64,000 nucleotides of DNA. It comes from Xanthobacter autotrophicus Py2. GTDB lineage: Bacteria > Pseudomonadota > Alphaproteobacteria > Rhizobiales > Xanthobacteraceae. How positions within the stretch are numbered: position 1 is the stretch's first letter; every line of letters starts with the position of its first letter. Both the position numbers and the translations under genes were made by a program. Below are positions 1 to 64,000 of the stretch, one piece after another. A model generated the notes under the pieces. The model had not been told where the DNA came from, did not search any database, and saw only the letters and a program-made list of their open reading frames with translations. The stretch lies in contig CP000781.1 of NCBI GenBank assembly GCA_000017645.1, positions 3,149,501 to 3,213,500 on the forward strand, given 5' to 3'.

Positions 1-1677
1 TTCGCTCTCATCGCCTCGTGGTTCGTGGCGGTGATCTTCACGCCCTATCTCGGCACGGTGCTTTTGCCCGACATGAAGAAGGGCGCCCACCACGAGATGC
101 ACGACGGCCGCCTCTACCGTGCCTTCCGCCGGGTGCTGGAGGCGTGCCTGCGGCACCGCTTCCTGGTGATCGGAGCCACCGTGGCGATGTTCGCCGGCGC
201 CATCGTCGCCTTTGGCCATGTGCAGCAGCAGTTCTTCCCCACCTCGACCCGGCCCGAGCTGTTCCTGGAGATGCGCCTGCCCGAGGGCACGTCCATCACC
301 GTCACCGAGGCCACGGCGAAGAAGGCCGAAGCCCTGATCGGCGACGATGCCGACGTGGCGACGGCGACCACTTACGTGGGCCGCGGCGCGCCGCGCTTCT
401 GGCTCGGCCTCAACCCGGTGCTGCCCAACCCGAATTTTGCGCAGATCGTCATCGTGGCGAAGGACATCGAGGCTCGCGAGCGGCTCAAGGCGCGGCTCGA
501 CACCGCCATCGCCGACGGCGCGCTCTCGGAAGCGCGGGTGCGCGTCGACCGCTTCGTGTTCGGCCCGCCGGTCGGCTTCCCGGTGCAGTTTCGCGTGGTG
601 GGCCCGGACCCCATCGCGGTGCGCGATATCGCCGAGAAGGTGCGCGTGGTGATGGCCGCGGACAAGGACATGATCGACCCGCACCTCAATTGGGGCGAGC
701 AGGTCAAGTCCATCACCCTCGCCGTGGACCAGGACCGCGCCCGCGCCCTCGGCACCACCCCACGCGATCTTGCCGAGACCCTTCAGACCCTGCTTTCCGG
801 CTACACCGTGACCCAGCACCGCGAGGGCAATCTGCTCATCGACGTGGTGGCCCGCGCCGTGCCCGAAGAGCGCCTGGACCTCGAACACCTCGCCGCCCTC
901 ACGGTGACCACCCGCAACGGGCTTGCCGTGCCGCTGGGACAGGTGGCGCGCATCGCCTATGCCCATGAGGAGCCCATCCTCTGGCGGCGCGACCGTGACC
1001 TGGTGCTCACCGTGCGCGGCGACGTGCGGGACGGGGTGCAGCCGCCGGACGTGACCACCCGCATCCTGCCCAAGCTCGCCGCCATCAAGGCGGAGCTTGC
1101 GCCCGGCTATCGCATCGAGACCGGCGGCTCCATCGAGGAGAGCGCCAAGGCCAATGCGTCGCTGGCGGCGGTGTTTCCGGTGATGATCATCGTGATGCTG
1201 ACGCTGCTGATGATCCAGCTGCAGAGCTTCTCGCGCCTCGCGCTGGTGCTGGCCACGGCGCCGCTCGGCCTGATCGGCGCGGCGGGCGGGCTGCTCATCG
1301 CCCACAAGCCGTTCGGCTTCGTGGCGCTGCTGGGGCTGATCGCGCTGGCCGGCATGATCATGCGCAACACGGTGATCCTGGTGGACCAGATCGACCACGA
1401 CATCCGCGACGGCCACACCCCTCACCGCGCGATCGTGGATGCGACGGTCCGCCGGGCGCGGCCGGTGGTGCTCACCGCGCTGGCGGCGGTGCTGGGCATG
1501 ATCCCGCTGGCGGAGAGCGTGTTCTGGGGCCCCATGGCGGTGACCATCATGGGCGGCCTTCTGGTGGCAACCGTGCTCACCCTGCTGGTGGTGCCGGCGC
1601 TCTACGCCACCTGGTTCCGCGTGAAGGTCACGGACGACGAACCCGCGCCGGCGGCCATGCCGCAGCCAGCCGAATGA
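1..1677 (+). CDS. RND efflux permease, C-terminal part (5' end outside window)
   Basis: Inner-membrane permease of the resistance-nodulation-division family (AcrB-like), which exports small molecules by proton antiport together with a periplasmic adaptor and an outer-membrane channel. The frame is open from base 1, so the start lies upstream; about 558 residues are visible out of roughly 1,000-1,050 usual for the family. The visible part starts at the end of a membrane helix (VAVIFTPYLG), runs through a periplasmic porter domain, and ends with the typical helix bundle (SLAAVFPVMIIVMLTLLMIQ, GLIALAGMIMRNTVILVDQI, GGLLVATVLTLLVVPALYA). The tail is short and Pro/Ala-rich. Substrate cannot be told from this part. 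A strong hairpin follows the stop codon. Confidence 0.93.
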   Translation, partial: FALIASWFVAVIFTPYLGTVLLPDMKKGAHHEMHDGRLYRAFRRVLEACLRHRFLVIGATVAMFAGAIVAFGHVQQQFFPTSTRPELFLEMRLPEGTSITVTEATAKKAEALIGDDADVATATTYVGRGAPRFWLGLNPVLPNPNFAQIVIVAKDIEARERLKARLDTAIADGALSEARVRVDRFVFGPPVGFPVQFRVVGPDPIAVRDIAEKVRVVMAADKDMIDPHLNWGEQVKSITLAVDQDRARALGTTPRDLAETLQTLLSGYTVTQHREGNLLIDVVARAVPEERLDLEHLAALTVTTRNGLAVPLGQVARIAYAHEEPILWRRDRDLVLTVRGDVRDGVQPPDVTTRILPKLAAIKAELAPGYRIETGGSIEESAKANASLAAVFPVMIIVMLTLLMIQLQSFSRLALVLATAPLGLIGAAGGLLIAHKPFGFVALLGLIALAGMIMRNTVILVDQIDHDIRDGHTPHRAIVDATVRRARPVVLTALAAVLGMIPLAESVFWGPMAVTIMGGLLVATVLTLLVVPALYATWFRVKVTDDEPAPAAMPQPAE

Positions 1678-1681
1678 ACTT

Positions 1682-1723
1682 TCCACCTGGCGCCGGATCC
1701 GGTCGGATCCGCCGCCAGGTGGA
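1682..1723. terminator. Hairpin between convergent genes
   Basis: Perfect 11-bp inverted repeat (TCCACCTGGCG / CGCCAGGTGGA) whose loop contains two further GGATCC palindromes, so the whole segment can fold into one long stem. It starts 4 bases after the RND stop codon and lies between two convergent genes. No T-run follows on the plus strand, so it may be a processing or stability hairpin rather than a classic intrinsic terminator. Confidence 0.55.
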
Positions 1724-1854
1724 TCACGGTGTCCCGGCGCCCCCCGGGACAGTCCTCCCTGCCCGGTCGCGGCTACCGCCCCCCGCCGCAGCCGGGCGGG
1801 AGGACATCCTCAGCGCGGCTCCGCCCGGTGTCCGGGAGGAGGAATATCGCCGCC

Positions 1855-2427
1855 TCAGTTCTTCTCGCGCAGGGCGAGGCCGAACATCAGCGTGCCGACA
1901 CCGTTGACGATGAGGTCGACGCCAAGGAACAGGCCAAGGATGTAGAGCGAGTTCACCGGCCAGCGGGCGATGATGATGGCGCCCAGCAGCAGGGTGACGA
2001 TGCCCGACACCACGATGAAGCCCCAGCCCTTGGCGGGACGGGAGCCGACGCCGGCGAAGATGCGGAAGATGCCTTCCACCGCCAGCGCCACGCCGATCAT
2101 CAGGGTCAGGACGCCGGCGCCGAGCAGAGGGTTGTTGATCATGAGGCCGCCGGCCACCACATAGAGCACGCCGGCCAGCAGCCAGTAGAAGAACCGGCCC
2201 CAGCCCTGGACCCGGAAGGCGTGGATGACCTGGACCACGCCGCCCACGAGAACCAGCGCGCCGACCCACAGCACCGTCACGACGGTGGAGGCGAGCACAT
2301 GGGCGAGGGCCACGAACCCGAGCACGATGAAGGCGATACCCAGCACCGCGAACCAGCCCCAGCTGGCGCGCACGGCGTGGAGCTGGTCGGTGACCGTGGA
2401 TGCGGGAGTTTGCGCAGGCATTGTCAT
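1855..2427 (-). CDS. HdeD-family (DUF308) membrane protein
   Basis: About 190 residues, six predicted membrane helices in three pairs, matching the DUF308/HdeD family; Escherichia coli HdeD is linked to acid resistance at high cell density. Visible helices include WGWFAVLGIAFIVLGFVALA, VVTVLWVGALVLVGGVV, FFYWLLAGVLYVVAGGLMI and GFIVVSGIVTLLLGAIII. I chose the ATG at 2427 because GGAG (complement of 2436-2439) sits 8 bases upstream; the frame stays open to 2487 but that extension is not family-like. Alone in its orientation, convergent with the RND gene. Biochemical role unknown. Confidence 0.85.
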   Translation of the reverse strand: MTMPAQTPASTVTDQLHAVRASWGWFAVLGIAFIVLGFVALAHVLASTVVTVLWVGALVLVGGVVQVIHAFRVQGWGRFFYWLLAGVLYVVAGGLMINNPLLGAGVLTLMIGVALAVEGIFRIFAGVGSRPAKGWGFIVVSGIVTLLLGAIIIARWPVNSLYILGLFLGVDLIVNGVGTLMFGLALREKN

Positions 2428-2903
2428 TTTGCCGTCTCCGGATGCGATGGGCATGGCGCCCTCGCCGGTTGGGATGAGTCGTTCCACCCGCTGTAATCAT
2501 ACAGCAGGAACCGACCGCTCACAGCGCGGGGTGTGCCGGAGTTGGGGTGCAATCCATTGCCGCGATGGCGGTGCGCAAGAGCGGCCGCTCATCGTGCAAG
2601 GGCTTGGAGGAAGAGTTTGGGACGGGAAAGGCGCACAGGCTCTTATCCGTCGCCACCCGGTTCATCGCGGGCTGCGGTGAGCTGGAGCTGACCGGGCGCA
2701 CCCAGGTGGGCACCCGCGTGACGGGCACTCGCGCGATTCGCGCGCCTGGGCGGTCTGGAGCGGGAGGTGGGCTAGAACAGAGCCGATGGGGCGGGCTCAG
2801 GGATCGCCGTCATCGCGTCGGTCCGGATCGAGACCGGAGAGGCATTCCAAACGGGGCATGCCCGGGCGTGTGGCGAGCGAGCGAAGGCAGGCTGGAAGAC
2901 GGG
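2428..2903. other. Intergenic region without a recognisable gene
   Basis: About 475 bases between the HdeD-like gene and the terminator of the L,D-transpeptidase. Open frames here have no family-like sequence. A short palindrome, GCTGTA-atca-TACAGC (2490-2505), sits just upstream of the HdeD-like gene and could be an operator; otherwise I see nothing. Confidence 0.5.
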
Positions 2904-2934
2904 AAAACCCGGCCGGCGCAGGGCGCCGACCGGG
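2904..2934 (-). terminator. Intrinsic terminator of the L,D-transpeptidase gene
   Basis: On the minus strand a 12-bp stem (CCCGGTCGGCGC / GCGCCGGCCGGG, one G-T pair, 3-base loop) is followed directly by TTTT. It starts about 10 bases after the stop codon of the gene ending at 2944. Confidence 0.8.
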
Positions 2935-2943
2935 CTTGAAGGA

Positions 2944-4203
2944 TCAGCGCTGGGCCGGAACCACGGGCTTGCCGGCGGACGCGGTGGAGACCGGGGCAGG
3001 GGCGCCGGCATTGGCCTGCGGCGTGCCGGTCTTCGGCAGGATCACCACCTTGGTGCCCACGCCGGCGCGGTCGAACAGGTCCTCGATGTCGGCGTTCAGC
3101 AGGCGGAAGCAGCCGGACGACACGAACTTGCCGATGGTCTGGGGCTCGTTGGTGCCGTGGATGCGGTATTCGGTGCTGCCCAGATAGAGCGCGCGGGCGC
3201 CCATGGGGTTGCCCGGGCCGCCGGCCATGAAGCGCGGCAGGTAGGGCTGGCGCTGGATCATCTCGGACGGGGGACGCCAGTCGGGCCATTCCGCCTTGCG
3301 GGAGATCTTCTGGGTGCCGGACCAGGTAAAGCCCTCGCGGCCCACGCCGATGCCGTAGCGGATCGCCTTGCCGCCGCCCACCACGTAATAGAGGTAGGTG
3401 TTGGGCGTATCGATGATGATGGTGCCGGCCGGCTGGGTGGTCACATAGTCCACGGTCTGGCGGCGGAAACGCTCCGGCACCGGCTCGGTGGGGTCCACGT
3501 TCTCGATGCGCGGGCCAGACGGCGCCTCGGTGGTGCCGGGCACCACGGCGGCGTTGGGCGCATAGGCGCCGGCGGGCGGCGGGCCGGCATTGATGCTGGC
3601 GTAAATCGCGTCCTGGTCCACCGCGCCACGGCCGGAGCCGCCATAGGTGGCCTGCGCCGGAGGCTCATAGGCAGCGGGGGCCGGCTGGCCATAGACACCG
3701 GCCGGCGGCGCGCCGGCCTGGGGCGCGGCATAGGTCTGCTGGCTGTAGCCCTGGTTGCCGTAGGGCTGGTTTCCGTAAGCCTGGCCCTGGGGCACGACCG
3801 CGGCCGGCTGCGGGCCGCCCTGGGGGGCGACGGCGCTCGGCGCGGCGGAATAGTTCGGCTGCACGGGCTGCGGATAGCCCTGCTGCGGGTAGGCCTGCTG
3901 CGGATAAGGCTGCGCTGCGGGCGCGCCATAGGCCGGGGCCGACTGCTGGCCGGGGGGCGGCAGCTCGGTGCGCTCCAACTGGTCGTGACGCACGGGCGCC
4001 TGGCGGGCATAGGGATCAGAATAGCCGGGCGGCGGCGCGCCATAGCCCCCCACGGAGCCGGGCGGCAGCGTGCCGGCGTCCTCTTCGTCCGCCCCGTTGG
4101 CGGGCAGGCTGTAGCTCGTGCCGTTGGCGGGCTGGCCGAAGGCCGGCGCGGTGAGAACCGATGCCCCGAAGGCGGCGAGGAGAAGTTTGTGGCGCAGGGT
4201 CAT
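2944..4203 (-). CDS. L,D-transpeptidase (YkuD family)
   Basis: Periplasmic enzyme of the YkuD/ErfK-YbiS family, which forms 3-3 peptidoglycan cross-links or anchors proteins to peptidoglycan. 419 residues. An N-terminal signal peptide (about residues 1-23, cleavage near AFG-Q) is followed by a long low-complexity Pro/Gln/Tyr/Ala-rich linker (about 45-215). The catalytic domain fills the C-terminal half, with the HGTNEP motif and the SSGCFRLLN motif that holds the catalytic cysteine. The short tail is Ala/Pro-rich. The gene is divergent from the ArsR-methyltransferase gene and ends in an intrinsic terminator. Which cross-link it makes cannot be read from sequence. Confidence 0.92.
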   Translation of the reverse strand: MTLRHKLLLAAFGASVLTAPAFGQPANGTSYSLPANGADEEDAGTLPPGSVGGYGAPPPGYSDPYARQAPVRHDQLERTELPPPGQQSAPAYGAPAAQPYPQQAYPQQGYPQPVQPNYSAAPSAVAPQGGPQPAAVVPQGQAYGNQPYGNQGYSQQTYAAPQAGAPPAGVYGQPAPAAYEPPAQATYGGSGRGAVDQDAIYASINAGPPPAGAYAPNAAVVPGTTEAPSGPRIENVDPTEPVPERFRRQTVDYVTTQPAGTIIIDTPNTYLYYVVGGGKAIRYGIGVGREGFTWSGTQKISRKAEWPDWRPPSEMIQRQPYLPRFMAGGPGNPMGARALYLGSTEYRIHGTNEPQTIGKFVSSGCFRLLNADIEDLFDRAGVGTKVVILPKTGTPQANAGAPAPVSTASAGKPVVPAQR

Positions 4204-4442
4204 GTGAGAGGGTTAACCGTGAAACGTGACGAAATTGGAAACGGGGCGCGGAAAATTTCGCAGGCCACGTCGGTAATACCGTACGGAAGAGCCGGGCGCT
4301 CCCTCACCTCCGCCGATCTGTGACAAAAGCGTGTATGCCCACCGTTGTGCAGGCGCAACAACGCTTCGCGCAGCGCCGCTGATCGTGATCGGCATGGCTG
4401 GGGCAGCGTGCGCAACCGCTGCGTCGCGGGCCAGCGGAGACG

Positions 4443-4470
4443 CTTGAATGTGGCGACGTTAGGATATAAA
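4443..4470 (+). promoter_or_regulatory. Candidate promoter of the arsR-metF-metH cluster
   Basis: CTTGAA (4443-4448) and TATAAA (4465-4470) are spaced 16 bases apart and could be -35 and -10 boxes. Transcription would then begin around 4477, within a few bases of the ATG at 4480, giving a nearly leaderless mRNA. No good Shine-Dalgarno sequence is present, which fits this. Inference only. Confidence 0.4.
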
Positions 4471-4481
4471 GATATCTTTAT
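4466..4481. promoter_or_regulatory. 16-bp perfect palindrome overlapping the regulator's start codon (candidate operator)
   Basis: ATAAAGATATCTTTAT is a perfect palindrome in an otherwise GC-rich region. It overlaps the candidate -10 box and the first bases of the ATG at 4480. Palindromes of this style (AAGATATCTT core) are, as I recall, bound by ArsR-family regulators of methionine and S-adenosylhomocysteine metabolism (SahR type) in proteobacteria. Most likely the autoregulatory site of the gene it overlaps. Confidence 0.7.
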
Positions 4482-5499
4482 GTCAAATCCGAAGGCCGGT
4501 CCGTCGCTGTCGTTCCCCGCCGTGCTCGAAAGCCTGAAGGCGGCGGGCGAGGATACGCGCCTGCGCCTGATCGCGGTGCTGGGCGAGGCGGAGCTGACGG
4601 TCTCGGACCTTACCGAGATCCTGGGCCAGTCGCAGCCGCGCATCTCGCGCCACCTCAAGCTGCTGGCCGAGGCCGGGCTGGTGGAGCGGCACCGGGAGGC
4701 GAGCTGGATCTTCTATCGCCGGGCGGCGGATGGGGCGGGCGGCCGAATCGGCACCGCGCTTCTGGCGCTGCTGGATCGCGACGATCCGGTGCTGGTGGGC
4801 GACCGGGCGCGCCTCGTGTCCGTGCGTGCGGCGCGCGCGGCGGCGGCGCAGGCCTATTTTGCCGCCCACGCCCGTGAATGGGACGAGATTCGCCGGCTCC
4901 ATGTGCCCGAGGCGGCAGTGGAGGCGGCGGTGCGGCAGGCGCTGGGCGCCGCGCCCATCCGCTCGCTGCTGGATCTCGGCACCGGCACCGGCCGCATGCT
5001 GGAGGTGTTCGCCCCCGATATCGAGCGCGGCATGGGCATAGACCTGTCGCCGGATATGCTGGGCGTCGCCCGCACCAATCTGGAGCGGGCCGGCATCCGC
5101 CACTGCCTGCTGCGCCAGAGCGACATCTATGCGGTGCCGGCGCCGCGCGATTCGTTCGATGCGGTGATCGTGCATCAGGTGCTGCATTATCTCGACGACG
5201 GCGGCCGCGCCCTGAAGGAGGCGGCGCGGGTGCTGCGTCCCGGCGGCAGGCTGCTGGTGGTGGATTTCGCCCCCCATGGCCTGGAGTTCCTGCGCGACGC
5301 CCATGCCCACCGCCATCTCGGCTTCCCGCGCGAGACGGTGGAGGGCTGGCTCGCCGACGCGGGGCTGGACCTCGTCACTTTCCGCACCCTCGCGCCCGAC
5401 GGCAAGGCGGGGGACGGGCTCACCGTTTCGCTCTGGCTGGCGCGCGACCCACGCGTGCTCATGGCCGAGGCCGACCTTGCCGACAGGGAGATTGCCTGA
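4480..5499 (+). CDS. ArsR-family regulator fused to a SAM-dependent methyltransferase domain
   Basis: 339 residues. Residues about 8-90 form an ArsR/SmtB winged helix (DLTEILGQSQPRISRHLKLL recognition region, then the wing REASWIFYR). From about residue 150 comes a class I methyltransferase fold with the SAM-binding motif LLDLGTGTGRML, the acidic GMGIDLSPDML loop, and FDAVIVHQVLHYLDD. There are no obvious ArsR metal-binding cysteines. Its stop codon overlaps the metF start (TGATG), and metH follows, so it probably controls methionine and one-carbon genes, with the methyltransferase domain sensing SAM or SAH. That sensing role is inference; catalytic activity is also possible. I chose the ATG at 4480 because homology begins there. 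Confidence 0.88.
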   Translation: MSNPKAGPSLSFPAVLESLKAAGEDTRLRLIAVLGEAELTVSDLTEILGQSQPRISRHLKLLAEAGLVERHREASWIFYRRAADGAGGRIGTALLALLDRDDPVLVGDRARLVSVRAARAAAAQAYFAAHAREWDEIRRLHVPEAAVEAAVRQALGAAPIRSLLDLGTGTGRMLEVFAPDIERGMGIDLSPDMLGVARTNLERAGIRHCLLRQSDIYAVPAPRDSFDAVIVHQVLHYLDDGGRALKEAARVLRPGGRLLVVDFAPHGLEFLRDAHAHRHLGFPRETVEGWLADAGLDLVTFRTLAPDGKAGDGLTVSLWLARDPRVLMAEADLADREIA

Positions 5500-6452
5500 T
5501 GACCACGCCCGCCCTTGCTCCTGCTCCCGCCCCGGTCCGGGCGAGCCGGGAGATGGACCGGCCGCCGGTGAAGGTCTCCTTCGAGTTCTTCCCGCCGAAG
5601 TCGCCAGAGATGGAAAAGACCCTGTGGTCGTCCATCGCCCGCCTCGCGCCGCTGTCGCCTGATTTCGTGTCGGTCACCTACGGCGCCGGCGGCTCCACCC
5701 GCGAGCGCACCCACGCCACCGTGGAGCGCATCGCCAAGGAGACCGACCTTGCCCCCGCCGCCCACCTCACCTGCGTGGCCGCGACCCGGGACGAGATCGA
5801 CGCCGTGGTGCGCGCCTATGGCGAGGCGGGCGTGAAGCATATCGTGGCCCTGCGCGGCGATCCGGTGACCGGGGTGGGCACGCGCTATGAGCCCCATCCC
5901 GGCGGCTATGCCTATGCCAATGACCTCGTGGCCGGCATCAAGCGCATCGGCGATTTCGAGGTGTCGGTCTCCGCCTATCCGGAAAAGCACCCGGAGAGTG
6001 CGAGCCTTGATGCCGACATTGATGTCCTGAAGGCCAAGGTGGATGCGGGCGCCACCCGCGCCATCACCCAGTTCTTCTTCGAGAACGACGTGTATTTCCG
6101 CTATCTGGACAAGGTGCGGGCGCGGGGCATCGACATTCCCATCGTGCCGGGCATCCTGCCGGTGACCAACTTCAAGCAGGCCTCCAGCTTTGCTACCCGC
6201 ACCGGCGCCAGCGTGCCGGCCTGGCTGCTGCGGCGGTTCGAGGGGCTCGACGACGACGTGGAGACTCGCAAGCTCATCGCCGCCGCCGTGGCCGCCGAGC
6301 AGGTGACGGACCTCGTTGATCGCGGTGTCACCGATATCCATTTCTATACGCTGAACCGCGCCGACCTCGTCTACGCCATCTGCCACCTGCTGGGGTTGCG
6401 GCCCAAGGTGGCGGGCGCGCTGGCGGATGCGCCAAAGGCTGTCGCCATCTGA
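5499..6452 (+). CDS. metF: Methylenetetrahydrofolate reductase
   Basis: Reduces 5,10-methylene-THF to 5-methyl-THF using an FAD-containing TIM barrel; the product is the methyl donor for MetH. 317 residues, normal for the bacterial enzyme. Recognisable stretches are SFEFFPPKSPEMEKTLW near the N-terminus, the VTYGAGGSTRERTH motif, HIVALRGDP, TRAITQFFFENDVYF and IPIVPGILPVTNFKQ. The start codon overlaps the stop of the upstream regulator, so the two are translationally coupled. It has a short Pro/Ala-rich N-terminal extension of about 22 residues. MetH follows 161 bases downstream. Confidence 0.97.
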   Translation: MTTPALAPAPAPVRASREMDRPPVKVSFEFFPPKSPEMEKTLWSSIARLAPLSPDFVSVTYGAGGSTRERTHATVERIAKETDLAPAAHLTCVAATRDEIDAVVRAYGEAGVKHIVALRGDPVTGVGTRYEPHPGGYAYANDLVAGIKRIGDFEVSVSAYPEKHPESASLDADIDVLKAKVDAGATRAITQFFFENDVYFRYLDKVRARGIDIPIVPGILPVTNFKQASSFATRTGASVPAWLLRRFEGLDDDVETRKLIAAAVAAEQVTDLVDRGVTDIHFYTLNRADLVYAICHLLGLRPKVAGALADAPKAVAI

Positions 6453-6462
6453 ACGCCGGAAG

Positions 6463-6486
6463 CCCTCTCCCGCTCGCGGGGGAGGG
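6463..6486. repeat. GC-rich palindromic hairpin between metF and metH
   Basis: A 10-bp stem (CCCTCTCCCG / CGGGGGAGGG, one G-T pair) with loop CTCG. Short palindromes of this CTCTCCCGC type are frequent intergenic repeats in alphaproteobacteria. It may act as a processing or partial termination signal that separates metF and metH expression. No T-run follows. Confidence 0.55.
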
Positions 6487-6613
6487 TTGGTAGGGGGCCA
6501 CAGTCCCATCGGCGCCGGAAAAATTGGCGACGATGTCGTGTTTTCGTCCGGCGACGGACGTCCATCTGTTTCACCGAGGCTGTCCCAAGCCCCGAGCCCT
6601 GAGAACTTCAGCC

Positions 6614-10348
<3,735 letters not shown>

Positions 10349-10428
10349 GGGGCGCCTCCGTCAGTCCCGGCCGTCCCGGTCGCGGCGGCCGGCCACTCCG
10401 TGCGAGGTGCCGAGGGGCGATGGCGGCC

Positions 10429-11295
10429 TCACGCCGCCGCGCCGGCTCCCGACTTCAGCTGCGCGAACGTGTTCGCCAGCCGGACGAAGCCGTCCACATC
10501 GATCTCCTCGGCCCGCGCCGTTTCCTCCACGCCAGTGGCTTTGAGCAGGGCGGCGGTGTCGACCCCCAGGGATTTCAGGCTCTGGCGCAGCATCTTGCGG
10601 CGCTGGCCGAAGGCGGCTTCCGTCACCTTCTCCAGGGCCGACAAGGCGCAGGGCAAAGGCTCCGACCGCGGCACCAGATGCACCACGGAGGAGGTCACCT
10701 TCGGCGGTGGCACGAAGGCGGAGGGGGCCACGTCGAAGGCGATGCGCGCCGTGGTCCGCCAGCCCGCCAGCACCGCGAGCCGGCCATAGGCTTTCGAGCC
10801 CGGCGCGGCGACGATGCGCTCCGCCACTTCCTTCTGGAACATGAGGGTGAGGGACGAGAACCACGGCGGCCAGGGATCCGTTGAGAGCCAGCCGATGAGC
10901 AGCAGCGTCGCAATATTGTAGGGCAGGTTCGCCACCACCCGCACCTCACCGTCACCCACGAGGGGGCGAACGTCCACCTTCAGCGCATCGCCGGAGATCA
11001 CCTCCAGCCGGCCGGGATAATGGTCGGAGACTTCGGCCAGCGCATCGAGGCAGCGCTGATCGCGCTCGATGGCGATGACGCGCCGGGCACCCAAAGCGAG
11101 CAGCGCCCGCGTCAGCCCGCCCGGTCCGGGACCCACCTCCACCACGGTGGCCCCTTCGAGGGGGCCGGAGGCGCGGGCGATGCGGCCGGTGAGGTTGAGG
11201 TCCAGAAGGAAGTTCTGGCCCAGCGACTTCTGCGCCGAGAGGCCGTGCCGCCGGATGACATCGCGCAGCGGCGGCAGGTCGTCGAGGGCGCTCAC
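10429..11295 (-). CDS. rsmA: 16S rRNA (adenine1518/1519-N6)-dimethyltransferase
   Basis: RsmA (KsgA) dimethylates two adjacent adenines in helix 45 of 16S rRNA late in 30S assembly. 288 residues. Motifs: [14 protein letters not shown] at the N-terminus, SAM-binding [16 protein letters not shown], and the catalytic NLPYN motif. The start is GTG at 11295, overlapping the pdxA stop (GTGA), so it is the last gene of the lptF-to-rsmA transcription unit. It converges with metH across an 80-base gap. Confidence 0.97.
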
Positions 11296-12347
11296 GCTAC
11301 ACTCGCCGCGCGGTGGCCTTCGCGCGCGGCAAGCCGCGCTTCCGCATCCGCGAGGCGGCGGGCGAGCCGCAGCGCCGCCACCAGGCTTGAGGGGTTGGCG
11401 CGGCCCGTTCCCGCGATGTCGAAGGCGGTGCCGTGATCGGGCGAGGTGCGGATGAAGGGCAGGCCCAGCGTCACATTCACCCCGTCGTGGAAGGCCAGCG
11501 TCTTGGCCGGGATCAGCACCTGGTCGTGATACATGCCCACCGCCACGTCGTAGCCGGCCCGCGCCTGCGGGTGGAACAGTGTGTCGGCGGGCAGGGGACC
11601 CCGCGCGTCGATGCCCTCGCGCTTGAGGGCTTCGACCGCCGGGCGCACGATGGCCTCATCCTCGGTGCCGAGGGTGCCCTCCTCGCCCGCATGGGGGTTG
11701 AGGCCGCAGAACACCAGCCGGGGGTGGGCGAGGCCGAAGCGCCGGGCCATGTCGCCGGCGACGATGCGGCCGGTCTCCACCAGGAGGTCGATGGTGAGAT
11801 GGCCGGGCACGTCCGCATAGGGCAGGTGGATGGTGGCCGGCACCACGGCGAGTTGCTCCGACCAGATCATCATCACCGGATGGGGTGCGGGTCGGCCCGG
11901 GCGCGCGGCGCGGGCGGCCAGGAACTCGGTGTGGCCGGGAAACGGAAAGCCGCCCGCATACATGACCGACTTCGCCAACGGATTGGTGACCAGCGCCGCC
12001 GCGCGGCCGGCCTGGACCAGGCCGAGGGCCGCCTCAAGGCTTGCCACCACGCAGGGCGCGCTGGAGGCATCGGGCGCGCCGGGCAGGGCGGTGGAGGCGG
12101 GACCGGCGGGCATCACCGGCAGCGCCTCGGCGAAGTGGCCGGCGGCGTCTTCCGGACCGGTCTCGGCCAGCGGCACGGTGAGGCCGAGCTGGCGGACCCG
12201 GGCCTTGAGCGCTTCGGGATCGCCGGCGACGAGGAAGGCGGGCAGGCCCAGCTCCCGGCGCTGCGCCCAGGCCGTGAGCGTGATGTCGGGGCCGATGCCG
12301 GCAGGATCACCGAGGGAGAGGACGAGGGGAGCGGGCGCGACCATCAC
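11292..12347 (-). CDS. pdxA: 4-hydroxythreonine-4-phosphate dehydrogenase
   Basis: Oxidises 4-phosphohydroxy-L-threonine in the DXP-dependent pyridoxal 5'-phosphate pathway. 351 residues, slightly longer than E. coli PdxA. Motifs: [12 protein letters not shown] at the N-terminus, [14 protein letters not shown] and [42 protein letters not shown] (metal-binding His) and the C-terminal [15 protein letters not shown]. It sits between the SurA-like chaperone gene and rsmA, the usual arrangement (surA-pdxA-ksgA) in many proteobacteria. It overlaps rsmA by 4 bases. Confidence 0.97.
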
Positions 12348-12483
12348 AGCGTTTTCCGCAAAAGTTGAAACCGGTTTTGCGTCATGAAAACGCGCTGAAC
12401 GGCGGCACGCGGCAAAATCGCCGGAACCGGCCGTTGGATACTAAGGTCGGAGCAAAGGCCCGGGTTTGCAACCCGCAGGCGCT

Positions 12484-13395
12484 TCAGTGGCGGCGGTACT
12501 CGATGAGCGACTGCTTCCGCAGCTCCGCCATGAACTTCTTGGATTCGGCGGCGAACTGGGCGTTGGACAGCTCGTCCTTGATTTCCTTCTTCTGCGCGCT
12601 CTCGCCGCGCACTTCGCGCTTGCCGCAGATGGCGAAGGTCTCGACCCCGGACTGGGCCACTTCCGGCGGGGTGAGGCGGCCGATCTCGGTCTTGTCGAGG
12701 ATCTGCCGCAGCTGCGGCGGCATCTCGGAGGACAGGCGCGTCACCTTGGGGCGGACCACCACCTCCTTCAGCGACTTCACCGTCTGCGCGCCGGCATCGC
12801 AGTCGGTGAAGCGGCCGCGCAGGGCATTGGCTTCCGCCAGGCGCGCGGCATAGTTGCCGGCGTTGCGTGGCACCACGAAGACGATGGGCATGAGCGTGTA
12901 TTCGGTGGCGATCATCTGGGTCTCGCCACGCTTCTGCAGGGCGGCGACCACGTCCGCGTCGCGCACGTTCACCGTGCCGGAGCGGGCGCGCACATACTGG
13001 CCCCAGACATAATCCGCGAACAGCTTCTGCTTGAAGGTGCGGTCGTTGAGGCCCTGCTGCTTGAAGCCCTCGGTGAGCTGCTCCGGCGTGCGGCCCGAGC
13101 GCTCGGCCACGGACGCGTACAGGCGGTCCACGTCCTTCTGCTCCACCTCCATCTTGAGGCGGATGGCCTGCTGGATCTTGATGCGCTCGTCGATGAGGTC
13201 TTCCAGGGCCTGCTGCGCGCTGACGCTTTTGCGCTCGATCATCTGGTGCATGAGCTGGCGCTGCGACACGTCAAAGGTGGTGATGGGATCGCCGTTCACC
13301 ATGACGATGATCTGCTGGGCCTGCGCCGGCGCGCCGGCGCCGAGGGCAAGGAAGGCCAGCGCGAGGGCCGTAAGGAGGAAATGACGAAGCAGCAT
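12484..13395 (-). CDS. SurA-like periplasmic chaperone / peptidyl-prolyl isomerase
   Basis: 303 residues with a signal peptide (cleavage near AQA-Q, residue about 27) and a SurA N-terminal domain (VNGDPITTFDVSQRQLMHQ, then LEDLIDERIKIQQA). The rest resembles a parvulin region but lacks a clear second parvulin copy, so it is shorter than E. coli SurA (428 residues). By its place between lptD and pdxA it likely escorts outer-membrane proteins such as LptD. Isomerase activity is not certain from sequence. Confidence 0.88.
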   Translation of the reverse strand: MLLRHFLLTALALAFLALGAGAPAQAQQIIVMVNGDPITTFDVSQRQLMHQMIERKSVSAQQALEDLIDERIKIQQAIRLKMEVEQKDVDRLYASVAERSGRTPEQLTEGFKQQGLNDRTFKQKLFADYVWGQYVRARSGTVNVRDADVVAALQKRGETQMIATEYTLMPIVFVVPRNAGNYAARLAEANALRGRFTDCDAGAQTVKSLKEVVVRPKVTRLSSEMPPQLRQILDKTEIGRLTPPEVAQSGVETFAICGKREVRGESAQKKEIKDELSNAQFAAESKKFMAELRKQSLIEYRRH

Positions 13396-13505
13396 GGTCC
13401 TGTCCGAAGGTCAGACGGCGACTTGTGTCCCCTTCCTGTGGCGGCAATGCGGCCTGCCTCGCGGACCGCAGCACAGGCCGCGGCCGGGTCAGCCGGCGCG
13501 CCGCC

Positions 13506-16034
13506 TCACTGGTTGGTTTCGCTGCTGGAGCCTAACGAGGTGGAGAAGCCGCCTTCGCCAAGCGTTCTCAGCCCGATGCGGAACATCACCTTGTTGACCG
13601 GCGCCGCATTGGGGCCGTTCAGGGTGTAGTCGGTGACGTAGTTGAGGGCGAGGGTGAAGCAGTCGTCGATATAGCTGAGGCCCACCAGCGTGTAGTCGAA
13701 CTCGCCGGCGGCGAAATCGTAGCGCACCGCGCCACGGATGGCCCAATTGTCGTTCAGCTTGTACGAGGCGTTGGTGTAGATGCCCTCGCGCTTGTCGTAA
13801 TAGCCGAGCAGCGGCTGCGCCTCGTAGCGGCCGTAGGTGACGGCCACGTTGAAGCGGTCCAGCTCCGCCCGCCCCTGCAGTTCGAAACGCTGCATGGAGA
13901 GGTTGTCGTTGTCGAACCGGAATCGGGTCACAAACTCGAGATACTTGGTGGGCGAGTAGCCGAACTTGGCGATGTAGTCCGACGCCGTGGTCTCGAGGCC
14001 CGATTCGAGGCCGGTATTGGCCATGTCGCCATAGGCGAACGAGTTCCGGCCGAACAGGTTGTAGGACTGGCCGACCACGGCGGTGACGAGGCCGGCGCCG
14101 TTGATGGCGGCGGTGTAGGTCACGCCGAGATTGAGGCGACTGCCGCCCTCGACCCGGTCGTAGCCCGAATATTTGTTCACCTCGAACAGGTTGGTGTCGT
14201 CGAACACCAGGCTCTGGGCATCCTCGTTCGGGAACTTGCCGATGTCCGTCTCGTTGGGACGGATGATGACCTGGGCCCGCGGCTCAATGGTCTGGGTGCC
14301 CCAGCTCTCGGCGGAGATGAAGGGGTACTTATAGTCGAGACCCACCGCCGGCATGCCGCGGATCAGGTCGTCGCTGCCGGACTGGAGCGGGTTCTGGCCG
14401 GGCAGGGTGGCGCCATACATGTAGCTGTAGGGCAGGTAGCCGGTGTCCACGGAGGCGACGTCCACCCGCGCGGTCACGAACGGCGTCCAGATCTGGCCCA
14501 TCGGATCGGTGATGGCCTTCTTCCAGTAGAGCTCCGCCGACAGGCGTGTGTAGTCGCCCGGCGCGCCACGCAGCAGGCACTGCTCGGGATTGGGGTTCAT
14601 CAGCGCGCAGGAGCCGGTGGGGATGCCCGTGGCGCCGACGTTGGAGGTGAGCGCCGAGGTGCCGATGAAGTCGGCCTCCTGGCGGGTGAGGCTGGTGAGG
14701 TTGACCTTGATGCCGGATTCACCGCCCCACAGGGGCTTGTCGAACACCTTGTTGTAATTGAGCGTGCCGACGATGGGCTGGAGGTCCTGGTTGTCGGTTA
14801 CCGACAGGCCGAGGAAATAGAGCCCGCGCACGTCGAAGAAGGAGCGGTCGCCCTGGCCGGTGAGGTAGACGGTGGAGGTCTTGGTGGTGACCCCGTCGCC
14901 GATCAGGTTGTAGTCCTGCAGGAAGGTGCGGTCGGAGACCAGCGTGCCGTCCCAGCCGAAGGTCCAGAACTTGTTCAGCGCGAACGCGCCGGTGCTCTGA
15001 AGCGAGCCGCGGTTGTCGCGGTAGCCTGGCAGATAATCGGTCACCCCGTTGGAGGTGGTGGTGAAGGCGTCCTTGTCCTGCTGCAGGATGCCAGCGGCGC
15101 GGATGGTGTAGGCGCCGTTCATCAGGCGCTGGCGCCACTCGCCCTGCATCAACACGCCCTGCTTGGTGGTGAAGGCGGGCGTCAGGGTCAGGTCGCGGTC
15201 GGGCGCGATGTTCCAGAAGAACGGCGTGCCGACGCCATAGCCGATCTGGCTCGACGAGAAGAATTCCGGAATGAGGAAGCCGGTCTTGCGCTTCACCGTC
15301 GGGTCGGGCGACGACAGATACGGGAAATAGGCCACCGGAAACCCGAAGAACTCTACCCAGGCATCCTGGTAGTAGATCATCTTCTCGTCTTCGTTGTGGA
15401 CGATCTTTTTGGCCTTGATCTGCCACAGCGGAGGCTTGCTCGGGTCGTCCTTGCACGGTTCGCAGGCGGTGTAGACGCCGTTCTGGAACACGGTCACGTT
15501 GCCGTCCGTGCGATCGGCGCGGGTGGCGGCGAAGTGGGTCTTGTCCGGGGTGTCGAGACGCAGGGAATCGATGAAGCCCTGCTTGAAGTCCTGGGTCAGT
15601 TCCAAATTGTCGGCGGTGACGATCTTGCCGTCCTTGTCCTTCAGCCGGACATTGCCCTGGGCAAACAGGGTGTTCGCCTTGCGGTCGAGCACCACCCGGT
15701 TCGCCTCCAGGGTCGAGCCGTCATAATAGATCTGGACCGTGCCGACGGCGGAGACCGTTTCCTTCTGGTAGTCGTATTCAAGCTGGTCAGCCGTCACCAG
15801 CATCTTCTGGTTCGGGTCGAGCTTGCGGGTTCCCGCGAAGCCCGAGCCGAGCGCGCTGGAGGTGACGTTGGGCTGCTGGCCGCCCTGCGTCTGAGCAACC
15901 GCGGGAGCGGATGCGAAGAAGCTCGCTGCCATCAGGAAGAGGCTGGCCGCGGACGCAAGCATCCCCGTCCGGCGCGCGACGCGGCGCCGGTCCCCGGTGA
16001 TGCTGCCTACGGCGGGGGGAAGCCCGACCGTCAT
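13506..16034 (-). CDS. lptD: LPS-assembly outer-membrane protein LptD
   Basis: Outer-membrane beta-barrel that, with the lipoprotein LptE, inserts lipopolysaccharide into the outer leaflet. 842 residues from the ATG at 16034, whose codon overlaps the lptG stop (ATGA). Signal sequence to about residue 48 (ending APAVAQ). Then an OstA/LptA-like beta-jellyroll (about 60-240: LEYDYQKETVSAVGTVQIYY, ANRVVLDRKANTLFAQGNVRL), then the barrel with many aromatic strands and the family stretch FFGFPVAYFPYLSSPDPTVKRKTGFL. Cysteine pairs (CEPCKDD; C-terminal DDCFTLAL) could form the usual disulfides. Operon lptF-lptG-lptD. Confidence 0.97.
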   Translation of the reverse strand: MTVGLPPAVGSITGDRRRVARRTGMLASAASLFLMAASFFASAPAVAQTQGGQQPNVTSSALGSGFAGTRKLDPNQKMLVTADQLEYDYQKETVSAVGTVQIYYDGSTLEANRVVLDRKANTLFAQGNVRLKDKDGKIVTADNLELTQDFKQGFIDSLRLDTPDKTHFAATRADRTDGNVTVFQNGVYTACEPCKDDPSKPPLWQIKAKKIVHNEDEKMIYYQDAWVEFFGFPVAYFPYLSSPDPTVKRKTGFLIPEFFSSSQIGYGVGTPFFWNIAPDRDLTLTPAFTTKQGVLMQGEWRQRLMNGAYTIRAAGILQQDKDAFTTTSNGVTDYLPGYRDNRGSLQSTGAFALNKFWTFGWDGTLVSDRTFLQDYNLIGDGVTTKTSTVYLTGQGDRSFFDVRGLYFLGLSVTDNQDLQPIVGTLNYNKVFDKPLWGGESGIKVNLTSLTRQEADFIGTSALTSNVGATGIPTGSCALMNPNPEQCLLRGAPGDYTRLSAELYWKKAITDPMGQIWTPFVTARVDVASVDTGYLPYSYMYGATLPGQNPLQSGSDDLIRGMPAVGLDYKYPFISAESWGTQTIEPRAQVIIRPNETDIGKFPNEDAQSLVFDDTNLFEVNKYSGYDRVEGGSRLNLGVTYTAAINGAGLVTAVVGQSYNLFGRNSFAYGDMANTGLESGLETTASDYIAKFGYSPTKYLEFVTRFRFDNDNLSMQRFELQGRAELDRFNVAVTYGRYEAQPLLGYYDKREGIYTNASYKLNDNWAIRGAVRYDFAAGEFDYTLVGLSYIDDCFTLALNYVTDYTLNGPNAAPVNKVMFRIGLRTLGEGGFSTSLGSSSETNQ

Positions 16035-17125
16035 CCGTCCTCCCGATGCAACAGAATGAGGACCCCCAGAAGAATCCCGGCTACCGCAGGAAACCATGCT
16101 GCAGCAACGGGATGAACAAAACCCGCGTCGCCGAGATCCTCAGCGAGCTTGGTCCCCACATAAAGCAGAAAGCCCGCCAGCACGCCACCGAGAATCGTCT
16201 GTCCCACCCCGCCGAAGCGGAACACCCGCAGCCCCACCACCGCGGCAATGAGTACCATTGCCACCAGCAGAAACGGCCGCGCCAGAAGACTCTGGAGCTG
16301 GAGGCGGTATCTTTCGGCGCCGAAGCCGGATTGTTCTGCACTGCGGATGGCCGCGGGAAGTTGCCAAAACGACACGGTTTCCGGGGCGATCAGGGACTCC
16401 TGGATCTGCTTGGGATCGAGATTCGTGGCGATGAGATAGGTATCATAGTGCTGGTGATCGAGGCCCGGAACCAGCACCCTGGCGTCGGTAAGAATCCATG
16501 CACCATCTCCCAAGGTTGCAGAGCGGGCTTCTACACGCTCCACGAGACGGTCGGCCTTGTCGAACTCGAACACCACCACGCCGGACAGCGCCCGTCCGCC
16601 CTGGCGAGTGGCCTGGGCCTGGATGATGGACTGGCCGTCCACGCTCTGCTGGCGCACCCAGAACTCCTTCTTGCCCTGGGGCAGGAGGCCCGACGAGGAG
16701 GAGCCGAAGATCTCGCCCTCGATCTGGTTCGCCCGCTCCTTGAAGTCGGCGGAGACGGGGTTGAACACGGTGGTGGAGAAGACCCCGATGAGGAACGCCA
16801 CCAGCACCGGCGGGGTGATGAACTGCCAGACCGACAGCCCCACCGCCCGCGCCACCACCAGTTCCAGCCGCCGCGACAGCAGGACGAAGGTGGAGATGGC
16901 GCCGAACAGCACCGCGAACGGCATGAGCTGCTCGGTGAAGGAGGGCGCGCGGTAGAGCGTGACGAGGGCGAGCAGGCCCACCGTCACCTGCTCGCGATCG
17001 GCGGTGCGGCGCGCCATCTCCAGGAAGTCCACGAGCACGATGAGCGTGACGCAGGACAGGAAAATGAGCACCACCGCGCTCGCGAACCGCCGCGCGAAAT
17101 AGAAGCCGAGAATGCGTCCGATCAT
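16031..17125 (-). CDS. lptG: LPS export permease LptG
   Basis: Inner-membrane half-permease of the LptB2FG ABC transporter that pulls LPS from the inner membrane onto the Lpt bridge. 364 residues from the ATG at 17125, starting MIGRILGFYFARRF; the frame extends upstream but would overlap lptF. Helices lie near residues 12-32, 48-70, 98-120 and, after the periplasmic beta-jellyroll, three near the C-terminus (about 275-360). The gene starts 5 bases after lptF and its stop overlaps lptD, so it is tightly coupled. Confidence 0.95.
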   Translation of the reverse strand: MIGRILGFYFARRFASAVVLIFLSCVTLIVLVDFLEMARRTADREQVTVGLLALVTLYRAPSFTEQLMPFAVLFGAISTFVLLSRRLELVVARAVGLSVWQFITPPVLVAFLIGVFSTTVFNPVSADFKERANQIEGEIFGSSSSGLLPQGKKEFWVRQQSVDGQSIIQAQATRQGGRALSGVVVFEFDKADRLVERVEARSATLGDGAWILTDARVLVPGLDHQHYDTYLIATNLDPKQIQESLIAPETVSFWQLPAAIRSAEQSGFGAERYRLQLQSLLARPFLLVAMVLIAAVVGLRVFRFGGVGQTILGGVLAGFLLYVGTKLAEDLGDAGFVHPVAAAWFPAVAGILLGVLILLHREDG

Positions 17126-17130
17126 GGGAA

Positions 17131-18348
17131 TCAGGCCGCCGCGCGCCGCGTGAAGCGCTGCCTCAGCCACTCCGCCAAGGCGACCAGCGCGGCCGGCGCG
17201 GAGAGGCGGATCCAGCCCTGGACCACCATGGCGCAGAGGGCCACGGTGACGATGGGCAGAAGATAGATCAGCGGCACCGCCGCGGCCTGGGTCTTCAACT
17301 GGCCGGCGATGGCGAAATTGCCGATCTGCACCAGGCCCATGGCCGGGATGATGGCGCCGAGCGCCGCGACCTGGCTCTGCCGGGTGGTGCGGGGGCTCGC
17401 CAGCGCGGCGGCGGCGATGGCGAAGAAGGCCATGGGATAGAGCCCGGCGGACAGGCGCTTGTGCAACTCCTCCCGGTAGCGGCCGGGGAAGAAGCGCACG
17501 TAGAGGTCATCCTGCGGCGGATTCATCACATAGGACAGGGGCCGCTCCATGGGCTTCACGTCCTGGCCCTGGGAATTGGGGGCGAGGGACGACAGATCGA
17601 AGGCGTAGCGCTGGAATTCCACCACCGAGGAATTGGACGACTTGCCCTTGTCCTTGCCGGCGTCCTTGTTGGCCTCGCTCGCGTCCTTCTCGGCCTCCTT
17701 GGCCGCGCCGCCGCGGCGCTGGATGGAGCCGTTCTCCAGTACCAGGAAGATGCCTGCGTCGCTCTCGATGATCTGGCCGCGGTCGGCGAGGTAGGTGGAG
17801 ACGCCATCATCGCGCGCGTCATTGATGAAGATGCCGCGCATCACCCCGTTGGGCGCACGCTCGCGCACGTGGAAGACCAGGCCCTGCGACAGGTTCACGA
17901 ACCGTCCCGGCTGGGCGACGAAGGATACCACGTCCGCGCGCACCTTGGTGACCTGCTCGCGGAAGGTGGCAAGGCTTGCCGGCACCACCTTGATGGCGAG
18001 GAGCGCGCAGAAGGCCGAGACCAGCAAGGCAAGGATGATGAGGGGCCGCAGCAGCCGCCATGGCCCCATGCCGGCGGAGGCCATCACCACGATCTCGCTG
18101 TCGCCGTTGAGCTTGAGCAAGGTGTAGGCGGTGGCGATGAACAGCGCCGCCGGGGCAATCACCAGAACCAGCGTGGGCATGGTGAGGCTGGTGATGGCGA
18201 CGAACGCAATGATGGTCTGGCCCTGGCTGGTGACGAGGTCGAGCTGGCGCAGGGCCTGCGTCGCCCAGATCATGCCGGCGAGCACCACCACAACACCCAG
18301 GAACGCCACCGCGGCGGTCGAGAAAATGTAACGATCCAGACGGCCCAT
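17131..18348 (-). CDS. lptF: LPS export permease LptF
   Basis: Partner of LptG in the LptB2FG transporter. 405 residues from the ATG at 18348 (MGRLDRYIFSTAAVAFLG). Helices near residues 13-33, 50-75 and 100-120, then a periplasmic domain and three C-terminal helices. The periplasmic domain holds an odd charged, Lys/Glu/Asp/Ala-rich insertion (around residues 205-235, AKEAEKDASEANKDAGKDK) that I do not expect from E. coli LptF and that may form a solvent-exposed coil. First gene of the lptF-G-D-surA-pdxA-rsmA unit. Confidence 0.94.
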   Translation of the reverse strand: MGRLDRYIFSTAAVAFLGVVVVLAGMIWATQALRQLDLVTSQGQTIIAFVAITSLTMPTLVLVIAPAALFIATAYTLLKLNGDSEIVVMASAGMGPWRLLRPLIILALLVSAFCALLAIKVVPASLATFREQVTKVRADVVSFVAQPGRFVNLSQGLVFHVRERAPNGVMRGIFINDARDDGVSTYLADRGQIIESDAGIFLVLENGSIQRRGGAAKEAEKDASEANKDAGKDKGKSSNSSVVEFQRYAFDLSSLAPNSQGQDVKPMERPLSYVMNPPQDDLYVRFFPGRYREELHKRLSAGLYPMAFFAIAAAALASPRTTRQSQVAALGAIIPAMGLVQIGNFAIAGQLKTQAAAVPLIYLLPIVTVALCAMVVQGWIRLSAPAALVALAEWLRQRFTRRAAA

Positions 18349-18582
18349 CAAAGCGTGCCTCAATGCGCGGAGCCGCCCCTCTCTCGCATTCCCCCAGTCG
18401 AGCGCGCTCTGGATAACCGGAAGCTGCGCCCGGCGCAAATGCCGCCGGGGCAGGCTTTCGTCGTCCGGAGCGATCTTCAGTCTCCGGCCAGACCGCTGAA
18501 CGTTCCGCCAACATCAAGGAAAGAGGCCGCTTTGCCGCCCGGATCGTCGCATGATCCGGGCCGGCGCCGTGCCCCGGCGTCC

Positions 18583-20703
18583 TCAGGTTGTGCGGCCCAC
18601 CGTCTTCAAGGCGAACAGATAGACGAGCGCAACCTCGTCCAGCTTGTCGAATCGTCCGGCGGCGCCGCCATGTCCCGCATCCATGTTGGTGCGCAGCAGG
18701 ATTGTCCGCCCCTCGGTGTCCGCGGCGCGCAGCCGCGCCACCCATTTCGCCGGCTCCCAATAGGTCACGCGGGGATCGGTCAGCCCGGCGAGGGCGAAGA
18801 TGGACGGGTAGGCCTGCGGGCGCACGTTATCCACGGGCGAATAGGCCAGGATGCGTCGGAACGCCGCCTCGTCGGTGATGGGATTGCCCCATTCAGGCCA
18901 TTCGGGCGGGGTCAGGGGCAGGGTGTCGTCCAGCATGGTGGTGAGCACGTCCACGAACGGGACCTCGGCCACGATGCCGGCGAACATGTCCGGCCGCAGG
19001 TTCGCCACCGCCCCCATCAGCATGCCGCCCGCCGAGCCGCCCTGTGCGACGATGCGGTCCGGCTTGGTGAAACCCTCGGCCACCAGATGCTCGGCGCAGG
19101 CGATGAAATCGGTGAAGGTGTTGGTCTTCCCCGCAAGCTTGCCGTCGGCGTACCAGCGCCAGCCCTTGTCCGTGCCGCCGCGCACATGGGCGATGGCATA
19201 GATGAAGCCGCGATCCACCAGCGACAGGCGGCTGGTGGAGAAGCCGGCCGGAATGGTGATGCCGTAGGCACCATATCCATAAAGCAGGAGGGGCGCGGAG
19301 CCGTCCAGCGGGGTTCCTTTGCGATAGAGCAGGGAGACTGGAACGCTCTCCCCGTCCGGCGCGACGGCATAAAGGCGCCGGGTCACGTAGTCGGCCGGGT
19401 CGTGGCCGGAGGGGACTTCCTGGCGCTTCAGCATCTCCCGGCGGCGGGTCGCCATGTCATAGTCCCACACCTCGGACGGCGTGGTCATGGAGGCGTAGGT
19501 GAAGCGGACCGCGCTGGTGTCGAAGCCGAAGCCGGGGTGAAGCCCCAGCGCATAGGCCTCCTCGTCGAAGGCGATGGCGTGCTCGTCGCCCGAGGCCAGC
19601 TCCCGGATGATGATGCGCGGCAGCCCCGCCTCCCGCTCCAGCCGGGCCATGTGGCCGGCGAAGACGGTGTGGCTCAGGATCATCCGCCCGGCCCGGTGGG
19701 GCACCAGGTCGCGCCAGTGGGCGCGGTCCGGAGTGCCCGTGGGAGCGGTGACGATCTTGAAATCCTCCGCCCCGTCGGCGTTGGTGAGGAGGATCAGGCT
19801 GTCGGTGCCGGCGAGGCTTGGGTGGTGCTCCACCTCGTAACGCACGCCGGCCTCGCGCGGGGCGATGCAGCGGGGCTGGGGCGCAGCTTCGGTGAGGTCC
19901 AAAAGGTGGACCTCCGAGGTGTCGTGGTCGCCGCAGGCGATGAGGCCGTAGCGGTGGGACTGTGTCTCGCCCAGCGAGACGAAGAAGCCCTTGTCCGGTT
20001 CCTCATAAATGAGGGTGTCGGCGGCCGGATCGGTCCCCAGGACGTGGCGGAACACCTTCGACGGCCGGTGCTCGGCATCGCGGCGGATGTAATAAAGAAC
20101 GGTTCCGTCCGCGCTCCAGAGCAGGTCGCCGGTGGTTTCCTCGATCACGTCGGGCAGGTCGGCGCCGCTCGACAGGTCGCGGATGCGGATGGCGTACAGC
20201 TCCGAGCCCGAGGTGTCCGCCGCGAAGGCGAACAAGGCGTGGTCACGGGTGTGGCGCCAGTGGCCGAAATGGAAATAGGCCTTGCCTTCGGCCTCCTTGT
20301 CGCCATCGAGCAGGATGGCCTCGGGGCCATCGGGCAGCGGCTTGCGGCAATAGAGCGGATGCTGGCCGCCCTCCCGGTGCCGGGAGAAATAGGCAAACGG
20401 CCCGTCCGGGGCGGGAACGGAGGAATCATCCTCCTTGATGCGCCCGCGCATCTCGGCGACGAGGGCGGCCTTGGCCTCGCCCATGGGGGCGAAATAGGCC
20501 TCGGCGAAGGTGTTCTCCGCCTCCAGATAGGCGCGGATGTCGGCGTCCAGCACGGACGGATCTCGCATGACGGCGCGCCAGTTTTCGGCGCGCAGCCAAG
20601 CATAGTCGTCGGAGAGGGTCACGCCGTGGACAGTGCGCTCACTCGGTCGCCGTGGCGCGCGCGGCGGCTCAGGCGCCACGGGTATCTCCGTCGTCGGGCG
20701 CAA
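18583..20703 (-). CDS. ptrB: Oligopeptidase B (S9 family serine peptidase)
   Basis: Cytosolic serine peptidase cutting short peptides after Arg or Lys. 706 residues: N-terminal beta-propeller (to about 420), then an alpha/beta-hydrolase domain. The nucleophile is in [10 protein letters not shown], the acid in [15 protein letters not shown], and the base histidine in [11 protein letters not shown] close to the C-terminus. The family stretch [23 protein letters not shown] is present in pieces. The N-terminus overlaps the upstream msrB gene by 35 bases, so a slightly later start is possible. Co-directional with msrB and probably in one operon. Confidence 0.94.
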
Positions 20704-21124
20704 GCTTGAGGGCGGTGCCGTTCAGGCAGAAGCGCAGGCCGGTGGGGGCCGGTCCATCCGGGAAGACGTGGCCCAGATGGCTCTCGCAGCTGGCGCAGCG
20801 CACCTCGATGCGGCGCATGCCGTGGGAGGTATCCTCGTGCGTCACCACCGAATCGGGGGAGATCGGGGCGAAGAAGCTCGGCCAGCCGGTACCCGAATCA
20901 TACTTGGCTTCGGAGCGGAACAGAGGGGTTCCGCAGGCGACGCAGGAATAGAGGCCCGCCCGCTTCTCGTCCCAGTAGGGCCCGGTGAAAGCGCGCTCGG
21001 TGCCGTGCTCGCGGGTGATTCGAAACTGCTCTGGCGTCAGGCAGGAGCGCCATTCGCTCTCGCTTTTCACCACCTTGGCATCGCCGTGGCCCTCGGCGGC
21101 GGGAGACGGGGCAGGATTGGGCAT
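20669..21124 (-). CDS. msrB: Peptide-methionine (R)-S-oxide reductase
   Basis: Repairs methionine-R-sulfoxide in proteins. 151 residues from the ATG at 21124; the frame runs on upstream without similarity. Two CxxC zinc motifs (CVAC; CASC), the GTGWPSF motif, and RFCLNGTAL with the catalytic cysteine are all present. A short N-terminal Pro/Ala tail precedes the domain; no signal peptide, so cytosolic. Its 3' end overlaps the start of ptrB. Confidence 0.96.
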
Positions 21125-21609
21125 TGGAAACCCCTGGTTCGATTTCCACGAGAGGTAGGCATTCGAGGTGGCGACGGCAAGGCGGCGGCAGGCGCGGCGC
21201 GGTGTTTTTGGAGCCGGGCTGCGTTGGCGGTCGCGGGCGCCCGGTGGCCGATGACGGCCGGGAACTGAGTTCAGCCTCATGTATACAAGAACAGCAAACG
21301 TTTTCGCGAAATACTGGTTGCAAAGGTGAAGTCGCGAAACTAACAAATATAGAGCACCTTCTTCGTCGGATTGCAGCGGGGCGGCTGAATGGGGAGGGGC
21401 ACAAGGTTCGCCGCCTGCGGGGCCGGGTCGGTAGAGGTTTCGACAGCTGCCGATGCAGGTTCGATCTTCGCTCAAAGATGGTGCTGTTCAAGATCAACTT
21501 CGCGCGCAAGATCCTGCAGTGCGTACAGTGATGGCTCGGCGCCGGGTGCGTGGACCCGTTTGAATTTTATCCATTCGATGCCAGGAAAACAAACTGCGAA
21601 GAAGGTCCC
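21125..21609. other. Intergenic region upstream of the MucR-type gene
   Basis: About 485 bases between divergent msrB and the MucR-type regulator gene. No frame here looks like a protein. An AT-rich patch (about 21280-21360, with GTATAC and AACAAATATAG) stands out from the GC-rich surroundings. MucR/Ros proteins bind AT-rich DNA and often repress their own genes, so this could be an autoregulatory target; that is inference. Confidence 0.5.
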
Positions 21610-22029
21610 ATGAGCGAAACCACGGATACGACCACCTATATCGAGCTCGCGACGGACATCGTTTCGGCCTATGTCAGCAACAATACGGTGGCCCTCACCG
21701 ATCTGCCGTCCCTCATCCATGAGGTGTACGGCACGCTCCAGCGCCTTTCCAGCGGCGAGGAGGAGCCCGTCTCCGAGCCGGCGAAGCCCGCCGTGGCGGT
21801 GAAGAAGTCCGTCCATCCGGACTTCATCATCTGCCTGGAGGACGGCAAGAAGTTCAAGTCCCTGAAGCGCCACCTGCGCACCCGCTACGACATGACGCCC
21901 GAGCAGTACCGCGAGAAGTGGGGCCTGCCGGCCGACTATCCCATGGTGGCGCCGAACTATGCGGCCGCCCGCTCGGAGCTTGCCAAGCAGATGGGCCTCG
22001 GCCAGCAGCGCCGCCGCGGCGCCGCCTGA
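21610..22029 (+). CDS. Ros/MucR-family transcriptional regulator
   Basis: 139 residues. Ros/MucR proteins are H-NS-like global regulators of exopolysaccharide, motility and cell-cycle genes in alphaproteobacteria. The N-terminal half (oligomerisation region, [14 protein letters not shown]) and the C-terminal DNA-binding segment are both recognisable: [18 protein letters not shown], then [12 protein letters not shown] and [20 protein letters not shown]. The zinc finger is degenerate: the second Cys is Asp (CLED) and the usual second His in HLRTHH is Arg (HLRTRY). Start at 21610 by homology. Followed by a strong bidirectional terminator. Confidence 0.93.
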
Positions 22030-22064
22030 CACACGCCTGCATCCAGAGCTTCCCCTGGAACAGC

Positions 22065-22092
22065 AAGGCCCGGCGCCATGGCGCCGGGCCTT
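22065..22092. terminator. Bidirectional hairpin terminator
   Basis: A perfect 28-bp palindrome (AAGGCCCGGCGCC around a central AT) followed by TTTGCATTTT on the plus strand. It lies between the convergent MucR-type gene and pckA and can serve both. Confidence 0.85.
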
Positions 22093-22140
22093 TGCATTTT
22101 GAGAATGCGGCGGCGGGACGCTGCCGTCCCGCTTCAGGGC

Positions 22141-23754
22141 CTACTCGGCGGCGATGCGGACGTGGGGCTGGGCGTCGCGGACGGCGGCGTCCACATGGCT
22201 CTCGAACCGTGTGAAATTCTCCCGGAACATCTCCACCAGCCGGCGCGCCGTGGCGTCGAATTCCGCCTTGTCCGCCCAGGTCTTGGAGGGATAGAGCACG
22301 TGCGGCTCGATGCCCGGCACGGAGGTTGGCACCTCGAAGCCGAAATAGGGGTCGGTGCGGAAGGAGGCGCCTTTCAGAGAGCCATCCAGCACCGCCGTAA
22401 GCAGGGTGCGCGTGACCTTGATGGGCATGCGGCGCCCGGTGCCGAACTTGCCGCCGGTCCAGCCGGTGTTCACCAGCCAGCAATCCACCTGGTGCTCGGC
22501 GATGAGGTCGCGCAGCAGATTGCCGTACACCGAGGGATGGCGCGGCATGAAGGGGGCGCCGAAGCAGGTGGAGAAGGTGGCTTCCGGGTCCTTCACCCCC
22601 TTCTCGGTGCCGGCCACCTTGGCGGTATAGCCGGACAGGAAGTGATACATGGCCTGCGCCGGGGTCAGCCGGGCGATGGGCGGCAGCACGCCGAAGGCGT
22701 CGCAGGTGAGCATCACCACGTTCTTCGGCATGCCCGCGACGCTGGTGGCGCTGGCATTGGGAATGAACGACAGGGGATAGCAGGAGCGGGTGTTCTCGGT
22801 CAGGCTGCCGTCGTCGAAGTCGGGGACGTGGGTGACCTTGTCCAGCACCACGTTCTCCAGCACCGTGCCGAAGCGGTTGGAGGCGGCGAAGATCTCCGGC
22901 TCGGCCTCGGCCGAGAGGCGGATGGTCTTGGCATAGCAGCCGCCCTCGAAATTGAAGACGCCGCTCTGGCTCCAACCGTGCTCGTCATCGCCCAGAAGGG
23001 TGCGGTTGGGATCGGCGGAGAGCGTGGTCTTGCCGGTGCCGGACAGGCCGAAGAACAGGCAGACGTCGCCCTCGGCGCCTACGTTCGCCGAGCAGTGCAT
23101 GGGCATGATGCCCTTTTTCGGCAGGATGTAGTTCAGCGCCGTGAACACCGACTTCTTCATCTCGCCCGCATAGGACGAATTGCCGATCAGCACGATGCCG
23201 CGGGTGAAGTTCACCGCGATCACCGTTTCCGAGCGGACCCCGTGGCGTTCCGGATCCGCCTTGAAGGACGGCAGGTCGATTATGGTGAGTTCCGGCACGA
23301 AGCTGTCCAGCTCCGCCTGCTCCGGCCGGCGCAGCATGGTGCGGATGAACAGCGAGTGCCAGGCGAACTCGGTATAGACGCGCACCTTGATGCGGCAGGA
23401 AGGGTCGGCGCCGCCGTAGAGGTCCTGGGCGTAGAGGGTCTTGTCCTCGGCCGCCGCGAGGAAGTCCTGGTAGAGGGTCTCGAACTGCTCCGGCGAGATG
23501 GCGCCGTTGTTGTCCCACCACACCTCGGCCTCGGTGTCGGCGTCGCGGACCACGAACTTGTCCTTGGGGCTGCGGCCGGTATGGGCGCCGGTTTCCGCCA
23601 CCAGCGCGCCGCCGGAGGACAGGCGGGCTTCCCGGTTCGCCAGGGCGTGCTCGTAGAGCGCGGGTTCCAGCAGGTTCCAATGAACCGCGGTGAGGTGTTT
23701 CAGACCGAAGCTGGCGGCGCCGCAGGCGCTGTTCCGGTGACCGGTTTCGAGCAA
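22141..23754 (-). CDS. pckA: Phosphoenolpyruvate carboxykinase (ATP)
   Basis: Gluconeogenic enzyme converting oxaloacetate and ATP to phosphoenolpyruvate. 537 residues if started at the TTG at 23754. I prefer that start because AGGAGG (complement of 23763-23768) lies 8 bases upstream and homology ([19 protein letters not shown]) begins there; the next in-frame ATG is 63 bases upstream and adds 21 unfamiliar residues. Motifs: [26 protein letters not shown]-loop [11 protein letters not shown], and LGDDEHGWS. Its neighbourhood (chvI, chvG, hprK, EIIA, HPr) is the standard one in Rhizobiales. Confidence 0.96.
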
Positions 23755-23762
23755 GGACTCGT

Positions 23763-23768
23763 CCTCCT
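23763..23768 (-). promoter_or_regulatory. Ribosome binding site supporting a TTG start for pckA
   Basis: AGGAGG on the minus strand with 8 bases of spacing to TTG at 23752-23754. This is the only strong Shine-Dalgarno near the homologous N-terminus. Confidence 0.75.
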
Positions 23769-23999
23769 GATGTTCCCGCCGGCCTGAAGCCGGCCCCGCG
23801 CGGCGCATGAACGCCATCCTGCGTCCTTGATGATGCCGCGCCCTCTTAGCGTATAAGGAGACGTTGCCAAAAGAAACAAGGCCAAGCGTGTACCTTCACG
23901 GCGCGATCTGCCGGGATGACATCGCTCTCTAACCGATTGAAGGCATAAGCTCTGTCGTTGCGGCCATATCGTTCGGCGTTTTCCTGAAAACACCACCGT

Positions 24000-24716
24000 T
24001 CAGGCTGCCGTTCCCTGCCGCGCTTTCTGCACGAGGGCCACGAGTTCTTGCCGCACCGCAGTAAGATCGGTGACGCGTTGCGAAAACTCCAGCCGCCGGA
24101 CCAGCTCGCCGCTGGAAATCTCGCAGCCCTCCGGGTCCACCGCCACCATGCGCCACGCCCCCTCGGGCGCGCCGAGGAGCACCGTGGCATAAAGGCCGAC
24201 CGCATCCGAGTGGTCCGCATTCATGTGGGCGATGACGCCGTCGGCACCGGCCGCCAGCGCCTCGGCACCGCTCCAGTCGGTGAGGAGGGCGGCGCCCGGC
24301 ACATCCACGATGCGGCCGAACCCCTCCACCAGGTGGGCCTCGTCCACATGGATGGCGTGGAAGGCGAAGTCGGTGAAGTCCACATAGCCGGCCGCCGCCG
24401 GATGGCGGGCCAGATACCGGGTGCGCACCTCGGCTTCGGGCGCCGGCACGATGCGGCCGATGAGGCTGGCCCGTGGCGCGTTCAGTGGGTCGATGGCGCC
24501 CGCCGCCGAGATCAGCAGGGAGACCCGCGCATCGCCCGCGATGTTGCGGGTGTGCCGGGCAAGGCGGGAGATGAGCAGGGTGGGGCGGCCTTCCGGATCC
24601 GTGGCCACCGCCACCAGCGAGGCATAGGGTCCGCCCGCGGCCTCCAGCGTCGCCAGCGTGCCAAAGCGCGCTTCGCGGATAAGCCGGCAGACGGCGGTGG
24701 CGGCAGATTCGGCCAT
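24000..24716 (-). CDS. HugZ-like protein (PNPOx-type split barrel plus DUF2470)
   Basis: 238 residues from the ATG at 24716. The N-terminal part (about 5-140) is a pyridoxamine-5'-phosphate-oxidase-like split barrel (FGTLATLEAAGGPYASLVAVATD, PTLLISRLARHTRNI). The C-terminal part (about 155-235) is a DUF2470 domain (GVIAHMNADHSDAV). This pairing is typical of HugZ/HutZ-like heme-utilisation proteins, but other members have unknown function and no heme genes sit nearby. Divergent from chvI. Confidence 0.85.
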   Translation of the reverse strand: MAESAATAVCRLIREARFGTLATLEAAGGPYASLVAVATDPEGRPTLLISRLARHTRNIAGDARVSLLISAAGAIDPLNAPRASLIGRIVPAPEAEVRTRYLARHPAAAGYVDFTDFAFHAIHVDEAHLVEGFGRIVDVPGAALLTDWSGAEALAAGADGVIAHMNADHSDAVGLYATVLLGAPEGAWRMVAVDPEGCEISSGELVRRLEFSQRVTDLTAVRQELVALVQKARQGTAA

Positions 24717-24987
24717 GAAACCATGCTCCCTTCGAACCGGCGCAGGATGATGCGGGCGCCCCACCCTGCGCAAGCGCCACCGCTGCCATAATGTGACGCA
24801 AGGGTAATTAGACGAGCGGCGCCTGACGGGCGGTGTTTGACAGGTGACGTTTGGCGTCGGTGGAGAATCCCGCTATTTTGCGGCAGTCGACTCTTGTGTG
24901 TCACATTTCGGCCACGCGAACGGGGTTCACCCCTCGCGCAAGGCCGCAGTTGAGGCCGCTGTACCCAGACGGCTGAAAAGAGGTGTC

Positions 24988-25686
24988 ATGCCCACCATCG
25001 CCCTCGTCGACGACGACCGCAACATTCTGACCTCGGTTTCCATCGCGCTGGAGGCGGAAGGCTATCGCATCGACACCTACACCGATGGCGCCTCGGCCCT
25101 GGACGGATTCAAGACCAACCCGCCGGACCTCGCCATCCTCGACATCAAGATGCCGCGCATGGACGGCATGGAGCTGCTGCGCCGCCTGCGCCAGAAGACC
25201 GACATGCCGGTGATCTTCCTCACCTCCAAGGATGAGGAGATCGACGAATTGTTCGGCCTCAAGATGGGCGCCGACGACTTCATCAAGAAGCCGTTCTCCC
25301 AGCGCCTGCTGGTGGAGCGGGTGAAGGCCGTGCTGCGCCGGGTGGGCGCCAAGGACGGTGCCGCTCCGCGCGAGACCGACAGCGCCAAGGTGCTGGAGCG
25401 TGGCAACCTGCGCATGGATCCCGAGCGCCACACCTGCACCTGGAAGGGTGAGCCGGTGACCCTCACCGTCACCGAGTTCCTCATCCTGCAGGCGCTGGCC
25501 CAGCGTCCCGGCGTGGTCAAGAGCCGCAACGCCCTGATGGACGCGGCCTATGATGATCAGGTCTATGTGGACGACCGCACCATCGACAGCCACATCAAGC
25601 GCCTGCGCAAGAAGTTCAAGTCGGTGGACGACAGCTTCGAGATGATCGAGACCCTGTACGGCGTCGGCTACCGGTTCAAGGAGTGA
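24988..25686 (+). CDS. chvI: Response regulator ChvI
   Basis: OmpR-family response regulator of the ChvG-ChvI (ExoS-ChvI) system, which in rhizobia and Agrobacterium controls envelope, exopolysaccharide and acid-response genes. 232 residues. Receiver domain about 1-120 with acidic pair DDD, phospho-acceptor Asp in LAILDIKMP, Thr/Ser in FLTSKD and Lys in IKKPFS. Winged-helix DNA-binding domain from about 135 ([33 protein letters not shown]). The start at 24988 has AAAAGAGG just upstream; the frame continues further up without similarity. chvG follows 34 bases downstream. Confidence 0.96.
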
Positions 25687-25720
25687 GCACCACGGCACCG
25701 CGCCGGGGGCTCTGGACGAC

Positions 25721-27529
25721 ATGACGGCGCACACCGACGAGGCCAGGGCCGACGAGATGGCTCCGGGCGGACCCGGGGCCTCCGGCGGCCGGGCCGAACG
25801 GGGGCGCGAGCCGCGTGGCGGCGTCATCGCGTGGCTGAAGCGCGTGCGCCGCTTCGTGGCTTTCAAGGGCTTCTCCTCTCTCACCCGGCGCATCGTGCTG
25901 CTCAACCTCGCCGGGCTGTGCGCCCTGGTGTCGGGCATCCTCTACCTGTCGGAATTCCGCTCCGGCCTTATCGACGCGCGCATTCAGAGCCTTCTGGTGC
26001 AGGGCGAGATCATCGCTGCCGCCATCGCCTCGTCGGCGCAGGTGGAGACCAATGCCATCACGCTCGATCCCGAGCGACTGCTGGAATTGCAGGCGGGCGA
26101 GAGCTACGGCCCCGACGACGGCTTCGCGCCGCTGGAATTCCCCATCAATCCCGAGCGCGTCGCCCCGGTGCTGCGGCGCCTGGTGGGCCCGACCCGCACC
26201 CGTGCCCGCATCTATGACCGCGAAGGCCAGCTCTTGCTGGATTCCCGCTCGCTCTATTCGCGCGGCGAGATCCTGCGCTACGACCTGCCGTCCCCCAACG
26301 AGCCCAAGCCCGGCGTGCTGGAACGAGCCTGGCAGGCGGTGCAGCTGTGGCTCGGCCGCGGCGACCTGCCGCTCTACAAGGAGTTCGGCCCGCAGGCCGG
26401 CAAGAATTACCCCGAGGTCGCCTCGGCCGCGCTGGGCGCCAAGGCCAGCGAGGTGCGTGTGGATGAGCGCGGGCAGGTGGTGGTCTCCGTCGCCGTGCCG
26501 GTCCAGCGCTTCCGCGCCATCCTCGGCGTGCTGCTGTTGTCCACCCAGAGCGGCGAGATCGACGCGGCGGTGAAGGCGGAGCGCTTCGTCATCGTCCGCG
26601 TGTTCCTGGTGGCGGCGGTGGTGATGGTGCTGCTCTCGGTGCTGCTCGCCGGCACCATCGCCGATCCGGTGCGCAAGCTCGCGGCGGCGGCCGAACGGGT
26701 GCGCCGGCGCATCAAGTCGCGGGTGGAGATCCCTGATTTTACCGCCCGCTCCGACGAGATCGGCCATCTCTCCGGCGCCCTGCGTGACATGACCGGCGCC
26801 CTCTACAACCGCATTGAGGCCATCGAGAGCTTCGCTGCGGACGTGGCGCACGAGCTGAAGAACCCGCTCACCTCCCTGCGCAGCGCGGTGGAGACGCTGC
26901 CGCTCGCCAAGACCGACACCTCGCGCAACCGCCTGATGGAGGTGATCCAGCACGATGTGAAGCGGCTCGACCGCCTCATCTCCGACATCTCCGACGCCAG
27001 CCGGCTCGATGCCGAGCTGCAGCGGCAGGAGGCGGTGAACGTCGATCTCAAGCAATTGCTGGAGATGGTGGTGGGCCTCGCCCAGGACGTGCGCAAGGAC
27101 GACGGCGTCCGCGTCTCCCTCAGCTTTGAGCGGGTGCACGGCGCGCCCGCCGATTTCCTGGTCGCGGGCCATGCCTCGCGGCTGGGACAGGTTGTGGATA
27201 ACCTGGTCTCCAACGCCCGTTCGTTCTCGCCCAACGGCGGATCGGTGCGCGTCACCTGCCGCCGCCTGAAGGATGGCGCCGAGATCGTGGTGGACGACGA
27301 CGGCCCCGGCATTCGCCCCGATGCCCTCGCGCGCATCTTCGAGCGCTTCTATACCGACCGGCCGCACCAGGGGTTCGGGCAGAATTCCGGGCTCGGCCTC
27401 TCCATCTCGCGGCAGATCGTGGAGGCCCATGGCGGCACCATCTGGGCCGAGAACCGCATGGCGACCGCCCCCGACCGCAGTTCGCAGGTGGCCGGCGCCC
27501 GCTTCGTCGTGCGCCTGCCGACGGCCTGA
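25721..27529 (+). CDS. chvG: Sensor histidine kinase ChvG
   Basis: Membrane sensor kinase partner of ChvI. 602 residues: cytoplasmic N-terminus, helix near 58-78 (IVLLNLAGLCALVSGILYL), periplasmic sensor domain, second helix near 290-312 (VFLVAAVVMVLLSVLLAG), HAMP, H-box with phospho-acceptor His in VAHELKNPLTSLRSAVE, then an ATPase domain with N-box (VVDNLVSNA), DDDGPGI and GLGLSISRQIVEAHGG. The N-terminal cytoplasmic stretch is Gly/Arg-rich. In relatives the periplasmic protein ExoR inhibits this kinase; no exoR is in the window. Confidence 0.95.
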   Translation: MTAHTDEARADEMAPGGPGASGGRAERGREPRGGVIAWLKRVRRFVAFKGFSSLTRRIVLLNLAGLCALVSGILYLSEFRSGLIDARIQSLLVQGEIIAAAIASSAQVETNAITLDPERLLELQAGESYGPDDGFAPLEFPINPERVAPVLRRLVGPTRTRARIYDREGQLLLDSRSLYSRGEILRYDLPSPNEPKPGVLERAWQAVQLWLGRGDLPLYKEFGPQAGKNYPEVASAALGAKASEVRVDERGQVVVSVAVPVQRFRAILGVLLLSTQSGEIDAAVKAERFVIVRVFLVAAVVMVLLSVLLAGTIADPVRKLAAAAERVRRRIKSRVEIPDFTARSDEIGHLSGALRDMTGALYNRIEAIESFAADVAHELKNPLTSLRSAVETLPLAKTDTSRNRLMEVIQHDVKRLDRLISDISDASRLDAELQRQEAVNVDLKQLLEMVVGLAQDVRKDDGVRVSLSFERVHGAPADFLVAGHASRLGQVVDNLVSNARSFSPNGGSVRVTCRRLKDGAEIVVDDDGPGIRPDALARIFERFYTDRPHQGFGQNSGLGLSISRQIVEAHGGTIWAENRMATAPDRSSQVAGARFVVRLPTA

Positions 27530-27532
27530 GCC

Positions 27533-27982
27533 GTGAGCGCACCGGCCAGCATCCACGCCAGCTGCATCGCCATCGGCGACCTCGGGGTGCTGATCCGTGG
27601 CCCGTCCGGCTCGGGCAAGTCGAGCCTCGCGCTGCAGCTTGTCCTCGACGCGCCGCGCATCCTGCCGCCCGCCGAACTGGTGGCCGACGACCGGGTGCTG
27701 CTGTCGCCGGAGGAGGGCGTTCTGGTGGCGCGGCCGGTGCCCGAGCTTGCCGGTTTGATCGAGATGCGGGGCCTCGGCATCCGCCGGCTACCCTATCGTC
27801 CGTTGGTCGCAGTGCGGCATGTGGTCGATCTTGCGGCACCCGACGCAGCCCGGATGCCGGCCATCGAGGCCCGGCGGATTGTCATCCAAGGTGTTGAAAT
27901 GCAACGTATTCCCTTGGGTGAGTGGGGTCAGGCGCCATTGGTTCTCGCTTGCATTATCGGAACGCGTGACCACGATGATTAA
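27533..27982 (+). CDS. hprK: HPr kinase/phosphorylase, short alphaproteobacterial form
   Basis: 149 residues from a GTG start 4 bases after chvG. Only the C-terminal kinase domain of the family is present, as is usual in alphaproteobacteria. P-loop GPSGSGKSSLALQLV and the signature EMRGLGIRRLPY are visible. It phosphorylates a serine of HPr and so links the PTS-like phosphorelay to carbon and nitrogen state and, in rhizobia, to ChvG/ChvI. The EIIA and HPr genes follow. Confidence 0.93.
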   Translation: MSAPASIHASCIAIGDLGVLIRGPSGSGKSSLALQLVLDAPRILPPAELVADDRVLLSPEEGVLVARPVPELAGLIEMRGLGIRRLPYRPLVAVRHVVDLAAPDAARMPAIEARRIVIQGVEMQRIPLGEWGQAPLVLACIIGTRDHDD

Positions 27983-28090
27983 ATGTGCTTTTGTGCGTTG
28001 CACCCCTTGCGTAATTTTTGAGCCGATCTGAATATGGCCGTCCCGCAGCGCGGGAGGCCTTCATCCAAGGGTGGTGAAGGCGGAGGAAGC

Positions 28091-28492
28091 ATGATCGGTC
28101 TCGTCCTCGTCACACATGGCCGCCTTGCCGACGAATTCTGCTCCGCCCTGGAGCACGTCATGGGTCCGCAGACCCAGATGGCCACCGTTACCATTGGTCC
28201 CGAGGACGATATGGAGCGGCGGCGGCAGGACATCATCGAAGCCGTGGACCGGGTGCGCACCGGCGATGGGGTGGTGATCCTCACCGACATGTTCGGCGGC
28301 ACCCCCTCCAATCTCGCCATCTCGGTGATGAACACGCCGGACGTGGAAGTGGTGGCGGGCATCAACCTGCCCATGCTGGTGAAGCTCGCCAAGGTGCGGG
28401 GAGAGATGCCGCTGGAACAGGCCGTCGACGTGGCGCAGGAAGCCGGTAGGAAATACATCAATGTCGCAAGCCGTGTCCTCTCCGGTAAATGA
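28091..28492 (+). CDS. PTS mannose-type EIIA component
   Basis: 133 residues. Fold of the EIIA-Man family with phospho-acceptor His in VLVTHGRLADEF (residue 9) and the ILTDMFGGTPSNLA stretch. There are no sugar-transporting EIIB/C/D genes around, so it is a regulatory PTS component, as in other Rhizobiales. The start at 28091 has AGGAAG upstream. Its 3' end overlaps the HPr gene by 32 bases in another frame. Confidence 0.94.
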   Translation: MIGLVLVTHGRLADEFCSALEHVMGPQTQMATVTIGPEDDMERRRQDIIEAVDRVRTGDGVVILTDMFGGTPSNLAISVMNTPDVEVVAGINLPMLVKLAKVRGEMPLEQAVDVAQEAGRKYINVASRVLSGK

Positions 28493-28853
28493 CGCCTTCG
28501 TCCCGCGGGCGGACGCGGACGAGGCGGACCTGCACGACGTTGAGTCGCCCGAGGTGGCGTGCGGTCGCCCCATCGCCCCAGAGGCCCTGGTGCGCGCCCT
28601 GCCGATCGTGAACAAGCGCGGCCTGCACGCCCGGGCCTCCGCCAAGTTCGTGCAGACCGTGGAGCGGTTCGACGCTTACGTGACCGTATGTCGCAACGGC
28701 GAGGCGGTCGGCGGCAATTCCATCATGGGCCTGATGATGCTGGCCGCCGGCCCCGGCACCAGCGTGACCGTGACCGCCACCGGCAACGAGGCGGCAGCGG
28801 TGCTCGAGGCTCTCGATACCCTGGTGGCTGACCGCTTCGGCGAGGAAGAGTAA
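28461..28853 (+). CDS. ptsH: Phosphocarrier protein HPr
   Basis: 130 residues; HPr proper covers about 43-128. Phospho-acceptor His in RGLHARASAKF and the regulatory Ser in GNSIMGLMML that HprK modifies are both present. The extra acidic 40-residue N-terminal region is unusual for HPr (about 88 residues); a later start is possible, but the ATG at 28461 lies inside the EIIA gene, giving translational coupling. With hprK and EIIA it forms a PTS-like signalling chain. Confidence 0.93.
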   Translation: MSQAVSSPVNDAFVPRADADEADLHDVESPEVACGRPIAPEALVRALPIVNKRGLHARASAKFVQTVERFDAYVTVCRNGEAVGGNSIMGLMMLAAGPGTSVTVTATGNEAAAVLEALDTLVADRFGEEE

Positions 28854-29045
28854 CGCCGCACCCGGCCGGCATCGCCTCGCTGGCTGCCATAGGCGCCGCG
28901 GCCTTGCTTTCCGGTGCTCCGCCTGGCCCTCCGTTTACCTCAATCTCAAGTCCCTCTGGCCGGTGACCGATTGGTTGCCTATTTCTTAATATCGATCGCT
29001 CGCGCGCTGGGCGCGGGGATCCGGGACGGGCCTTCCCCCCGTATC

Positions 29046-30530
29046 ATGGCCATGTTGGAGCCGACGAGCCATCAGCCGGATACCCGGCCGGCGCCCAGGG
29101 GCGCACGGTGGAGCCTCGGGCTGTCCACCAAGCTCCTCGCCTTGACCGTCGCCGTGGTGGCCATGGCCGAGATTGCGGTGCTGGTGCCCACCATCGCCAA
29201 TTATCGCATCGCCTGGCTCTCCGACCGGCTGGCGGCGGCCCGCACCGCCGCTCTCGTGCTCGATGCCGCCCCGCAGGAGGGCATCTCCCCCGACCTCACC
29301 CGCCAGCTGCTGGAAAGCGTCGGCGCCAAGGTGATCGTGGTGAAGCGCGAGGACACCCGCCGCCTCCTCGCCGCCTCCGACATGCCGCCCATGGCCAATG
29401 TCCACATCGACATGCGCGAGACCACCCTGTGGACCGCGGTGCGCGACGCCTTCGACACGCTCACCGCCCCGGACGGACGCATCCTGCGCGTGGTGGGCGA
29501 TCCGCCGCGCGGCGCGGATTTCATCGAGATCGTGCTCAGCGGCACGCCCCTGCGCGCGGCGCTGCTGCGCTTCGCCGCCACCGTGCTGCTGGTGTCGCTG
29601 GCGGTGGCGGTGGCGGCGGGCGTGCTGGTCTATTTGAGCCTCAACTGGCTGTTCGTGCGGCCCATGCGGCGGCTCACCGAGCGCATTTCCGCGTTCCGGG
29701 AGAACCCGGAGGATGCCTCCCGCATCATCGTGCCCTCCGGCCGCTCCGACGAGATCGGCACCGCCGAGGAGGCGCTGGAGGAGATGCAGCGCGAGCTGTC
29801 CCAGACGCTGCACCAGAAGAGCCACCTGGCCGCCCTCGGCCTCGCGGTCTCAAAGATCAACCACGATCTGCGCAACCTTTTGTCGTCTGCGCAGCTGCTC
29901 TCAGACCGTCTCGCCACCGTGCCGGACCCCACCGTGCAGCGCTTCGCGCCGAAGCTGCTGGCGGCTCTCGACCGCGCCATCACCTATTGCGAGCAGACCC
30001 TTTCCTACGGCCGCGCCAAGGAGCCGCTGCCCGAGCGGCGCGACGTGGCGCTTGCCCACCTCTTCGACGAGGTGCGCGAGACGCTCGGCCTGCAAAGCGG
30101 CTCGGGGATCGGCTGGGTGGTGGATATCGAGCGGGGCCTCGTGGCCGATGCGGACCCGGACCAGCTGTTCCGCGTGATCCTGAACATCGCCCGCAACGCC
30201 GTGCAGGCGCTGGAGGTGCGCGCGCCGGTGGATCCCGAGCGCGACCAGATCCGCATCAAGGCCCGGCGCAAGGGCGCTGTGGTGGAAATCGAGATGGGCG
30301 ACACCGGGCCGGGCATTCCGGCGGCGCGGCGCGAGCATCTGTTCGAGGCGTTCGTGTCCTCGGCGCGGCGCGGCGGCACCGGGCTTGGCCTGCCCATCGC
30401 CGATGAACTGGTGCGGGCCCACGGCGGGGAGATCCGCCTTCTGGACACCCAGGTGGGCACCACCTTCCGCATCACCATTCCCGACCAGCCGGAAAGCCGC
30501 CACCACCGGCGCGAGCGCATCCGCGCCTGA
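29046..30530 (+). CDS. Sensor histidine kinase
   Basis: 494 residues from the ATG at 29046 (alternative ATG at 29052; the frame extends upstream to 28914 without similarity). Helix near 30-50 (LLALTVAVVAMAEIAVLVP), extracytoplasmic sensor region, second helix near 178-200, HAMP segment, then a phospho-acceptor His in KINHDLRNLLSSAQLL and an ATPase domain with NIARNAVQAL, DTGPGIP and GGTGLGLPIADELVRAHGG. No response regulator adjoins it, so it is an orphan kinase. It is related to kinases found beside hprK/ptsH in other Rhizobiales. Signal unknown. Confidence 0.9.
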   Translation: MAMLEPTSHQPDTRPAPRGARWSLGLSTKLLALTVAVVAMAEIAVLVPTIANYRIAWLSDRLAAARTAALVLDAAPQEGISPDLTRQLLESVGAKVIVVKREDTRRLLAASDMPPMANVHIDMRETTLWTAVRDAFDTLTAPDGRILRVVGDPPRGADFIEIVLSGTPLRAALLRFAATVLLVSLAVAVAAGVLVYLSLNWLFVRPMRRLTERISAFRENPEDASRIIVPSGRSDEIGTAEEALEEMQRELSQTLHQKSHLAALGLAVSKINHDLRNLLSSAQLLSDRLATVPDPTVQRFAPKLLAALDRAITYCEQTLSYGRAKEPLPERRDVALAHLFDEVRETLGLQSGSGIGWVVDIERGLVADADPDQLFRVILNIARNAVQALEVRAPVDPERDQIRIKARRKGAVVEIEMGDTGPGIPAARREHLFEAFVSSARRGGTGLGLPIADELVRAHGGEIRLLDTQVGTTFRITIPDQPESRHHRRERIRA

Positions 30531-30709
30531 GGTTTCGGCGTACCGCATAGTTTTCCACATGGGAGACGGAGCGCGCCATTTTTCTCAAGCCTTCGGTCTT
30601 GCGTGGTCCGCAGGAAGGGTGTAGCTCACGGGTCCTCGCGGCGCTCCAACGCCGCGACGCCCCGGAAGGGCTTCCCTTCCAGGCCGGTTCCCACCGGTTT
30701 CGGGCACAG

Positions 30710-30786
30710 GCGCCGGTAGCTCAGCTGGATAGAGCACCAGACTACGAATCTGGGGGTCGGGAGTTCGAATCTTCCCCGGCGCGCCA
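30710..30786 (+). tRNA. tRNA-Arg (anticodon ACG)
   Basis: 77 bases with encoded CCA. The acceptor stem GCGCCGG / CCGGCGC pairs fully, the D arm has AGCTCAGC..GAGC, the anticodon stem is CCAGA / TCTGG around CTACGAA, and the T arm contains GTTCGAATC. The 3' half is the left boundary of the integrated element: the recombinase gene on the opposite strand ends inside it. Confidence 0.97.
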
Positions 30787-32439
30787 CTTCGGTATAAAAC
30801 TGCGAACGCCAACAGCCGCCGATTCTACGCTAGCAGCAGCGACAAGTGTCCGTAGCAGTTCAGTTTTCGAGCCCATGATGCGAATCTCGCTCGGGTCGAC
30901 GACCTCGACCCGCTGGGCAAGCGCGCGTAAATGGTCCCGCCGATAAGTTCCATCTTCGTTCCGCAGCTTGCGTCGAGCTGCGAGCGCGAACCGCCGCAAA
31001 CTGTCCGGCGTGATCGCGGGCCCGAGTCGCTCCACCGCGGACGTTGCGCGCTCCGCGTCAGCCTGCGCCTGATCGCGCACCGCGGTGAGTTCTGCGATGC
31101 GATCTTTCAGCGACGGGTCGGCCATATCGACCACGCCGTTCTCGATCGCTTCATAGAGACGTTTCAACTTCGCCTCGGCTTCGGCGGCGCGCTTTCGCAG
31201 CTCCGCGATGTGTCCGCGACGGCGTTCATTCCATTCTTCACGTCGCTCAAGCAACTGATCCATCATCGTCGTCAAACGCGCCGGATCGAGCAGCCGCCAC
31301 TCCAGGTGATTGACCACAGCGCGGTCGAGCTTGTCCATCGGCACCGTCAGACCGCGACAACCACGCTCGCCCTGCCGCGCCTTCGTCGAGCAGGTGTAGT
31401 AGCGATACATGCCGCCTGCGCTGCCCTTGCCGGTCCGTAGCGTCATCGCACCGCCACAGAATGCGCAGAAGCAAATCCCGGTCAGTAAAGTCGGACCGCT
31501 CACAGCGCGCGGCGGCATCCATTGCGGGCTGCGCGCCTTCAACGCCGCCTGGACGGCCTCGAACTCCGCTTCGGTGATGATCGGCGGAACATCCATGACC
31601 GCGTGCTCGGCCTCGGGTTTTGCCGTGCGCGTCTTGTGGTCGCGCGTGTTGAACCGATGCTGCCCGATATATGTGGTGCGCGTGAGTATCTGATGCACCG
31701 AGGCGATGCCCCAGCGGCCGCCGTCGCGGGTGCGAACGTCGCGCTCATTGAGATAGGTGGTGATCGACTTGATACCCATCGGACCGCGGTCGCCGCCACC
31801 ATTGAGCGCCAGCCTGTAGATCAGGCGCACCGTGTCGGCGTGGATCGGATCGATCTCCAGCTTCTTTTTGATCTTCGCTCCGCGTTGTTCGGCGGCCACG
31901 ATGCGGTAACCGATCGGCGGCAGCGCGCCATTCCAGTAGCCCTGACGCGCATTCTCCTTCATGGCGCGCAGGGTGTGCTTGGCGTTCTCCTTCGACTGGT
32001 ATTCGTCGAACAGCGTCATGATCTGACGCATCATCACGCTCATCGGGTCGTCGCCGAGATCCTGAGTGATGGAGATCAACCGCACGCCATTCTTGGCCAG
32101 CTTGCGAACATAGAATTCGAACTGGAACTGATCGCGGAAGAAGCGCGAGAAGGAATGCACGACGATGACGGTGAAGGTTGGCGGCTTCACGAGCGCAGCG
32201 TCGATCATCGTCTGAAACGCTGGCCGGCGATCATCAGTAGCGGTATTGCCTGGTTCAACGAATTCAGCCGCGACGTCCCAGCCCTTGGCGACGCAATAGG
32301 CCGTATTCTGCCGGCGCTGATCTGGGATCGAGAGATCGCTCTCCGCCTGGCGTCCCGTCGAGACGCGCAAATAGAGCGCCGCCTTGGCAATCGCAGGCCC
32401 AGCCGTCACGTCAGGCGATGCGGGTGCTGCGTCGGTCAT
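30742..32439 (-). CDS. Large serine recombinase (probable ICE integrase)
   Basis: 565 residues. Resolvase-type catalytic domain about 18-165 with nucleophile Ser in YLRVSTGRQ and conserved arginines (FSRFFRD). Then a recombinase domain (about 190-300), a zinc-ribbon with CxxC pair (CFCAFCGG) and later Cys (YTCSTKARQGERGC), and a long coiled coil (about 405-480). The last 14 residues and the stop codon are antisense to tRNA-Arg, so the C-terminal end is set by the attachment site. The start ATG overlaps the stop of the acetyltransferase toxin gene (ATGA), so it is the third gene of a toxin-antitoxin-recombinase operon. Large serine recombinases insert phages and ICEs. Confidence 0.92.
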   Translation of the reverse strand: MTDAAPASPDVTAGPAIAKAALYLRVSTGRQAESDLSIPDQRRQNTAYCVAKGWDVAAEFVEPGNTATDDRRPAFQTMIDAALVKPPTFTVIVVHSFSRFFRDQFQFEFYVRKLAKNGVRLISITQDLGDDPMSVMMRQIMTLFDEYQSKENAKHTLRAMKENARQGYWNGALPPIGYRIVAAEQRGAKIKKKLEIDPIHADTVRLIYRLALNGGGDRGPMGIKSITTYLNERDVRTRDGGRWGIASVHQILTRTTYIGQHRFNTRDHKTRTAKPEAEHAVMDVPPIITEAEFEAVQAALKARSPQWMPPRAVSGPTLLTGICFCAFCGGAMTLRTGKGSAGGMYRYYTCSTKARQGERGCRGLTVPMDKLDRAVVNHLEWRLLDPARLTTMMDQLLERREEWNERRRGHIAELRKRAAEAEAKLKRLYEAIENGVVDMADPSLKDRIAELTAVRDQAQADAERATSAVERLGPAITPDSLRRFALAARRKLRNEDGTYRRDHLRALAQRVEVVDPSEIRIMGSKTELLRTLVAAASVESAAVGVRSFIPKWRAGEDSNSRPPDS

Positions 32440-32957
32440 GGCTCCACCAATCGCTGGATTGCGTGCATCGGTAGGACCAGCCGGAGGGAGTCCGGCAGCC
32501 GCACGAAGCCGTTTCCCTCATAGAAGGCGGCGGCGCGCTCACTGATAGCATCCACCACCAGCATCGAGGAACCGACTGTGGCCGCGCTCGCATAGGCGCG
32601 CCGCACGGCGTCGGCGAGAAGCATCGCACCCAGGCGTTCGCCCTGCCGCGATTCGGAGACCGCCAGCCGTCCGACCAGCGTGGCGCTGACCAGTGGATAG
32701 CGCGGGATGTGCTTGCGGGTGGCGGCCGGCACGTCGCCCTGCGCCACGCTGGTCGCGCATAGCGTATAATAGCCCAGCACGACGTCCGGCTTGTCAGGCT
32801 CGACCAGAATGAAGACCCCATTCGCCTTGCGCCGCACATCCTGGCTTGCCTGCGTCCGGAGATAACGGTCGAGGCTGTCGACGCCGCAGGCAAAGCCGTC
32901 CCGCTCGTGATGCGACGCGAGCGCCTCGATCTTCAAATCTGGCCGAGACGCCGCCAT
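32436..32957 (-). CDS. GNAT acetyltransferase toxin (TacT/AtaT type)
   Basis: 173 residues with the GNAT fold: LGYYTLCATSVA strand, VGRLAVSESRQGERLGAMLLADAV (acetyl-CoA loop), and AAAFYEGNGFVRLPDSLRLVLPM at the C-terminus, which is the typical ending of toxins that acetylate aminoacyl-tRNA. The partner DUF1778 antitoxin gene lies 2 bases upstream. The stop codon overlaps the recombinase start, so toxin and recombinase are translationally coupled. Confidence 0.93.
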   Translation of the reverse strand: MAASRPDLKIEALASHHERDGFACGVDSLDRYLRTQASQDVRRKANGVFILVEPDKPDVVLGYYTLCATSVAQGDVPAATRKHIPRYPLVSATLVGRLAVSESRQGERLGAMLLADAVRRAYASAATVGSSMLVVDAISERAAAFYEGNGFVRLPDSLRLVLPMHAIQRLVEP

Positions 32958-32959
32958 GT

Positions 32960-33265
32960 TCAGGAAGCGACCCGGCGCTTGTGCTCGGCCAGGGCGCGGA
33001 CCAGCCGCTCGCTCGGCTCAGGCGGATTGACCAGCGCGTCGAAGAATGCCGCGCGGTCGTGATCGGACAACACCAACGTCTCATGCTCGGCGATCGTCCG
33101 GCGTGCGGTGTCGGTGAGCGCAGTCACGCAAAAGTCGCTGACCTTGCGCCGCGAGAGGTGGGCGGCCCGCTCGATAAGATCCTTCGTTTCTTCATCCAGC
33201 CGGAATCCGAGGCGTTCGACGCGGTTGGGCGTTTCCCGTTCGATCTTGGGCTGTTTGCGCGGCAT
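32960..33265 (-). CDS. DUF1778 ribbon-helix-helix antitoxin (TacA type)
   Basis: 101 residues from the ATG at 33265, chosen because AGGAG lies 8 bases upstream (an in-frame ATG at 33283 lacks this). Residues about 15-65 form the DUF1778 ribbon-helix-helix (ERLGFRLDEETKDLIERAA, KVSDFCVTALTDTAR); the C-terminal part (LSDHDRAAFFDALVNPPEPSERL) wraps the toxin in known pairs. The complex normally represses its own promoter, which here would also control the recombinase. Confidence 0.93.
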   Translation of the reverse strand: MPRKQPKIERETPNRVERLGFRLDEETKDLIERAAHLSRRKVSDFCVTALTDTARRTIAEHETLVLSDHDRAAFFDALVNPPEPSERLVRALAEHKRRVAS

Positions 33266-33344
33266 TGGGGTCACTCCTGACATGGTCTACGTTTCCTCAA
33301 CAATGTACGTCATATAGACGAACAAATCAACTTCCAAATTCCCA

Positions 33345-33584
33345 TCAGGCTCGCGGCCCGAAAAGCTCGTCCAGCTCTTGGGCGAAATGGCTTTCCATGA
33401 CCCTCAACTCGGCGTCCGTGATCGGCACGATCTCGGGCCAGTCGTCAGTCACCGTGATCGCCCCCTCTAAGCGCAGGGGCGACCGCCCCGCGCGCGGCGC
33501 TGGCGGACGCGCATAGTCATACAGGTCTTCAGACTCGCCGGACCATTCAGGCAGGACCCGGCGTACACGTCGCTTCTGGGCCAT
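33345..33584 (-). CDS. Small hypothetical protein
   Basis: 79 residues, acidic in the C-terminal half, with an N-terminal basic patch (MAQKRRVRRVLPEW). No family recognised; no membrane segment. Codon bias is like the neighbours. It lies 80 bases upstream of the antitoxin gene in the same direction and could be part of the same unit. Confidence 0.5.
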   Translation of the reverse strand: MAQKRRVRRVLPEWSGESEDLYDYARPPAPRAGRSPLRLEGAITVTDDWPEIVPITDAELRVMESHFAQELDELFGPRA

Positions 33585-33730
33585 GCCTCACTGGAGCGAC
33601 GCGCGGCGCCTGACGCAATCAAAAGGAGGAGGCGTCGTGCTGTGGCGTAGCAAAACAGGCGGCCGGCGGTTTTCCGTCTGCTCGGCACCGCCCTGTGTGC
33701 AAGACGGCTTCCTTTGGCCGTGATAATAGT

Positions 33731-33747
33731 ATAGGGGAGTACCCTAT
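33731..33747. promoter_or_regulatory. Candidate DmeR operator overlapping SD and start codon
   Basis: Inverted repeat ATAGGG-N5-CCCTAT. It contains the Shine-Dalgarno (AGGGGAG, 33733-33739) and the first bases of the dmeR ATG (33746). RcnR/CsoR-family repressors bind G-tract inverted repeats of this kind, so autoregulation by metal-free DmeR is likely. Confidence 0.7.
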
Positions 33748-34021
33748 GGTACACACCATATCCAACAAAGACCAGCTCATCGCACGCGTCCGCCGCATCG
33801 CAGGCCAGATGGCCGCGATCGAGAAGGCGATCACCGAGGAGGTCGGGTGCTCTGCGGTCCTGCACCAGGTCGCCGGCGCCCGCGGCGCGATCAATGGGCT
33901 CATGGACGAGTTGGTCGAAGACCATGTGCGCGAGCACGTCGCCCACCCGGACCTCAGCGATGCCGCGCGCGCGACGGGCGCCGAGGAACTGATCGCGGTC
34001 GTGCGCCGCTACATCAAATAG
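33746..34021 (+). CDS. dmeR: DmeR-like metal-responsive repressor (RcnR/CsoR family)
   Basis: 91 residues. All-helical DUF156 protein; the family includes RcnR (Ni/Co), FrmR (formaldehyde) and CsoR (Cu). Sequence runs LIARVRRIAGQMAAIEKAI, then VGCSAVLHQVAGARGAINGL with the conserved Cys-to-His pair, then HVREHV. His3 near the N-terminus (MVHTISNK) is the extra ligand typical of Ni/Co sensors such as RcnR and DmeR. The dmeF efflux gene follows 11 bases downstream, which supports a Co/Ni role. Confidence 0.88.
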   Translation: MVHTISNKDQLIARVRRIAGQMAAIEKAITEEVGCSAVLHQVAGARGAINGLMDELVEDHVREHVAHPDLSDAARATGAEELIAVVRRYIK

Positions 34022-34032
34022 GGACAGATGAG

Positions 34033-34959
34033 ATGACAACCGAGCGGGACATCGGAGCCCTAAACCACGACCACATGTTCCTGGGCGAGGGCCACGACGA
34101 CAACGCCCGGCGCACGCTCTGGGTGGTCGCGCTGACGACCGTGATGATGGTCGGCGAGATCGTCGCCGGCTCCATCTTCAACTCGATGGCGCTGCTCGCG
34201 GATGGTTTCCACATGGCGACGCACGCCGGTGCGCTCGCGATCGCGGCCGGCGCCTATGCTTTTGCCAAGCGCAACGCCACCAACCGCCGCTTCAGCTTCG
34301 GCACTGGCAAGGTAGGAGATCTTGCCGGCTTCGCCTCAGCGCTGATCCTCGGGGTCGTGGCTGTCGGAATCGCCTTCGAATCTGTAGGCCGCCTCCTAGA
34401 ACCGCGCCCGGTGGCCTTCTCGCAAGCGACGGTCGTGGCGGTGATCGGACTCGTGGTCAATATCGCCAGCGCGCTACTCCTCAGCGGCGGGCACCATCAT
34501 GGCCACCAACACGATGACCATGGCGATCATCATCACGGACACGCGGCCCGCCATAACGACAACAATCTGCGATCTGCCTTCGTCCATGTCCTGGCCGACG
34601 CGCTCACTTCGGTGCTGGCGATTGTTGCGCTGCTCGCCGGCAGCTACCTCGGCTGGATCTGGCTCGACCCGGTGATGGGCATTGTGGGCGCGACCGTAAT
34701 CGCGGTGTGGTCCTGGACTCTGATGCGGGATACCGCCGGCGTGCTGCTCGACACGTCCGACACCCATTTGGAAACCGAGGTCCGCGAGCACGTCGAAGGC
34801 AAGGGTGACACGCGCATCACCGACCTCCACATCTGGCGCGTCGGGCCGGGGGCGCATGCGGCAATCGTCAGCGTGACCGGCTGTGTGGATGGAGACACAG
34901 TGCGCTCGCGGTTGGCCCCGGTGCACGAGCTGGCGCACGTCACTGTCGAGACGCGCTAG
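34033..34959 (+). CDS. dmeF: Cation diffusion facilitator DmeF (Co/Ni efflux)
   Basis: 308 residues. Inner-membrane proton antiporter exporting divalent cations. Helix pairs carry the metal-site motifs NSMALLADGFHMATHAGAL (D and H ligands) and ALTSVLAIVALLAG preceded by VHVLADAL. A long His/Asp-rich loop (about 152-170, HHHGHQHDDHGDHHHGH) lies between helices IV and V, and the ISxDxHLWR-like ending is ITDLHIWRVGPGAHA. In rhizobia dmeRF confers cobalt and nickel tolerance. It is the clearest cargo of the element. Confidence 0.92.
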   Translation: MTTERDIGALNHDHMFLGEGHDDNARRTLWVVALTTVMMVGEIVAGSIFNSMALLADGFHMATHAGALAIAAGAYAFAKRNATNRRFSFGTGKVGDLAGFASALILGVVAVGIAFESVGRLLEPRPVAFSQATVVAVIGLVVNIASALLLSGGHHHGHQHDDHGDHHHGHAARHNDNNLRSAFVHVLADALTSVLAIVALLAGSYLGWIWLDPVMGIVGATVIAVWSWTLMRDTAGVLLDTSDTHLETEVREHVEGKGDTRITDLHIWRVGPGAHAAIVSVTGCVDGDTVRSRLAPVHELAHVTVETR

Positions 34960-35009
34960 GCCGAGGGGGGCGGCGAGTTGTGGTTTCGCTTCTGGCGTCT
35001 AGTGGCCTT

Positions 35010-35095
35010 TAGAGGAAGAGGGCTGCGGCATTCGCCGTGACGGGTTTGAGGGTCGAGAGAGAGGCTCCCGGCCGGCCCGTCATGGAGATTCTGCC
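35010..35095 (+). promoter_or_regulatory. Leader element B, copy 1 (upstream of DUF932 gene)
   Basis: Closely matches 36375-36455 in front of the ParB-like gene. Shared blocks: TAGAGGAAGAGGGCTGCG, CGTGACGGGTT, GAGAGAG, and GGCC-CCCGTCATGGAGA. TGACGGG (35038-35044) pairs with CCCGTCA (35076-35082), and the 3' arm abuts the Shine-Dalgarno GGAG, 8 bases before the ATG. This suggests a folded 5' leader that affects translation. Confidence 0.7.
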
Positions 35096-36307
35096 ATGAC
35101 CCAGATAAACATCGTCGCCGAGCAAGATGCCTTCGGCGCCCCGCCGGTTTCAGCCGGCTATAAGGTCGACATCTCGCGCGGCGAACGGATCGGGCGGGTG
35201 TCGTCCGAATGGTTCTCGCGGCCCGACGACGAGCGCTATCTGTCGCTCAGCGCCCTCCACGCCGCGGTTCGCGCCCGCGCCGATCGCGCCGCGGCGCGCA
35301 CCGTCGAATCTCGCGCCATCCGCGTCGAGGCCAGTCGCGATGACGCGGAGCGCCTGGCGTTGATCGTGCCCGGCCGCGAGGAGCCCATCGCTCCCACGCA
35401 CTGGTCGTTCGGCCAGATGTGCAGCCTCATCGGCGCGCCCGCCGGCTATATGCGGCAGCTTCCCGCGCCGCTTGCCGGCATCAACATGCAGCACGGGCTG
35501 CTCTCGCACCGCGCCGAGCTGGTGAAGACGCTGGAAGCGGACGACGGGCGGATCGAACTGCGCGCCGTCACCGGCCCGGACTACGGCCGCATCTGGGACC
35601 ATGAATTGGTTGCTGCGATCATGAAGATCGCCGGCGACGGCACGGGCGATACATGCTGGAAGGTGCCGGGCCTGCTCGACTGGTCGACCATGACGCACAA
35701 TCCGTTTGTCGAGGTGACCAAGGACACCACCACCCTCTACGCCTCCGATCGCGATGTCTTCCTCTTCCTGGTCGACGACACTCATCCGATCGAAGCCGGC
35801 CGCCTGCCCAATGGCGACCCTGATCTCTACTTCCGGGGCTTCTATTGCTGGAACAGCGAGGTGGGCTCCAAGACGCTCGGCATGGCGTCCTTCTATCTCC
35901 GCGCGGTTTGCATGAATCGCAACATCTGGGGCGCCGAGGGCTTCGAGGAGATCTCGATCCGTCACAGCAAGTTCGCCAGCCACCGGTTCGCGCATCAGGC
36001 GGCGCCGGCGCTGGAACGCTTCGCCACGTCGTCGCCCGCCCCGTTTCTAGCGGGGATCAGGGCCGCTCGCGAGCAGGTCGTTGCCCGCAAGGACGAGGAT
36101 CGCGAGAGCTTCTTGCGCAGGCGCGGCTTCTCACGTCCCGAGACTGAGAAGATCATCGCCACCGTGCTGGAGGAAGAAGGGCGGCCGCCGGAGTCGATCT
36201 TCGACTTTGTCCAGGGAATCACGGCGCTCGCCCGCGCCAAGCCACATCAAGATGCGCGGCTGGAGCTGGAGGGCAAAGCCGCGAAACTCCTTTCCAGCGT
36301 CCGGTAA
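35096..36307 (+). CDS. DUF932 domain protein
   Basis: 403 residues, cytoplasmic. DUF932 proteins are common on phages, plasmids and ICEs; function unknown, though gene context suggests DNA maintenance. Recognisable family stretches are HWSFGQMCSLIGAPAGYMRQLP, RAVTGPDYGRIWDHELV, TTLYASDRDVFLFLVDD and FYLRAVCMNRNIWG. It is preceded by leader element B and followed by a ParB-like gene with the same leader, so both are probably controlled alike. Confidence 0.85.
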   Translation: MTQINIVAEQDAFGAPPVSAGYKVDISRGERIGRVSSEWFSRPDDERYLSLSALHAAVRARADRAAARTVESRAIRVEASRDDAERLALIVPGREEPIAPTHWSFGQMCSLIGAPAGYMRQLPAPLAGINMQHGLLSHRAELVKTLEADDGRIELRAVTGPDYGRIWDHELVAAIMKIAGDGTGDTCWKVPGLLDWSTMTHNPFVEVTKDTTTLYASDRDVFLFLVDDTHPIEAGRLPNGDPDLYFRGFYCWNSEVGSKTLGMASFYLRAVCMNRNIWGAEGFEEISIRHSKFASHRFAHQAAPALERFATSSPAPFLAGIRAAREQVVARKDEDRESFLRRRGFSRPETEKIIATVLEEEGRPPESIFDFVQGITALARAKPHQDARLELEGKAAKLLSSVR

Positions 36308-36374
36308 TACCGGGAGGCGTGAAGCCGGTGTCTACGGCTCCACGCCTTTACGATTCCGCGCAGCCCGAGCCTCC

Positions 36375-36455
36375 TAGAGGAAGAGGGCTGCGCTCGCTTC
36401 GTGACGGGTTGAGGTCGCGAGAGAGTCTCACGGCCGCCCGTCATGGAGAATGACC
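36375..36455 (+). promoter_or_regulatory. Leader element B, copy 2 (upstream of ParB-like gene)
   Basis: Second copy of the element at 35010-35095. TGACGGG (36402-36408) and CCCGTCA (36437-36443) are kept, while the loop differs in sequence and length (28 against 31 bases), as expected of a conserved stem. GGAG follows the 3' arm, 7 bases before the ATG at 36456. Confidence 0.7.
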
Positions 36456-38585
36456 ATGACCCGAGTTCAGAAGATCGTCCTGTCCTCATCGCGGGATATC
36501 CCGTTCAACAAGCTGGTGCTGAGCCAGTCCAATGTCCGCCGGATCAAGGCCGGCGTCTCAATCGACGAGCTGGCCGAGGACATCGCCCGGCGCACGCTCC
36601 TGCAGAGCATCACCGTGCGGCCGGTTCGCGATGCCGAAGGCGTCGAGACCGGCATGTTCGAGGTGCCGGCCGGCGGCCGCCGCTTCCGCGCGCTCGAACT
36701 TCTGGTCAAGCAGAAGCGCTTGGCCAAGACCGCGCCCGTGCCCTGCGTCGTGCGCGAGAACGGCATTCCCGAGGAAGACAGCCTCGCCGAAAACGTCCAG
36801 CGCGCGCCGCTGCATCCGCTCGATCAGTTCCGGGCGTTCCTGGCGCTGCGTGAGAAGGGCCAATCCGAGGAGGACATCGCCGCGGCCTTCTTTGTCGCTG
36901 TGTCGGTGGTCAAGCAGCGCCTCCGCCTTGCGTCCGTCTCGCCCAAGCTGCTCGACGTCTATGCCGACGACGGCATGACGCTGGACCAGCTCATGGCGTT
37001 CACCGTCAACGGCGATCATGAGCGCCAGGAGCAGGTGTTCGAGCGCCTGACCCAGTCGTACTCCAAAGAGCCGCATGTCATCCGCCGGATGCTCACCGAG
37101 GGGGCCGTGCGGGCGTCTGACAAGCGCGCGCAATTCATCGGCCTCGACGCCTACACCGAGGCGGGCGGCGTGATCCTGCGCGACCTGTTCCAGGGCGACG
37201 ACGGCGGCTGGCTGCAGGATGTCGGTCTCCTCGACATGCTGGTGGCCGAGAAGCTGCGCGAGCAGTCCGAAGCGATCCGCGCCGAAGGCTGGAAGTGGAT
37301 CGATGTCGCGCCCGACTTTGCCTACGGCCACACCTACGGCCTGCGGCAATTGCGCGGCGAGCAGATTCCGCTCACCCACGATGAGCAGGCGACGCGCGAT
37401 GCGTTGCAAGCCGAGATGGACAGTCTGGAGGAGACCTACGCCGAAGCCGAGGAACTGCCCGACGAGGTCGATCAACGACTCGGCGAGATCGAGACGGCGC
37501 TTGCCGCCTTCGATGAACGCCCCCAGGCCTTCGATCCCGAGGAGGTCGCGCGAGCTGGCGCCTTCATCAGCATCGACGGCTCCGGCGCCCTGCGCATCGA
37601 GCGCGGCTATGTCCGCCCCGAGGACGAACTTCGGATCGCCCCCGAGTCTGACGCCGAGACCGATCCGGCCGAAGGGCCGACCATCGCAACACGCGCTGAG
37701 CATGACGGTGCGAGCGTGGTCGCGGACCCGGAGAGTCCTGCCGCTGAGCCCGAAGAAGACGATGGTATCAAGCCGATTCCTGACCGGCTGATGACCGAGC
37801 TGACCGCCCATCGGACCCTGGCCCTTCGCCATGCGGTGGGCGAGAATCCCGACATCGCCTTCATCGCCGCGCTTCACGCCCTGTGCCTCAAGGTGTTTTA
37901 CCGTTACGCGCAGGACACCTGTCTGGAGCTCGACCTGAAGAGTGTCGGTTTCAGCGCTCAGGCGCCGGGCCTTGCCGACAGTGCGCTTGCCGTCGCTTTC
38001 GACGCCCGGCATCAGGCTTGGGTCAGCGCGCTGCCGAAGGAACCGGCCGACCTTTGGGACGGGCTTGTGACGTTCGACGGCGACAGCCGTCGGGCGCTCT
38101 TCGCTCATTGCGTCTCGCTGTCGGTCAACGCGGTCTATGAGGCCTACAATCGCAAGCCTCGCGCGCTGGCCCACGCCGACCGGATCGCCCATGCCGTCGA
38201 TCTCGACATGGTTGCCGCCGGTTGGACGCCGACGATCGAAAACTATTTTGGTCGGGTGACCAAGGCCCGCATCCTCGCAGCCGTGCGGGAGGCGAAAGGT
38301 GAGCGTGCGGGCGACCGCATTGAGCATCTGAAGAAGGCCGAGATGGCCGAACAAGCCCAGACGCTGTTGGCCGGGTCCGGATGGCTGCCGGAGCCGCTGC
38401 GCACACCGGGTCGCGACGTGCTGAGCGCCGTTGAGTCCGACGCCATCGACGCTGCGGAAGCAGGCGCCGACGCGGCGGGCGAAGAAACGGCGGCGGACGG
38501 CGGCGAAACGGCCGTGGTCGAAGACGACGAAGTGACCGAGGATGAGTCGGTCGCGCTCGAAGCCCACGCGACCGCGGCCGAATAA
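36456..38585 (+). CDS. ParB/RepB/Spo0J-family partition-like protein
   Basis: 709 residues from the ATG at 36456, chosen for Shine-Dalgarno spacing and by analogy with the DUF932 leader; an in-frame ATG at 36450 is too close to the GGAG. N-terminal ParB CTPase/nuclease-like domain (about 8-110) with VPAGGRRFRAL and DSLAENVQR motifs, then a helix-turn-helix region (EEDIAAAFFVAVSVVKQRLRLA). The long C-terminal half is acidic and Ala/Glu-rich, with no family I know. Such large ParB-like proteins are typical of ICEs and large plasmids; whether it acts in partition or gene control is open. Ends in an intrinsic terminator. Confidence 0.88.
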   Translation: MTRVQKIVLSSSRDIPFNKLVLSQSNVRRIKAGVSIDELAEDIARRTLLQSITVRPVRDAEGVETGMFEVPAGGRRFRALELLVKQKRLAKTAPVPCVVRENGIPEEDSLAENVQRAPLHPLDQFRAFLALREKGQSEEDIAAAFFVAVSVVKQRLRLASVSPKLLDVYADDGMTLDQLMAFTVNGDHERQEQVFERLTQSYSKEPHVIRRMLTEGAVRASDKRAQFIGLDAYTEAGGVILRDLFQGDDGGWLQDVGLLDMLVAEKLREQSEAIRAEGWKWIDVAPDFAYGHTYGLRQLRGEQIPLTHDEQATRDALQAEMDSLEETYAEAEELPDEVDQRLGEIETALAAFDERPQAFDPEEVARAGAFISIDGSGALRIERGYVRPEDELRIAPESDAETDPAEGPTIATRAEHDGASVVADPESPAAEPEEDDGIKPIPDRLMTELTAHRTLALRHAVGENPDIAFIAALHALCLKVFYRYAQDTCLELDLKSVGFSAQAPGLADSALAVAFDARHQAWVSALPKEPADLWDGLVTFDGDSRRALFAHCVSLSVNAVYEAYNRKPRALAHADRIAHAVDLDMVAAGWTPTIENYFGRVTKARILAAVREAKGERAGDRIEHLKKAEMAEQAQTLLAGSGWLPEPLRTPGRDVLSAVESDAIDAAEAGADAAGEETAADGGETAVVEDDEVTEDESVALEAHATAAE

Positions 38586-38609
38586 CGAAGGAGCCAACCG
38601 CACTGCCAG

Positions 38610-38638
38610 GGGCCCGCCAGCGATGGCGGGCCCTTTTT
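38610..38638 (+). terminator. Intrinsic terminator after the ParB-like gene
   Basis: Perfect 10-bp stem GGGCCCGCCA / TGGCGGGCCC with GCGA tetraloop, followed by TTTTT. Confidence 0.92.
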
Positions 38639-38654
38639 CGTCTCGGAGGACACG

Positions 38655-39698
38655 ATGTCGGACAATGCATCCGATCTGGCGCGCCGCATGGCCAGGCAGG
38701 CTGAGGCGGTCTGCCGGCATTATCTTTCCAACGGCCGCCGTGAAGGACGCTATTGGCTGGTAGGCGATGCCCGCAACACGCCGGGGCGGTCCATGTTCGT
38801 CCGCCTAAAGGGCACCGAATCCGGCAAGGGCGCTGCAGGCAAATGGACCGACGCCGCTACTGGCGAACACGGCGATTTGCTCGACGTCATCCGCGAGACA
38901 CGCGGTCTCGTGGATTTCAAGGACGTCGCCGAAGAGGCGCGAACCTTCCTCAGCCTTCCGCATCCTGAGCCTGAGCGGCAATCAAGTCCGCGGCTGGCGC
39001 CAGCTCCGACCGGATCGCCCGAGGCCGCACGCCGGCTCTTCGCCATGTCGCAACCGATTCCGCGCACTGTCGTAGACACGTATTTGCGGAACCGCGGCAT
39101 CACGGCTTTGCACGGAACCGGATCGCTGCGCTTTCATCCGCGATGCTATTTCCGGCCGGACGAGCATAGTCCGACCGAGAGCTGGCCGGCGATGATTGCA
39201 TCTGTCACCGATCTCGGCGGCCGGATCACCGGCGTGCATCGCACGTGGCTTGCACCTGACGGCAGCGGCAAGGCACCGGTCGACACGCCGCGGCGGGCGA
39301 TGGGCGACCTCCTCGGTCACGCGGTCCGGTTCGGAATAGCGCATGACGTGATGGCGGCCGGCGAAGGCATCGAGACCATTCTGTCGCTGCGAATGGCAGC
39401 GCGCCGCATGCCGATGGTCGCCGCGCTGTCGGCCGCACATCTTGCAGCCATCCTGTTCCCGGCGACACTCCGCCGACTCTACATCGTGCGTGACGACGAT
39501 CCGGCTGGCGATGGCGCGCGCGACAGCCTGATCGAACGGGCAAACGCTGTCGGGATCGATGCGATTGTTCTGTCGCCGACGCTCGGAGACTTCAACGAGG
39601 ATCTCAGGCTGATCGGCATCGTTGCGCTTTGCGCCAATGTCCGCGTTCAGCTCGCCCCGGAAGATGTCGCGCGCTTCGTCGCGGCCGAGGCGATGTAG
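38655..39698 (+). CDS. Toprim domain protein (primase-like)
   Basis: 347 residues. The N-terminal part (about 1-100) resembles the CHC2-like region of mobile-element primases but without clear zinc ligands. The C-terminal Toprim fold shows DVMAAGEGIETILSL (acidic Glu) and LYIVRDDDPAGDGARDSL (DxD), the metal-binding residues of primases and topoisomerases. Proteins of this type are common on ICEs and may prime replication of the transferred strand. It begins 17 bases after a terminator, so it needs its own promoter. Confidence 0.85.
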   Translation: MSDNASDLARRMARQAEAVCRHYLSNGRREGRYWLVGDARNTPGRSMFVRLKGTESGKGAAGKWTDAATGEHGDLLDVIRETRGLVDFKDVAEEARTFLSLPHPEPERQSSPRLAPAPTGSPEAARRLFAMSQPIPRTVVDTYLRNRGITALHGTGSLRFHPRCYFRPDEHSPTESWPAMIASVTDLGGRITGVHRTWLAPDGSGKAPVDTPRRAMGDLLGHAVRFGIAHDVMAAGEGIETILSLRMAARRMPMVAALSAAHLAAILFPATLRRLYIVRDDDPAGDGARDSLIERANAVGIDAIVLSPTLGDFNEDLRLIGIVALCANVRVQLAPEDVARFVAAEAM

Positions 39699-39822
39699 TT
39701 CCGGAGGGATGCGACAAGAGGGGCGGCGCTGTCAGCGCGATCACCCTGGCTGCTTCCCATCTCGCCGGAGAGACCGCGACCCGGCCTTCGAGAGGGCGAT
39801 CGGCCGTCAAACGGTCCGGTCC

Positions 39823-40016
39823 GGCAATGGCTACGCCCGGTTCTTTTCCGCCGGCCCTTCGGGCCTTTGCATCGCGAAGCAAAACAACCGGGCTTCGCCA
39901 TCCTCCGCTGACGCTTCGGCCCTGCGCTTCGCTCCGGGTGCAGGTCCGGCCCGCCCGACGGCTTTCGTCGCCAGAAGGCCGCGAGGGTCGCGGTCAAACC
40001 GACGAAGGAGCATCCC
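39823..40016 (+). promoter_or_regulatory. Leader element A, copy 1 (upstream of DUF2493 gene)
   Basis: The 318-base gap between the Toprim and DUF2493 genes holds a structured-looking leader. GGCAATGGC (39823-39831), a GGCCC-TTC-GGGCC hairpin, GCGAAGCAAAACAAC, and CCATCCTCCGCTG (39898-39910) occur in this order; the ATG follows 119 bases after the start of the last block. The copy at 41928 has the same blocks with nearly the same spacing. It may belong to the radC-RNA-like leaders described upstream of mobile-element DNA genes; that needs a covariance search. Confidence 0.6.
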
Positions 40017-40943
40017 ATGACAAGCGATCGCGACGACTTCGAGCCCCATCACGCTTCATCTCCTACCGACCACCTTCTCACCGAACTACAGCTTTACGGC
40101 TTCCGCCCCTTCCAGGACGAACTAGACCCGAGGCCGCTGCCTGAGGGGAACGCCGTCGCCGGCGCCATTGCCGACATCTTCGATGCGCTGATTGTCACCT
40201 TGCGGGACACCCGCCTCGAGCCTGACCTCGACGATCTGCTTTGGTCGACCGTCAATCTCTTCCACCGCGCCACCGACCGGATCGAGCGCGAACTCGACGA
40301 CAATGAGCAGGCGCAGCGGCGGAGCCAGCGGGAGCAGGACGGCTCCGAGGTGAAATCCGTCGACCTGGAACGGCTCACCGCCGAGGGACAAACGCTGATT
40401 GAGCGCAGGGACGCGTTCGAGCTGATGCGCGACCAGGCCGCCGAACATTTCGAACGCCACACCAGCTCATCTTGGCGGCCGCGCAGCGGATCGATGGTCA
40501 ACCATCGCAACCTGACCTCGGCGATGATCGACAGCCGCGACTTCCTCGCCGCCAAGCGCCGCGCCGAAACCGAAGTGATGCTGCCCGCGGGTCCGAAGAT
40601 CGCCTTCACCGGCGGTCTCGACTTCAACGACCACCGGCTGATCTGGGCCAAGCTCGATCAGGTGCACGCCAAGCATCCGGACATGGTGCTGCTGCATGGC
40701 GGATCGCCGAAGGGCGCCGAGCGCATCGCCGCCCGCTGGGCCGACCATCGCAAGGTTCCGCAGGTCGCGTTCAAGCCCGACTGGACGAAACACGCCAAGG
40801 CTGCACCGTTCAAGCGCAATGATCAGATGCTCGAAGTCCTGCCCATCGGCGCCATGGTATTTCCGGGAACCGGCATCCAGGGCAATCTTGCGGACAAGGC
40901 TCGCAAGCTCGGCATCCCAGTTTGGAAGTTCGGCGGCGCGTGA
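40017..40943 (+). CDS. DUF2493 (SLOG-fold) protein
   Basis: 308 residues. N-terminal half is helical and charged; the C-terminal part (about 190-305) is the DUF2493/YspA SLOG Rossmann-like domain: KIAFTGGLDFNDHRLIW, MVLLHGGSPKGAERIAARWA, and FPGTGIQGNLADKARKLGIPVWKF. SLOG domains bind nucleotide-derived ligands. DUF2493 genes are frequent on conjugative elements; role unknown. Preceded by leader element A. Confidence 0.85.
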   Translation: MTSDRDDFEPHHASSPTDHLLTELQLYGFRPFQDELDPRPLPEGNAVAGAIADIFDALIVTLRDTRLEPDLDDLLWSTVNLFHRATDRIERELDDNEQAQRRSQREQDGSEVKSVDLERLTAEGQTLIERRDAFELMRDQAAEHFERHTSSSWRPRSGSMVNHRNLTSAMIDSRDFLAAKRRAETEVMLPAGPKIAFTGGLDFNDHRLIWAKLDQVHAKHPDMVLLHGGSPKGAERIAARWADHRKVPQVAFKPDWTKHAKAAPFKRNDQMLEVLPIGAMVFPGTGIQGNLADKARKLGIPVWKFGGA

Positions 40944-41091
40944 GCGCCTCCCAACTTAACCTGCTCGCGGAAGCGGAAGTCCAGCCGGATTTCCGCTCCC
41001 GTTTTCGCTCAATTTCGGCTATGCTCAGGTCGCGCCATGGTGGTGGTGGAAGGCACGACCGTCAGACATTTTCTCACGGGAGCCCATTACC

Positions 41092-41532
41092 ATGATCTTC
41101 ATCGGCATTCTCGCCAGCATCGCAGCCATTGGCATGCTCTGCTGGCTCTTGTTCACCCTTGCCGTATTCGCACTGCCCGCCTTCGCCGGCGTCACCACTG
41201 GAGTTTGGGCCTATCAGACCGGCGCGGGCTGGATCGGCGGCATCGTCGTCGGCCTGGTCGCCGCCGCACTGACGTTCGGCATCGGCCAGTTCCTGCTCGC
41301 CTTCGTGCGGCCGCTCTGGCTGCGCCTCGCGATCGCGATCGTGTTCGTCGCGCCCGCAGCGCTCGCCGGCTATCACGCCACCCATGGCATCGTGAAGCAC
41401 ACGATGCCTTCCGACACGTGGCAGATCGTCTTTTCCGTCATCGGCGCAATTGCCGTCGGCGTCACAGCATTCGTGCGCGTGGCGGCGATGGCAGCGCCCG
41501 GACCGTCCGGGCGGGGCTTGGCACGCGCCTGA
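41092..41532 (+). CDS. Small membrane protein
   Basis: 146 residues with four or five predicted helices (IFIGILASIAAIGMLCWLLF, WIGGIVVGLVAAALTFGIGQ, LAIAIVFVAPAALAGYHA, IVFSVIGAIAVGVTAFV). No family recognised, although similar proteins are, in my experience, common on rhizobial ICEs. The start at 41092 has ACGGGAG about 10 bases upstream. Possibly an immunity or envelope protein; no evidence. Confidence 0.7.
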   Translation: MIFIGILASIAAIGMLCWLLFTLAVFALPAFAGVTTGVWAYQTGAGWIGGIVVGLVAAALTFGIGQFLLAFVRPLWLRLAIAIVFVAPAALAGYHATHGIVKHTMPSDTWQIVFSVIGAIAVGVTAFVRVAAMAAPGPSGRGLARA

Positions 41533-41927
41533 CGCCATCAGCAGCAGAGGCAGAACCAACTAATGATCTCCCCAGCGCCGCCCTCGTCATCGAAGCCATG
41601 GGAATGGCGGTTAGCGCCACTCGGACCTTAGTCTCGGTCAACCCGTGTCGCGTCATCGCAGTTTCACGCTGGAGCAGTGAGGCGTCGTTCGGTCACACGA
41701 TCGAAACATCGGTGTGCGAGCTTTCATACCAGAGCAGTGTCTGCGTCGAGATGCGGTCAGGCCCGGAACGGTCGCGTGGAATCGCCAACCGCGTTGACGC
41801 CGGGACCGCGACGGCAGCGCGCTCGCCACGTTCTCCTCAATCCATCTCTGTCTAACCGACCGCTCCAAAACGGCCTCTTCAATGGGCTGATCTGGCCGAA
41901 GGCCGGCTGCGCCTCGATCGCCTATGC
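41533..41927. other. Gene-free stretch before leader element A copy 2
   Basis: About 395 bases in which I see no supported gene. The open frames read as Ser/Arg-rich shadow-type sequence without domains. Confidence 0.5.
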
Positions 41928-42118
41928 GGCAATGGCGCCGAGCGACTTTCTTCCCCTGCCGGCTGCGCCGTCATCCTCGCGAAACAACAAAGTCGCCTGG
42001 CTGCCATCCTCCGCTGCGCTGCGGTCGCAAGCGATGCCGCGTCGATCGCCTTCGGCCCGCCGATCGCCATCGAGGCCGCAATGGTGCGGGCTCGGAACAG
42101 AGTTCAAGGAGAACTATC
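41928..42118 (+). promoter_or_regulatory. Leader element A, copy 2 (upstream of DUF736 gene)
   Basis: Shares with 39823-40016 the blocks GGCAATGGC (41928-41936), GCGAAACAACAAA, and CCATCCTCCGCTG (42004-42016). Block spacing is 76 against 75 bases, and the distance from the last block to the ATG is 115 against 119. The intervening sequence is different, so block order and spacing are what is conserved. Confidence 0.6.
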
Positions 42119-42445
42119 ATGGCGACCATCGGCACCTTCAAGAAGACCGGCAACAACGAATTTGTCGGCGACATCGTCACCCTCTCGGTCCAGGCCAGGA
42201 ACGTCCGCATCGTCCCGGAGAACGGCCGCTCAGCCGAGAACGCTCCCAGCCACCGCGTCTTCGTCGGCCGCGCCGAGATCGGCGCCGCCTGGTCCAAGCG
42301 CTCGAACGAAGGCCGCGACTATCTGAGCCTCAAGCTCGACGATCCGAGCTTCACCGCCCCGATCTTCGCCAACCTCTTCGACGACGAGGACGGCGAGGGC
42401 TACAGCCTCATCTGGTCCCGCCCCAGCCGTAGGAACGCGGATTGA
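42119..42445 (+). CDS. DUF736 protein, copy 1
   Basis: 108 residues covering the whole DUF736 domain (MATIGTFKKTGNNEFVGDI, NAPSHRVFVGRAEIGAAW, DYLSLKLDDPSFTAPIFANL, YSLIWSRPSRR). DUF736 proteins are small and found almost only on alphaproteobacterial plasmids and ICEs; function unknown. A paralogue lies at 47091-47426. Shine-Dalgarno AAGGAG upstream. Preceded by leader element A. Confidence 0.9.
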   Translation: MATIGTFKKTGNNEFVGDIVTLSVQARNVRIVPENGRSAENAPSHRVFVGRAEIGAAWSKRSNEGRDYLSLKLDDPSFTAPIFANLFDDEDGEGYSLIWSRPSRRNAD

Positions 42446-42603
42446 CCGCCCGGCTCAGGATGCCCCGCCCGATCCTCGGGCGGGGCAAGCCCTTCAAGGC
42501 TCGTCGATCCGGCTTTGCGCATTGTCGGCATTGCGCGTCGGCGGTTTGGTAGTCTCTCGGTTTGAATTACGCGCCACCGCCCTTTTGCGGATAGTGTCGT
42601 CCA

Positions 42604-42948
42604 ATGAACGGCAAGCTGAAAGACTGGGCACGCACGATCAAGCGAGACGTGCATGCGATTTATCTCGCTGCTCGCGATCCTCGCACCCCCTGGTACGCGA
42701 AAGCGCTGGCGCTATGCGTTGCTGGATACGCTCTGTCGCCAATAGATCTGATTCCAGACTTCATTCCAGTGCTGGGGTATCTCGACGACGCGATAATTGT
42801 GCCGCTCGGCATTCTGGCTGTGATCAAAATGATCCCGCCAGAAGTTTTGGCAGAGCACCGCGCCGCCGCCGCTCTTGCCGGAGTGCGCCCGGTGAGTGGA
42901 ACCGCCGCCGTAGTAATAGTTGCGTCTGGGTCGCATCCGTTGGACTGA
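42604..42948 (+). CDS. YkvA-family (DUF1232) membrane protein, C-terminus probably frameshifted
   Basis: 114 residues. The DUF1232 core is clear: WYAKALALCVAGYALSPIDLIPDFIP and LGYLDDAIIVPLGILAVIKMIP. After VIV (about 42919) the frame ends in an unlikely polar tail (ASGSHPLD), whereas the next frame reads CVWVASVGLTAWLGYRYFTG to a stop at 42983, which fits the family's usual C-terminal helix. One base therefore seems to be missing near 42920, by mutation or sequencing error. Function of the family unknown. Confidence 0.8.
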   Translation: MNGKLKDWARTIKRDVHAIYLAARDPRTPWYAKALALCVAGYALSPIDLIPDFIPVLGYLDDAIIVPLGILAVIKMIPPEVLAEHRAAAALAGVRPVSGTAAVVIVASGSHPLD

Positions 42949-43082
42949 CGGCATGGCTCGGCTATCGCTATTTCACCGGCTGAATTTCAAACTGAGGCAC
43001 TACCGGCGGTTTTGACGGATTTGCACGTTTCCGCTTATCCGGCAGTGCGGATCGGGCAAGTCGGGCCGCGACTCGCTGAGAC

Positions 43083-43310
43083 TCACGTCTCAGCTTCCTC
43101 TACCGCCTCATCGAGAAGGTCGGCGGGTCTCACGCCCAACGCTTCCGACAAATGCCACATCGTCAACAGCGTGACATTCTGCTGGCCCCGCTCCATGCCG
43201 CTCACATAGGCGCGGTCCACACCCATTTTCACGGCGACCGCTTCCTGACTCAGACCGGCCGCGACGCGATACCTCCTGACGTTGGCTCCAAAAATTCTGC
43301 GAATGTCCAT
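43083..43310 (-). CDS. XRE-family repressor, QseC-like
   Basis: 75 residues, a single Cro/C1-type helix-turn-helix: RRYRVAAGLSQEAVAVKMGV then RAYVSGMERGQQNVTLLTMWHLSEALGV. The C-terminus is short and acidic. It is divergent from a DUF2285 gene, the same layout as qseC-qseM on ICEMlSymR7A, where QseC represses both genes. A near-palindromic double promoter lies just upstream. The start is the ATG at 43310; a TTG at 43328 is also in frame. Confidence 0.82.
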   Translation of the reverse strand: MDIRRIFGANVRRYRVAAGLSQEAVAVKMGVDRAYVSGMERGQQNVTLLTMWHLSEALGVRPADLLDEAVEEAET

Positions 43311-43332
43311 CCGCAGGATAGGAGACAATCGA

Positions 43333-43359
43333 GTATTATATCGCTACGTGTTATAATAC
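43333..43359. promoter_or_regulatory. Inverted repeat with two divergent -10 boxes
   Basis: GTATTATA-N11-TATAATAC. The left arm gives TATAAT on the minus strand (towards the XRE gene) and the right arm gives TATAAT on the plus strand (towards the DUF2285 gene). It is a natural operator for the XRE protein to control both directions. Confidence 0.65.
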
Positions 43360-43484
43360 ACGGCCGCGAAGCCTCCTCGCGATGCCGCCACTGGGCTGGC
43401 GCGATGCGTGAAAAGCATCGGGAAATTTCAGCTATCGGTCTGGTTTGCATTGGCGATGCGGATACGATCGATTAACCAAAGAAG

Positions 43485-43760
43485 ATGGACGCGCCGATGA
43501 CCGTCATTGCTTTCCAGGACCGTCCGCCCGACGGCGACCGCCTGACGGGTTACGACGAAAGCCATCTTGCTCTCTATATTCGGCTCCTCGATGCCGCCGC
43601 CGAAGGCGCCGACTGGCGTGAGGCGGTGCAAATCCTTTTCGCGCTCGATCCGGACCGCGATCCCGACCGCGCCCGAATAGTTCATGACAGCCATCTCGCC
43701 CGCGCCCGCTGGATGACCACCACCGGCTATCGCGAGCTCCTCCGTCCCCGCGTGTCTTAA
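43485..43760 (+). CDS. DUF2285 protein, QseM-like antiactivator
   Basis: 91 residues (or 87 from the ATG at 43497). Residues about 25-88 fit DUF2285: HLALYIRLLDAAAEGADWREAVQIL, then ARIVHDSHLARARWMTTTGYRELL. On ICEMlSymR7A the small DUF2285 protein QseM blocks the activators TraR and FseA. Here the gene sits between a divergent QseC-like gene and a split FseA-like gene, which supports the same job. No TraR or TraI is visible in the window. Confidence 0.78.
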   Translation: MDAPMTVIAFQDRPPDGDRLTGYDESHLALYIRLLDAAAEGADWREAVQILFALDPDRDPDRARIVHDSHLARARWMTTTGYRELLRPRVS

Positions 43761-43887
43761 AGCAGGACACTCCTCCCGGTTGTGCGAGGCATCACGCCGC
43801 GCAGTTTTGGGGACTTCCGCCGCGCCTCGTCGGCGGCGAGGCTTGGGCGTGGAGGGGGCCACTCAAAACGCGGACGAGGAGACGCGT

Positions 43888-44671
43888 ATGGCCGAGCCGC
43901 CGGATTGGCGATTGCAGACAACCGAACGCGCGCTGAACCGCTTGGAGCGGCAAGGGTTTGCGTGGGAGTTCCTGCGCCGGAATCCCGACTATCGCAGCGA
44001 CTATGACCGTCTGCGCAGCACGCCGGCCAGCCGGTCAAGCGCTTCATTGCCCCATAGGAGCGCCGCCGCCCCACAGTGGGGGCTGCGATTTCCTGCTCGA
44101 CCCCGATCGCTCCGCTAACGAGACCGCGATCTTCTGGCGGCCCGAGGTTGTCGCCAGCGTTCTGATGCTTGAAGCCGCGCCGGCCGTCTTTCGCATGGCC
44201 CGGCGGCTCGAACAACTCGACCTGACCCACGCCACATTGCACGCGCAGCCCGGAGGCGAAGGTGCGATCGTAATAGCCGATCCCGACGGTGATCATTATT
44301 TGGTCGCCGGAGCCATCGACCCGGCTCAGCCGCTCGCCATCCTGCTACCGCTCGACGACAACTTCCACATCCGCACCGAAGCGGCATTGCGATTCCAACG
44401 CCGCCTATTTGGACGTGCCGCCGGTCCGCTACCGCGCGCGCTCACGCTCACACCGCGCCACCGCTTGCGGCTGGTGCGCATGGTGCGCGCGCTCGATGGC
44501 CGATCCGCGGGCGCGACTTATCGCGAAATCGCCGGAGTGCTTTTCGACACGCCCCGGCAGTCCGCTGCCGAGTGGAAGACGTCGTCCATCCGCGCCCAGA
44601 CGATCCGCTTGGTGAAGGATGCGCAGACGATGATGCACGGCGGCTATCTCCGTTTGCTCGCCGGCCGCTGA
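43888..44671 (+). CDS. FseA-like activator (DUF6499-DUF2285), split by a +1 frameshift
   Basis: Two overlapping frames. The first (from ATG 43888) encodes a DUF6499-like start (PPDWRLQTTERALNRLERQ, FAWEFLRRNPDYRSDYDRL) and ends at the TAA at 44116-44118. The second, one base ahead, continues as LLDPDRSANETAIFWRPE and ends at 44671 with a DUF2285 domain (LTLTPRHRLRLVRMVRALDGRS, SIRAQTIRLVKDAQTMMHGGYLRLL). Shifting +1 at TTTC (44089-44092) gives one 260-residue protein (QWGLRF-LLDPDRS). On ICEMlSymR7A msi172 and msi171 are joined in exactly this way by programmed +1 frameshifting to make FseA, which activates rdfS. The excisionase gene is next here as well. Sequencing error or decay is the alternative. 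Confidence 0.82.
44089..44092 (+). other. Candidate +1 slip site in the FseA-like gene
   Basis: In frame the codons read CGA TTT CCT. A tRNA-Phe on TTT can move one base to TTC, which it pairs with better, and reading continues CTG CTC GAC CCC. The zero frame stops 24 bases later. Confidence 0.6.
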
Positions 44672-44821
44672 CCCCGCCTCGGCTCCCCTCAAGCGTGACC
44701 GTAAGGGGGTATGCGCACGCAGGGGCCTCACTTCGTCATCCACCCTGACGCCGATGGTTCGCCACCGTGGTCGCCGCTTCGCCACCGCACGCTGGAGGCG
44801 CAGCCGAAGCCCGGAGGCCCC

Positions 44822-45115
44822 ATGCCAGCAGCGCGACTCGACCCCCCGCCACGCTATCTCCGCACCCCTGAGGCTGCGCGCTTCCTCGGCCTGTCAGGTC
44901 GCACGCTCGAGAAGCATCGCACCTATGGCACCGGACCAGTCTATCGCAAGCTGGGCGGCCGCATTGTCTATGCCCTCGACGATCTTCAGGCCTGGGCGGA
45001 TCGTGGCACGCGGCTTTCCACATCTGATCCGGGACATGACGTTGTCCATCCCGCCAAGCCGCACGCAAGGCTTGGCCATGGGAATGCCGCCCGTCGCGGT
45101 GGCGGTGCGTCATGA
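44822..45115 (+). CDS. RdfS-like excisionase (helix-turn-helix)
   Basis: 97 residues from the ATG at 44822; homology starts with PPPRYLRTPEAARFLGLSGRTLEKHR, a MerR/AlpA-type winged helix, followed by GPVYRKLGGRIVYALDDLQAWAD. Recombination directionality factors of this type tilt the integrase towards excision. On rhizobial ICEs rdfS lies upstream of parA and traF, as here, and is switched on by FseA. The C-terminal 30 residues are polar and variable. It overlaps parA by 4 bases. Confidence 0.85.
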   Translation: MPAARLDPPPRYLRTPEAARFLGLSGRTLEKHRTYGTGPVYRKLGGRIVYALDDLQAWADRGTRLSTSDPGHDVVHPAKPHARLGHGNAARRGGGAS

Positions 45116-45750
45116 TCGTCGCGCTCCTCAACCAGAAGGGCGGCGTCGGCAAGACGACGCTCGCGCTCCATCTCGCCGGCGAATGGGCCAGCAGGGGGAG
45201 GCGCGTCCTACTCATTGACGCGGACCCACAGGGCTCCGCGCTCGATTGGTCGCAGCAGCGCGCGCGCGAAGGTTTACCGCGCCTGTTTGGTGTTGTCGGT
45301 CTAGCGCGAGATACGCTTCACAACGAAGCGCCGGAACTGGCGCGAGGCGCCGATCATGTGGTGATCGACGGGCCACCGCGCGTTGCCGGCCTGATGCGAT
45401 CAGCACTGCTTGCCGCCGACCTGGTGCTGATCCCGGTGCAGCCATCGCCCTTCGATGGCTGGGCCTCGGCGGAGATGCTGTCGCTGCTTGGCGAGGCGCG
45501 CATCTATCGTCCGCAGGTCGTGGCTCGTTTCGTGCTGAACCGATGCGGCGCGCGCACCATCATCGCCCGCGAGACGGCCGAGACGCTCGCCGACCATGAT
45601 CCGCCGGTGCTCGCGTCCACCATCGGCCAGCGCGTCGCCTTCGCCGACACAGCGCGGTCTGGACGCCTCGTCTCGGAGATCAACGAGCACGGCCCGGCAG
45701 CGCGCGAGATCACCGCGCTCTGCGCCGAGATCGGGAGGATCGCGCCATGA
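45112..45750 (+). CDS. parA: ParA-family ATPase
   Basis: 212 residues, a short ParA/Soj-type partition ATPase with the deviant Walker A KGGVGKTTLALHL, the VLLIDADPQGSALDW switch and DHVVIDGPPR (Walker B). It probably maintains the excised circular form or positions the element for transfer. The start overlaps the excisionase gene and its end overlaps the next gene by 4 bases, so all are one transcription unit. Confidence 0.93.
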   Translation: MIVALLNQKGGVGKTTLALHLAGEWASRGRRVLLIDADPQGSALDWSQQRAREGLPRLFGVVGLARDTLHNEAPELARGADHVVIDGPPRVAGLMRSALLAADLVLIPVQPSPFDGWASAEMLSLLGEARIYRPQVVARFVLNRCGARTIIARETAETLADHDPPVLASTIGQRVAFADTARSGRLVSEINEHGPAAREITALCAEIGRIAP

Positions 45751-45998
45751 CCGGGCGATCCCAGAAACGCGGCTTCACTGCACGTCCTGTCGATCCTGAG
45801 AGCTGGGTCAAAGCCTCCGATCCGCGACCCGCTCGGAACGGCGACGCCGCGTTCACGGCACGGCTCACGATCGATGTGACGCCCGACATGCGCGGCCAGA
45901 TCAAGATCGCCGCGTTCCAGCGCGGCGTCACCGTCGCCGACATGCTGCGCGAACTGCTCGCCCGCGAATTTCCTCCAGCCGAAGGAGACACGCAATGA
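45747..45998 (+). CDS. Small putative ribbon-helix-helix protein
   Basis: 83 residues. The C-terminal half (FTARLTIDVTPDMRGQIKIAAFQRGVTVADMLRELL) looks like a ribbon-helix-helix DNA-binding fold, and its place after parA suggests a ParG-like centromere-binding partner. The N-terminal 35 residues are basic and disordered. Overlaps both neighbours by 4 bases. Confidence 0.75.
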   Translation: MTGRSQKRGFTARPVDPESWVKASDPRPARNGDAAFTARLTIDVTPDMRGQIKIAAFQRGVTVADMLRELLAREFPPAEGDTQ

Positions 45999-46504
45999 AC
46001 GGCGCTGGTCATTTGCGCGGCGTGCCGGCGGCGCTCCTCTTCGACGGTCTGACTCGCGTCGAACTGACCTGGATCGAGAAGAGGGTCGAATACTGGATTC
46101 GGTTCGGCCAGGACGTCCAGGAACAGATTCTCGACCGACGCCGGCGCGTGCTCAGCTTCCCGCCCCACAGTGTCTTCGCCTTTGTCCGTTGGGCGGCAAA
46201 CGACTTCGGCACGATCATCTCGCGCATCGACATCGTGCGCGCGATCTCGCCCGGCGAGCACTACCAGACTCTGCCCTTCGTGCGTCCTGGTGGCGACATC
46301 CTGCTGAGGATGGACGGCTGGCCAAAGGTCGAGCGCGTACTGCAGATCGTCGACGCCATCGAGTCGGTCGGCATCAATCCGGCTGAGGTCTCACCGCATC
46401 ATTGGCGGCATGTTCATAATCGTCTCGCTGCCGGCCAGGAACCGCGCAGCTACACGGCGGAGCAGCATCGGGCCATCCTTCTGCGCCGGAAGGTCGAGCC
46501 ATGA
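45995..46504 (+). CDS. DUF2840 protein
   Basis: 169 residues. The sequence (TRVELTWIEKRVEYWIRFGQDVQEQ, FVRWAANDFGTIISRIDIVRA, HWRHVHNRLAAGQ) fits DUF2840, a family tied to alphaproteobacterial conjugative elements between parA and traF. Function unknown. Translationally coupled to both neighbours by 4-base overlaps. Confidence 0.85.
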   Translation: MNGAGHLRGVPAALLFDGLTRVELTWIEKRVEYWIRFGQDVQEQILDRRRRVLSFPPHSVFAFVRWAANDFGTIISRIDIVRAISPGEHYQTLPFVRPGGDILLRMDGWPKVERVLQIVDAIESVGINPAEVSPHHWRHVHNRLAAGQEPRSYTAEQHRAILLRRKVEP

Positions 46505-47046
46505 CCCGCTTCGGCTACGTCATGACGACGTACTTCACCGTGATCTTGATCGGTGGCCTGTCCTTCATCCACATCACGCCCAGGCTGATCTGGAACGCGT
46601 CCGCCAGCACGCCGGTCGGCCTCTATTCAATCGATCGGTCGCCGCAGCTCGAAGTGACCGACCTGGTCGCCGTAAACGCACCCGAGCCGCTCGCATCGTT
46701 CCTCGCTGAGCGCGGCTATCTGCCTCGCGGCGTCCCGCTCCTGAAACGCGTTGCGGGTCTATCGGGGCAACAAGTCTGCCGCACCGGCGCACACGTCACC
46801 GTAGACGGCATCCCGGTCGGCGACGCGCTGCCGCGCGACCGTCTCGGCCGCCATCTCCCCGTTTGGCAGGGCTGCCGCCGCATCGCCGCCGACGAGATCT
46901 TCCTCATGAACTGGTCCGTGGAGGACAGCCTGGACGGTCGCTACTTCGGTCCAGTTTCCCGCGGCTCGGTCATCGGACGAGCAACCCCTCTCTACACCGA
47001 CGAAGACGGCAACGGCCGCTTCGAATGGCGCGCCGCGACGCGGTGA
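46501..47046 (+). CDS. traF: Conjugative transfer signal peptidase TraF (S26 family)
   Basis: 181 residues. N-terminal membrane helix (TVILIGGLSFIHITPRLIW), catalytic Ser in ASTPVGLYSI and general-base Lys in LLKRVAGL, then VPVGDALPRD and a C-terminal GxxYFGPV. TraF peptidases process the TrbC pilin into its cyclic mature form in RP4, and trbC is present downstream. Confidence 0.93.
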   Translation: MTRFGYVMTTYFTVILIGGLSFIHITPRLIWNASASTPVGLYSIDRSPQLEVTDLVAVNAPEPLASFLAERGYLPRGVPLLKRVAGLSGQQVCRTGAHVTVDGIPVGDALPRDRLGRHLPVWQGCRRIAADEIFLMNWSVEDSLDGRYFGPVSRGSVIGRATPLYTDEDGNGRFEWRAATR

Positions 47047-47090
47047 AGACGCGCCCATTCCCATTTCACCGCACCACACAGGAGGCTTCC

Positions 47091-47426
47091 ATGCCGCAGA
47101 TCGGAGAGTTCACGCGCACCAAGACCGGCTATGCCGGCCGCATCCGAACGGTCGCTCTCGACATCGAGATGGTGCTCGTCCCCGCCGAGCATTCCGACAC
47201 CGAGAACGCGCCGGACTATCGCATTCACCTTCGCGACGACGGCGGTCCGGAGATCGGCGCCGGATGGAGGCGAACCGGCGAGAAGGCCGGCGACTACGTT
47301 TCCTTGCAGATCGACGACCCGTCACTCCGCCAACCGATCCGCGCCAACCTGTTCCAGTCCGGCGACGACAAGTCCGCCTGGGGCCTGCACTGGAACCGTC
47401 CGCCGAAGCGCAATGAGCGGGACTGA
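47091..47426 (+). CDS. DUF736 protein, copy 2
   Basis: 111 residues, full DUF736 domain (MPQIGEFTRTKTGYAGRI, NAPDYRIHLRDDGGPEIGAGW, DYVSLQIDDPSLRQPIRANLF, WGLHWNRPPKR). Diverged from copy 1 at 42119. Shine-Dalgarno AGGAGG with 6-base spacing. It lacks leader element A. Overlaps the next gene's start. Confidence 0.9.
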   Translation: MPQIGEFTRTKTGYAGRIRTVALDIEMVLVPAEHSDTENAPDYRIHLRDDGGPEIGAGWRRTGEKAGDYVSLQIDDPSLRQPIRANLFQSGDDKSAWGLHWNRPPKRNERD

Positions 47427-48207
47427 CGGCATGCCGACGCGCCGCCCATCGCGCAGGCAACCGGTGGAGACCGGGCGGACACGCGCCGCCCGGCATCTCT
47501 CCGTCCTTCTCCTTTCCGGCCTGCTGATCGTCAGCGGATCACCGGCCACCGCGCTGGCGCAGAACGCGACGACCTCGCGCGCAAGCCCAGCCGATCCGTT
47601 CGCCGTCTTCATCGCCGAGGCTTCGCAACGCTTCGGCATTCCGGAGCGCTGGATTCGCGCCGTCATGCGTGCCGAAAGCGCGGGCGACGTGCGCGCGATC
47701 TCATCCGCGGGCGCAATGGGTCTGATGCAGATCATGCCCCATACATGGACGGAGCTTCGCACACGCCACCGACTGGGGCGCGATCCTTACAGTCCGCGCG
47801 ACAACATCCTCGCGGGCGCGGCCTACCTGCGCGAGATGTATGATCGCTATGGTTCGCCAGGCTTCCTGGCCGCCTACAATGCGGGGCCGGGACGCTACGA
47901 GGAGTATCTCGCCGGTCGCCCGCTCCCGGCCGAGACCCGCGCCTACGTCGCCGCGCTGGTCCCTTTATTCGGCGGCGGTGATCTCCCCAGTCCAGTCGCC
48001 GTCGCCGTCGCCGATCCGCCACAGGCTTGGACCCGCGCCCCGCTGTTCGTCGCGCGTATCGAGCGCATCTCGGCTGCCGATCCAGCGCAAACCCCGCACC
48101 ATCCGGACGACGCTCCTGCGACACCTCCCGTGCGCGAGGTTTCCGCGATCATGCCGCAGTCCTCCGGCCTGTTCGTCGCGCGGCCTGATGGTCGAGGGCC
48201 GCAATGA
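47413..48207 (+). CDS. Lytic transglycosylase (conjugation-associated)
   Basis: 264 residues (258 from the ATG at 47431). Signal-anchor near 30-48 (HLSVLLLSGLLIVSGSPATALAQ), then an SLT domain with catalytic Glu in VMRAESAGDVRAISSAGAMGLMQIMP and the AGAAYLREMYDRYGSPGFLAAYNAGPGRYEEYLAG repeat region. VirB1/TrbN-like enzymes open the peptidoglycan for the type IV secretion channel. The C-terminal 80 residues are Pro/Ala-rich. A short hairpin lies at the stop codon and an IS110-type insertion follows. Confidence 0.92.
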   Translation: MSGTDGMPTRRPSRRQPVETGRTRAARHLSVLLLSGLLIVSGSPATALAQNATTSRASPADPFAVFIAEASQRFGIPERWIRAVMRAESAGDVRAISSAGAMGLMQIMPHTWTELRTRHRLGRDPYSPRDNILAGAAYLREMYDRYGSPGFLAAYNAGPGRYEEYLAGRPLPAETRAYVAALVPLFGGGDLPSPVAVAVADPPQAWTRAPLFVARIERISAADPAQTPHHPDDAPATPPVREVSAIMPQSSGLFVARPDGRGPQ

Positions 48208-48231
48208 CCGCGCTCACTCGAGATCGCGGTC
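48206..48231. terminator. Hairpin at the end of the lytic transglycosylase gene
   Basis: GACCGCG-N12-CGCGGTC overlaps the stop codon. It could be a terminator, or it could belong to the end of the IS110-type element, since no T-run follows. Confidence 0.4.
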
Positions 48232-48397
48232 TGGCGTACTCCGGCGCATCATGGCGTGCGTGGAAGGGGGAGCGAGGCAACACGACCGCACGATTGCCGC
48301 CCGTAATCGGCAGGACGGTTCCCCGCCGAAGAGCGCGCCACCAACAGCTTCGCCGCCCGGTAAAATCTCCCGCGTTACGCAACGCAGGAGGCGGGTG

Positions 48398-49486
48398 ATG
48401 GACTTCTTTTGCGGGCTGGACGTGGCCATCGAGGAGACGGCGGTGTGCGTCGTCGATGATCGCGGTGAAGTACATCTGACGGTGAAGGTGGCGACCGAGC
48501 CGGAGGCGTTGCTGGCGGTGCTGAAGCCCTTCGTTGGGCGATTGAAGCGTGTCGGCCACGAGGCCGGCTCGCTGTCGCCCTGGCTCCATCCCGAGCTCAA
48601 GAAGCTCGGCCTGCCGGCGATCTGCCTGGAGACGCAGCATGTGCGGGCCGCGATGTCGGCCCAGCGCAACAAGACCGACGCAGCGGACGCCCTCGGGATC
48701 GCCCACATCATGCGCACAGGCTGGTTCCGCCAGGCGCACGTGAAGACGGAAAGCTGCTACCGGATGCGCCTGCTGCTGACGCATCGACGCAACCTGAAGC
48801 GCAAGTTCCTCGATCTCGAGAACGCCATCCGCCACTCGCTGAAGAGCTTCGGGATCAAGCTCGGTGGCACCTCGCGCGGCAAGTTCGACCAGGCGGTGCG
48901 GGAGGCGGTGGCCGACGATCCGCTGTCCTGCGAGCTCATGGACGCCATGCTGTCGGCGCGCGCCGCGCTGTGGAAGGAGTATTGCCGGCTGCACGATCTC
49001 GTCGTGAAGCTGGTGGCGCAAAGCGAGCTGTGCCGGCGCTTCATGGCGATCCCAGGCGTCGGGCCGGTGACGGCGCTCAGCTTCATGACGGCGATCGACG
49101 ACCCGTCCCGCTTCCGCCGCTCGCGCGACGTTGCCGCCTATTTCGGGCTGACGTCCAGGCGATGGCAGTCGGGCACATCGATCGACGTGCAGGGGCGTAT
49201 CTCAAAGGCTGGGGACTCTGATGTGCGCCGCGCGCTCTACGAGGCGGCATCGGGACTGCTGACCCGCTTCAAGGGCAAGGACAAGGTGAAGGCCTGGGGC
49301 CAGGAGATCGCCAAGCGCTCCTGCCATCGCAAGGCGTGCGTCGCCGTGGCCCGCAAACTGGCCGTCATCATGCACGCCATGTGGAGCGACGGCACCTTCT
49401 ATCTCGGCGATCCGGCAGCGAGCACTGCCGACGCCGCGCAGCGGGCGCACACCAAGGATCGCAAGCTCCTGGGAGCCCACCGATGA
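48398..49486 (+). CDS. IS110-family transposase
   Basis: 362 residues. N-terminal RuvC-like DEDD domain (FFCGLDVAIEETAVCVVDD, HEAGSLSPWL, KTDAADALGIAHI). Coiled middle part (about 105-200). C-terminal Transposase_20 domain with MAIPGVGPVTALSFMTAI, AAYFGLTSRRWQSG and the serine-containing GRISKAGDSDVRRALYEAA. IS110 recombinases work with a structured bridge RNA made from the element's non-coding end. Shine-Dalgarno AGGAGG 8 bases before the ATG at 48398; the frame continues upstream into the neighbouring gene only by chance. Confidence 0.95.
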   Translation: MDFFCGLDVAIEETAVCVVDDRGEVHLTVKVATEPEALLAVLKPFVGRLKRVGHEAGSLSPWLHPELKKLGLPAICLETQHVRAAMSAQRNKTDAADALGIAHIMRTGWFRQAHVKTESCYRMRLLLTHRRNLKRKFLDLENAIRHSLKSFGIKLGGTSRGKFDQAVREAVADDPLSCELMDAMLSARAALWKEYCRLHDLVVKLVAQSELCRRFMAIPGVGPVTALSFMTAIDDPSRFRRSRDVAAYFGLTSRRWQSGTSIDVQGRISKAGDSDVRRALYEAASGLLTRFKGKDKVKAWGQEIAKRSCHRKACVAVARKLAVIMHAMWSDGTFYLGDPAASTADAAQRAHTKDRKLLGAHR

Positions 49487-49550
49487 GCAACTTGCTGACA
49501 CGAGACATGCAGCGCGCCCGCAACTGACGGACGCCATTCTGAACATGGAG

Positions 49551-49567
49551 ATCCGCCCTCGGCGGAT
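49551..49567. terminator. Short hairpin downstream of the IS110 transposase
   Basis: ATCCGCC-CTC-GGCGGAT, a perfect 7-bp stem, 64 bases after the transposase stop. A candidate terminator or part of the element's right end. Confidence 0.4.
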
Positions 49568-49895
49568 GAGGACCGATGCAGACCAGGACCGACGGAACGC
49601 ACGTTATCTTGCCTGCGGCTGTGCCGATCGGAAGACGGCCGGACCGCGCTCGATTGCCTGTGACGATGCTCCGTCAATCCGATGGAAAAGTGCGCCGCGA
49701 CGGTTCGAGCGCTGCCGACGTGCAGCCGGAACACCCCGTCGCAGAGCGCGGAGGAGTGCAAGGCGCATCGGAACTCGAAGCCCGCGAGCGGAGGCGTGCC
49801 GTGGCGAACAGCATAGTATATTCTCGCATCGGGAAGGATGAACGACGATGTCCGCAAGAGCAGTGGAAATACGACCGATTAGGAGGGCAGGATAA
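49568..49895. other. Gene-free stretch between IS110 and the candidate oriT
   Basis: About 330 bases without a supported gene. A frame from 49576 stays open to 50046, but its translation has no domain and crosses the repeats at 49899-50041, so I do not call it a gene. Confidence 0.5.
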
Positions 49896-50041
49896 AGGGG
49901 CGCGATGTGCGCCTCGGTTCGGTTGTGCTTTTTCAAGGGCTTATGCAGCAAATTCGCGAGGTGCGCCTGTCTGGCGCAGTCTGCGGCTTCAGCGATTTCA
50001 TAAGCAAATCAGCGCCATCGCGCGATGTGCAGGCGCGCGAC
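49896..50041. other. Candidate origin of transfer (oriT) upstream of the relaxase gene
   Basis: Immediately upstream of the relaxase gene lie two small inverted repeats, GGCGC-N5-GCGCC (49899-49913) and TGCGCC-N5-GGCGCA (49962-49978), within three related blocks (CGCGATGTGCGCCT, CGCGAGGTGCGCCT, CGCGATGTGCAGG at 50021). Relaxase targets are usually short hairpins next to the relaxase gene. The nick site cannot be read from sequence. Confidence 0.45.
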
Positions 50042-50042
50042 C

Positions 50043-51788
50043 ATGACCGACGAGAACGATTTCCGAATCCGGCCAGGCCGCATCCGCTCGACGCGCGTGC
50101 AGCGCGCCAGACCCTTCATCGCCCAGGCGCTCGCCGCCGCCCAGCGGGCCGGCGGATCGGTTTCCCGCAAGGGGACGATCGGGCCGGGCCACCGCTCCCG
50201 GTTCGGCCGCGGTCAGCGCGCATCAGTGCAGGCCAACCGGCTCATCACCTCCCGCTCGCGCGGCGCCGTCGTCAAGGCGCGCGTCGTCCGTCACGCCGGA
50301 CGCGGCGCGCCGCTCGCCACCCATCTCAACTATCTGCGCCGCGAGGGCGTCACCCGGGACGGAGAGAAGGCGAGGCTGTTCGGCCCTGGTACGGACCATG
50401 CCGATCCGAAGGCGTTCGCGCAGCGATGCGAGGACGACCGGCATCATTTCCGGTTCATCGTCTCGCCGGACGACGCCGTGGAGATGTCGGACCTCAAGAC
50501 CTTCGCCCGCGATTTGGTCGGCCAGATGGAGAAGGACCTCGGCACCAAGCTCGAATGGGTCGCCGTCGATCACTGGAACACCGAGCATCCGCACGTCCAC
50601 CTGATTGTGCGTGGCGTGCGCGAGGACGGCGAGAACCTCGTCATCTCCCGCGACTATATCAAGGAAGGCATGCGCGATCGGGCGCGGGATCTGATCACGC
50701 GGGAGTTGGGTCCGCGCACGGATCACGAAATCCGTCGCACCCTGGAACGTCAGATCGACGCCGAACGCTGGACCAACCTCGATCGCCAGCTCACGCGCGA
50801 TGGCTGTCGCACCGGCGTCATCGACCTTGCGCCGCATCCCAACCGGCAGCCCGACGAATTCCACGCCCTCAAGGTCGGACGCCTGCGCAAGCTCGAATCG
50901 CTTGGGCTTGCCGACCAGGTTGGCCCCGGCCAGTGGATTGTGTCCGAGAATGCCGAGACGACTCTGCGCGAGCTGGGCGAACGCGGCGACATCATCAAGC
51001 GAATCCATCGCGGCCTTTCGGAACGCGGCATCGAGCGCGGCACGGCCAGCTACGTGCTGGCAGGCGAAAGCCTGGACGATTCTGTCGTCGGCCGTCTGGT
51101 GGCTCGCGGCCTCGACGACGAGCTGAAGGGCACCGCCTATGCCGTGGTCGACGGCGCGGACGGACGGACCCATCATATCAAGCTGCCCGATCTCGACGCC
51201 GCCGGGGACGGCGCGCCGGGCTCGATCGTCGAGCTGCGCAAGTTCGACGATGCCCAGGGCCGGCGCCGCGTCGCCCTGGCGGTCCGCTCGGACCTCTCGA
51301 TCGAACGGCAGATCACCGCAGCCGGCGCCACCTGGCTTGACCGGCAAGCTATCGCCCGTGAACCGATCGCACTCGGCGGCGGCGTCGGCGGCTTTGGCGC
51401 AGAGGTGCGCGAGGCGCTGGACCGGCGCGCCGAGCACCTGATCGCGCAAGGTCTGGCGGAGCGTCAGAGCCGTGGCGTCAGCTTCAGCCGCGACCTGATC
51501 GAGACGCTGCGCCGGCGCGAGCTGGACGCGCTCGCCGATAAGCTGTCGGCGGAAAGCGGGCGGCCGCTGACGCGTGCTTCGACGGGTGAGTATGTCGCCG
51601 GCACCTACAGGCAGCGCTTCGCGCTCGCCTCCGGCCGCTTCGCGATGATCGATGACGGCCTCGGCTTCCAGCTCGTTCCCTGGTCTCCATCACTCGAAAA
51701 GCAGCTCGGCCGTCATGTCTCCGGTCTCGCGCGAAGCGATGGCGGCATCGACTGGAGCTTCGGCCGCAAGCGGGGGCTCGGCCTGTGA
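50043..51788 (+). CDS. Conjugative relaxase, DUF3363 type (RlxS-like)
   Basis: 581 residues from the ATG at 50043 (alternative ATG at 50025). Mobilisation nuclease that nicks oriT and leads the strand into the recipient. After a basic N-terminus come THLNYLRREGV and the HUH motif region VAVDHWNTEHPHVHLIVRGV (about 172-191), then a long C-terminal DUF3363 region to the end. It carries the candidate oriT in front and traG behind (31-base gap). Confidence 0.93.
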   Translation: MTDENDFRIRPGRIRSTRVQRARPFIAQALAAAQRAGGSVSRKGTIGPGHRSRFGRGQRASVQANRLITSRSRGAVVKARVVRHAGRGAPLATHLNYLRREGVTRDGEKARLFGPGTDHADPKAFAQRCEDDRHHFRFIVSPDDAVEMSDLKTFARDLVGQMEKDLGTKLEWVAVDHWNTEHPHVHLIVRGVREDGENLVISRDYIKEGMRDRARDLITRELGPRTDHEIRRTLERQIDAERWTNLDRQLTRDGCRTGVIDLAPHPNRQPDEFHALKVGRLRKLESLGLADQVGPGQWIVSENAETTLRELGERGDIIKRIHRGLSERGIERGTASYVLAGESLDDSVVGRLVARGLDDELKGTAYAVVDGADGRTHHIKLPDLDAAGDGAPGSIVELRKFDDAQGRRRVALAVRSDLSIERQITAAGATWLDRQAIAREPIALGGGVGGFGAEVREALDRRAEHLIAQGLAERQSRGVSFSRDLIETLRRRELDALADKLSAESGRPLTRASTGEYVAGTYRQRFALASGRFAMIDDGLGFQLVPWSPSLEKQLGRHVSGLARSDGGIDWSFGRKRGLGL

Positions 51789-51819
51789 TCACCGCTCCTC
51801 ATCAAGAAAGGACACCGCC

Positions 51820-53808
51820 ATGTCGGCCACGAAGATTCTCTGGGGACAGATTCTCGCCGTCTTCGTGATCGTGCTGACCACGACCTGGACCGCGACCCAG
51901 TGGACGGCATGGCAGCTAGGCTTCCAGCCGCAACTCGGCCGGCCATGGTTCGAGGCATTTGGCTGGCCAGTCTACCATCCGCCGGCCTTCTTCTGGTGGT
52001 GGTACTTCTACGACGCCTATGCGCCTTCGGTTTTCGTCGAGGGCGCCTACATCGCCGCATCCGGCGGCTTCATTGCCATCGCGGTCGCCATCGGCATGTC
52101 AGTGTGGCGAGCCCGCGAGGCCAAAAATGTCGAAACCTATGGTTCGGCGCGCTGGGCGCGAGCCGACGAGGTGCGCGCCGCCGGCCTGCTTGGGCCCGAT
52201 GGCGTGGTGCTCGGCAGGTTCGATCGCGCCTATCTTCGCCATGACGGGCCAGAGCATGTGCTGTGCTTCGCGCCGACCCGCTCCGGCAAGGGCGTCGGCC
52301 TGGTCGTGCCCTCGCTGCTGACCTGGCCGGGCTCCGCCATCGTTCACGACATCAAGGGCGAGAACTGGCAGCTCACTTCCGGCTTCCGCGCCCAACATGG
52401 CCGCGTGCTGCTGTTCGATCCCACGAATGCGAAGTCGTCCGCTTACAACCCGCTGCTCGAAGTCCGCCGCGGCGAATGGGAGGTCCGCGACGTCCAGAAC
52501 ATCGCCGACATCCTGGTCGATCCCGAAGGGAGTTTGGAACGCCGCAATCATTGGGAGAAGACGTCCCACGCACTCCTCGTCGGCGCTATCCTGCACGTTC
52601 TCTACGCTGAGACCGACAAGACACTCGCAGGCGTCGCCGCCTTCCTCTCCGACCCCAAGCGGCCGATCGAGTCGACGCTCGCCGCCATGATGAAGACGGC
52701 GCATCTCGGCGAAGCTGGACCGCACCCGGTCATCGCATCGGCCGCGCGCGAGCTGCTGAATAAGTCCGACAATGAGCGGTCGGGCGTCTTGTCGACCGCG
52801 ATGTCGTTTCTCGGACTCTATCGCGATCCCGTGGTGGCGGATGTTACGCGCCGTTGCGACTGGCGCATCACAGACATTGTTGGCGGAGCGCGACCGTCGA
52901 CGCTCTACCTCGTCGTGCCGCCATCTGACATCGCGCGCACCAAGCCGCTGATCCGGCTTATCCTCAATCAGATCGGACGCCGACTGACGGAGGATCTCAA
53001 CGCCAAAGGCAGGCGGCACCGGCTGCTGCTCATGCTCGACGAGTTTCCCGCACTCGGGCGCCTCGACTTCTTCGAGAGCGCCTTGGCGTTCATGGCGGGC
53101 TATGGGCTGAAGAGCTTCCTGATCGCCCAGTCGCTCAATCAGATTGAGAAAGCGTATGGTCCGAACAACTCGATCCTCGACAACTGCCATGTGCGCGTGA
53201 GCTTCGCGACCAATGACGAGCGCACGGCCAAACGCGTCTCCGACGCCCTCGGCACCGCGACCGAGATGCGGGCAATGCGAAACTACGCGGGGCACAGGCT
53301 GAGCCCATGGCTCGGCCATCTGATGGTTTCGCGATCGGAGACGGCGCGCCCACTGCTGACGCCGGGTGAGGTGATGCAGCTCCCGCCCGCCGACGAGATC
53401 GTGATGGTGGCCGGTACGCCGCCGATACGCGCGAAGAAAGCCCGCTATTTCGAGGATCGCCGGTTTCAGGAACGCGTCCTGCCACCACCCGCGCTCGCGA
53501 GGCCAGCCGCGGGAAAGCCGGACGATTGGAGCGCCCTGCCATTGCCGTCGCGGCCGCAACCCGATGCAGCCGCGCAGCAGGACGGCACCGGCGATGACGA
53601 CTCGACCGGCTCCGAACGGCGTCAGCAACCGGAGCTGACCGCGGTAAAGCCTGTCGAGAGGAAGGCGCCGATCGACAACGAGTTCGAGCTCGATGGTCCC
53701 GACGACGCCGATGACGACGACGCCGCGCGCGCAGGCCGGCTGAATCAGGTGATGCAGGGCGTCGCGCGGCAGGTCTCGCTCGATCCCAGTGACGGGATGG
53801 ACCTCTGA
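51820..53808 (+). CDS. traG: TraG/VirD4-family coupling protein
   Basis: 662 residues. Hexameric ATPase that links relaxosome to the type IV secretion channel. Two N-terminal membrane helices (about 8-28 and 70-92), Walker A in FAPTRSGKGVGLVV (about 150) and Walker B in LLLMLDEFPALGRLDF (about 405). The C-terminal tail (from about 570) is acidic and Pro-rich. The start is ATG 51820 with GAAAGGA upstream. RHH gene follows 2 bases later. Confidence 0.95.
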   Translation: MSATKILWGQILAVFVIVLTTTWTATQWTAWQLGFQPQLGRPWFEAFGWPVYHPPAFFWWWYFYDAYAPSVFVEGAYIAASGGFIAIAVAIGMSVWRAREAKNVETYGSARWARADEVRAAGLLGPDGVVLGRFDRAYLRHDGPEHVLCFAPTRSGKGVGLVVPSLLTWPGSAIVHDIKGENWQLTSGFRAQHGRVLLFDPTNAKSSAYNPLLEVRRGEWEVRDVQNIADILVDPEGSLERRNHWEKTSHALLVGAILHVLYAETDKTLAGVAAFLSDPKRPIESTLAAMMKTAHLGEAGPHPVIASAARELLNKSDNERSGVLSTAMSFLGLYRDPVVADVTRRCDWRITDIVGGARPSTLYLVVPPSDIARTKPLIRLILNQIGRRLTEDLNAKGRRHRLLLMLDEFPALGRLDFFESALAFMAGYGLKSFLIAQSLNQIEKAYGPNNSILDNCHVRVSFATNDERTAKRVSDALGTATEMRAMRNYAGHRLSPWLGHLMVSRSETARPLLTPGEVMQLPPADEIVMVAGTPPIRAKKARYFEDRRFQERVLPPPALARPAAGKPDDWSALPLPSRPQPDAAAQQDGTGDDDSTGSERRQQPELTAVKPVERKAPIDNEFELDGPDDADDDDAARAGRLNQVMQGVARQVSLDPSDGMDL

Positions 53809-53810
53809 GC

Positions 53811-54251
53811 GTGGTGAACATGAAGATTCCGAAGAAGCAGCGCCTCTCGGTCTATCTCGATCCGGATATCACGAAAGCGCTCGCCGCTTATGCCGCGCGT
53901 CGCGATCAATCGCGATCCCTGGTCGCGGAAGCGGCCATCGCATCCTTCCTATCGCCCGACGCCGCCGAGCGCCAAGAGGCCGCGACCACCAAGCGATTGG
54001 ACCAGCTCGACCGGCGCATGACGCGCATGGAACGCGACCTTGGCATTTCCGTGGAAATGCTCGCAGTGTTCGTCCGCTTCTGGCTCACCACCAACCCGCC
54101 ACTTCCGGAGCCAGCCCAGGCGGCCGCACGCGCACAGGCCGGCGAGCGGTACGACGCCTTCGTCGCCGCACTCGGGCGGCGACTCGCGAAGGGACCGAAA
54201 GTGCGTGAGGAGATTTCGGACGACGTAGTAGGTGTCCCGGGCGCGGAATAA
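53811..54251 (+). CDS. CopG/RHH-family conjugation regulator
   Basis: 146 residues from GTG 53811 (GTG 53814 or ATG 53820 also possible). N-terminal ribbon-helix-helix (KKQRLSVYLDPDITKALAAYAARRDQS) then a coiled stretch (TTKRLDQLDRRMTRMERDLG). This gene regularly lies between traG and trbB in rhizobial ICEs and may control the trb operon. There is a 169-base gap before trbB in which I see no gene. Confidence 0.86.
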   Translation: MVNMKIPKKQRLSVYLDPDITKALAAYAARRDQSRSLVAEAAIASFLSPDAAERQEAATTKRLDQLDRRMTRMERDLGISVEMLAVFVRFWLTTNPPLPEPAQAAARAQAGERYDAFVAALGRRLAKGPKVREEISDDVVGVPGAE

Positions 54252-54420
54252 TCATCGCGCCGGGCATCGCAAGAGTTTGTCAGTTCCGCCGTCGCCCTCT
54301 CTTTGTACGCCAGAGCACTACGACCCCGTTCTGCTTGTTGTCATGCCCTGATTTCTGCCTCTTCTACTCATCCCCGATCCAGGGCCGCTTGTTTGCGGTC
54401 CCGCGCAGAACGGGGACGAC

Positions 54421-55404
54421 ATGGCGGTTTCTCACCAGCAATCAGAGGCGATCCTTCGAGGCGCGCGCATGTTGCGCACGGCCCTCGGCCCCGCCATCGC
54501 CGGATTCCTGGAAGACCCGTCGATCGTCGAGGTGATGCTCAATCCCGATGGGCGGCTCTGGATCGACCGGCTGTCCGAGGGACTCTCCGATACCGGAGCG
54601 CGCCTGTCGCCCGCGGACGGCGAGCGCATCGTCCGCCTGGTCGCGCATCATGTCGGCGCCGAGGTTCATTCCGGTTCACCGCGCGTTTCGGCCGAGTTGC
54701 CCGAGACGGGGGAGCGCTTCGAAGGCCTTCTGCCGCCCGTCGTCGCCGCGCCGGCATTCGCGATCCGCAAACCTGCCGTCGCCGTCTTCACGCTCGCTGA
54801 CTATGTCGCCGCCGAGATCATGTCCGCCGAACAGGCGGAGGTGCTCCGCCGCGCCGTCGCGGACCGCCGCAACATCCTCGTCGCCGGCGGCACCTCGACC
54901 GGCAAGACCACGCTCACCAACGCCTTGCTCGCCGAGGTATCGAAGACCTTCGACCGCGTGGTTCTGATCGAGGACACGCGCGAGCTGCAATGCGCCGCGC
55001 CCAACCTCGTAGCCATGCGCACCAAGGATGGCGTCGCATCGCTGTCCGATCTCGTCCGCTCCTCGCTTCGCTTGCGCCCTGATCGCATTCCGATCGGAGA
55101 GGTGCGCGGCGCCGAGGCGCTGGATTTGCTCAAGGCCTGGGGGACGGGCCACCCGGGCGGCATCGGCACGATCCACGCCGGCACCGCGCTCGGCGCGCTG
55201 CGCCGCCTTGAGCAACTCATTCAGGAAGCCGTCGTCACCGTCCCGCGCGCGCTGATCGCCGAGACCATCGATCTCGTCGCGGTGCTCAGCGGTCGCGGCT
55301 CGACCCGTCGCCTCGCCGAACTCGCCCGCGTCGAAGGCCTACAGCCGGACGGCGACTACCGCGTCATCCCCGCAACCCAGCCCGCCCCAGGAGAACCCGA
55401 ATGA
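54421..55404 (+). CDS. trbB: Conjugal transfer ATPase TrbB (VirB11-like)
   Basis: 327 residues. Cytoplasmic hexameric ATPase of the type IV secretion system. Walker [18 protein letters not shown] (about 156), Asp box [10 protein letters not shown], and the His box [12 protein letters not shown]. First gene of a tightly packed run trbB-C-D-E-J-K-L-F-G-I, overlapping trbC by 4 bases. Confidence 0.97.
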
Positions 55405-55733
55405 TCCGCCATGCCCTGCGCGCTCGCCGTCATATCGCGACGGCCGCGTCCGTCGCCGTCTTCAGCATGATGCTTGCGCCAGCAGCCCATGCTTCCGGCT
55501 CTTCGATGCCGTGGGAAGCGCCGCTGCAATCGATCCTCGAATCCATCGAGGGGCCTGTGGCCAAGATCATCGCTGTGATGATCATCATCATCACAGGGCT
55601 AACGCTAGCCTTCGGCGATACGTCAGGCGGCGCGCGGAAGCTGATCCAGATCGTCTTCGGCCTGTCGATCGCCTTCGCCGCGTCGAGCTTCTTCCTGTCC
55701 TTCTTCTCCTTCGGCGGCGGAGCGCTCGTCTGA
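55401..55733 (+). CDS. trbC: Conjugal transfer pilin TrbC (VirB2-like)
   Basis: 110 residues: long signal sequence to about residue 33 (LAPAAHA-S), then two hydrophobic helices (VAKIIAVMIIIITGLTLAFG and IVFGLSIAFAASSFFLSFF). In RP4 the protein is cleaved and made cyclic by TraF, which is also present (46501). Overlaps trbD by 1 base. Confidence 0.94.
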   Translation: MIRHALRARRHIATAASVAVFSMMLAPAAHASGSSMPWEAPLQSILESIEGPVAKIIAVMIIIITGLTLAFGDTSGGARKLIQIVFGLSIAFAASSFFLSFFSFGGGALV

Positions 55734-56014
55734 TGGCGAGCCTGACCGACAGCGTCGGCGACGTGCCAGGCTTCGCCGTCCCGGTCCATCGGGCGCTCAC
55801 CGAGCACATCCTGCTCGGCGGCGCGCCGCGCTCCATCGCGATCCTCAACGGCACGCTGGCGGCGGCGCTCGGCCTTGGCCTGCGGCTCTGGCTGGTCGGT
55901 CTCGGGCTCTGGGCGATCGGGCATTTCGCGGCGGTGTGGGCGGCCAAACGCGATCCACAATTCGTCGACGTGGTGCGCCGTCACCTGCGCATCCCCGGCC
56001 ATCTAAGCGCGTGA
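55733..56014 (+). CDS. trbD: TrbD (VirB3-like) membrane protein
   Basis: 93 residues. The N-terminus (VPGFAVPVHRALTEHILLGGAPRS) and the double helix that follows (LAAALGLGLRLWLVGLGLWAIG) are typical of VirB3-family proteins that pair with the TrbE ATPase. Start at 55733 by homology; the frame extends upstream over trbC as a shadow. Confidence 0.94.
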   Translation: MASLTDSVGDVPGFAVPVHRALTEHILLGGAPRSIAILNGTLAAALGLGLRLWLVGLGLWAIGHFAAVWAAKRDPQFVDVVRRHLRIPGHLSA

Positions 56015-56021
56015 GGCCCCG

Positions 56022-58460
56022 ATGATGCACCTTGCCGAATATCGCCGAACCTCAACCCGTCTCGCGGACTTCCTGCCCTGGGCCGCGCTCGTCGGCGAGG
56101 GCATCGTCCTCAACAAGGACGGCAGCTACCAACGCACCGCCCGCTTTCGCGGTCCCGACCTCGACTCCGCGGTGCCGGCCGAGCTCGTCGCCGTGGCCGG
56201 CCGGCTCAACAATGCTTTCCGCCGGCTCGGCTCGGGATGGGCGATTTTCGTCGAGGCCCAGCGCCATGGCGCCGGCACCTATCCGGCGAGCCGCTTTCCC
56301 GATGCCGCGTCGGCTCTGGTCGACGCCGAACGCAAGGCCGATTTCGAGGAAGACGCCTCGCACTTCGAGTCGAGCTACTTCCTGACCTTCGTCTACCTGC
56401 CGCCGGCCGAGGACGCCGCCCGCGCCGAAAGCTGGCTCTATGAAGGCAAGGCCGATAACGGTCTCGACCCTCGTGAGGCGTTGCGCGGCTTCGCCGATCG
56501 CACCGACCGCGTGCTCCAGCTCATCGAGAACTTCATGCCGGAATGCGCATGGCTCGATGGCGGCGAGACGCTGACCTATCTGCATTCGACCGTCTCGACC
56601 AAACGCCACCGCGTGCGTGTGCCCGAGACGCCGATGTATCTCGACGCGTTGCTGGCCGATCAACCGCTCACCGGCGGACTGGAGCCGCGGCTCGGCGACG
56701 CGCATCTCCGCATCCTTACCATTGTCGGTTTTCCGACCGCGACCACGCCCGGGCTGCTCGACGACCTCAACCGGCTCGCCTTTCCCTATCGCTGGTCGAC
56801 ACGCGCCGTCCTACTGGACAAGACCGACGCCACCAAGCTGCTAACCAAGATACGGCGGCAGTGGTTCGCCAAGCGCAAGAGCATCATGGCGATCCTCAAG
56901 GAGGTGATGACCAACGAGGCTTCGGTGCTCGTCGACACCGATGCGGCGAACAAGGCGGCCGATGCCGACCTCGCGCTCCAGGAACTCGGCGCGGACTATG
57001 CGGGTCAGGCCTATGTCACCGCGACGGTCGCTGTCTGGGACGCCGATCCACGCATCGCAGCCGAGAAGCTCCGGTTGGTGGAGAAGATCGTTCAAGGCCG
57101 CGACTTCACCGCGATGGCGGAAACGATCAACGCCGTCGACGCCTGGCTTGGCTCGCTGCCGGGCCATGTCTACGCCAACGTCCGGCAGCCGCCGATCTCG
57201 ACGCTCAATCTCGCCCATATGATTCCGCTGTCGGCGGTGTGGGCGGGGCCGGAACGGGACGAGCATTTCGGGCAACCCCCCTTGCTCTACGGCAGGACCG
57301 AAGGCTCGACCCCGTTCCGGTTTTCCCTTCATGTCGGCGATGTCGGTCACACGCTCGTCGTCGGGCCGACCGGCGCCGGCAAATCGGTGCTCCTGGCGCT
57401 GATGGCGCTGCAGTTCCGGCGCTATCCCGGCTCCCAGGTCTTCGCCTTCGACTTCGGCGGAAGCATCCGAGCTGCAGCGCTCGCGATGGGCGGCGACTGG
57501 CACGATCTCGGCGGCGGCCTGACAGAAGGCGCGGCTGACAGCGTCTCGCTGCAACCGCTCGCCGGCATCCACCACGTGCCGGAGCGCGCGTGGGCGGCTG
57601 ATTGGATCGTCGCGATCTTGCAGCGCGAGGGCGTGACGATCGCGCCAGAGGTGAAGGAATACATCTGGACGGCGCTGACCTCGCTGGCGAGCGCGCCCGT
57701 CGTCGAGCGCACCCTGACCGGACTCGCCGTCCTCCTTCAATCGAACGATCTCAAACAGGCGCTGCGGCCCTATTGCGTCGGGGGCGCCTATGGCCGGCTG
57801 CTCGACGCCGAGAGCGAGCATCTTGGCGAAGCCGTTGTGCAGGCGTTCGAGACCGAGGGCCTGATCGGCACGGCCGCCGCGCCGGCCGTGCTCGCCTATC
57901 TCTTCCACCGCATCGAGGACCGCCTCGACGGCAGCCCAACGCTGCTCATCGTCGACGAAGGCTGGCTGGCGCTCGATGACGAGGATTTCGCCGGCCAGCT
58001 CCGCGAGTGGTTGAAGACGCTCCGCAAGAAGAACGCGTCCGTCGTCTTCGCCACCCAATCGCTCTCCGACATCGACAGTTCTGCGATCGCGCCGGCCATT
58101 GTCGAGAGCTGCCAGACGCGGCTGCTGTTACCGAACGAGCGCGCGATCGAACCGCAGATCACCGCGATCTACCGCCGCTTCGGGCTCAACGATCGCCAGA
58201 TCGAGATCCTCGCCCGCGCGATGCCGAAGCGCGACTACTACTGCCAATCCCGCCGAGGCAACCGACTCTTCGAACTCGGTCTGTCCGACGTGGCGTTGGC
58301 GCTCTGCGCCGCCTCCTCAAAAACCGATCAGGCGGCGATCGAGCGCGTCATCGCAGAGCACGGCCGCGAAGGTTTCCTGCCGGCCTGGCTGCGTCTGCGC
58401 GGCGTCGCCTGGGCCGCCGACCTCATCCCCAACCTCAATAACCTGGAGACCCAGCCATGA
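56022..58460 (+). CDS. trbE: TrbE (VirB4-like) ATPase
   Basis: 812 residues, normal length. Energises pilus assembly. N-terminal region to about 410, then an AAA+ domain with Walker A VVGPTGAGKSVLLALM (about 447) and Walker B TLLIVDEGWLALDDEDF (about 643), plus the ATQSLSDIDSS switch. It overlaps trbJ by 4 bases. Confidence 0.97.
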   Translation: MMHLAEYRRTSTRLADFLPWAALVGEGIVLNKDGSYQRTARFRGPDLDSAVPAELVAVAGRLNNAFRRLGSGWAIFVEAQRHGAGTYPASRFPDAASALVDAERKADFEEDASHFESSYFLTFVYLPPAEDAARAESWLYEGKADNGLDPREALRGFADRTDRVLQLIENFMPECAWLDGGETLTYLHSTVSTKRHRVRVPETPMYLDALLADQPLTGGLEPRLGDAHLRILTIVGFPTATTPGLLDDLNRLAFPYRWSTRAVLLDKTDATKLLTKIRRQWFAKRKSIMAILKEVMTNEASVLVDTDAANKAADADLALQELGADYAGQAYVTATVAVWDADPRIAAEKLRLVEKIVQGRDFTAMAETINAVDAWLGSLPGHVYANVRQPPISTLNLAHMIPLSAVWAGPERDEHFGQPPLLYGRTEGSTPFRFSLHVGDVGHTLVVGPTGAGKSVLLALMALQFRRYPGSQVFAFDFGGSIRAAALAMGGDWHDLGGGLTEGAADSVSLQPLAGIHHVPERAWAADWIVAILQREGVTIAPEVKEYIWTALTSLASAPVVERTLTGLAVLLQSNDLKQALRPYCVGGAYGRLLDAESEHLGEAVVQAFETEGLIGTAAAPAVLAYLFHRIEDRLDGSPTLLIVDEGWLALDDEDFAGQLREWLKTLRKKNASVVFATQSLSDIDSSAIAPAIVESCQTRLLLPNERAIEPQITAIYRRFGLNDRQIEILARAMPKRDYYCQSRRGNRLFELGLSDVALALCAASSKTDQAAIERVIAEHGREGFLPAWLRLRGVAWAADLIPNLNNLETQP

Positions 58461-59218
58461 TCTTCCGTCGCTCACGCGCGGCGCTTCTTGCCGCATCGAT
58501 CCTTTCCGTCCCCGTGGCGATGTCGCCCGTGATGATCCAGCCGGCGTCCGCGCAATGGATCGTCTACGACCCGACGAACTACGTGCAGAATGTTCTCTCC
58601 GCAGCTCGTGCCCTGGAGCAGATCAACAACCAGATCACCTCGCTTCAGAATGAAGCGACGATGCTGATCAACCAGGCGCGAAACCTCGCGAGCCTGCCTT
58701 ACTCCTCGCTTCAGCGCCTGCAGCAGTCCGTGCAGCGGACGCAGCAACTCCTCGGCCAGGCGCAGCGCATCGCCTACGACGTCCAGCAGATCGACCAGGC
58801 CTTCACCTCCACCTACGGCAATGCGTCGATGTCGGCGTCCGACCAGCAACTCGTAGCGCAAGCGCGCGAGCGCTGGCAGAACACCGTCGGCGGCCTGCAG
58901 GACGCCATGCGGGTGCAGGCCGGTGTCGTCGGCAACATCGACACCAACCGCGCCGAGATGTCGGCGCTCATCGGCCAAAGCCAGGGCGCGACCGGCGCCT
59001 TGCAGGCGGCGCAGGCAGGCAATCAGCTCCTCGCGCTCCAGGCGCAGCAGCTCGCCGATCTCACGGCCGTCGTCGCTGCGAACGGACGAGCTCAAGCGCT
59101 GACCGAAGCGGAGCGTGCGGCGGCTGCCGAGCAGGGCCGTGAGCAGCGCCGCCGCTTCCTGACGCCCGGCGTCGGCTATCAGCCCGGCAACGCCCGCATG
59201 TTCCCGAATGGCAACTAA
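58457..59218 (+). CDS. trbJ: TrbJ (VirB5-like) protein
   Basis: 253 residues with signal peptide (to about 33, ASAQ). Long helical, Gln-rich coiled coil (ALEQINNQITSLQNEATMLINQARN, VQRTQQLLGQAQRI). VirB5-type proteins sit at the pilus tip. In RP4-type clusters the small TrbK gene comes next. Confidence 0.95.
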   Translation: MIFRRSRAALLAASILSVPVAMSPVMIQPASAQWIVYDPTNYVQNVLSAARALEQINNQITSLQNEATMLINQARNLASLPYSSLQRLQQSVQRTQQLLGQAQRIAYDVQQIDQAFTSTYGNASMSASDQQLVAQARERWQNTVGGLQDAMRVQAGVVGNIDTNRAEMSALIGQSQGATGALQAAQAGNQLLALQAQQLADLTAVVAANGRAQALTEAERAAAAEQGREQRRRFLTPGVGYQPGNARMFPNGN

Positions 59219-59240
59219 GGCCCCCCAAGAGGATCGTGTC

Positions 59241-59531
59241 ATGGACGGCAAGCTTCTAGCGCGCCTCGGCGCCGTCGTCTTCGTCGCCGTCGCCATCACC
59301 GCGACGGCGATCGAGATGACCCGGAAAGAGGAAGACCCCGCCGGCCAAGCGCTGCAGCCGGTTGAAGTCACGCCGGCTGATCCGCTGCGCCAGGCGCAAC
59401 GGCGCTGCCAACTGCTCGGCGAGGCCGCCGCGCGGGATACCGAATGTCTGCGCACCTGGGCCGAAACCCGGGACCGATTCCTTGGCGCTACGCCCGCGCC
59501 AGCATCGCCCCAGCCGCAGGACGGACGGTGA
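59241..59531 (+). CDS. TrbK-like entry-exclusion protein (TrbK-alt)
   Basis: 96 residues from ATG 59241. One N-terminal helix (LGAVVFVAVAITATAIEM) and a Pro/Gln-rich periplasmic tail with a conserved pair of cysteines (RRCQLLGEAAARDTECLRTW). These features match the TrbK-alt family, which occurs at this position in alphaproteobacterial trb operons and is thought to prevent redundant entry. Confidence 0.8.
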   Translation: MDGKLLARLGAVVFVAVAITATAIEMTRKEEDPAGQALQPVEVTPADPLRQAQRRCQLLGEAAARDTECLRTWAETRDRFLGATPAPASPQPQDGR

Positions 59532-59534
59532 ACC

Positions 59535-60887
59535 ATGGGCGGCACCGGCGTCATCGACCAGTTCCTCGGCGTATTCACCAGCTACATCGATAGCGGCTTC
59601 GGCCTGCTCGGCGGCGAGGTGGCGTTCATCGCAACCACGCTGATCGTCATCGACGTGACATTGGCCGCGCTGTTCTGGAGCTGGGGCGCCGACGACGACA
59701 TCATGGCGCGCCTGGTCAAGAAGACGCTGTTCGTCGGCGTCTTCGCCTACATCATCGGCAACTGGAACAACCTCGCGCGCATCGTGTTCGAAAGCTTCGC
59801 CGGGCTCGGCCTGAAGGCGTCGGGCACGGGATTTACCGTCGACGATCTCATGCGTCCCGGCCGTGTTGCGCAGACCGGCCTCGACGCCGGCCGGCCGCTG
59901 CTCGATTCCATCTCCAACCTGATGGGCTGGATCGCCTTCTTCGAGAACTTCATCCAGATCGCCTGTCTGTTGTTCGCCTGGGCGCTGGTGCTGCTCGCCT
60001 TCTTCATTCTCGCCGTCCAGCTCTTCGTCACCCTGATCGAGTTCAAGCTGACGACGCTCGCCGGCTTCGTGCTGATCCCGTTCGGCCTGTTCGGCAAATC
60101 CGCGTTCATGGCCGAGCGCGTCCTCGGCAACGTCATCTCGAGCGGCATCAAGGTGCTGGTCCTCGCCGTCATCATCGGCATCGGCTCGACGTTGTTCTCT
60201 CAATTCACCGCCGGGTTCGCTGGCCAGACGCCCACGATCGACCAGGCCATGGCGATCGTGCTCGCCGCACTGTCGCTGCTGGGTCTCGGCATCTTCGGTC
60301 CCGGTATCGCCAACGGCCTCGTCTCGGGTGGTCCGCAGCTCGGCGCCGGCGCCGCGGTCGGCACCGGACTCGCGGCGGGCGGCATAGTGGCGGCGGGCGC
60401 TGCGACTGTTGGGGCCGTGGCATCTGGCGGCGGCGCCCTTGCTGGAGGAGCCGCCGCCGCCGCCCGTGGCGGTGCGGCGATGGCGGGCGGCGCTTCGACC
60501 GCTTACAGCCTTGGCGCCGCTGGCCAGTCGGGCGCCGCAGGCGTGGCGTCAGGCTTGGGCGGGGTCGCACGCGCAGCCGGCGGCGCGGCGGCTTCGCCCC
60601 TCCGCCGGACGGCCTCGCGCGCCGCCGATAGCATGAAGTCGAGCTTCTCCGAAGGCGCCAAGTCCGCGTTCGCCGCCACCGGCGGCACATCGACCATGGG
60701 TACGATCGGCGGAAGCGCGGCCGAGGCTGCGCCATCGCAGGCTGCTGACGGGCCGCCGGCCTGGGCCCGCCGCATGAAGCGTTCTCAAGCCCTGAGCCAC
60801 GGTGTGACCGCGGCCGCCCATGCCGTGCGCAGCGGCGACAGCCATGGCGGCGGCTCTTCCATCAATCTCTCCGAAGGCGATCGCTGA
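59535..60887 (+). CDS. trbL: TrbL (VirB6-like) membrane protein
   Basis: 450 residues. Inner-membrane channel component with five or more helices (VAFIATTLIVIDVTLAALFW, LVLLAFFILAVQLFVTLIEF, VLVLAVIIGIGSTLF, AMAIVLAALSLLGLGIFGPG). The C-terminal 180 residues are Gly/Ala/Ser-rich, low complexity, as usual for the family. It overlaps trbF by 1 base. Confidence 0.95.
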   Translation: MGGTGVIDQFLGVFTSYIDSGFGLLGGEVAFIATTLIVIDVTLAALFWSWGADDDIMARLVKKTLFVGVFAYIIGNWNNLARIVFESFAGLGLKASGTGFTVDDLMRPGRVAQTGLDAGRPLLDSISNLMGWIAFFENFIQIACLLFAWALVLLAFFILAVQLFVTLIEFKLTTLAGFVLIPFGLFGKSAFMAERVLGNVISSGIKVLVLAVIIGIGSTLFSQFTAGFAGQTPTIDQAMAIVLAALSLLGLGIFGPGIANGLVSGGPQLGAGAAVGTGLAAGGIVAAGAATVGAVASGGGALAGGAAAAARGGAAMAGGASTAYSLGAAGQSGAAGVASGLGGVARAAGGAAASPLRRTASRAADSMKSSFSEGAKSAFAATGGTSTMGTIGGSAAEAAPSQAADGPPAWARRMKRSQALSHGVTAAAHAVRSGDSHGGGSSINLSEGDR

Positions 60888-61570
60888 TGTTCAGAAGACC
60901 CTCCGTTCACTACGGCAAGACGCCCGAACCTGAGACGCCCTACCAGCGCGCCGCTCAGGTCTGGGATGAGCGCATCGGCGCCGCGCGCGTTCAGGCCAAG
61001 AACTGGCGCTTCATGGCGTTCGGCTCGCTGATCCTGTCCGCTGGTTTCGCGGCGGCGCTTGTCTGGCAATCGGCGCGCGGAACGATCGTCCCTTGGGTCG
61101 TTCAGGTCGACAGGCTCGGCCAGGCGCAGGCAGTCGCGCCCGCTGTCGCCGACTATCGTCCGACTGACCCGCAGATCGCCTTCCATCTCGCGCGCTTCAT
61201 CGAGCAGGTTCGATCGATTCCGTCCGACGCTATCATCGTCCGGCAGAATTGGCTGCGCGCCTACGATTTCACGACCGACCGCGGTGCGATGGCACTGAAC
61301 GACTACGCGCGCTCGAACGACCCCTTCACCAAGGTCGGCCGGCAGCAGATCGCTGTCGATGTCTCCAGCGTCATCCGGGCGTCGCCCGACAGCTTCCGCG
61401 TCGCCTGGGTCGAGCGCCGCTACGAGAACGGCCAGCTCGCCGAGACGACCCGCTGGACCGCCATCCTCACCATCGTCATGCAGGTGCCCCGCAATGCCGA
61501 CCGGCTGCGCGCCAACCCGCTCGGCATCTACGTCAACGCCATCAACTGGTCACGGGAGCTTGGGCAATGA
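60887..61570 (+). CDS. trbF: TrbF (VirB8-like) protein
   Basis: 227 residues. Cytoplasmic N-terminus, one helix (FMAFGSLILSAGFAAALVWQ, about 42-62), and a periplasmic VirB8 domain (PWVVQVDRLGQAQAV, RVAWVERRYENGQLAET). Forms the inner-membrane scaffold of the secretion channel. Confidence 0.96.
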   Translation: MFRRPSVHYGKTPEPETPYQRAAQVWDERIGAARVQAKNWRFMAFGSLILSAGFAAALVWQSARGTIVPWVVQVDRLGQAQAVAPAVADYRPTDPQIAFHLARFIEQVRSIPSDAIIVRQNWLRAYDFTTDRGAMALNDYARSNDPFTKVGRQQIAVDVSSVIRASPDSFRVAWVERRYENGQLAETTRWTAILTIVMQVPRNADRLRANPLGIYVNAINWSRELGQ

Positions 61571-62592
61571 AGCCGTCTTTCCGTAAAGCCGGAAACCCGG
61601 CTTCTCGCACTTCCACATTTGCGATTCTGCTGCTGTGCACGTCGGCCCTCGCCGGCTGCGCCACGGCGAACAGGCCGCCGGAGATCTCCTACGATGACGC
61701 AGTGCCGGCGGCGCTGAGCGCCAATCCCCCGGCTCCCGTGCGCGTGGTCGAGCTGCCGAGACCTCTGCCGCTCCCTGGTCAGATGAAGCCCGTCGAGCCA
61801 TCCCGCGGCACACCCGAACCCACCGATCCGACAGCGCGCGTCAATCAGGCCAACGCCGCCGCGCGCGTGCAGCCGGTCCGCGACGGCTTCATCAACGCCA
61901 TGCAGGTCTATCCCTATACGGGCGGCGCGCTCTATCAGGTCTATACCGCCGTCGGCCAGATCACCGACATAGCCCTTCAGCCGGGCGAGCAACTGGTCGG
62001 CTCCGGTCCAGTCGCCGCCGGCGACACGGTTCGCTGGATCATCGGCGATACGCTGAGCGGCGCGGGCGCGACGAGCCAAGTCCACATCCTGGTGAAGCCC
62101 ACCCGCGCCGACCTGATGACGAATCTCATCATCAACACGAACTTGCGCACCTACCACATGGAACTTCGCTCGACCGAGCGCACCTATATGGCTTCGGTGT
62201 CCTGGCAGTATCCGCAGGATCAGCTCATCGCGCTGCGGCGCCAGAACGCGCAGGCAGAGGCCGCTAGGCCAGTCGCCACCGGCGTCGACCTCGCCAACAT
62301 CAATTTCCGCTATGCGATCGAAGGCGACCGCGCACCTTGGCGACCGCTGCGCGCCTACGATGATGGTCGCCAGGTCTTCATCGAGTTTCCCCGCGGCATC
62401 GGCCAGGGCGAAATGCCGCCGCTGTTCGTAGTGGGTCCGGAAGGCAACACCTCCGAACTCGTGAACTACCGCGTTCGCGCAAACTACATGATCGTCGACC
62501 GCCTGTTCGCGGCCGCCGAGCTGCGCTTCGGCGCAGGCGACCGCCAGAAACGCGTCCGGATCGTCCGCACCGATGGGAGGCCCGCGTCGTGA
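61567..62592 (+). CDS. trbG: TrbG (VirB9-like) protein
   Basis: 341 residues from ATG 61567, with a lipobox-like signal end (ALAGC, residue about 31), so probably a lipoprotein. C-terminal VirB9 domain (YQVYTAVGQITDIALQPGEQL, YHMELRSTERTYMASVSWQYP, FIEFPRGIGQGEMPPLFVV). Part of the outer-membrane core complex with TrbI. Confidence 0.95.
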   Translation: MKPSFRKAGNPASRTSTFAILLLCTSALAGCATANRPPEISYDDAVPAALSANPPAPVRVVELPRPLPLPGQMKPVEPSRGTPEPTDPTARVNQANAAARVQPVRDGFINAMQVYPYTGGALYQVYTAVGQITDIALQPGEQLVGSGPVAAGDTVRWIIGDTLSGAGATSQVHILVKPTRADLMTNLIINTNLRTYHMELRSTERTYMASVSWQYPQDQLIALRRQNAQAEAARPVATGVDLANINFRYAIEGDRAPWRPLRAYDDGRQVFIEFPRGIGQGEMPPLFVVGPEGNTSELVNYRVRANYMIVDRLFAAAELRFGAGDRQKRVRIVRTDGRPAS

Positions 62593-63794
62593 GTGAGCCT
62601 GGCCCCCGGAAAGAAGAACAGGAGGCGCCGCTGACCGGGCCGGCCGACGACGCTGCCGCCCCAATGCGGCTTCGTGCGGAAGCGCCGCGCGTCACGCGCC
62701 TCTCGCGCAAGGTGCTTGCCGGCATCGGCCTTCTGGCGAGCGTCGGGATCGGCGGCGCGTTGATCTATGCGCTCCAAACCCGCGAGGGGGGGACGCCCGC
62801 CGAGGAACTCCACTCGACCGACAATCGCTCGACTGCCGACGGCCTTTCCGGATTGCCGCGCGATTATAGCGGCGTTCCGCAGCTTGGCCCGCCGCTCCCG
62901 GGCGACCTCGGGCGCCCCATCCTGGGCGCGCAGAATCGTGGTCAGCCGTTGCCAGCCCAAGCCAATCCTGGTCTTAGCGCCGAGGAGCAGCGCCGTTTGC
63001 AGGAGATCGAGACTGCGCGCGTCAGCAGGCTTTTCACCGGGACGGAGAACCGTCCAATGGCGTCGACGGGCCCCGCGGCTGCGACGATCGCGCCACCGCC
63101 GGCGCCTGACCTCGCCGGCCTCGGCCTCGCGCCACCACCTGCCACACCATCAGCGCAAGATCGACAGCTTGCATTCCTCAATGCGGCCGCCGATCGGCGC
63201 ACGGTGGCACAGGATCGCGTTGCGGCGCCGGCGTCCCCCTATATCCTTCAGGCGGGCGCCGTGATCGCCGCCGCGCTCATCACGGGCATCCGCTCCGATC
63301 TTCCGGGCCAGATCACCGCGCAGGTGACGGAGAACATCTACGACAGCCCGACAGGGCGCATCCTGCTGGTGCCGCAAGGGACGCGGATCATCGGCCAGTA
63401 CGACAACAATGTTCAGTTCGGCCAGAGCCGTGTGCTCCTGGTCTGGAATCGGCTGATCCTCCCGAACGGGCGCTCGATCGTCCTCGAGCGTCAGCCCGGC
63501 GCCGACGCTGAAGGCTATGCGGGCCTTCAGGATGGCATCGACTATCATTGGTGGGAACTGGCAAAGGCGGCGGGACTATCCACGCTGCTGAGCATTGGCG
63601 CCGAGCTCGCCACCAACGACGACGACCGCCTGATTCAGGCGATCCGCAACGGCGGGCAAGACACCATCAACGATGCGGGCCAACAGATCGTCCGCCGCCA
63701 GCTCAACGTCGCGCCGACGTTGACCATACGGCCGGGCTTTCCCGTTCGCGTTATCGTCACGCGTGACCTGGTCCTCGAACCCCACGGAGGCTAA
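62589..63794 (+). CDS. trbI: TrbI (VirB10-like) protein
   Basis: 401 residues from GTG 62589, overlapping trbG by 4 bases. Cytoplasmic N-terminus, one helix (about 38-58), a long Pro/Ala-rich linker, and the C-terminal VirB10 barrel domain (YILQAGAVIAAALITGIRSDLPGQI, GTRIIGQYDNNVQFGQSRVLLVWNRLILPNGRSI). It spans both membranes of the channel. Confidence 0.96.
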   Translation: MSEPGPRKEEQEAPLTGPADDAAAPMRLRAEAPRVTRLSRKVLAGIGLLASVGIGGALIYALQTREGGTPAEELHSTDNRSTADGLSGLPRDYSGVPQLGPPLPGDLGRPILGAQNRGQPLPAQANPGLSAEEQRRLQEIETARVSRLFTGTENRPMASTGPAAATIAPPPAPDLAGLGLAPPPATPSAQDRQLAFLNAAADRRTVAQDRVAAPASPYILQAGAVIAAALITGIRSDLPGQITAQVTENIYDSPTGRILLVPQGTRIIGQYDNNVQFGQSRVLLVWNRLILPNGRSIVLERQPGADAEGYAGLQDGIDYHWWELAKAAGLSTLLSIGAELATNDDDRLIQAIRNGGQDTINDAGQQIVRRQLNVAPTLTIRPGFPVRVIVTRDLVLEPHGG

Positions 63795-63797
63795 CCG

Positions 63798-64000
63798 ATG
63801 GCCAAGCTAAGGCTAGGGCCGCTCGAAGACGACAAGCCGGTGAAACTCTCGGTGGAATTGCCCGCTGCTCTTCACCGCGATCTCATCGCATATGCGGAGA
63901 TCCTTGGCCGCGAAAGCGGCAAAGCCGTCGAGCCCGCCAAGGTCGTCGCACCGATGATCGAGCGTTTCATGGCGACGGATCGCGGTTTCGCGAAACTCCG
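63798..64000 (+). CDS. DUF2274 protein, N-terminal part (3' end outside window)
   Basis: 67 residues visible: MAKLRLGPLEDDKPVKLSVELPAALHRDLIAYAEILGRE in the family pattern, then KVVAPMIERFMATDRGFAK. DUF2274 proteins follow trbI at the end of alphaproteobacterial trb operons; they look like ribbon-helix-helix proteins. The gene runs off the window. Confidence 0.88.
   Translation, partial: MAKLRLGPLEDDKPVKLSVELPAALHRDLIAYAEILGRESGKAVEPAKVVAPMIERFMATDRGFAKL

Follow-up and report, generated by a model that had tools for sequence, protein, structure and literature searches.

The gene examined here is broken into two reading frames, which raises the question of whether it is a damaged gene or one whose break is part of its expression. 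It lies in a window of 64,000 nt from Xanthobacter autotrophicus Py2 (CP000781.1, positions 3,149,501 to 3,213,500, forward strand), the whole stretch of DNA analyzed, to which all coordinates below refer. The frame-0 open reading frame (ORF) (43888 to 44118, + strand) encodes an N-terminal DUF6499 domain with an AWEFLRRN motif (PF20109, Trans_reg_dom, E value of 4.6e-20); it starts with the ATG at 43888, reads as far as QWGLRF, and then continues for eight out-of-frame codons to the TAA at 44116 to 44118. The +1-frame ORF (44090 to 44671, + strand, stop codon at 44669 to 44671) encodes the middle part of FseA and the C-terminal DUF2285 DNA-binding domain (PF10074, RovC_DNA-bd, E value of 9.8e-38). 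The two Pfam families are taken here to be DUF6499 and DUF2285, respectively. The junction on the + strand comprises the internal Shine-Dalgarno-like UGGGGG (44077 to 44082), which forms the Trp and Gly codons and is separated from the slip codon by 6 bases, followed by the Leu codon CTG (44083 to 44085), the codon CGA (44086 to 44088), and the UUU C slip site (TTTC, 44089 to 44092). A shift of tRNA-Phe from UUU to UUC at this site would join LLDPDR onto QWGLRF and yield a product of 260 residues (68 + 192); FseA of R7A extends to residue 266 (PMC10359603).

The combination of an N-terminal DUF6499 with AWEFLRRN, a C-terminal DUF2285, and a +1 site after WGL with UGGGGG assigns the gene to the FseA family. 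The first-pass annotation had described a two-frame FseA-like gene with a TTTC slip site, and its coordinates prove exact, with the Pfam matches agreeing in both frames. Compared on its own against the PDB, the +1 part matches neither FseA nor RovC, only EccCb1 (E value of 0.018). The reading favored here, with a probability of roughly 0.93, is that the locus is the fseA gene of an integrative conjugative element (ICE), in which a +1 slip gives FseA, FseA activates an RdfS-like gene, and a QseM-like protein acts as the off-switch. The observed part of this model consists of the frames, domains, and homologies, the conservation of the slip site, and the synonymous-site bias.

All six fseA-like places found in the Py2 genome show the same-codon break and TTTC. 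For a wider comparison, PF20109 was searched in draws, overlapping in part, that came from the phylum (43/398 genomes matching), the class (25/385), and the order (86/397); a repeated phylum draw gave 42/398, the same matching genomes minus the window's own, and 1 new locus. The 210 loci collected consist of the listed PF20109 places plus, for the DUF2285 part, 12 of its close relatives. Profiles built for this analysis gave 208 DUF6499 hits, from which 10 without a DUF2285 partner and 10 exact repeats (9 of the +1 type and 1 fused) were excluded. The remaining 188 different loci with both domains paired comprise 147 with a +1 offset, 40 fused, and 1 with an offset of 2, although the ratio of 147:40 is no census because the window's order is overrepresented in the draw. 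The junction consists of TTT plus a pyrimidine in 143 of the 147 +1 loci (TTTC in 133 and TTTT in 10), located four codons (137 loci) or five codons (6 loci) past a conserved W/F residue, and the +1 frame is open into the C-terminal domain in 142/143. The alignment of the junction with other DUF6499-DUF2285 genes, called for in the first-pass annotation, thus comes out in favor of a conserved site. TTTY is absent from the expected place in 4/147 +1 loci (L033, L076, L186, and L125); these and L025, the locus with the offset of 2, may be decayed copies, misplaced sites, or other solutions. In L195, L065, L196, L198, L194, and L190, one extra codon separates WG from TTT, and UGGGGG is found in 0/6. 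Five plasmid hits, all outside the locus counts, were also examined; WGL-x-F at TTTC is present in 3/5, and the Bradyrhizobium plasmid hits L220 and L223 contain TTTC, but the 50 codons preceding it include a stop and lack a DUF6499 motif.

Transcriptional rather than ribosomal slippage on the T run, the most improbable of the alternatives, finds some room in the 4-T run of 14/143 loci and the 5 or 6 T of 4/143, but 125/143 have only 3 T, a run too short for it, and the GGG and CGA biases described below are at the codon level. Only marginally less improbable is the view, left standing in the first-pass annotation, that the break is a simple frameshift mutation, gene decay, or a sequencing error. 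The frame is indeed interrupted, and plasmid records annotate relatives in two pieces. An independent record from Hephaestia caeni DSM 25527 (L007), however, is identical to window positions 41090 to 47668 over 6579/6579 bases, which argues against the sequencing error raised with the original annotation. With the same-codon break in 6/6 genome copies, the +1 offset in 147/188 paired loci, and the +1 frame kept open as described above, a simple mutation as an isolated event is rejected.

Very unlikely as well, if a shade less so, is the production of two separate proteins with no slip, in which GGGGG would act as a ribosome-binding site and DUF2285 would be made by reinitiation. UGGGGG is Shine-Dalgarno-like and is termed ribosome-binding-site-like by Jowsey et al. 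(PMC10359603), and in 63/143 loci the +1 frame offers a possible start no more than 20 codons upstream of the slip, with no stop in between. Such an upstream start is absent in the other 80/143, however, and in a separate count, ATG, GTG, and TTG are absent within 25 codons after the slip in 61/143. The first starts are scattered, with no more than 14 at any single position. Reinitiation is also at odds with the retention of TTT plus a pyrimidine in nearly all +1 loci and with the fusion of both domains in 40 loci, and it is the fused form that acts as the activator in R7A (PMC10359603).

The contribution of the present analysis is a codon bias in the frameshift-type genes, UGG GGG UUR CGA UUU C. 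Codons were counted in the 143 +1 loci with TTTY and in the fused genes, 7/40 of which were dropped since no WG motif could be placed. In the +1-type genes, the Gly codon upstream of the slip is GGG in 104/141, compared to 266/2092 elsewhere in the same genes; the Leu codon is UUR in 91/132, compared to 537/3777; and among Arg codons directly before the slip, CGA accounts for 77/95, compared to 268/2604. UUU at the slip Phe (143/143, against 300/1142 elsewhere in the same genes) is required by the selection of the loci. The bias persists in 82 representatives of clusters at 65% identity (GGG in 60/81, UUR in 47/75, and CGA in 40/47). In fused genes, the same site shows GGG in 5/33 against 66/513 elsewhere, CGA in 0/12 against 19/319, and UUU in 4/9 Phe codons against 82/233. 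The slip of frameshift-type genes is thus enriched about six-fold in GGG and eight-fold in CGA, an excess that fused genes lack. UUR is a less specific part of the signal than CGA, and its frequency is elevated in fused genes as well (14/31 compared to 169/862 elsewhere); the window itself has the minority form CTG. The WxxL[RK]R motif, found in 129/143 loci, supplies a positional control: at its pair of conserved residues, CGA is used in only 6/129 and 12/129. CGA, which is read by inosine with weak pairing, is rare in the host, making up 3.2% of the Arg codons in a set of 13 window ORFs that includes 4 from the element.

Other signals around the slip are missing or variable. RNA folding at the slip in 83 +1-type rows shows no excess, with a mean z of -0.01 downstream and -0.11 upstream. 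The frame-0 stop lies 0 to 236 codons past the slip in the +1-type loci (median of 17), and therefore, no stop serves as a fixed pause. No dependence is detected between GGG and UUR (P = 0.096 for all loci and 0.12 for the representatives) or between GGG and CGA (P = 1.0 and 0.57), so frequency is the single basis for the proposal, taken up below, that the U of UUR extends the GGGGG pairing.

A quick tree of 105 rows requires 12 changes between the frameshift and fused states, compared to an average of 20.2 with shuffled labels, and its well-supported branches force at least 5, which means that the state has changed several times. In a paired test on the well-supported branches with five independent pairs, GGG differs in the same direction in 1.9 and against it in 0.2, and UUR in 2.2 and 1.5; for CGA, with three pairs, the values are 2.9 and 0. 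The codon contrast between frameshift and fused genes on the tree is thin, as at most five pairs put significance out of reach.

By analogy with the work on R7A, the majority of ribosomes would terminate at 44118 and release DUF6499 alone, while a minority would slip +1 at CGA-UUU-C, with tRNA-Phe re-pairing from UUU to UUC, to produce the 260-residue activator FseA. The occurrence and low rate of slippage at the window's fseA, like the activation and antiactivation discussed below, are predicted from that system. By analogy with prfB, pairing of GGGGG to the 16S rRNA tail may push the ribosome forward. The prfB gene of RF2 resembles fseA in its Shine-Dalgarno-like GGGGG upstream of a pyrimidine slip codon and in its forward slip of one base. 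The spacing differs, with three bases between GGGGG and CTTT in prfB (PMC12421855) and six between GGGGG and the slip codon in fseA, and fseA has neither a stop codon fixed in the A site nor autoregulation by a release factor. On this reading, fseA would use the Shine-Dalgarno geometry of prfB shifted upstream by one codon, and the pause would not depend on a stop codon. If this geometry is valid for fseA, CGA would occupy the P site and UUU the A site at the moment of the push, which would place the slip in translocation.

These features can be combined into a more far-reaching proposal, which is tentative and on balance unlikely: UGGGGG-UUR-CGA-UUU-C could be a distinct bacterial +1 element with a prfB-type push and a slip in translocation, common to thousands of FseA homologues on mobile elements. 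Here, GGGGG would lie three bases ahead of the codon in the P site, with the U of UUR extending its pairing. The P site would hold CGA, for which tRNA-Arg(ICG) is a weak reader, while tRNA-Phe sits on UUU, and the slip to UUC would happen during translocation. The pause would come from the weak sense codon CGA instead of from a stop codon. In prfB, the U of the E-site codon is able to pair with the 16S tail (PMC6321510).

Whether the slip takes place in translocation or in the P site, on UUU with CGA in the E site, is the alternative that survives best, and slippage in the P site has only slightly less than an even chance. The weak pairing of CGA with inosine favors it. For prfB, more +1 slippage is reported where E-site pairing is weak, although the authors' own mutagenesis, limited in extent, did not show this to be the main determinant of pathway choice (PMC6321510). 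With UUU in the P site, however, GGGGG would be six bases away, compared to three in prfB (PMC12421855), and cryo-EM of a CCC-A site shows the frame shift only with EF-G bound (PMC8324841). A UUU_C slip is also found in the UCC_UUU_CGU site of PA-X, which differs from fseA in being used on eukaryotic ribosomes and in having no Shine-Dalgarno element (PMC3498833); the next frame-0 codon after the slip is CGN in 51/143 +1-type loci.

The window holds part of an ICE adjoining a tRNA-Arg(acg) gene (30710 to 30786). A large serine recombinase (30742 to 32439, - strand; PF00239, PF07508, and PF13408) lies near the edge of the element, and its ORF ends inside the tRNA gene. This tRNA reads CGA, the codon favored before the slip, which is probably a coincidence. 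With up to two mismatches allowed, the only match to the tRNA 3' end is the tRNA itself, so no second copy marks the other end of the element, which was not located. Next to the recombinase is a GNAT acetyltransferase with a TacA1-like antitoxin (32436 to 33283), and a cation efflux gene also lies between it and the control block. On the other side of fseA, the + strand encodes a ParA-like protein, a small ORF, DUF2840, and an S26 peptidase that is TraF-like by position (45112 to 47046), as well as the DUF3363 relaxase, TraG, and the trb genes (T2SSE, TrbE, TrbL, VirB8, and TrbI; 50025 to 63794). An IS110-family transposase (47840 to 49486) lies between the peptidase gene and the relaxase.

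The distance from the serine recombinase to the start of DUF2285 is 11,654 bases in the window and identical in the Hephaestia record. The recombinase of that record matches the window's at 99%; together with the identity over 6579 bases, this may mean that the element was transferred very recently or that another genome has an almost identical one. In the genomes of the 12 relatives, near-copies (94 to 96%) lie 12 to 22 kb from fseA in L012, L013, and L018, on a contig whose sharing is deduced from the coordinates; L008 has no match, and the best match in the other seven reaches at most 69%. On contig 1, the tyrosine-integrase hits closest to the window's fseA are ∼180 kb away on its right side and nearly 700 kb away on its left.

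The control block is compact. A QseM-like antiactivator gene (43485 to 43760, + strand; start codon uncertain, 43485 or 43497) precedes fseA and encodes a lone DUF2285 without DUF6499, with similarity to QseM (PDB 7uqt, E value of 1.9e-21; PF10074, 1.9e-6). Divergent from it is an HTH_3 gene (43083 to 43328, - strand; PF01381, E value of 1.5e-14), which by its position would be QseC. An inverted repeat (CGAGTATTATA / TATAATACACG, 43330 to 43362) between the divergent genes, strongly conserved in 13 aligned relatives, is probably the operator/promoter of the switch. Between it and the QseM-like gene, the stretch from 43377 to 43485 contains a GATGCGTGAAAAGCATC hairpin and several CGATGC words and is largely conserved in the 13 relatives. 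Downstream of fseA follows a gene for an RdfS-like winged-HTH protein (44822 to 45115, + strand; PDB 8dgl RdfS, E value of 6.3e-10; HTH_17, 4.7e-8), with ATG 44822 as the likely start and GGAGG in front. RdfS has a tyrosine recombinase as its partner, whereas the recombinase here is the serine recombinase 11.7 kb from fseA, and hence the name "RdfS-like." The noncoding stretch before this gene (44700 to 44790; GGGGTACGCGCAC...TCATCCACCC...TTCGCCATCGTGGTCGC) is strongly conserved, above the level of the adjacent spacer, and is likely a promoter. A weak candidate FseA box, CAGGGG-16-ACCCTG (44720 to 44747), lies within it. Its hexamers are 16 apart as in the published box, and it is also present in L002; it ends 74 bases before ATG 44822, compared to a published arm at 62 to 67. 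It does not exceed chance, as the arms match at 5/6 and 4.7 such repeats occur per shuffled region.

Modeled on R7A, FseA would switch on the downstream RdfS-like gene and, through its product, excision and transfer. The QseM-like protein, under the divergent HTH gene, is predicted to bind DUF6499 and block FseA, keeping the system off in most cells. With ICEMlSym R7A, compared by features and not by alignment to the R7A sequence, the window shares an FseA (msi172-msi171 in R7A) with DUF6499 and DUF2285 in two frames, the +1 slip site, and the AWEFLRRN and WGL motifs, together with the QseM-like and RdfS-like partners and trb genes. In contrast to R7A, the HTH, QseM-like, fseA, and RdfS-like genes lie within 2.0 kb, a large serine recombinase replaces the tyrosine recombinase IntS, and no TraR-type domain is found on contig 1. 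A search for the LuxR/TraR autoinducer-binding domain (PF03472) gave none on contig 1, and both hits in the genome are on contig 2; the quorum-sensing input of R7A is therefore missing, replaced, or located off the element. The antiactivator-like gene before fseA and the excisionase gene after it, as first annotated, are supported by the matches to QseM and RdfS, but the claim that the whole control layout is kept holds for these neighbors and not for the TraR/LuxR-type activator.

The first-pass annotation also presented the locus as a second case of the system, a claim overtaken by the 4709 FseA homologues described by Jowsey et al. in 2023, ∼61% of which need the conserved +1 site (PMC10359603). 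Genes for fseA with this site are reported throughout alpha-, beta-, and gammaproteobacteria (PMC10359603). The further claim of a different recombinase type is right as to the serine recombinase near the element edge but not as to its novelty: among 41 Mesorhizobium genomes, serine integrases are described on one ICE and five IMEs, and the Mesorhizobium ICEs each have rdfS and fseA (PMC8627217). Both the slip and the recombinase type have therefore been published before (PMC10359603 and PMC8627217). For CGA and UUR in fseA, no mention was found in the available portions of the literature searched (PMC10359603, PMC8627217, PMC5882170, PMC11963761, PMC5009743, and PMC10885494); the primary paper of 2015, which lies outside this scope, may have them.

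The window's fseA falls squarely inside the homologue set of Jowsey et al., with nothing setting it apart, and is thus one more FseA in a known set. The element also lends itself to studying how a serine recombinase is served by an RdfS-like protein. The GGG and CGA bias turns the previously noted UGGGGG into separate, testable elements, and if CGA is functional, fseA would be a model for +1 frameshifting that does not need a stop codon.
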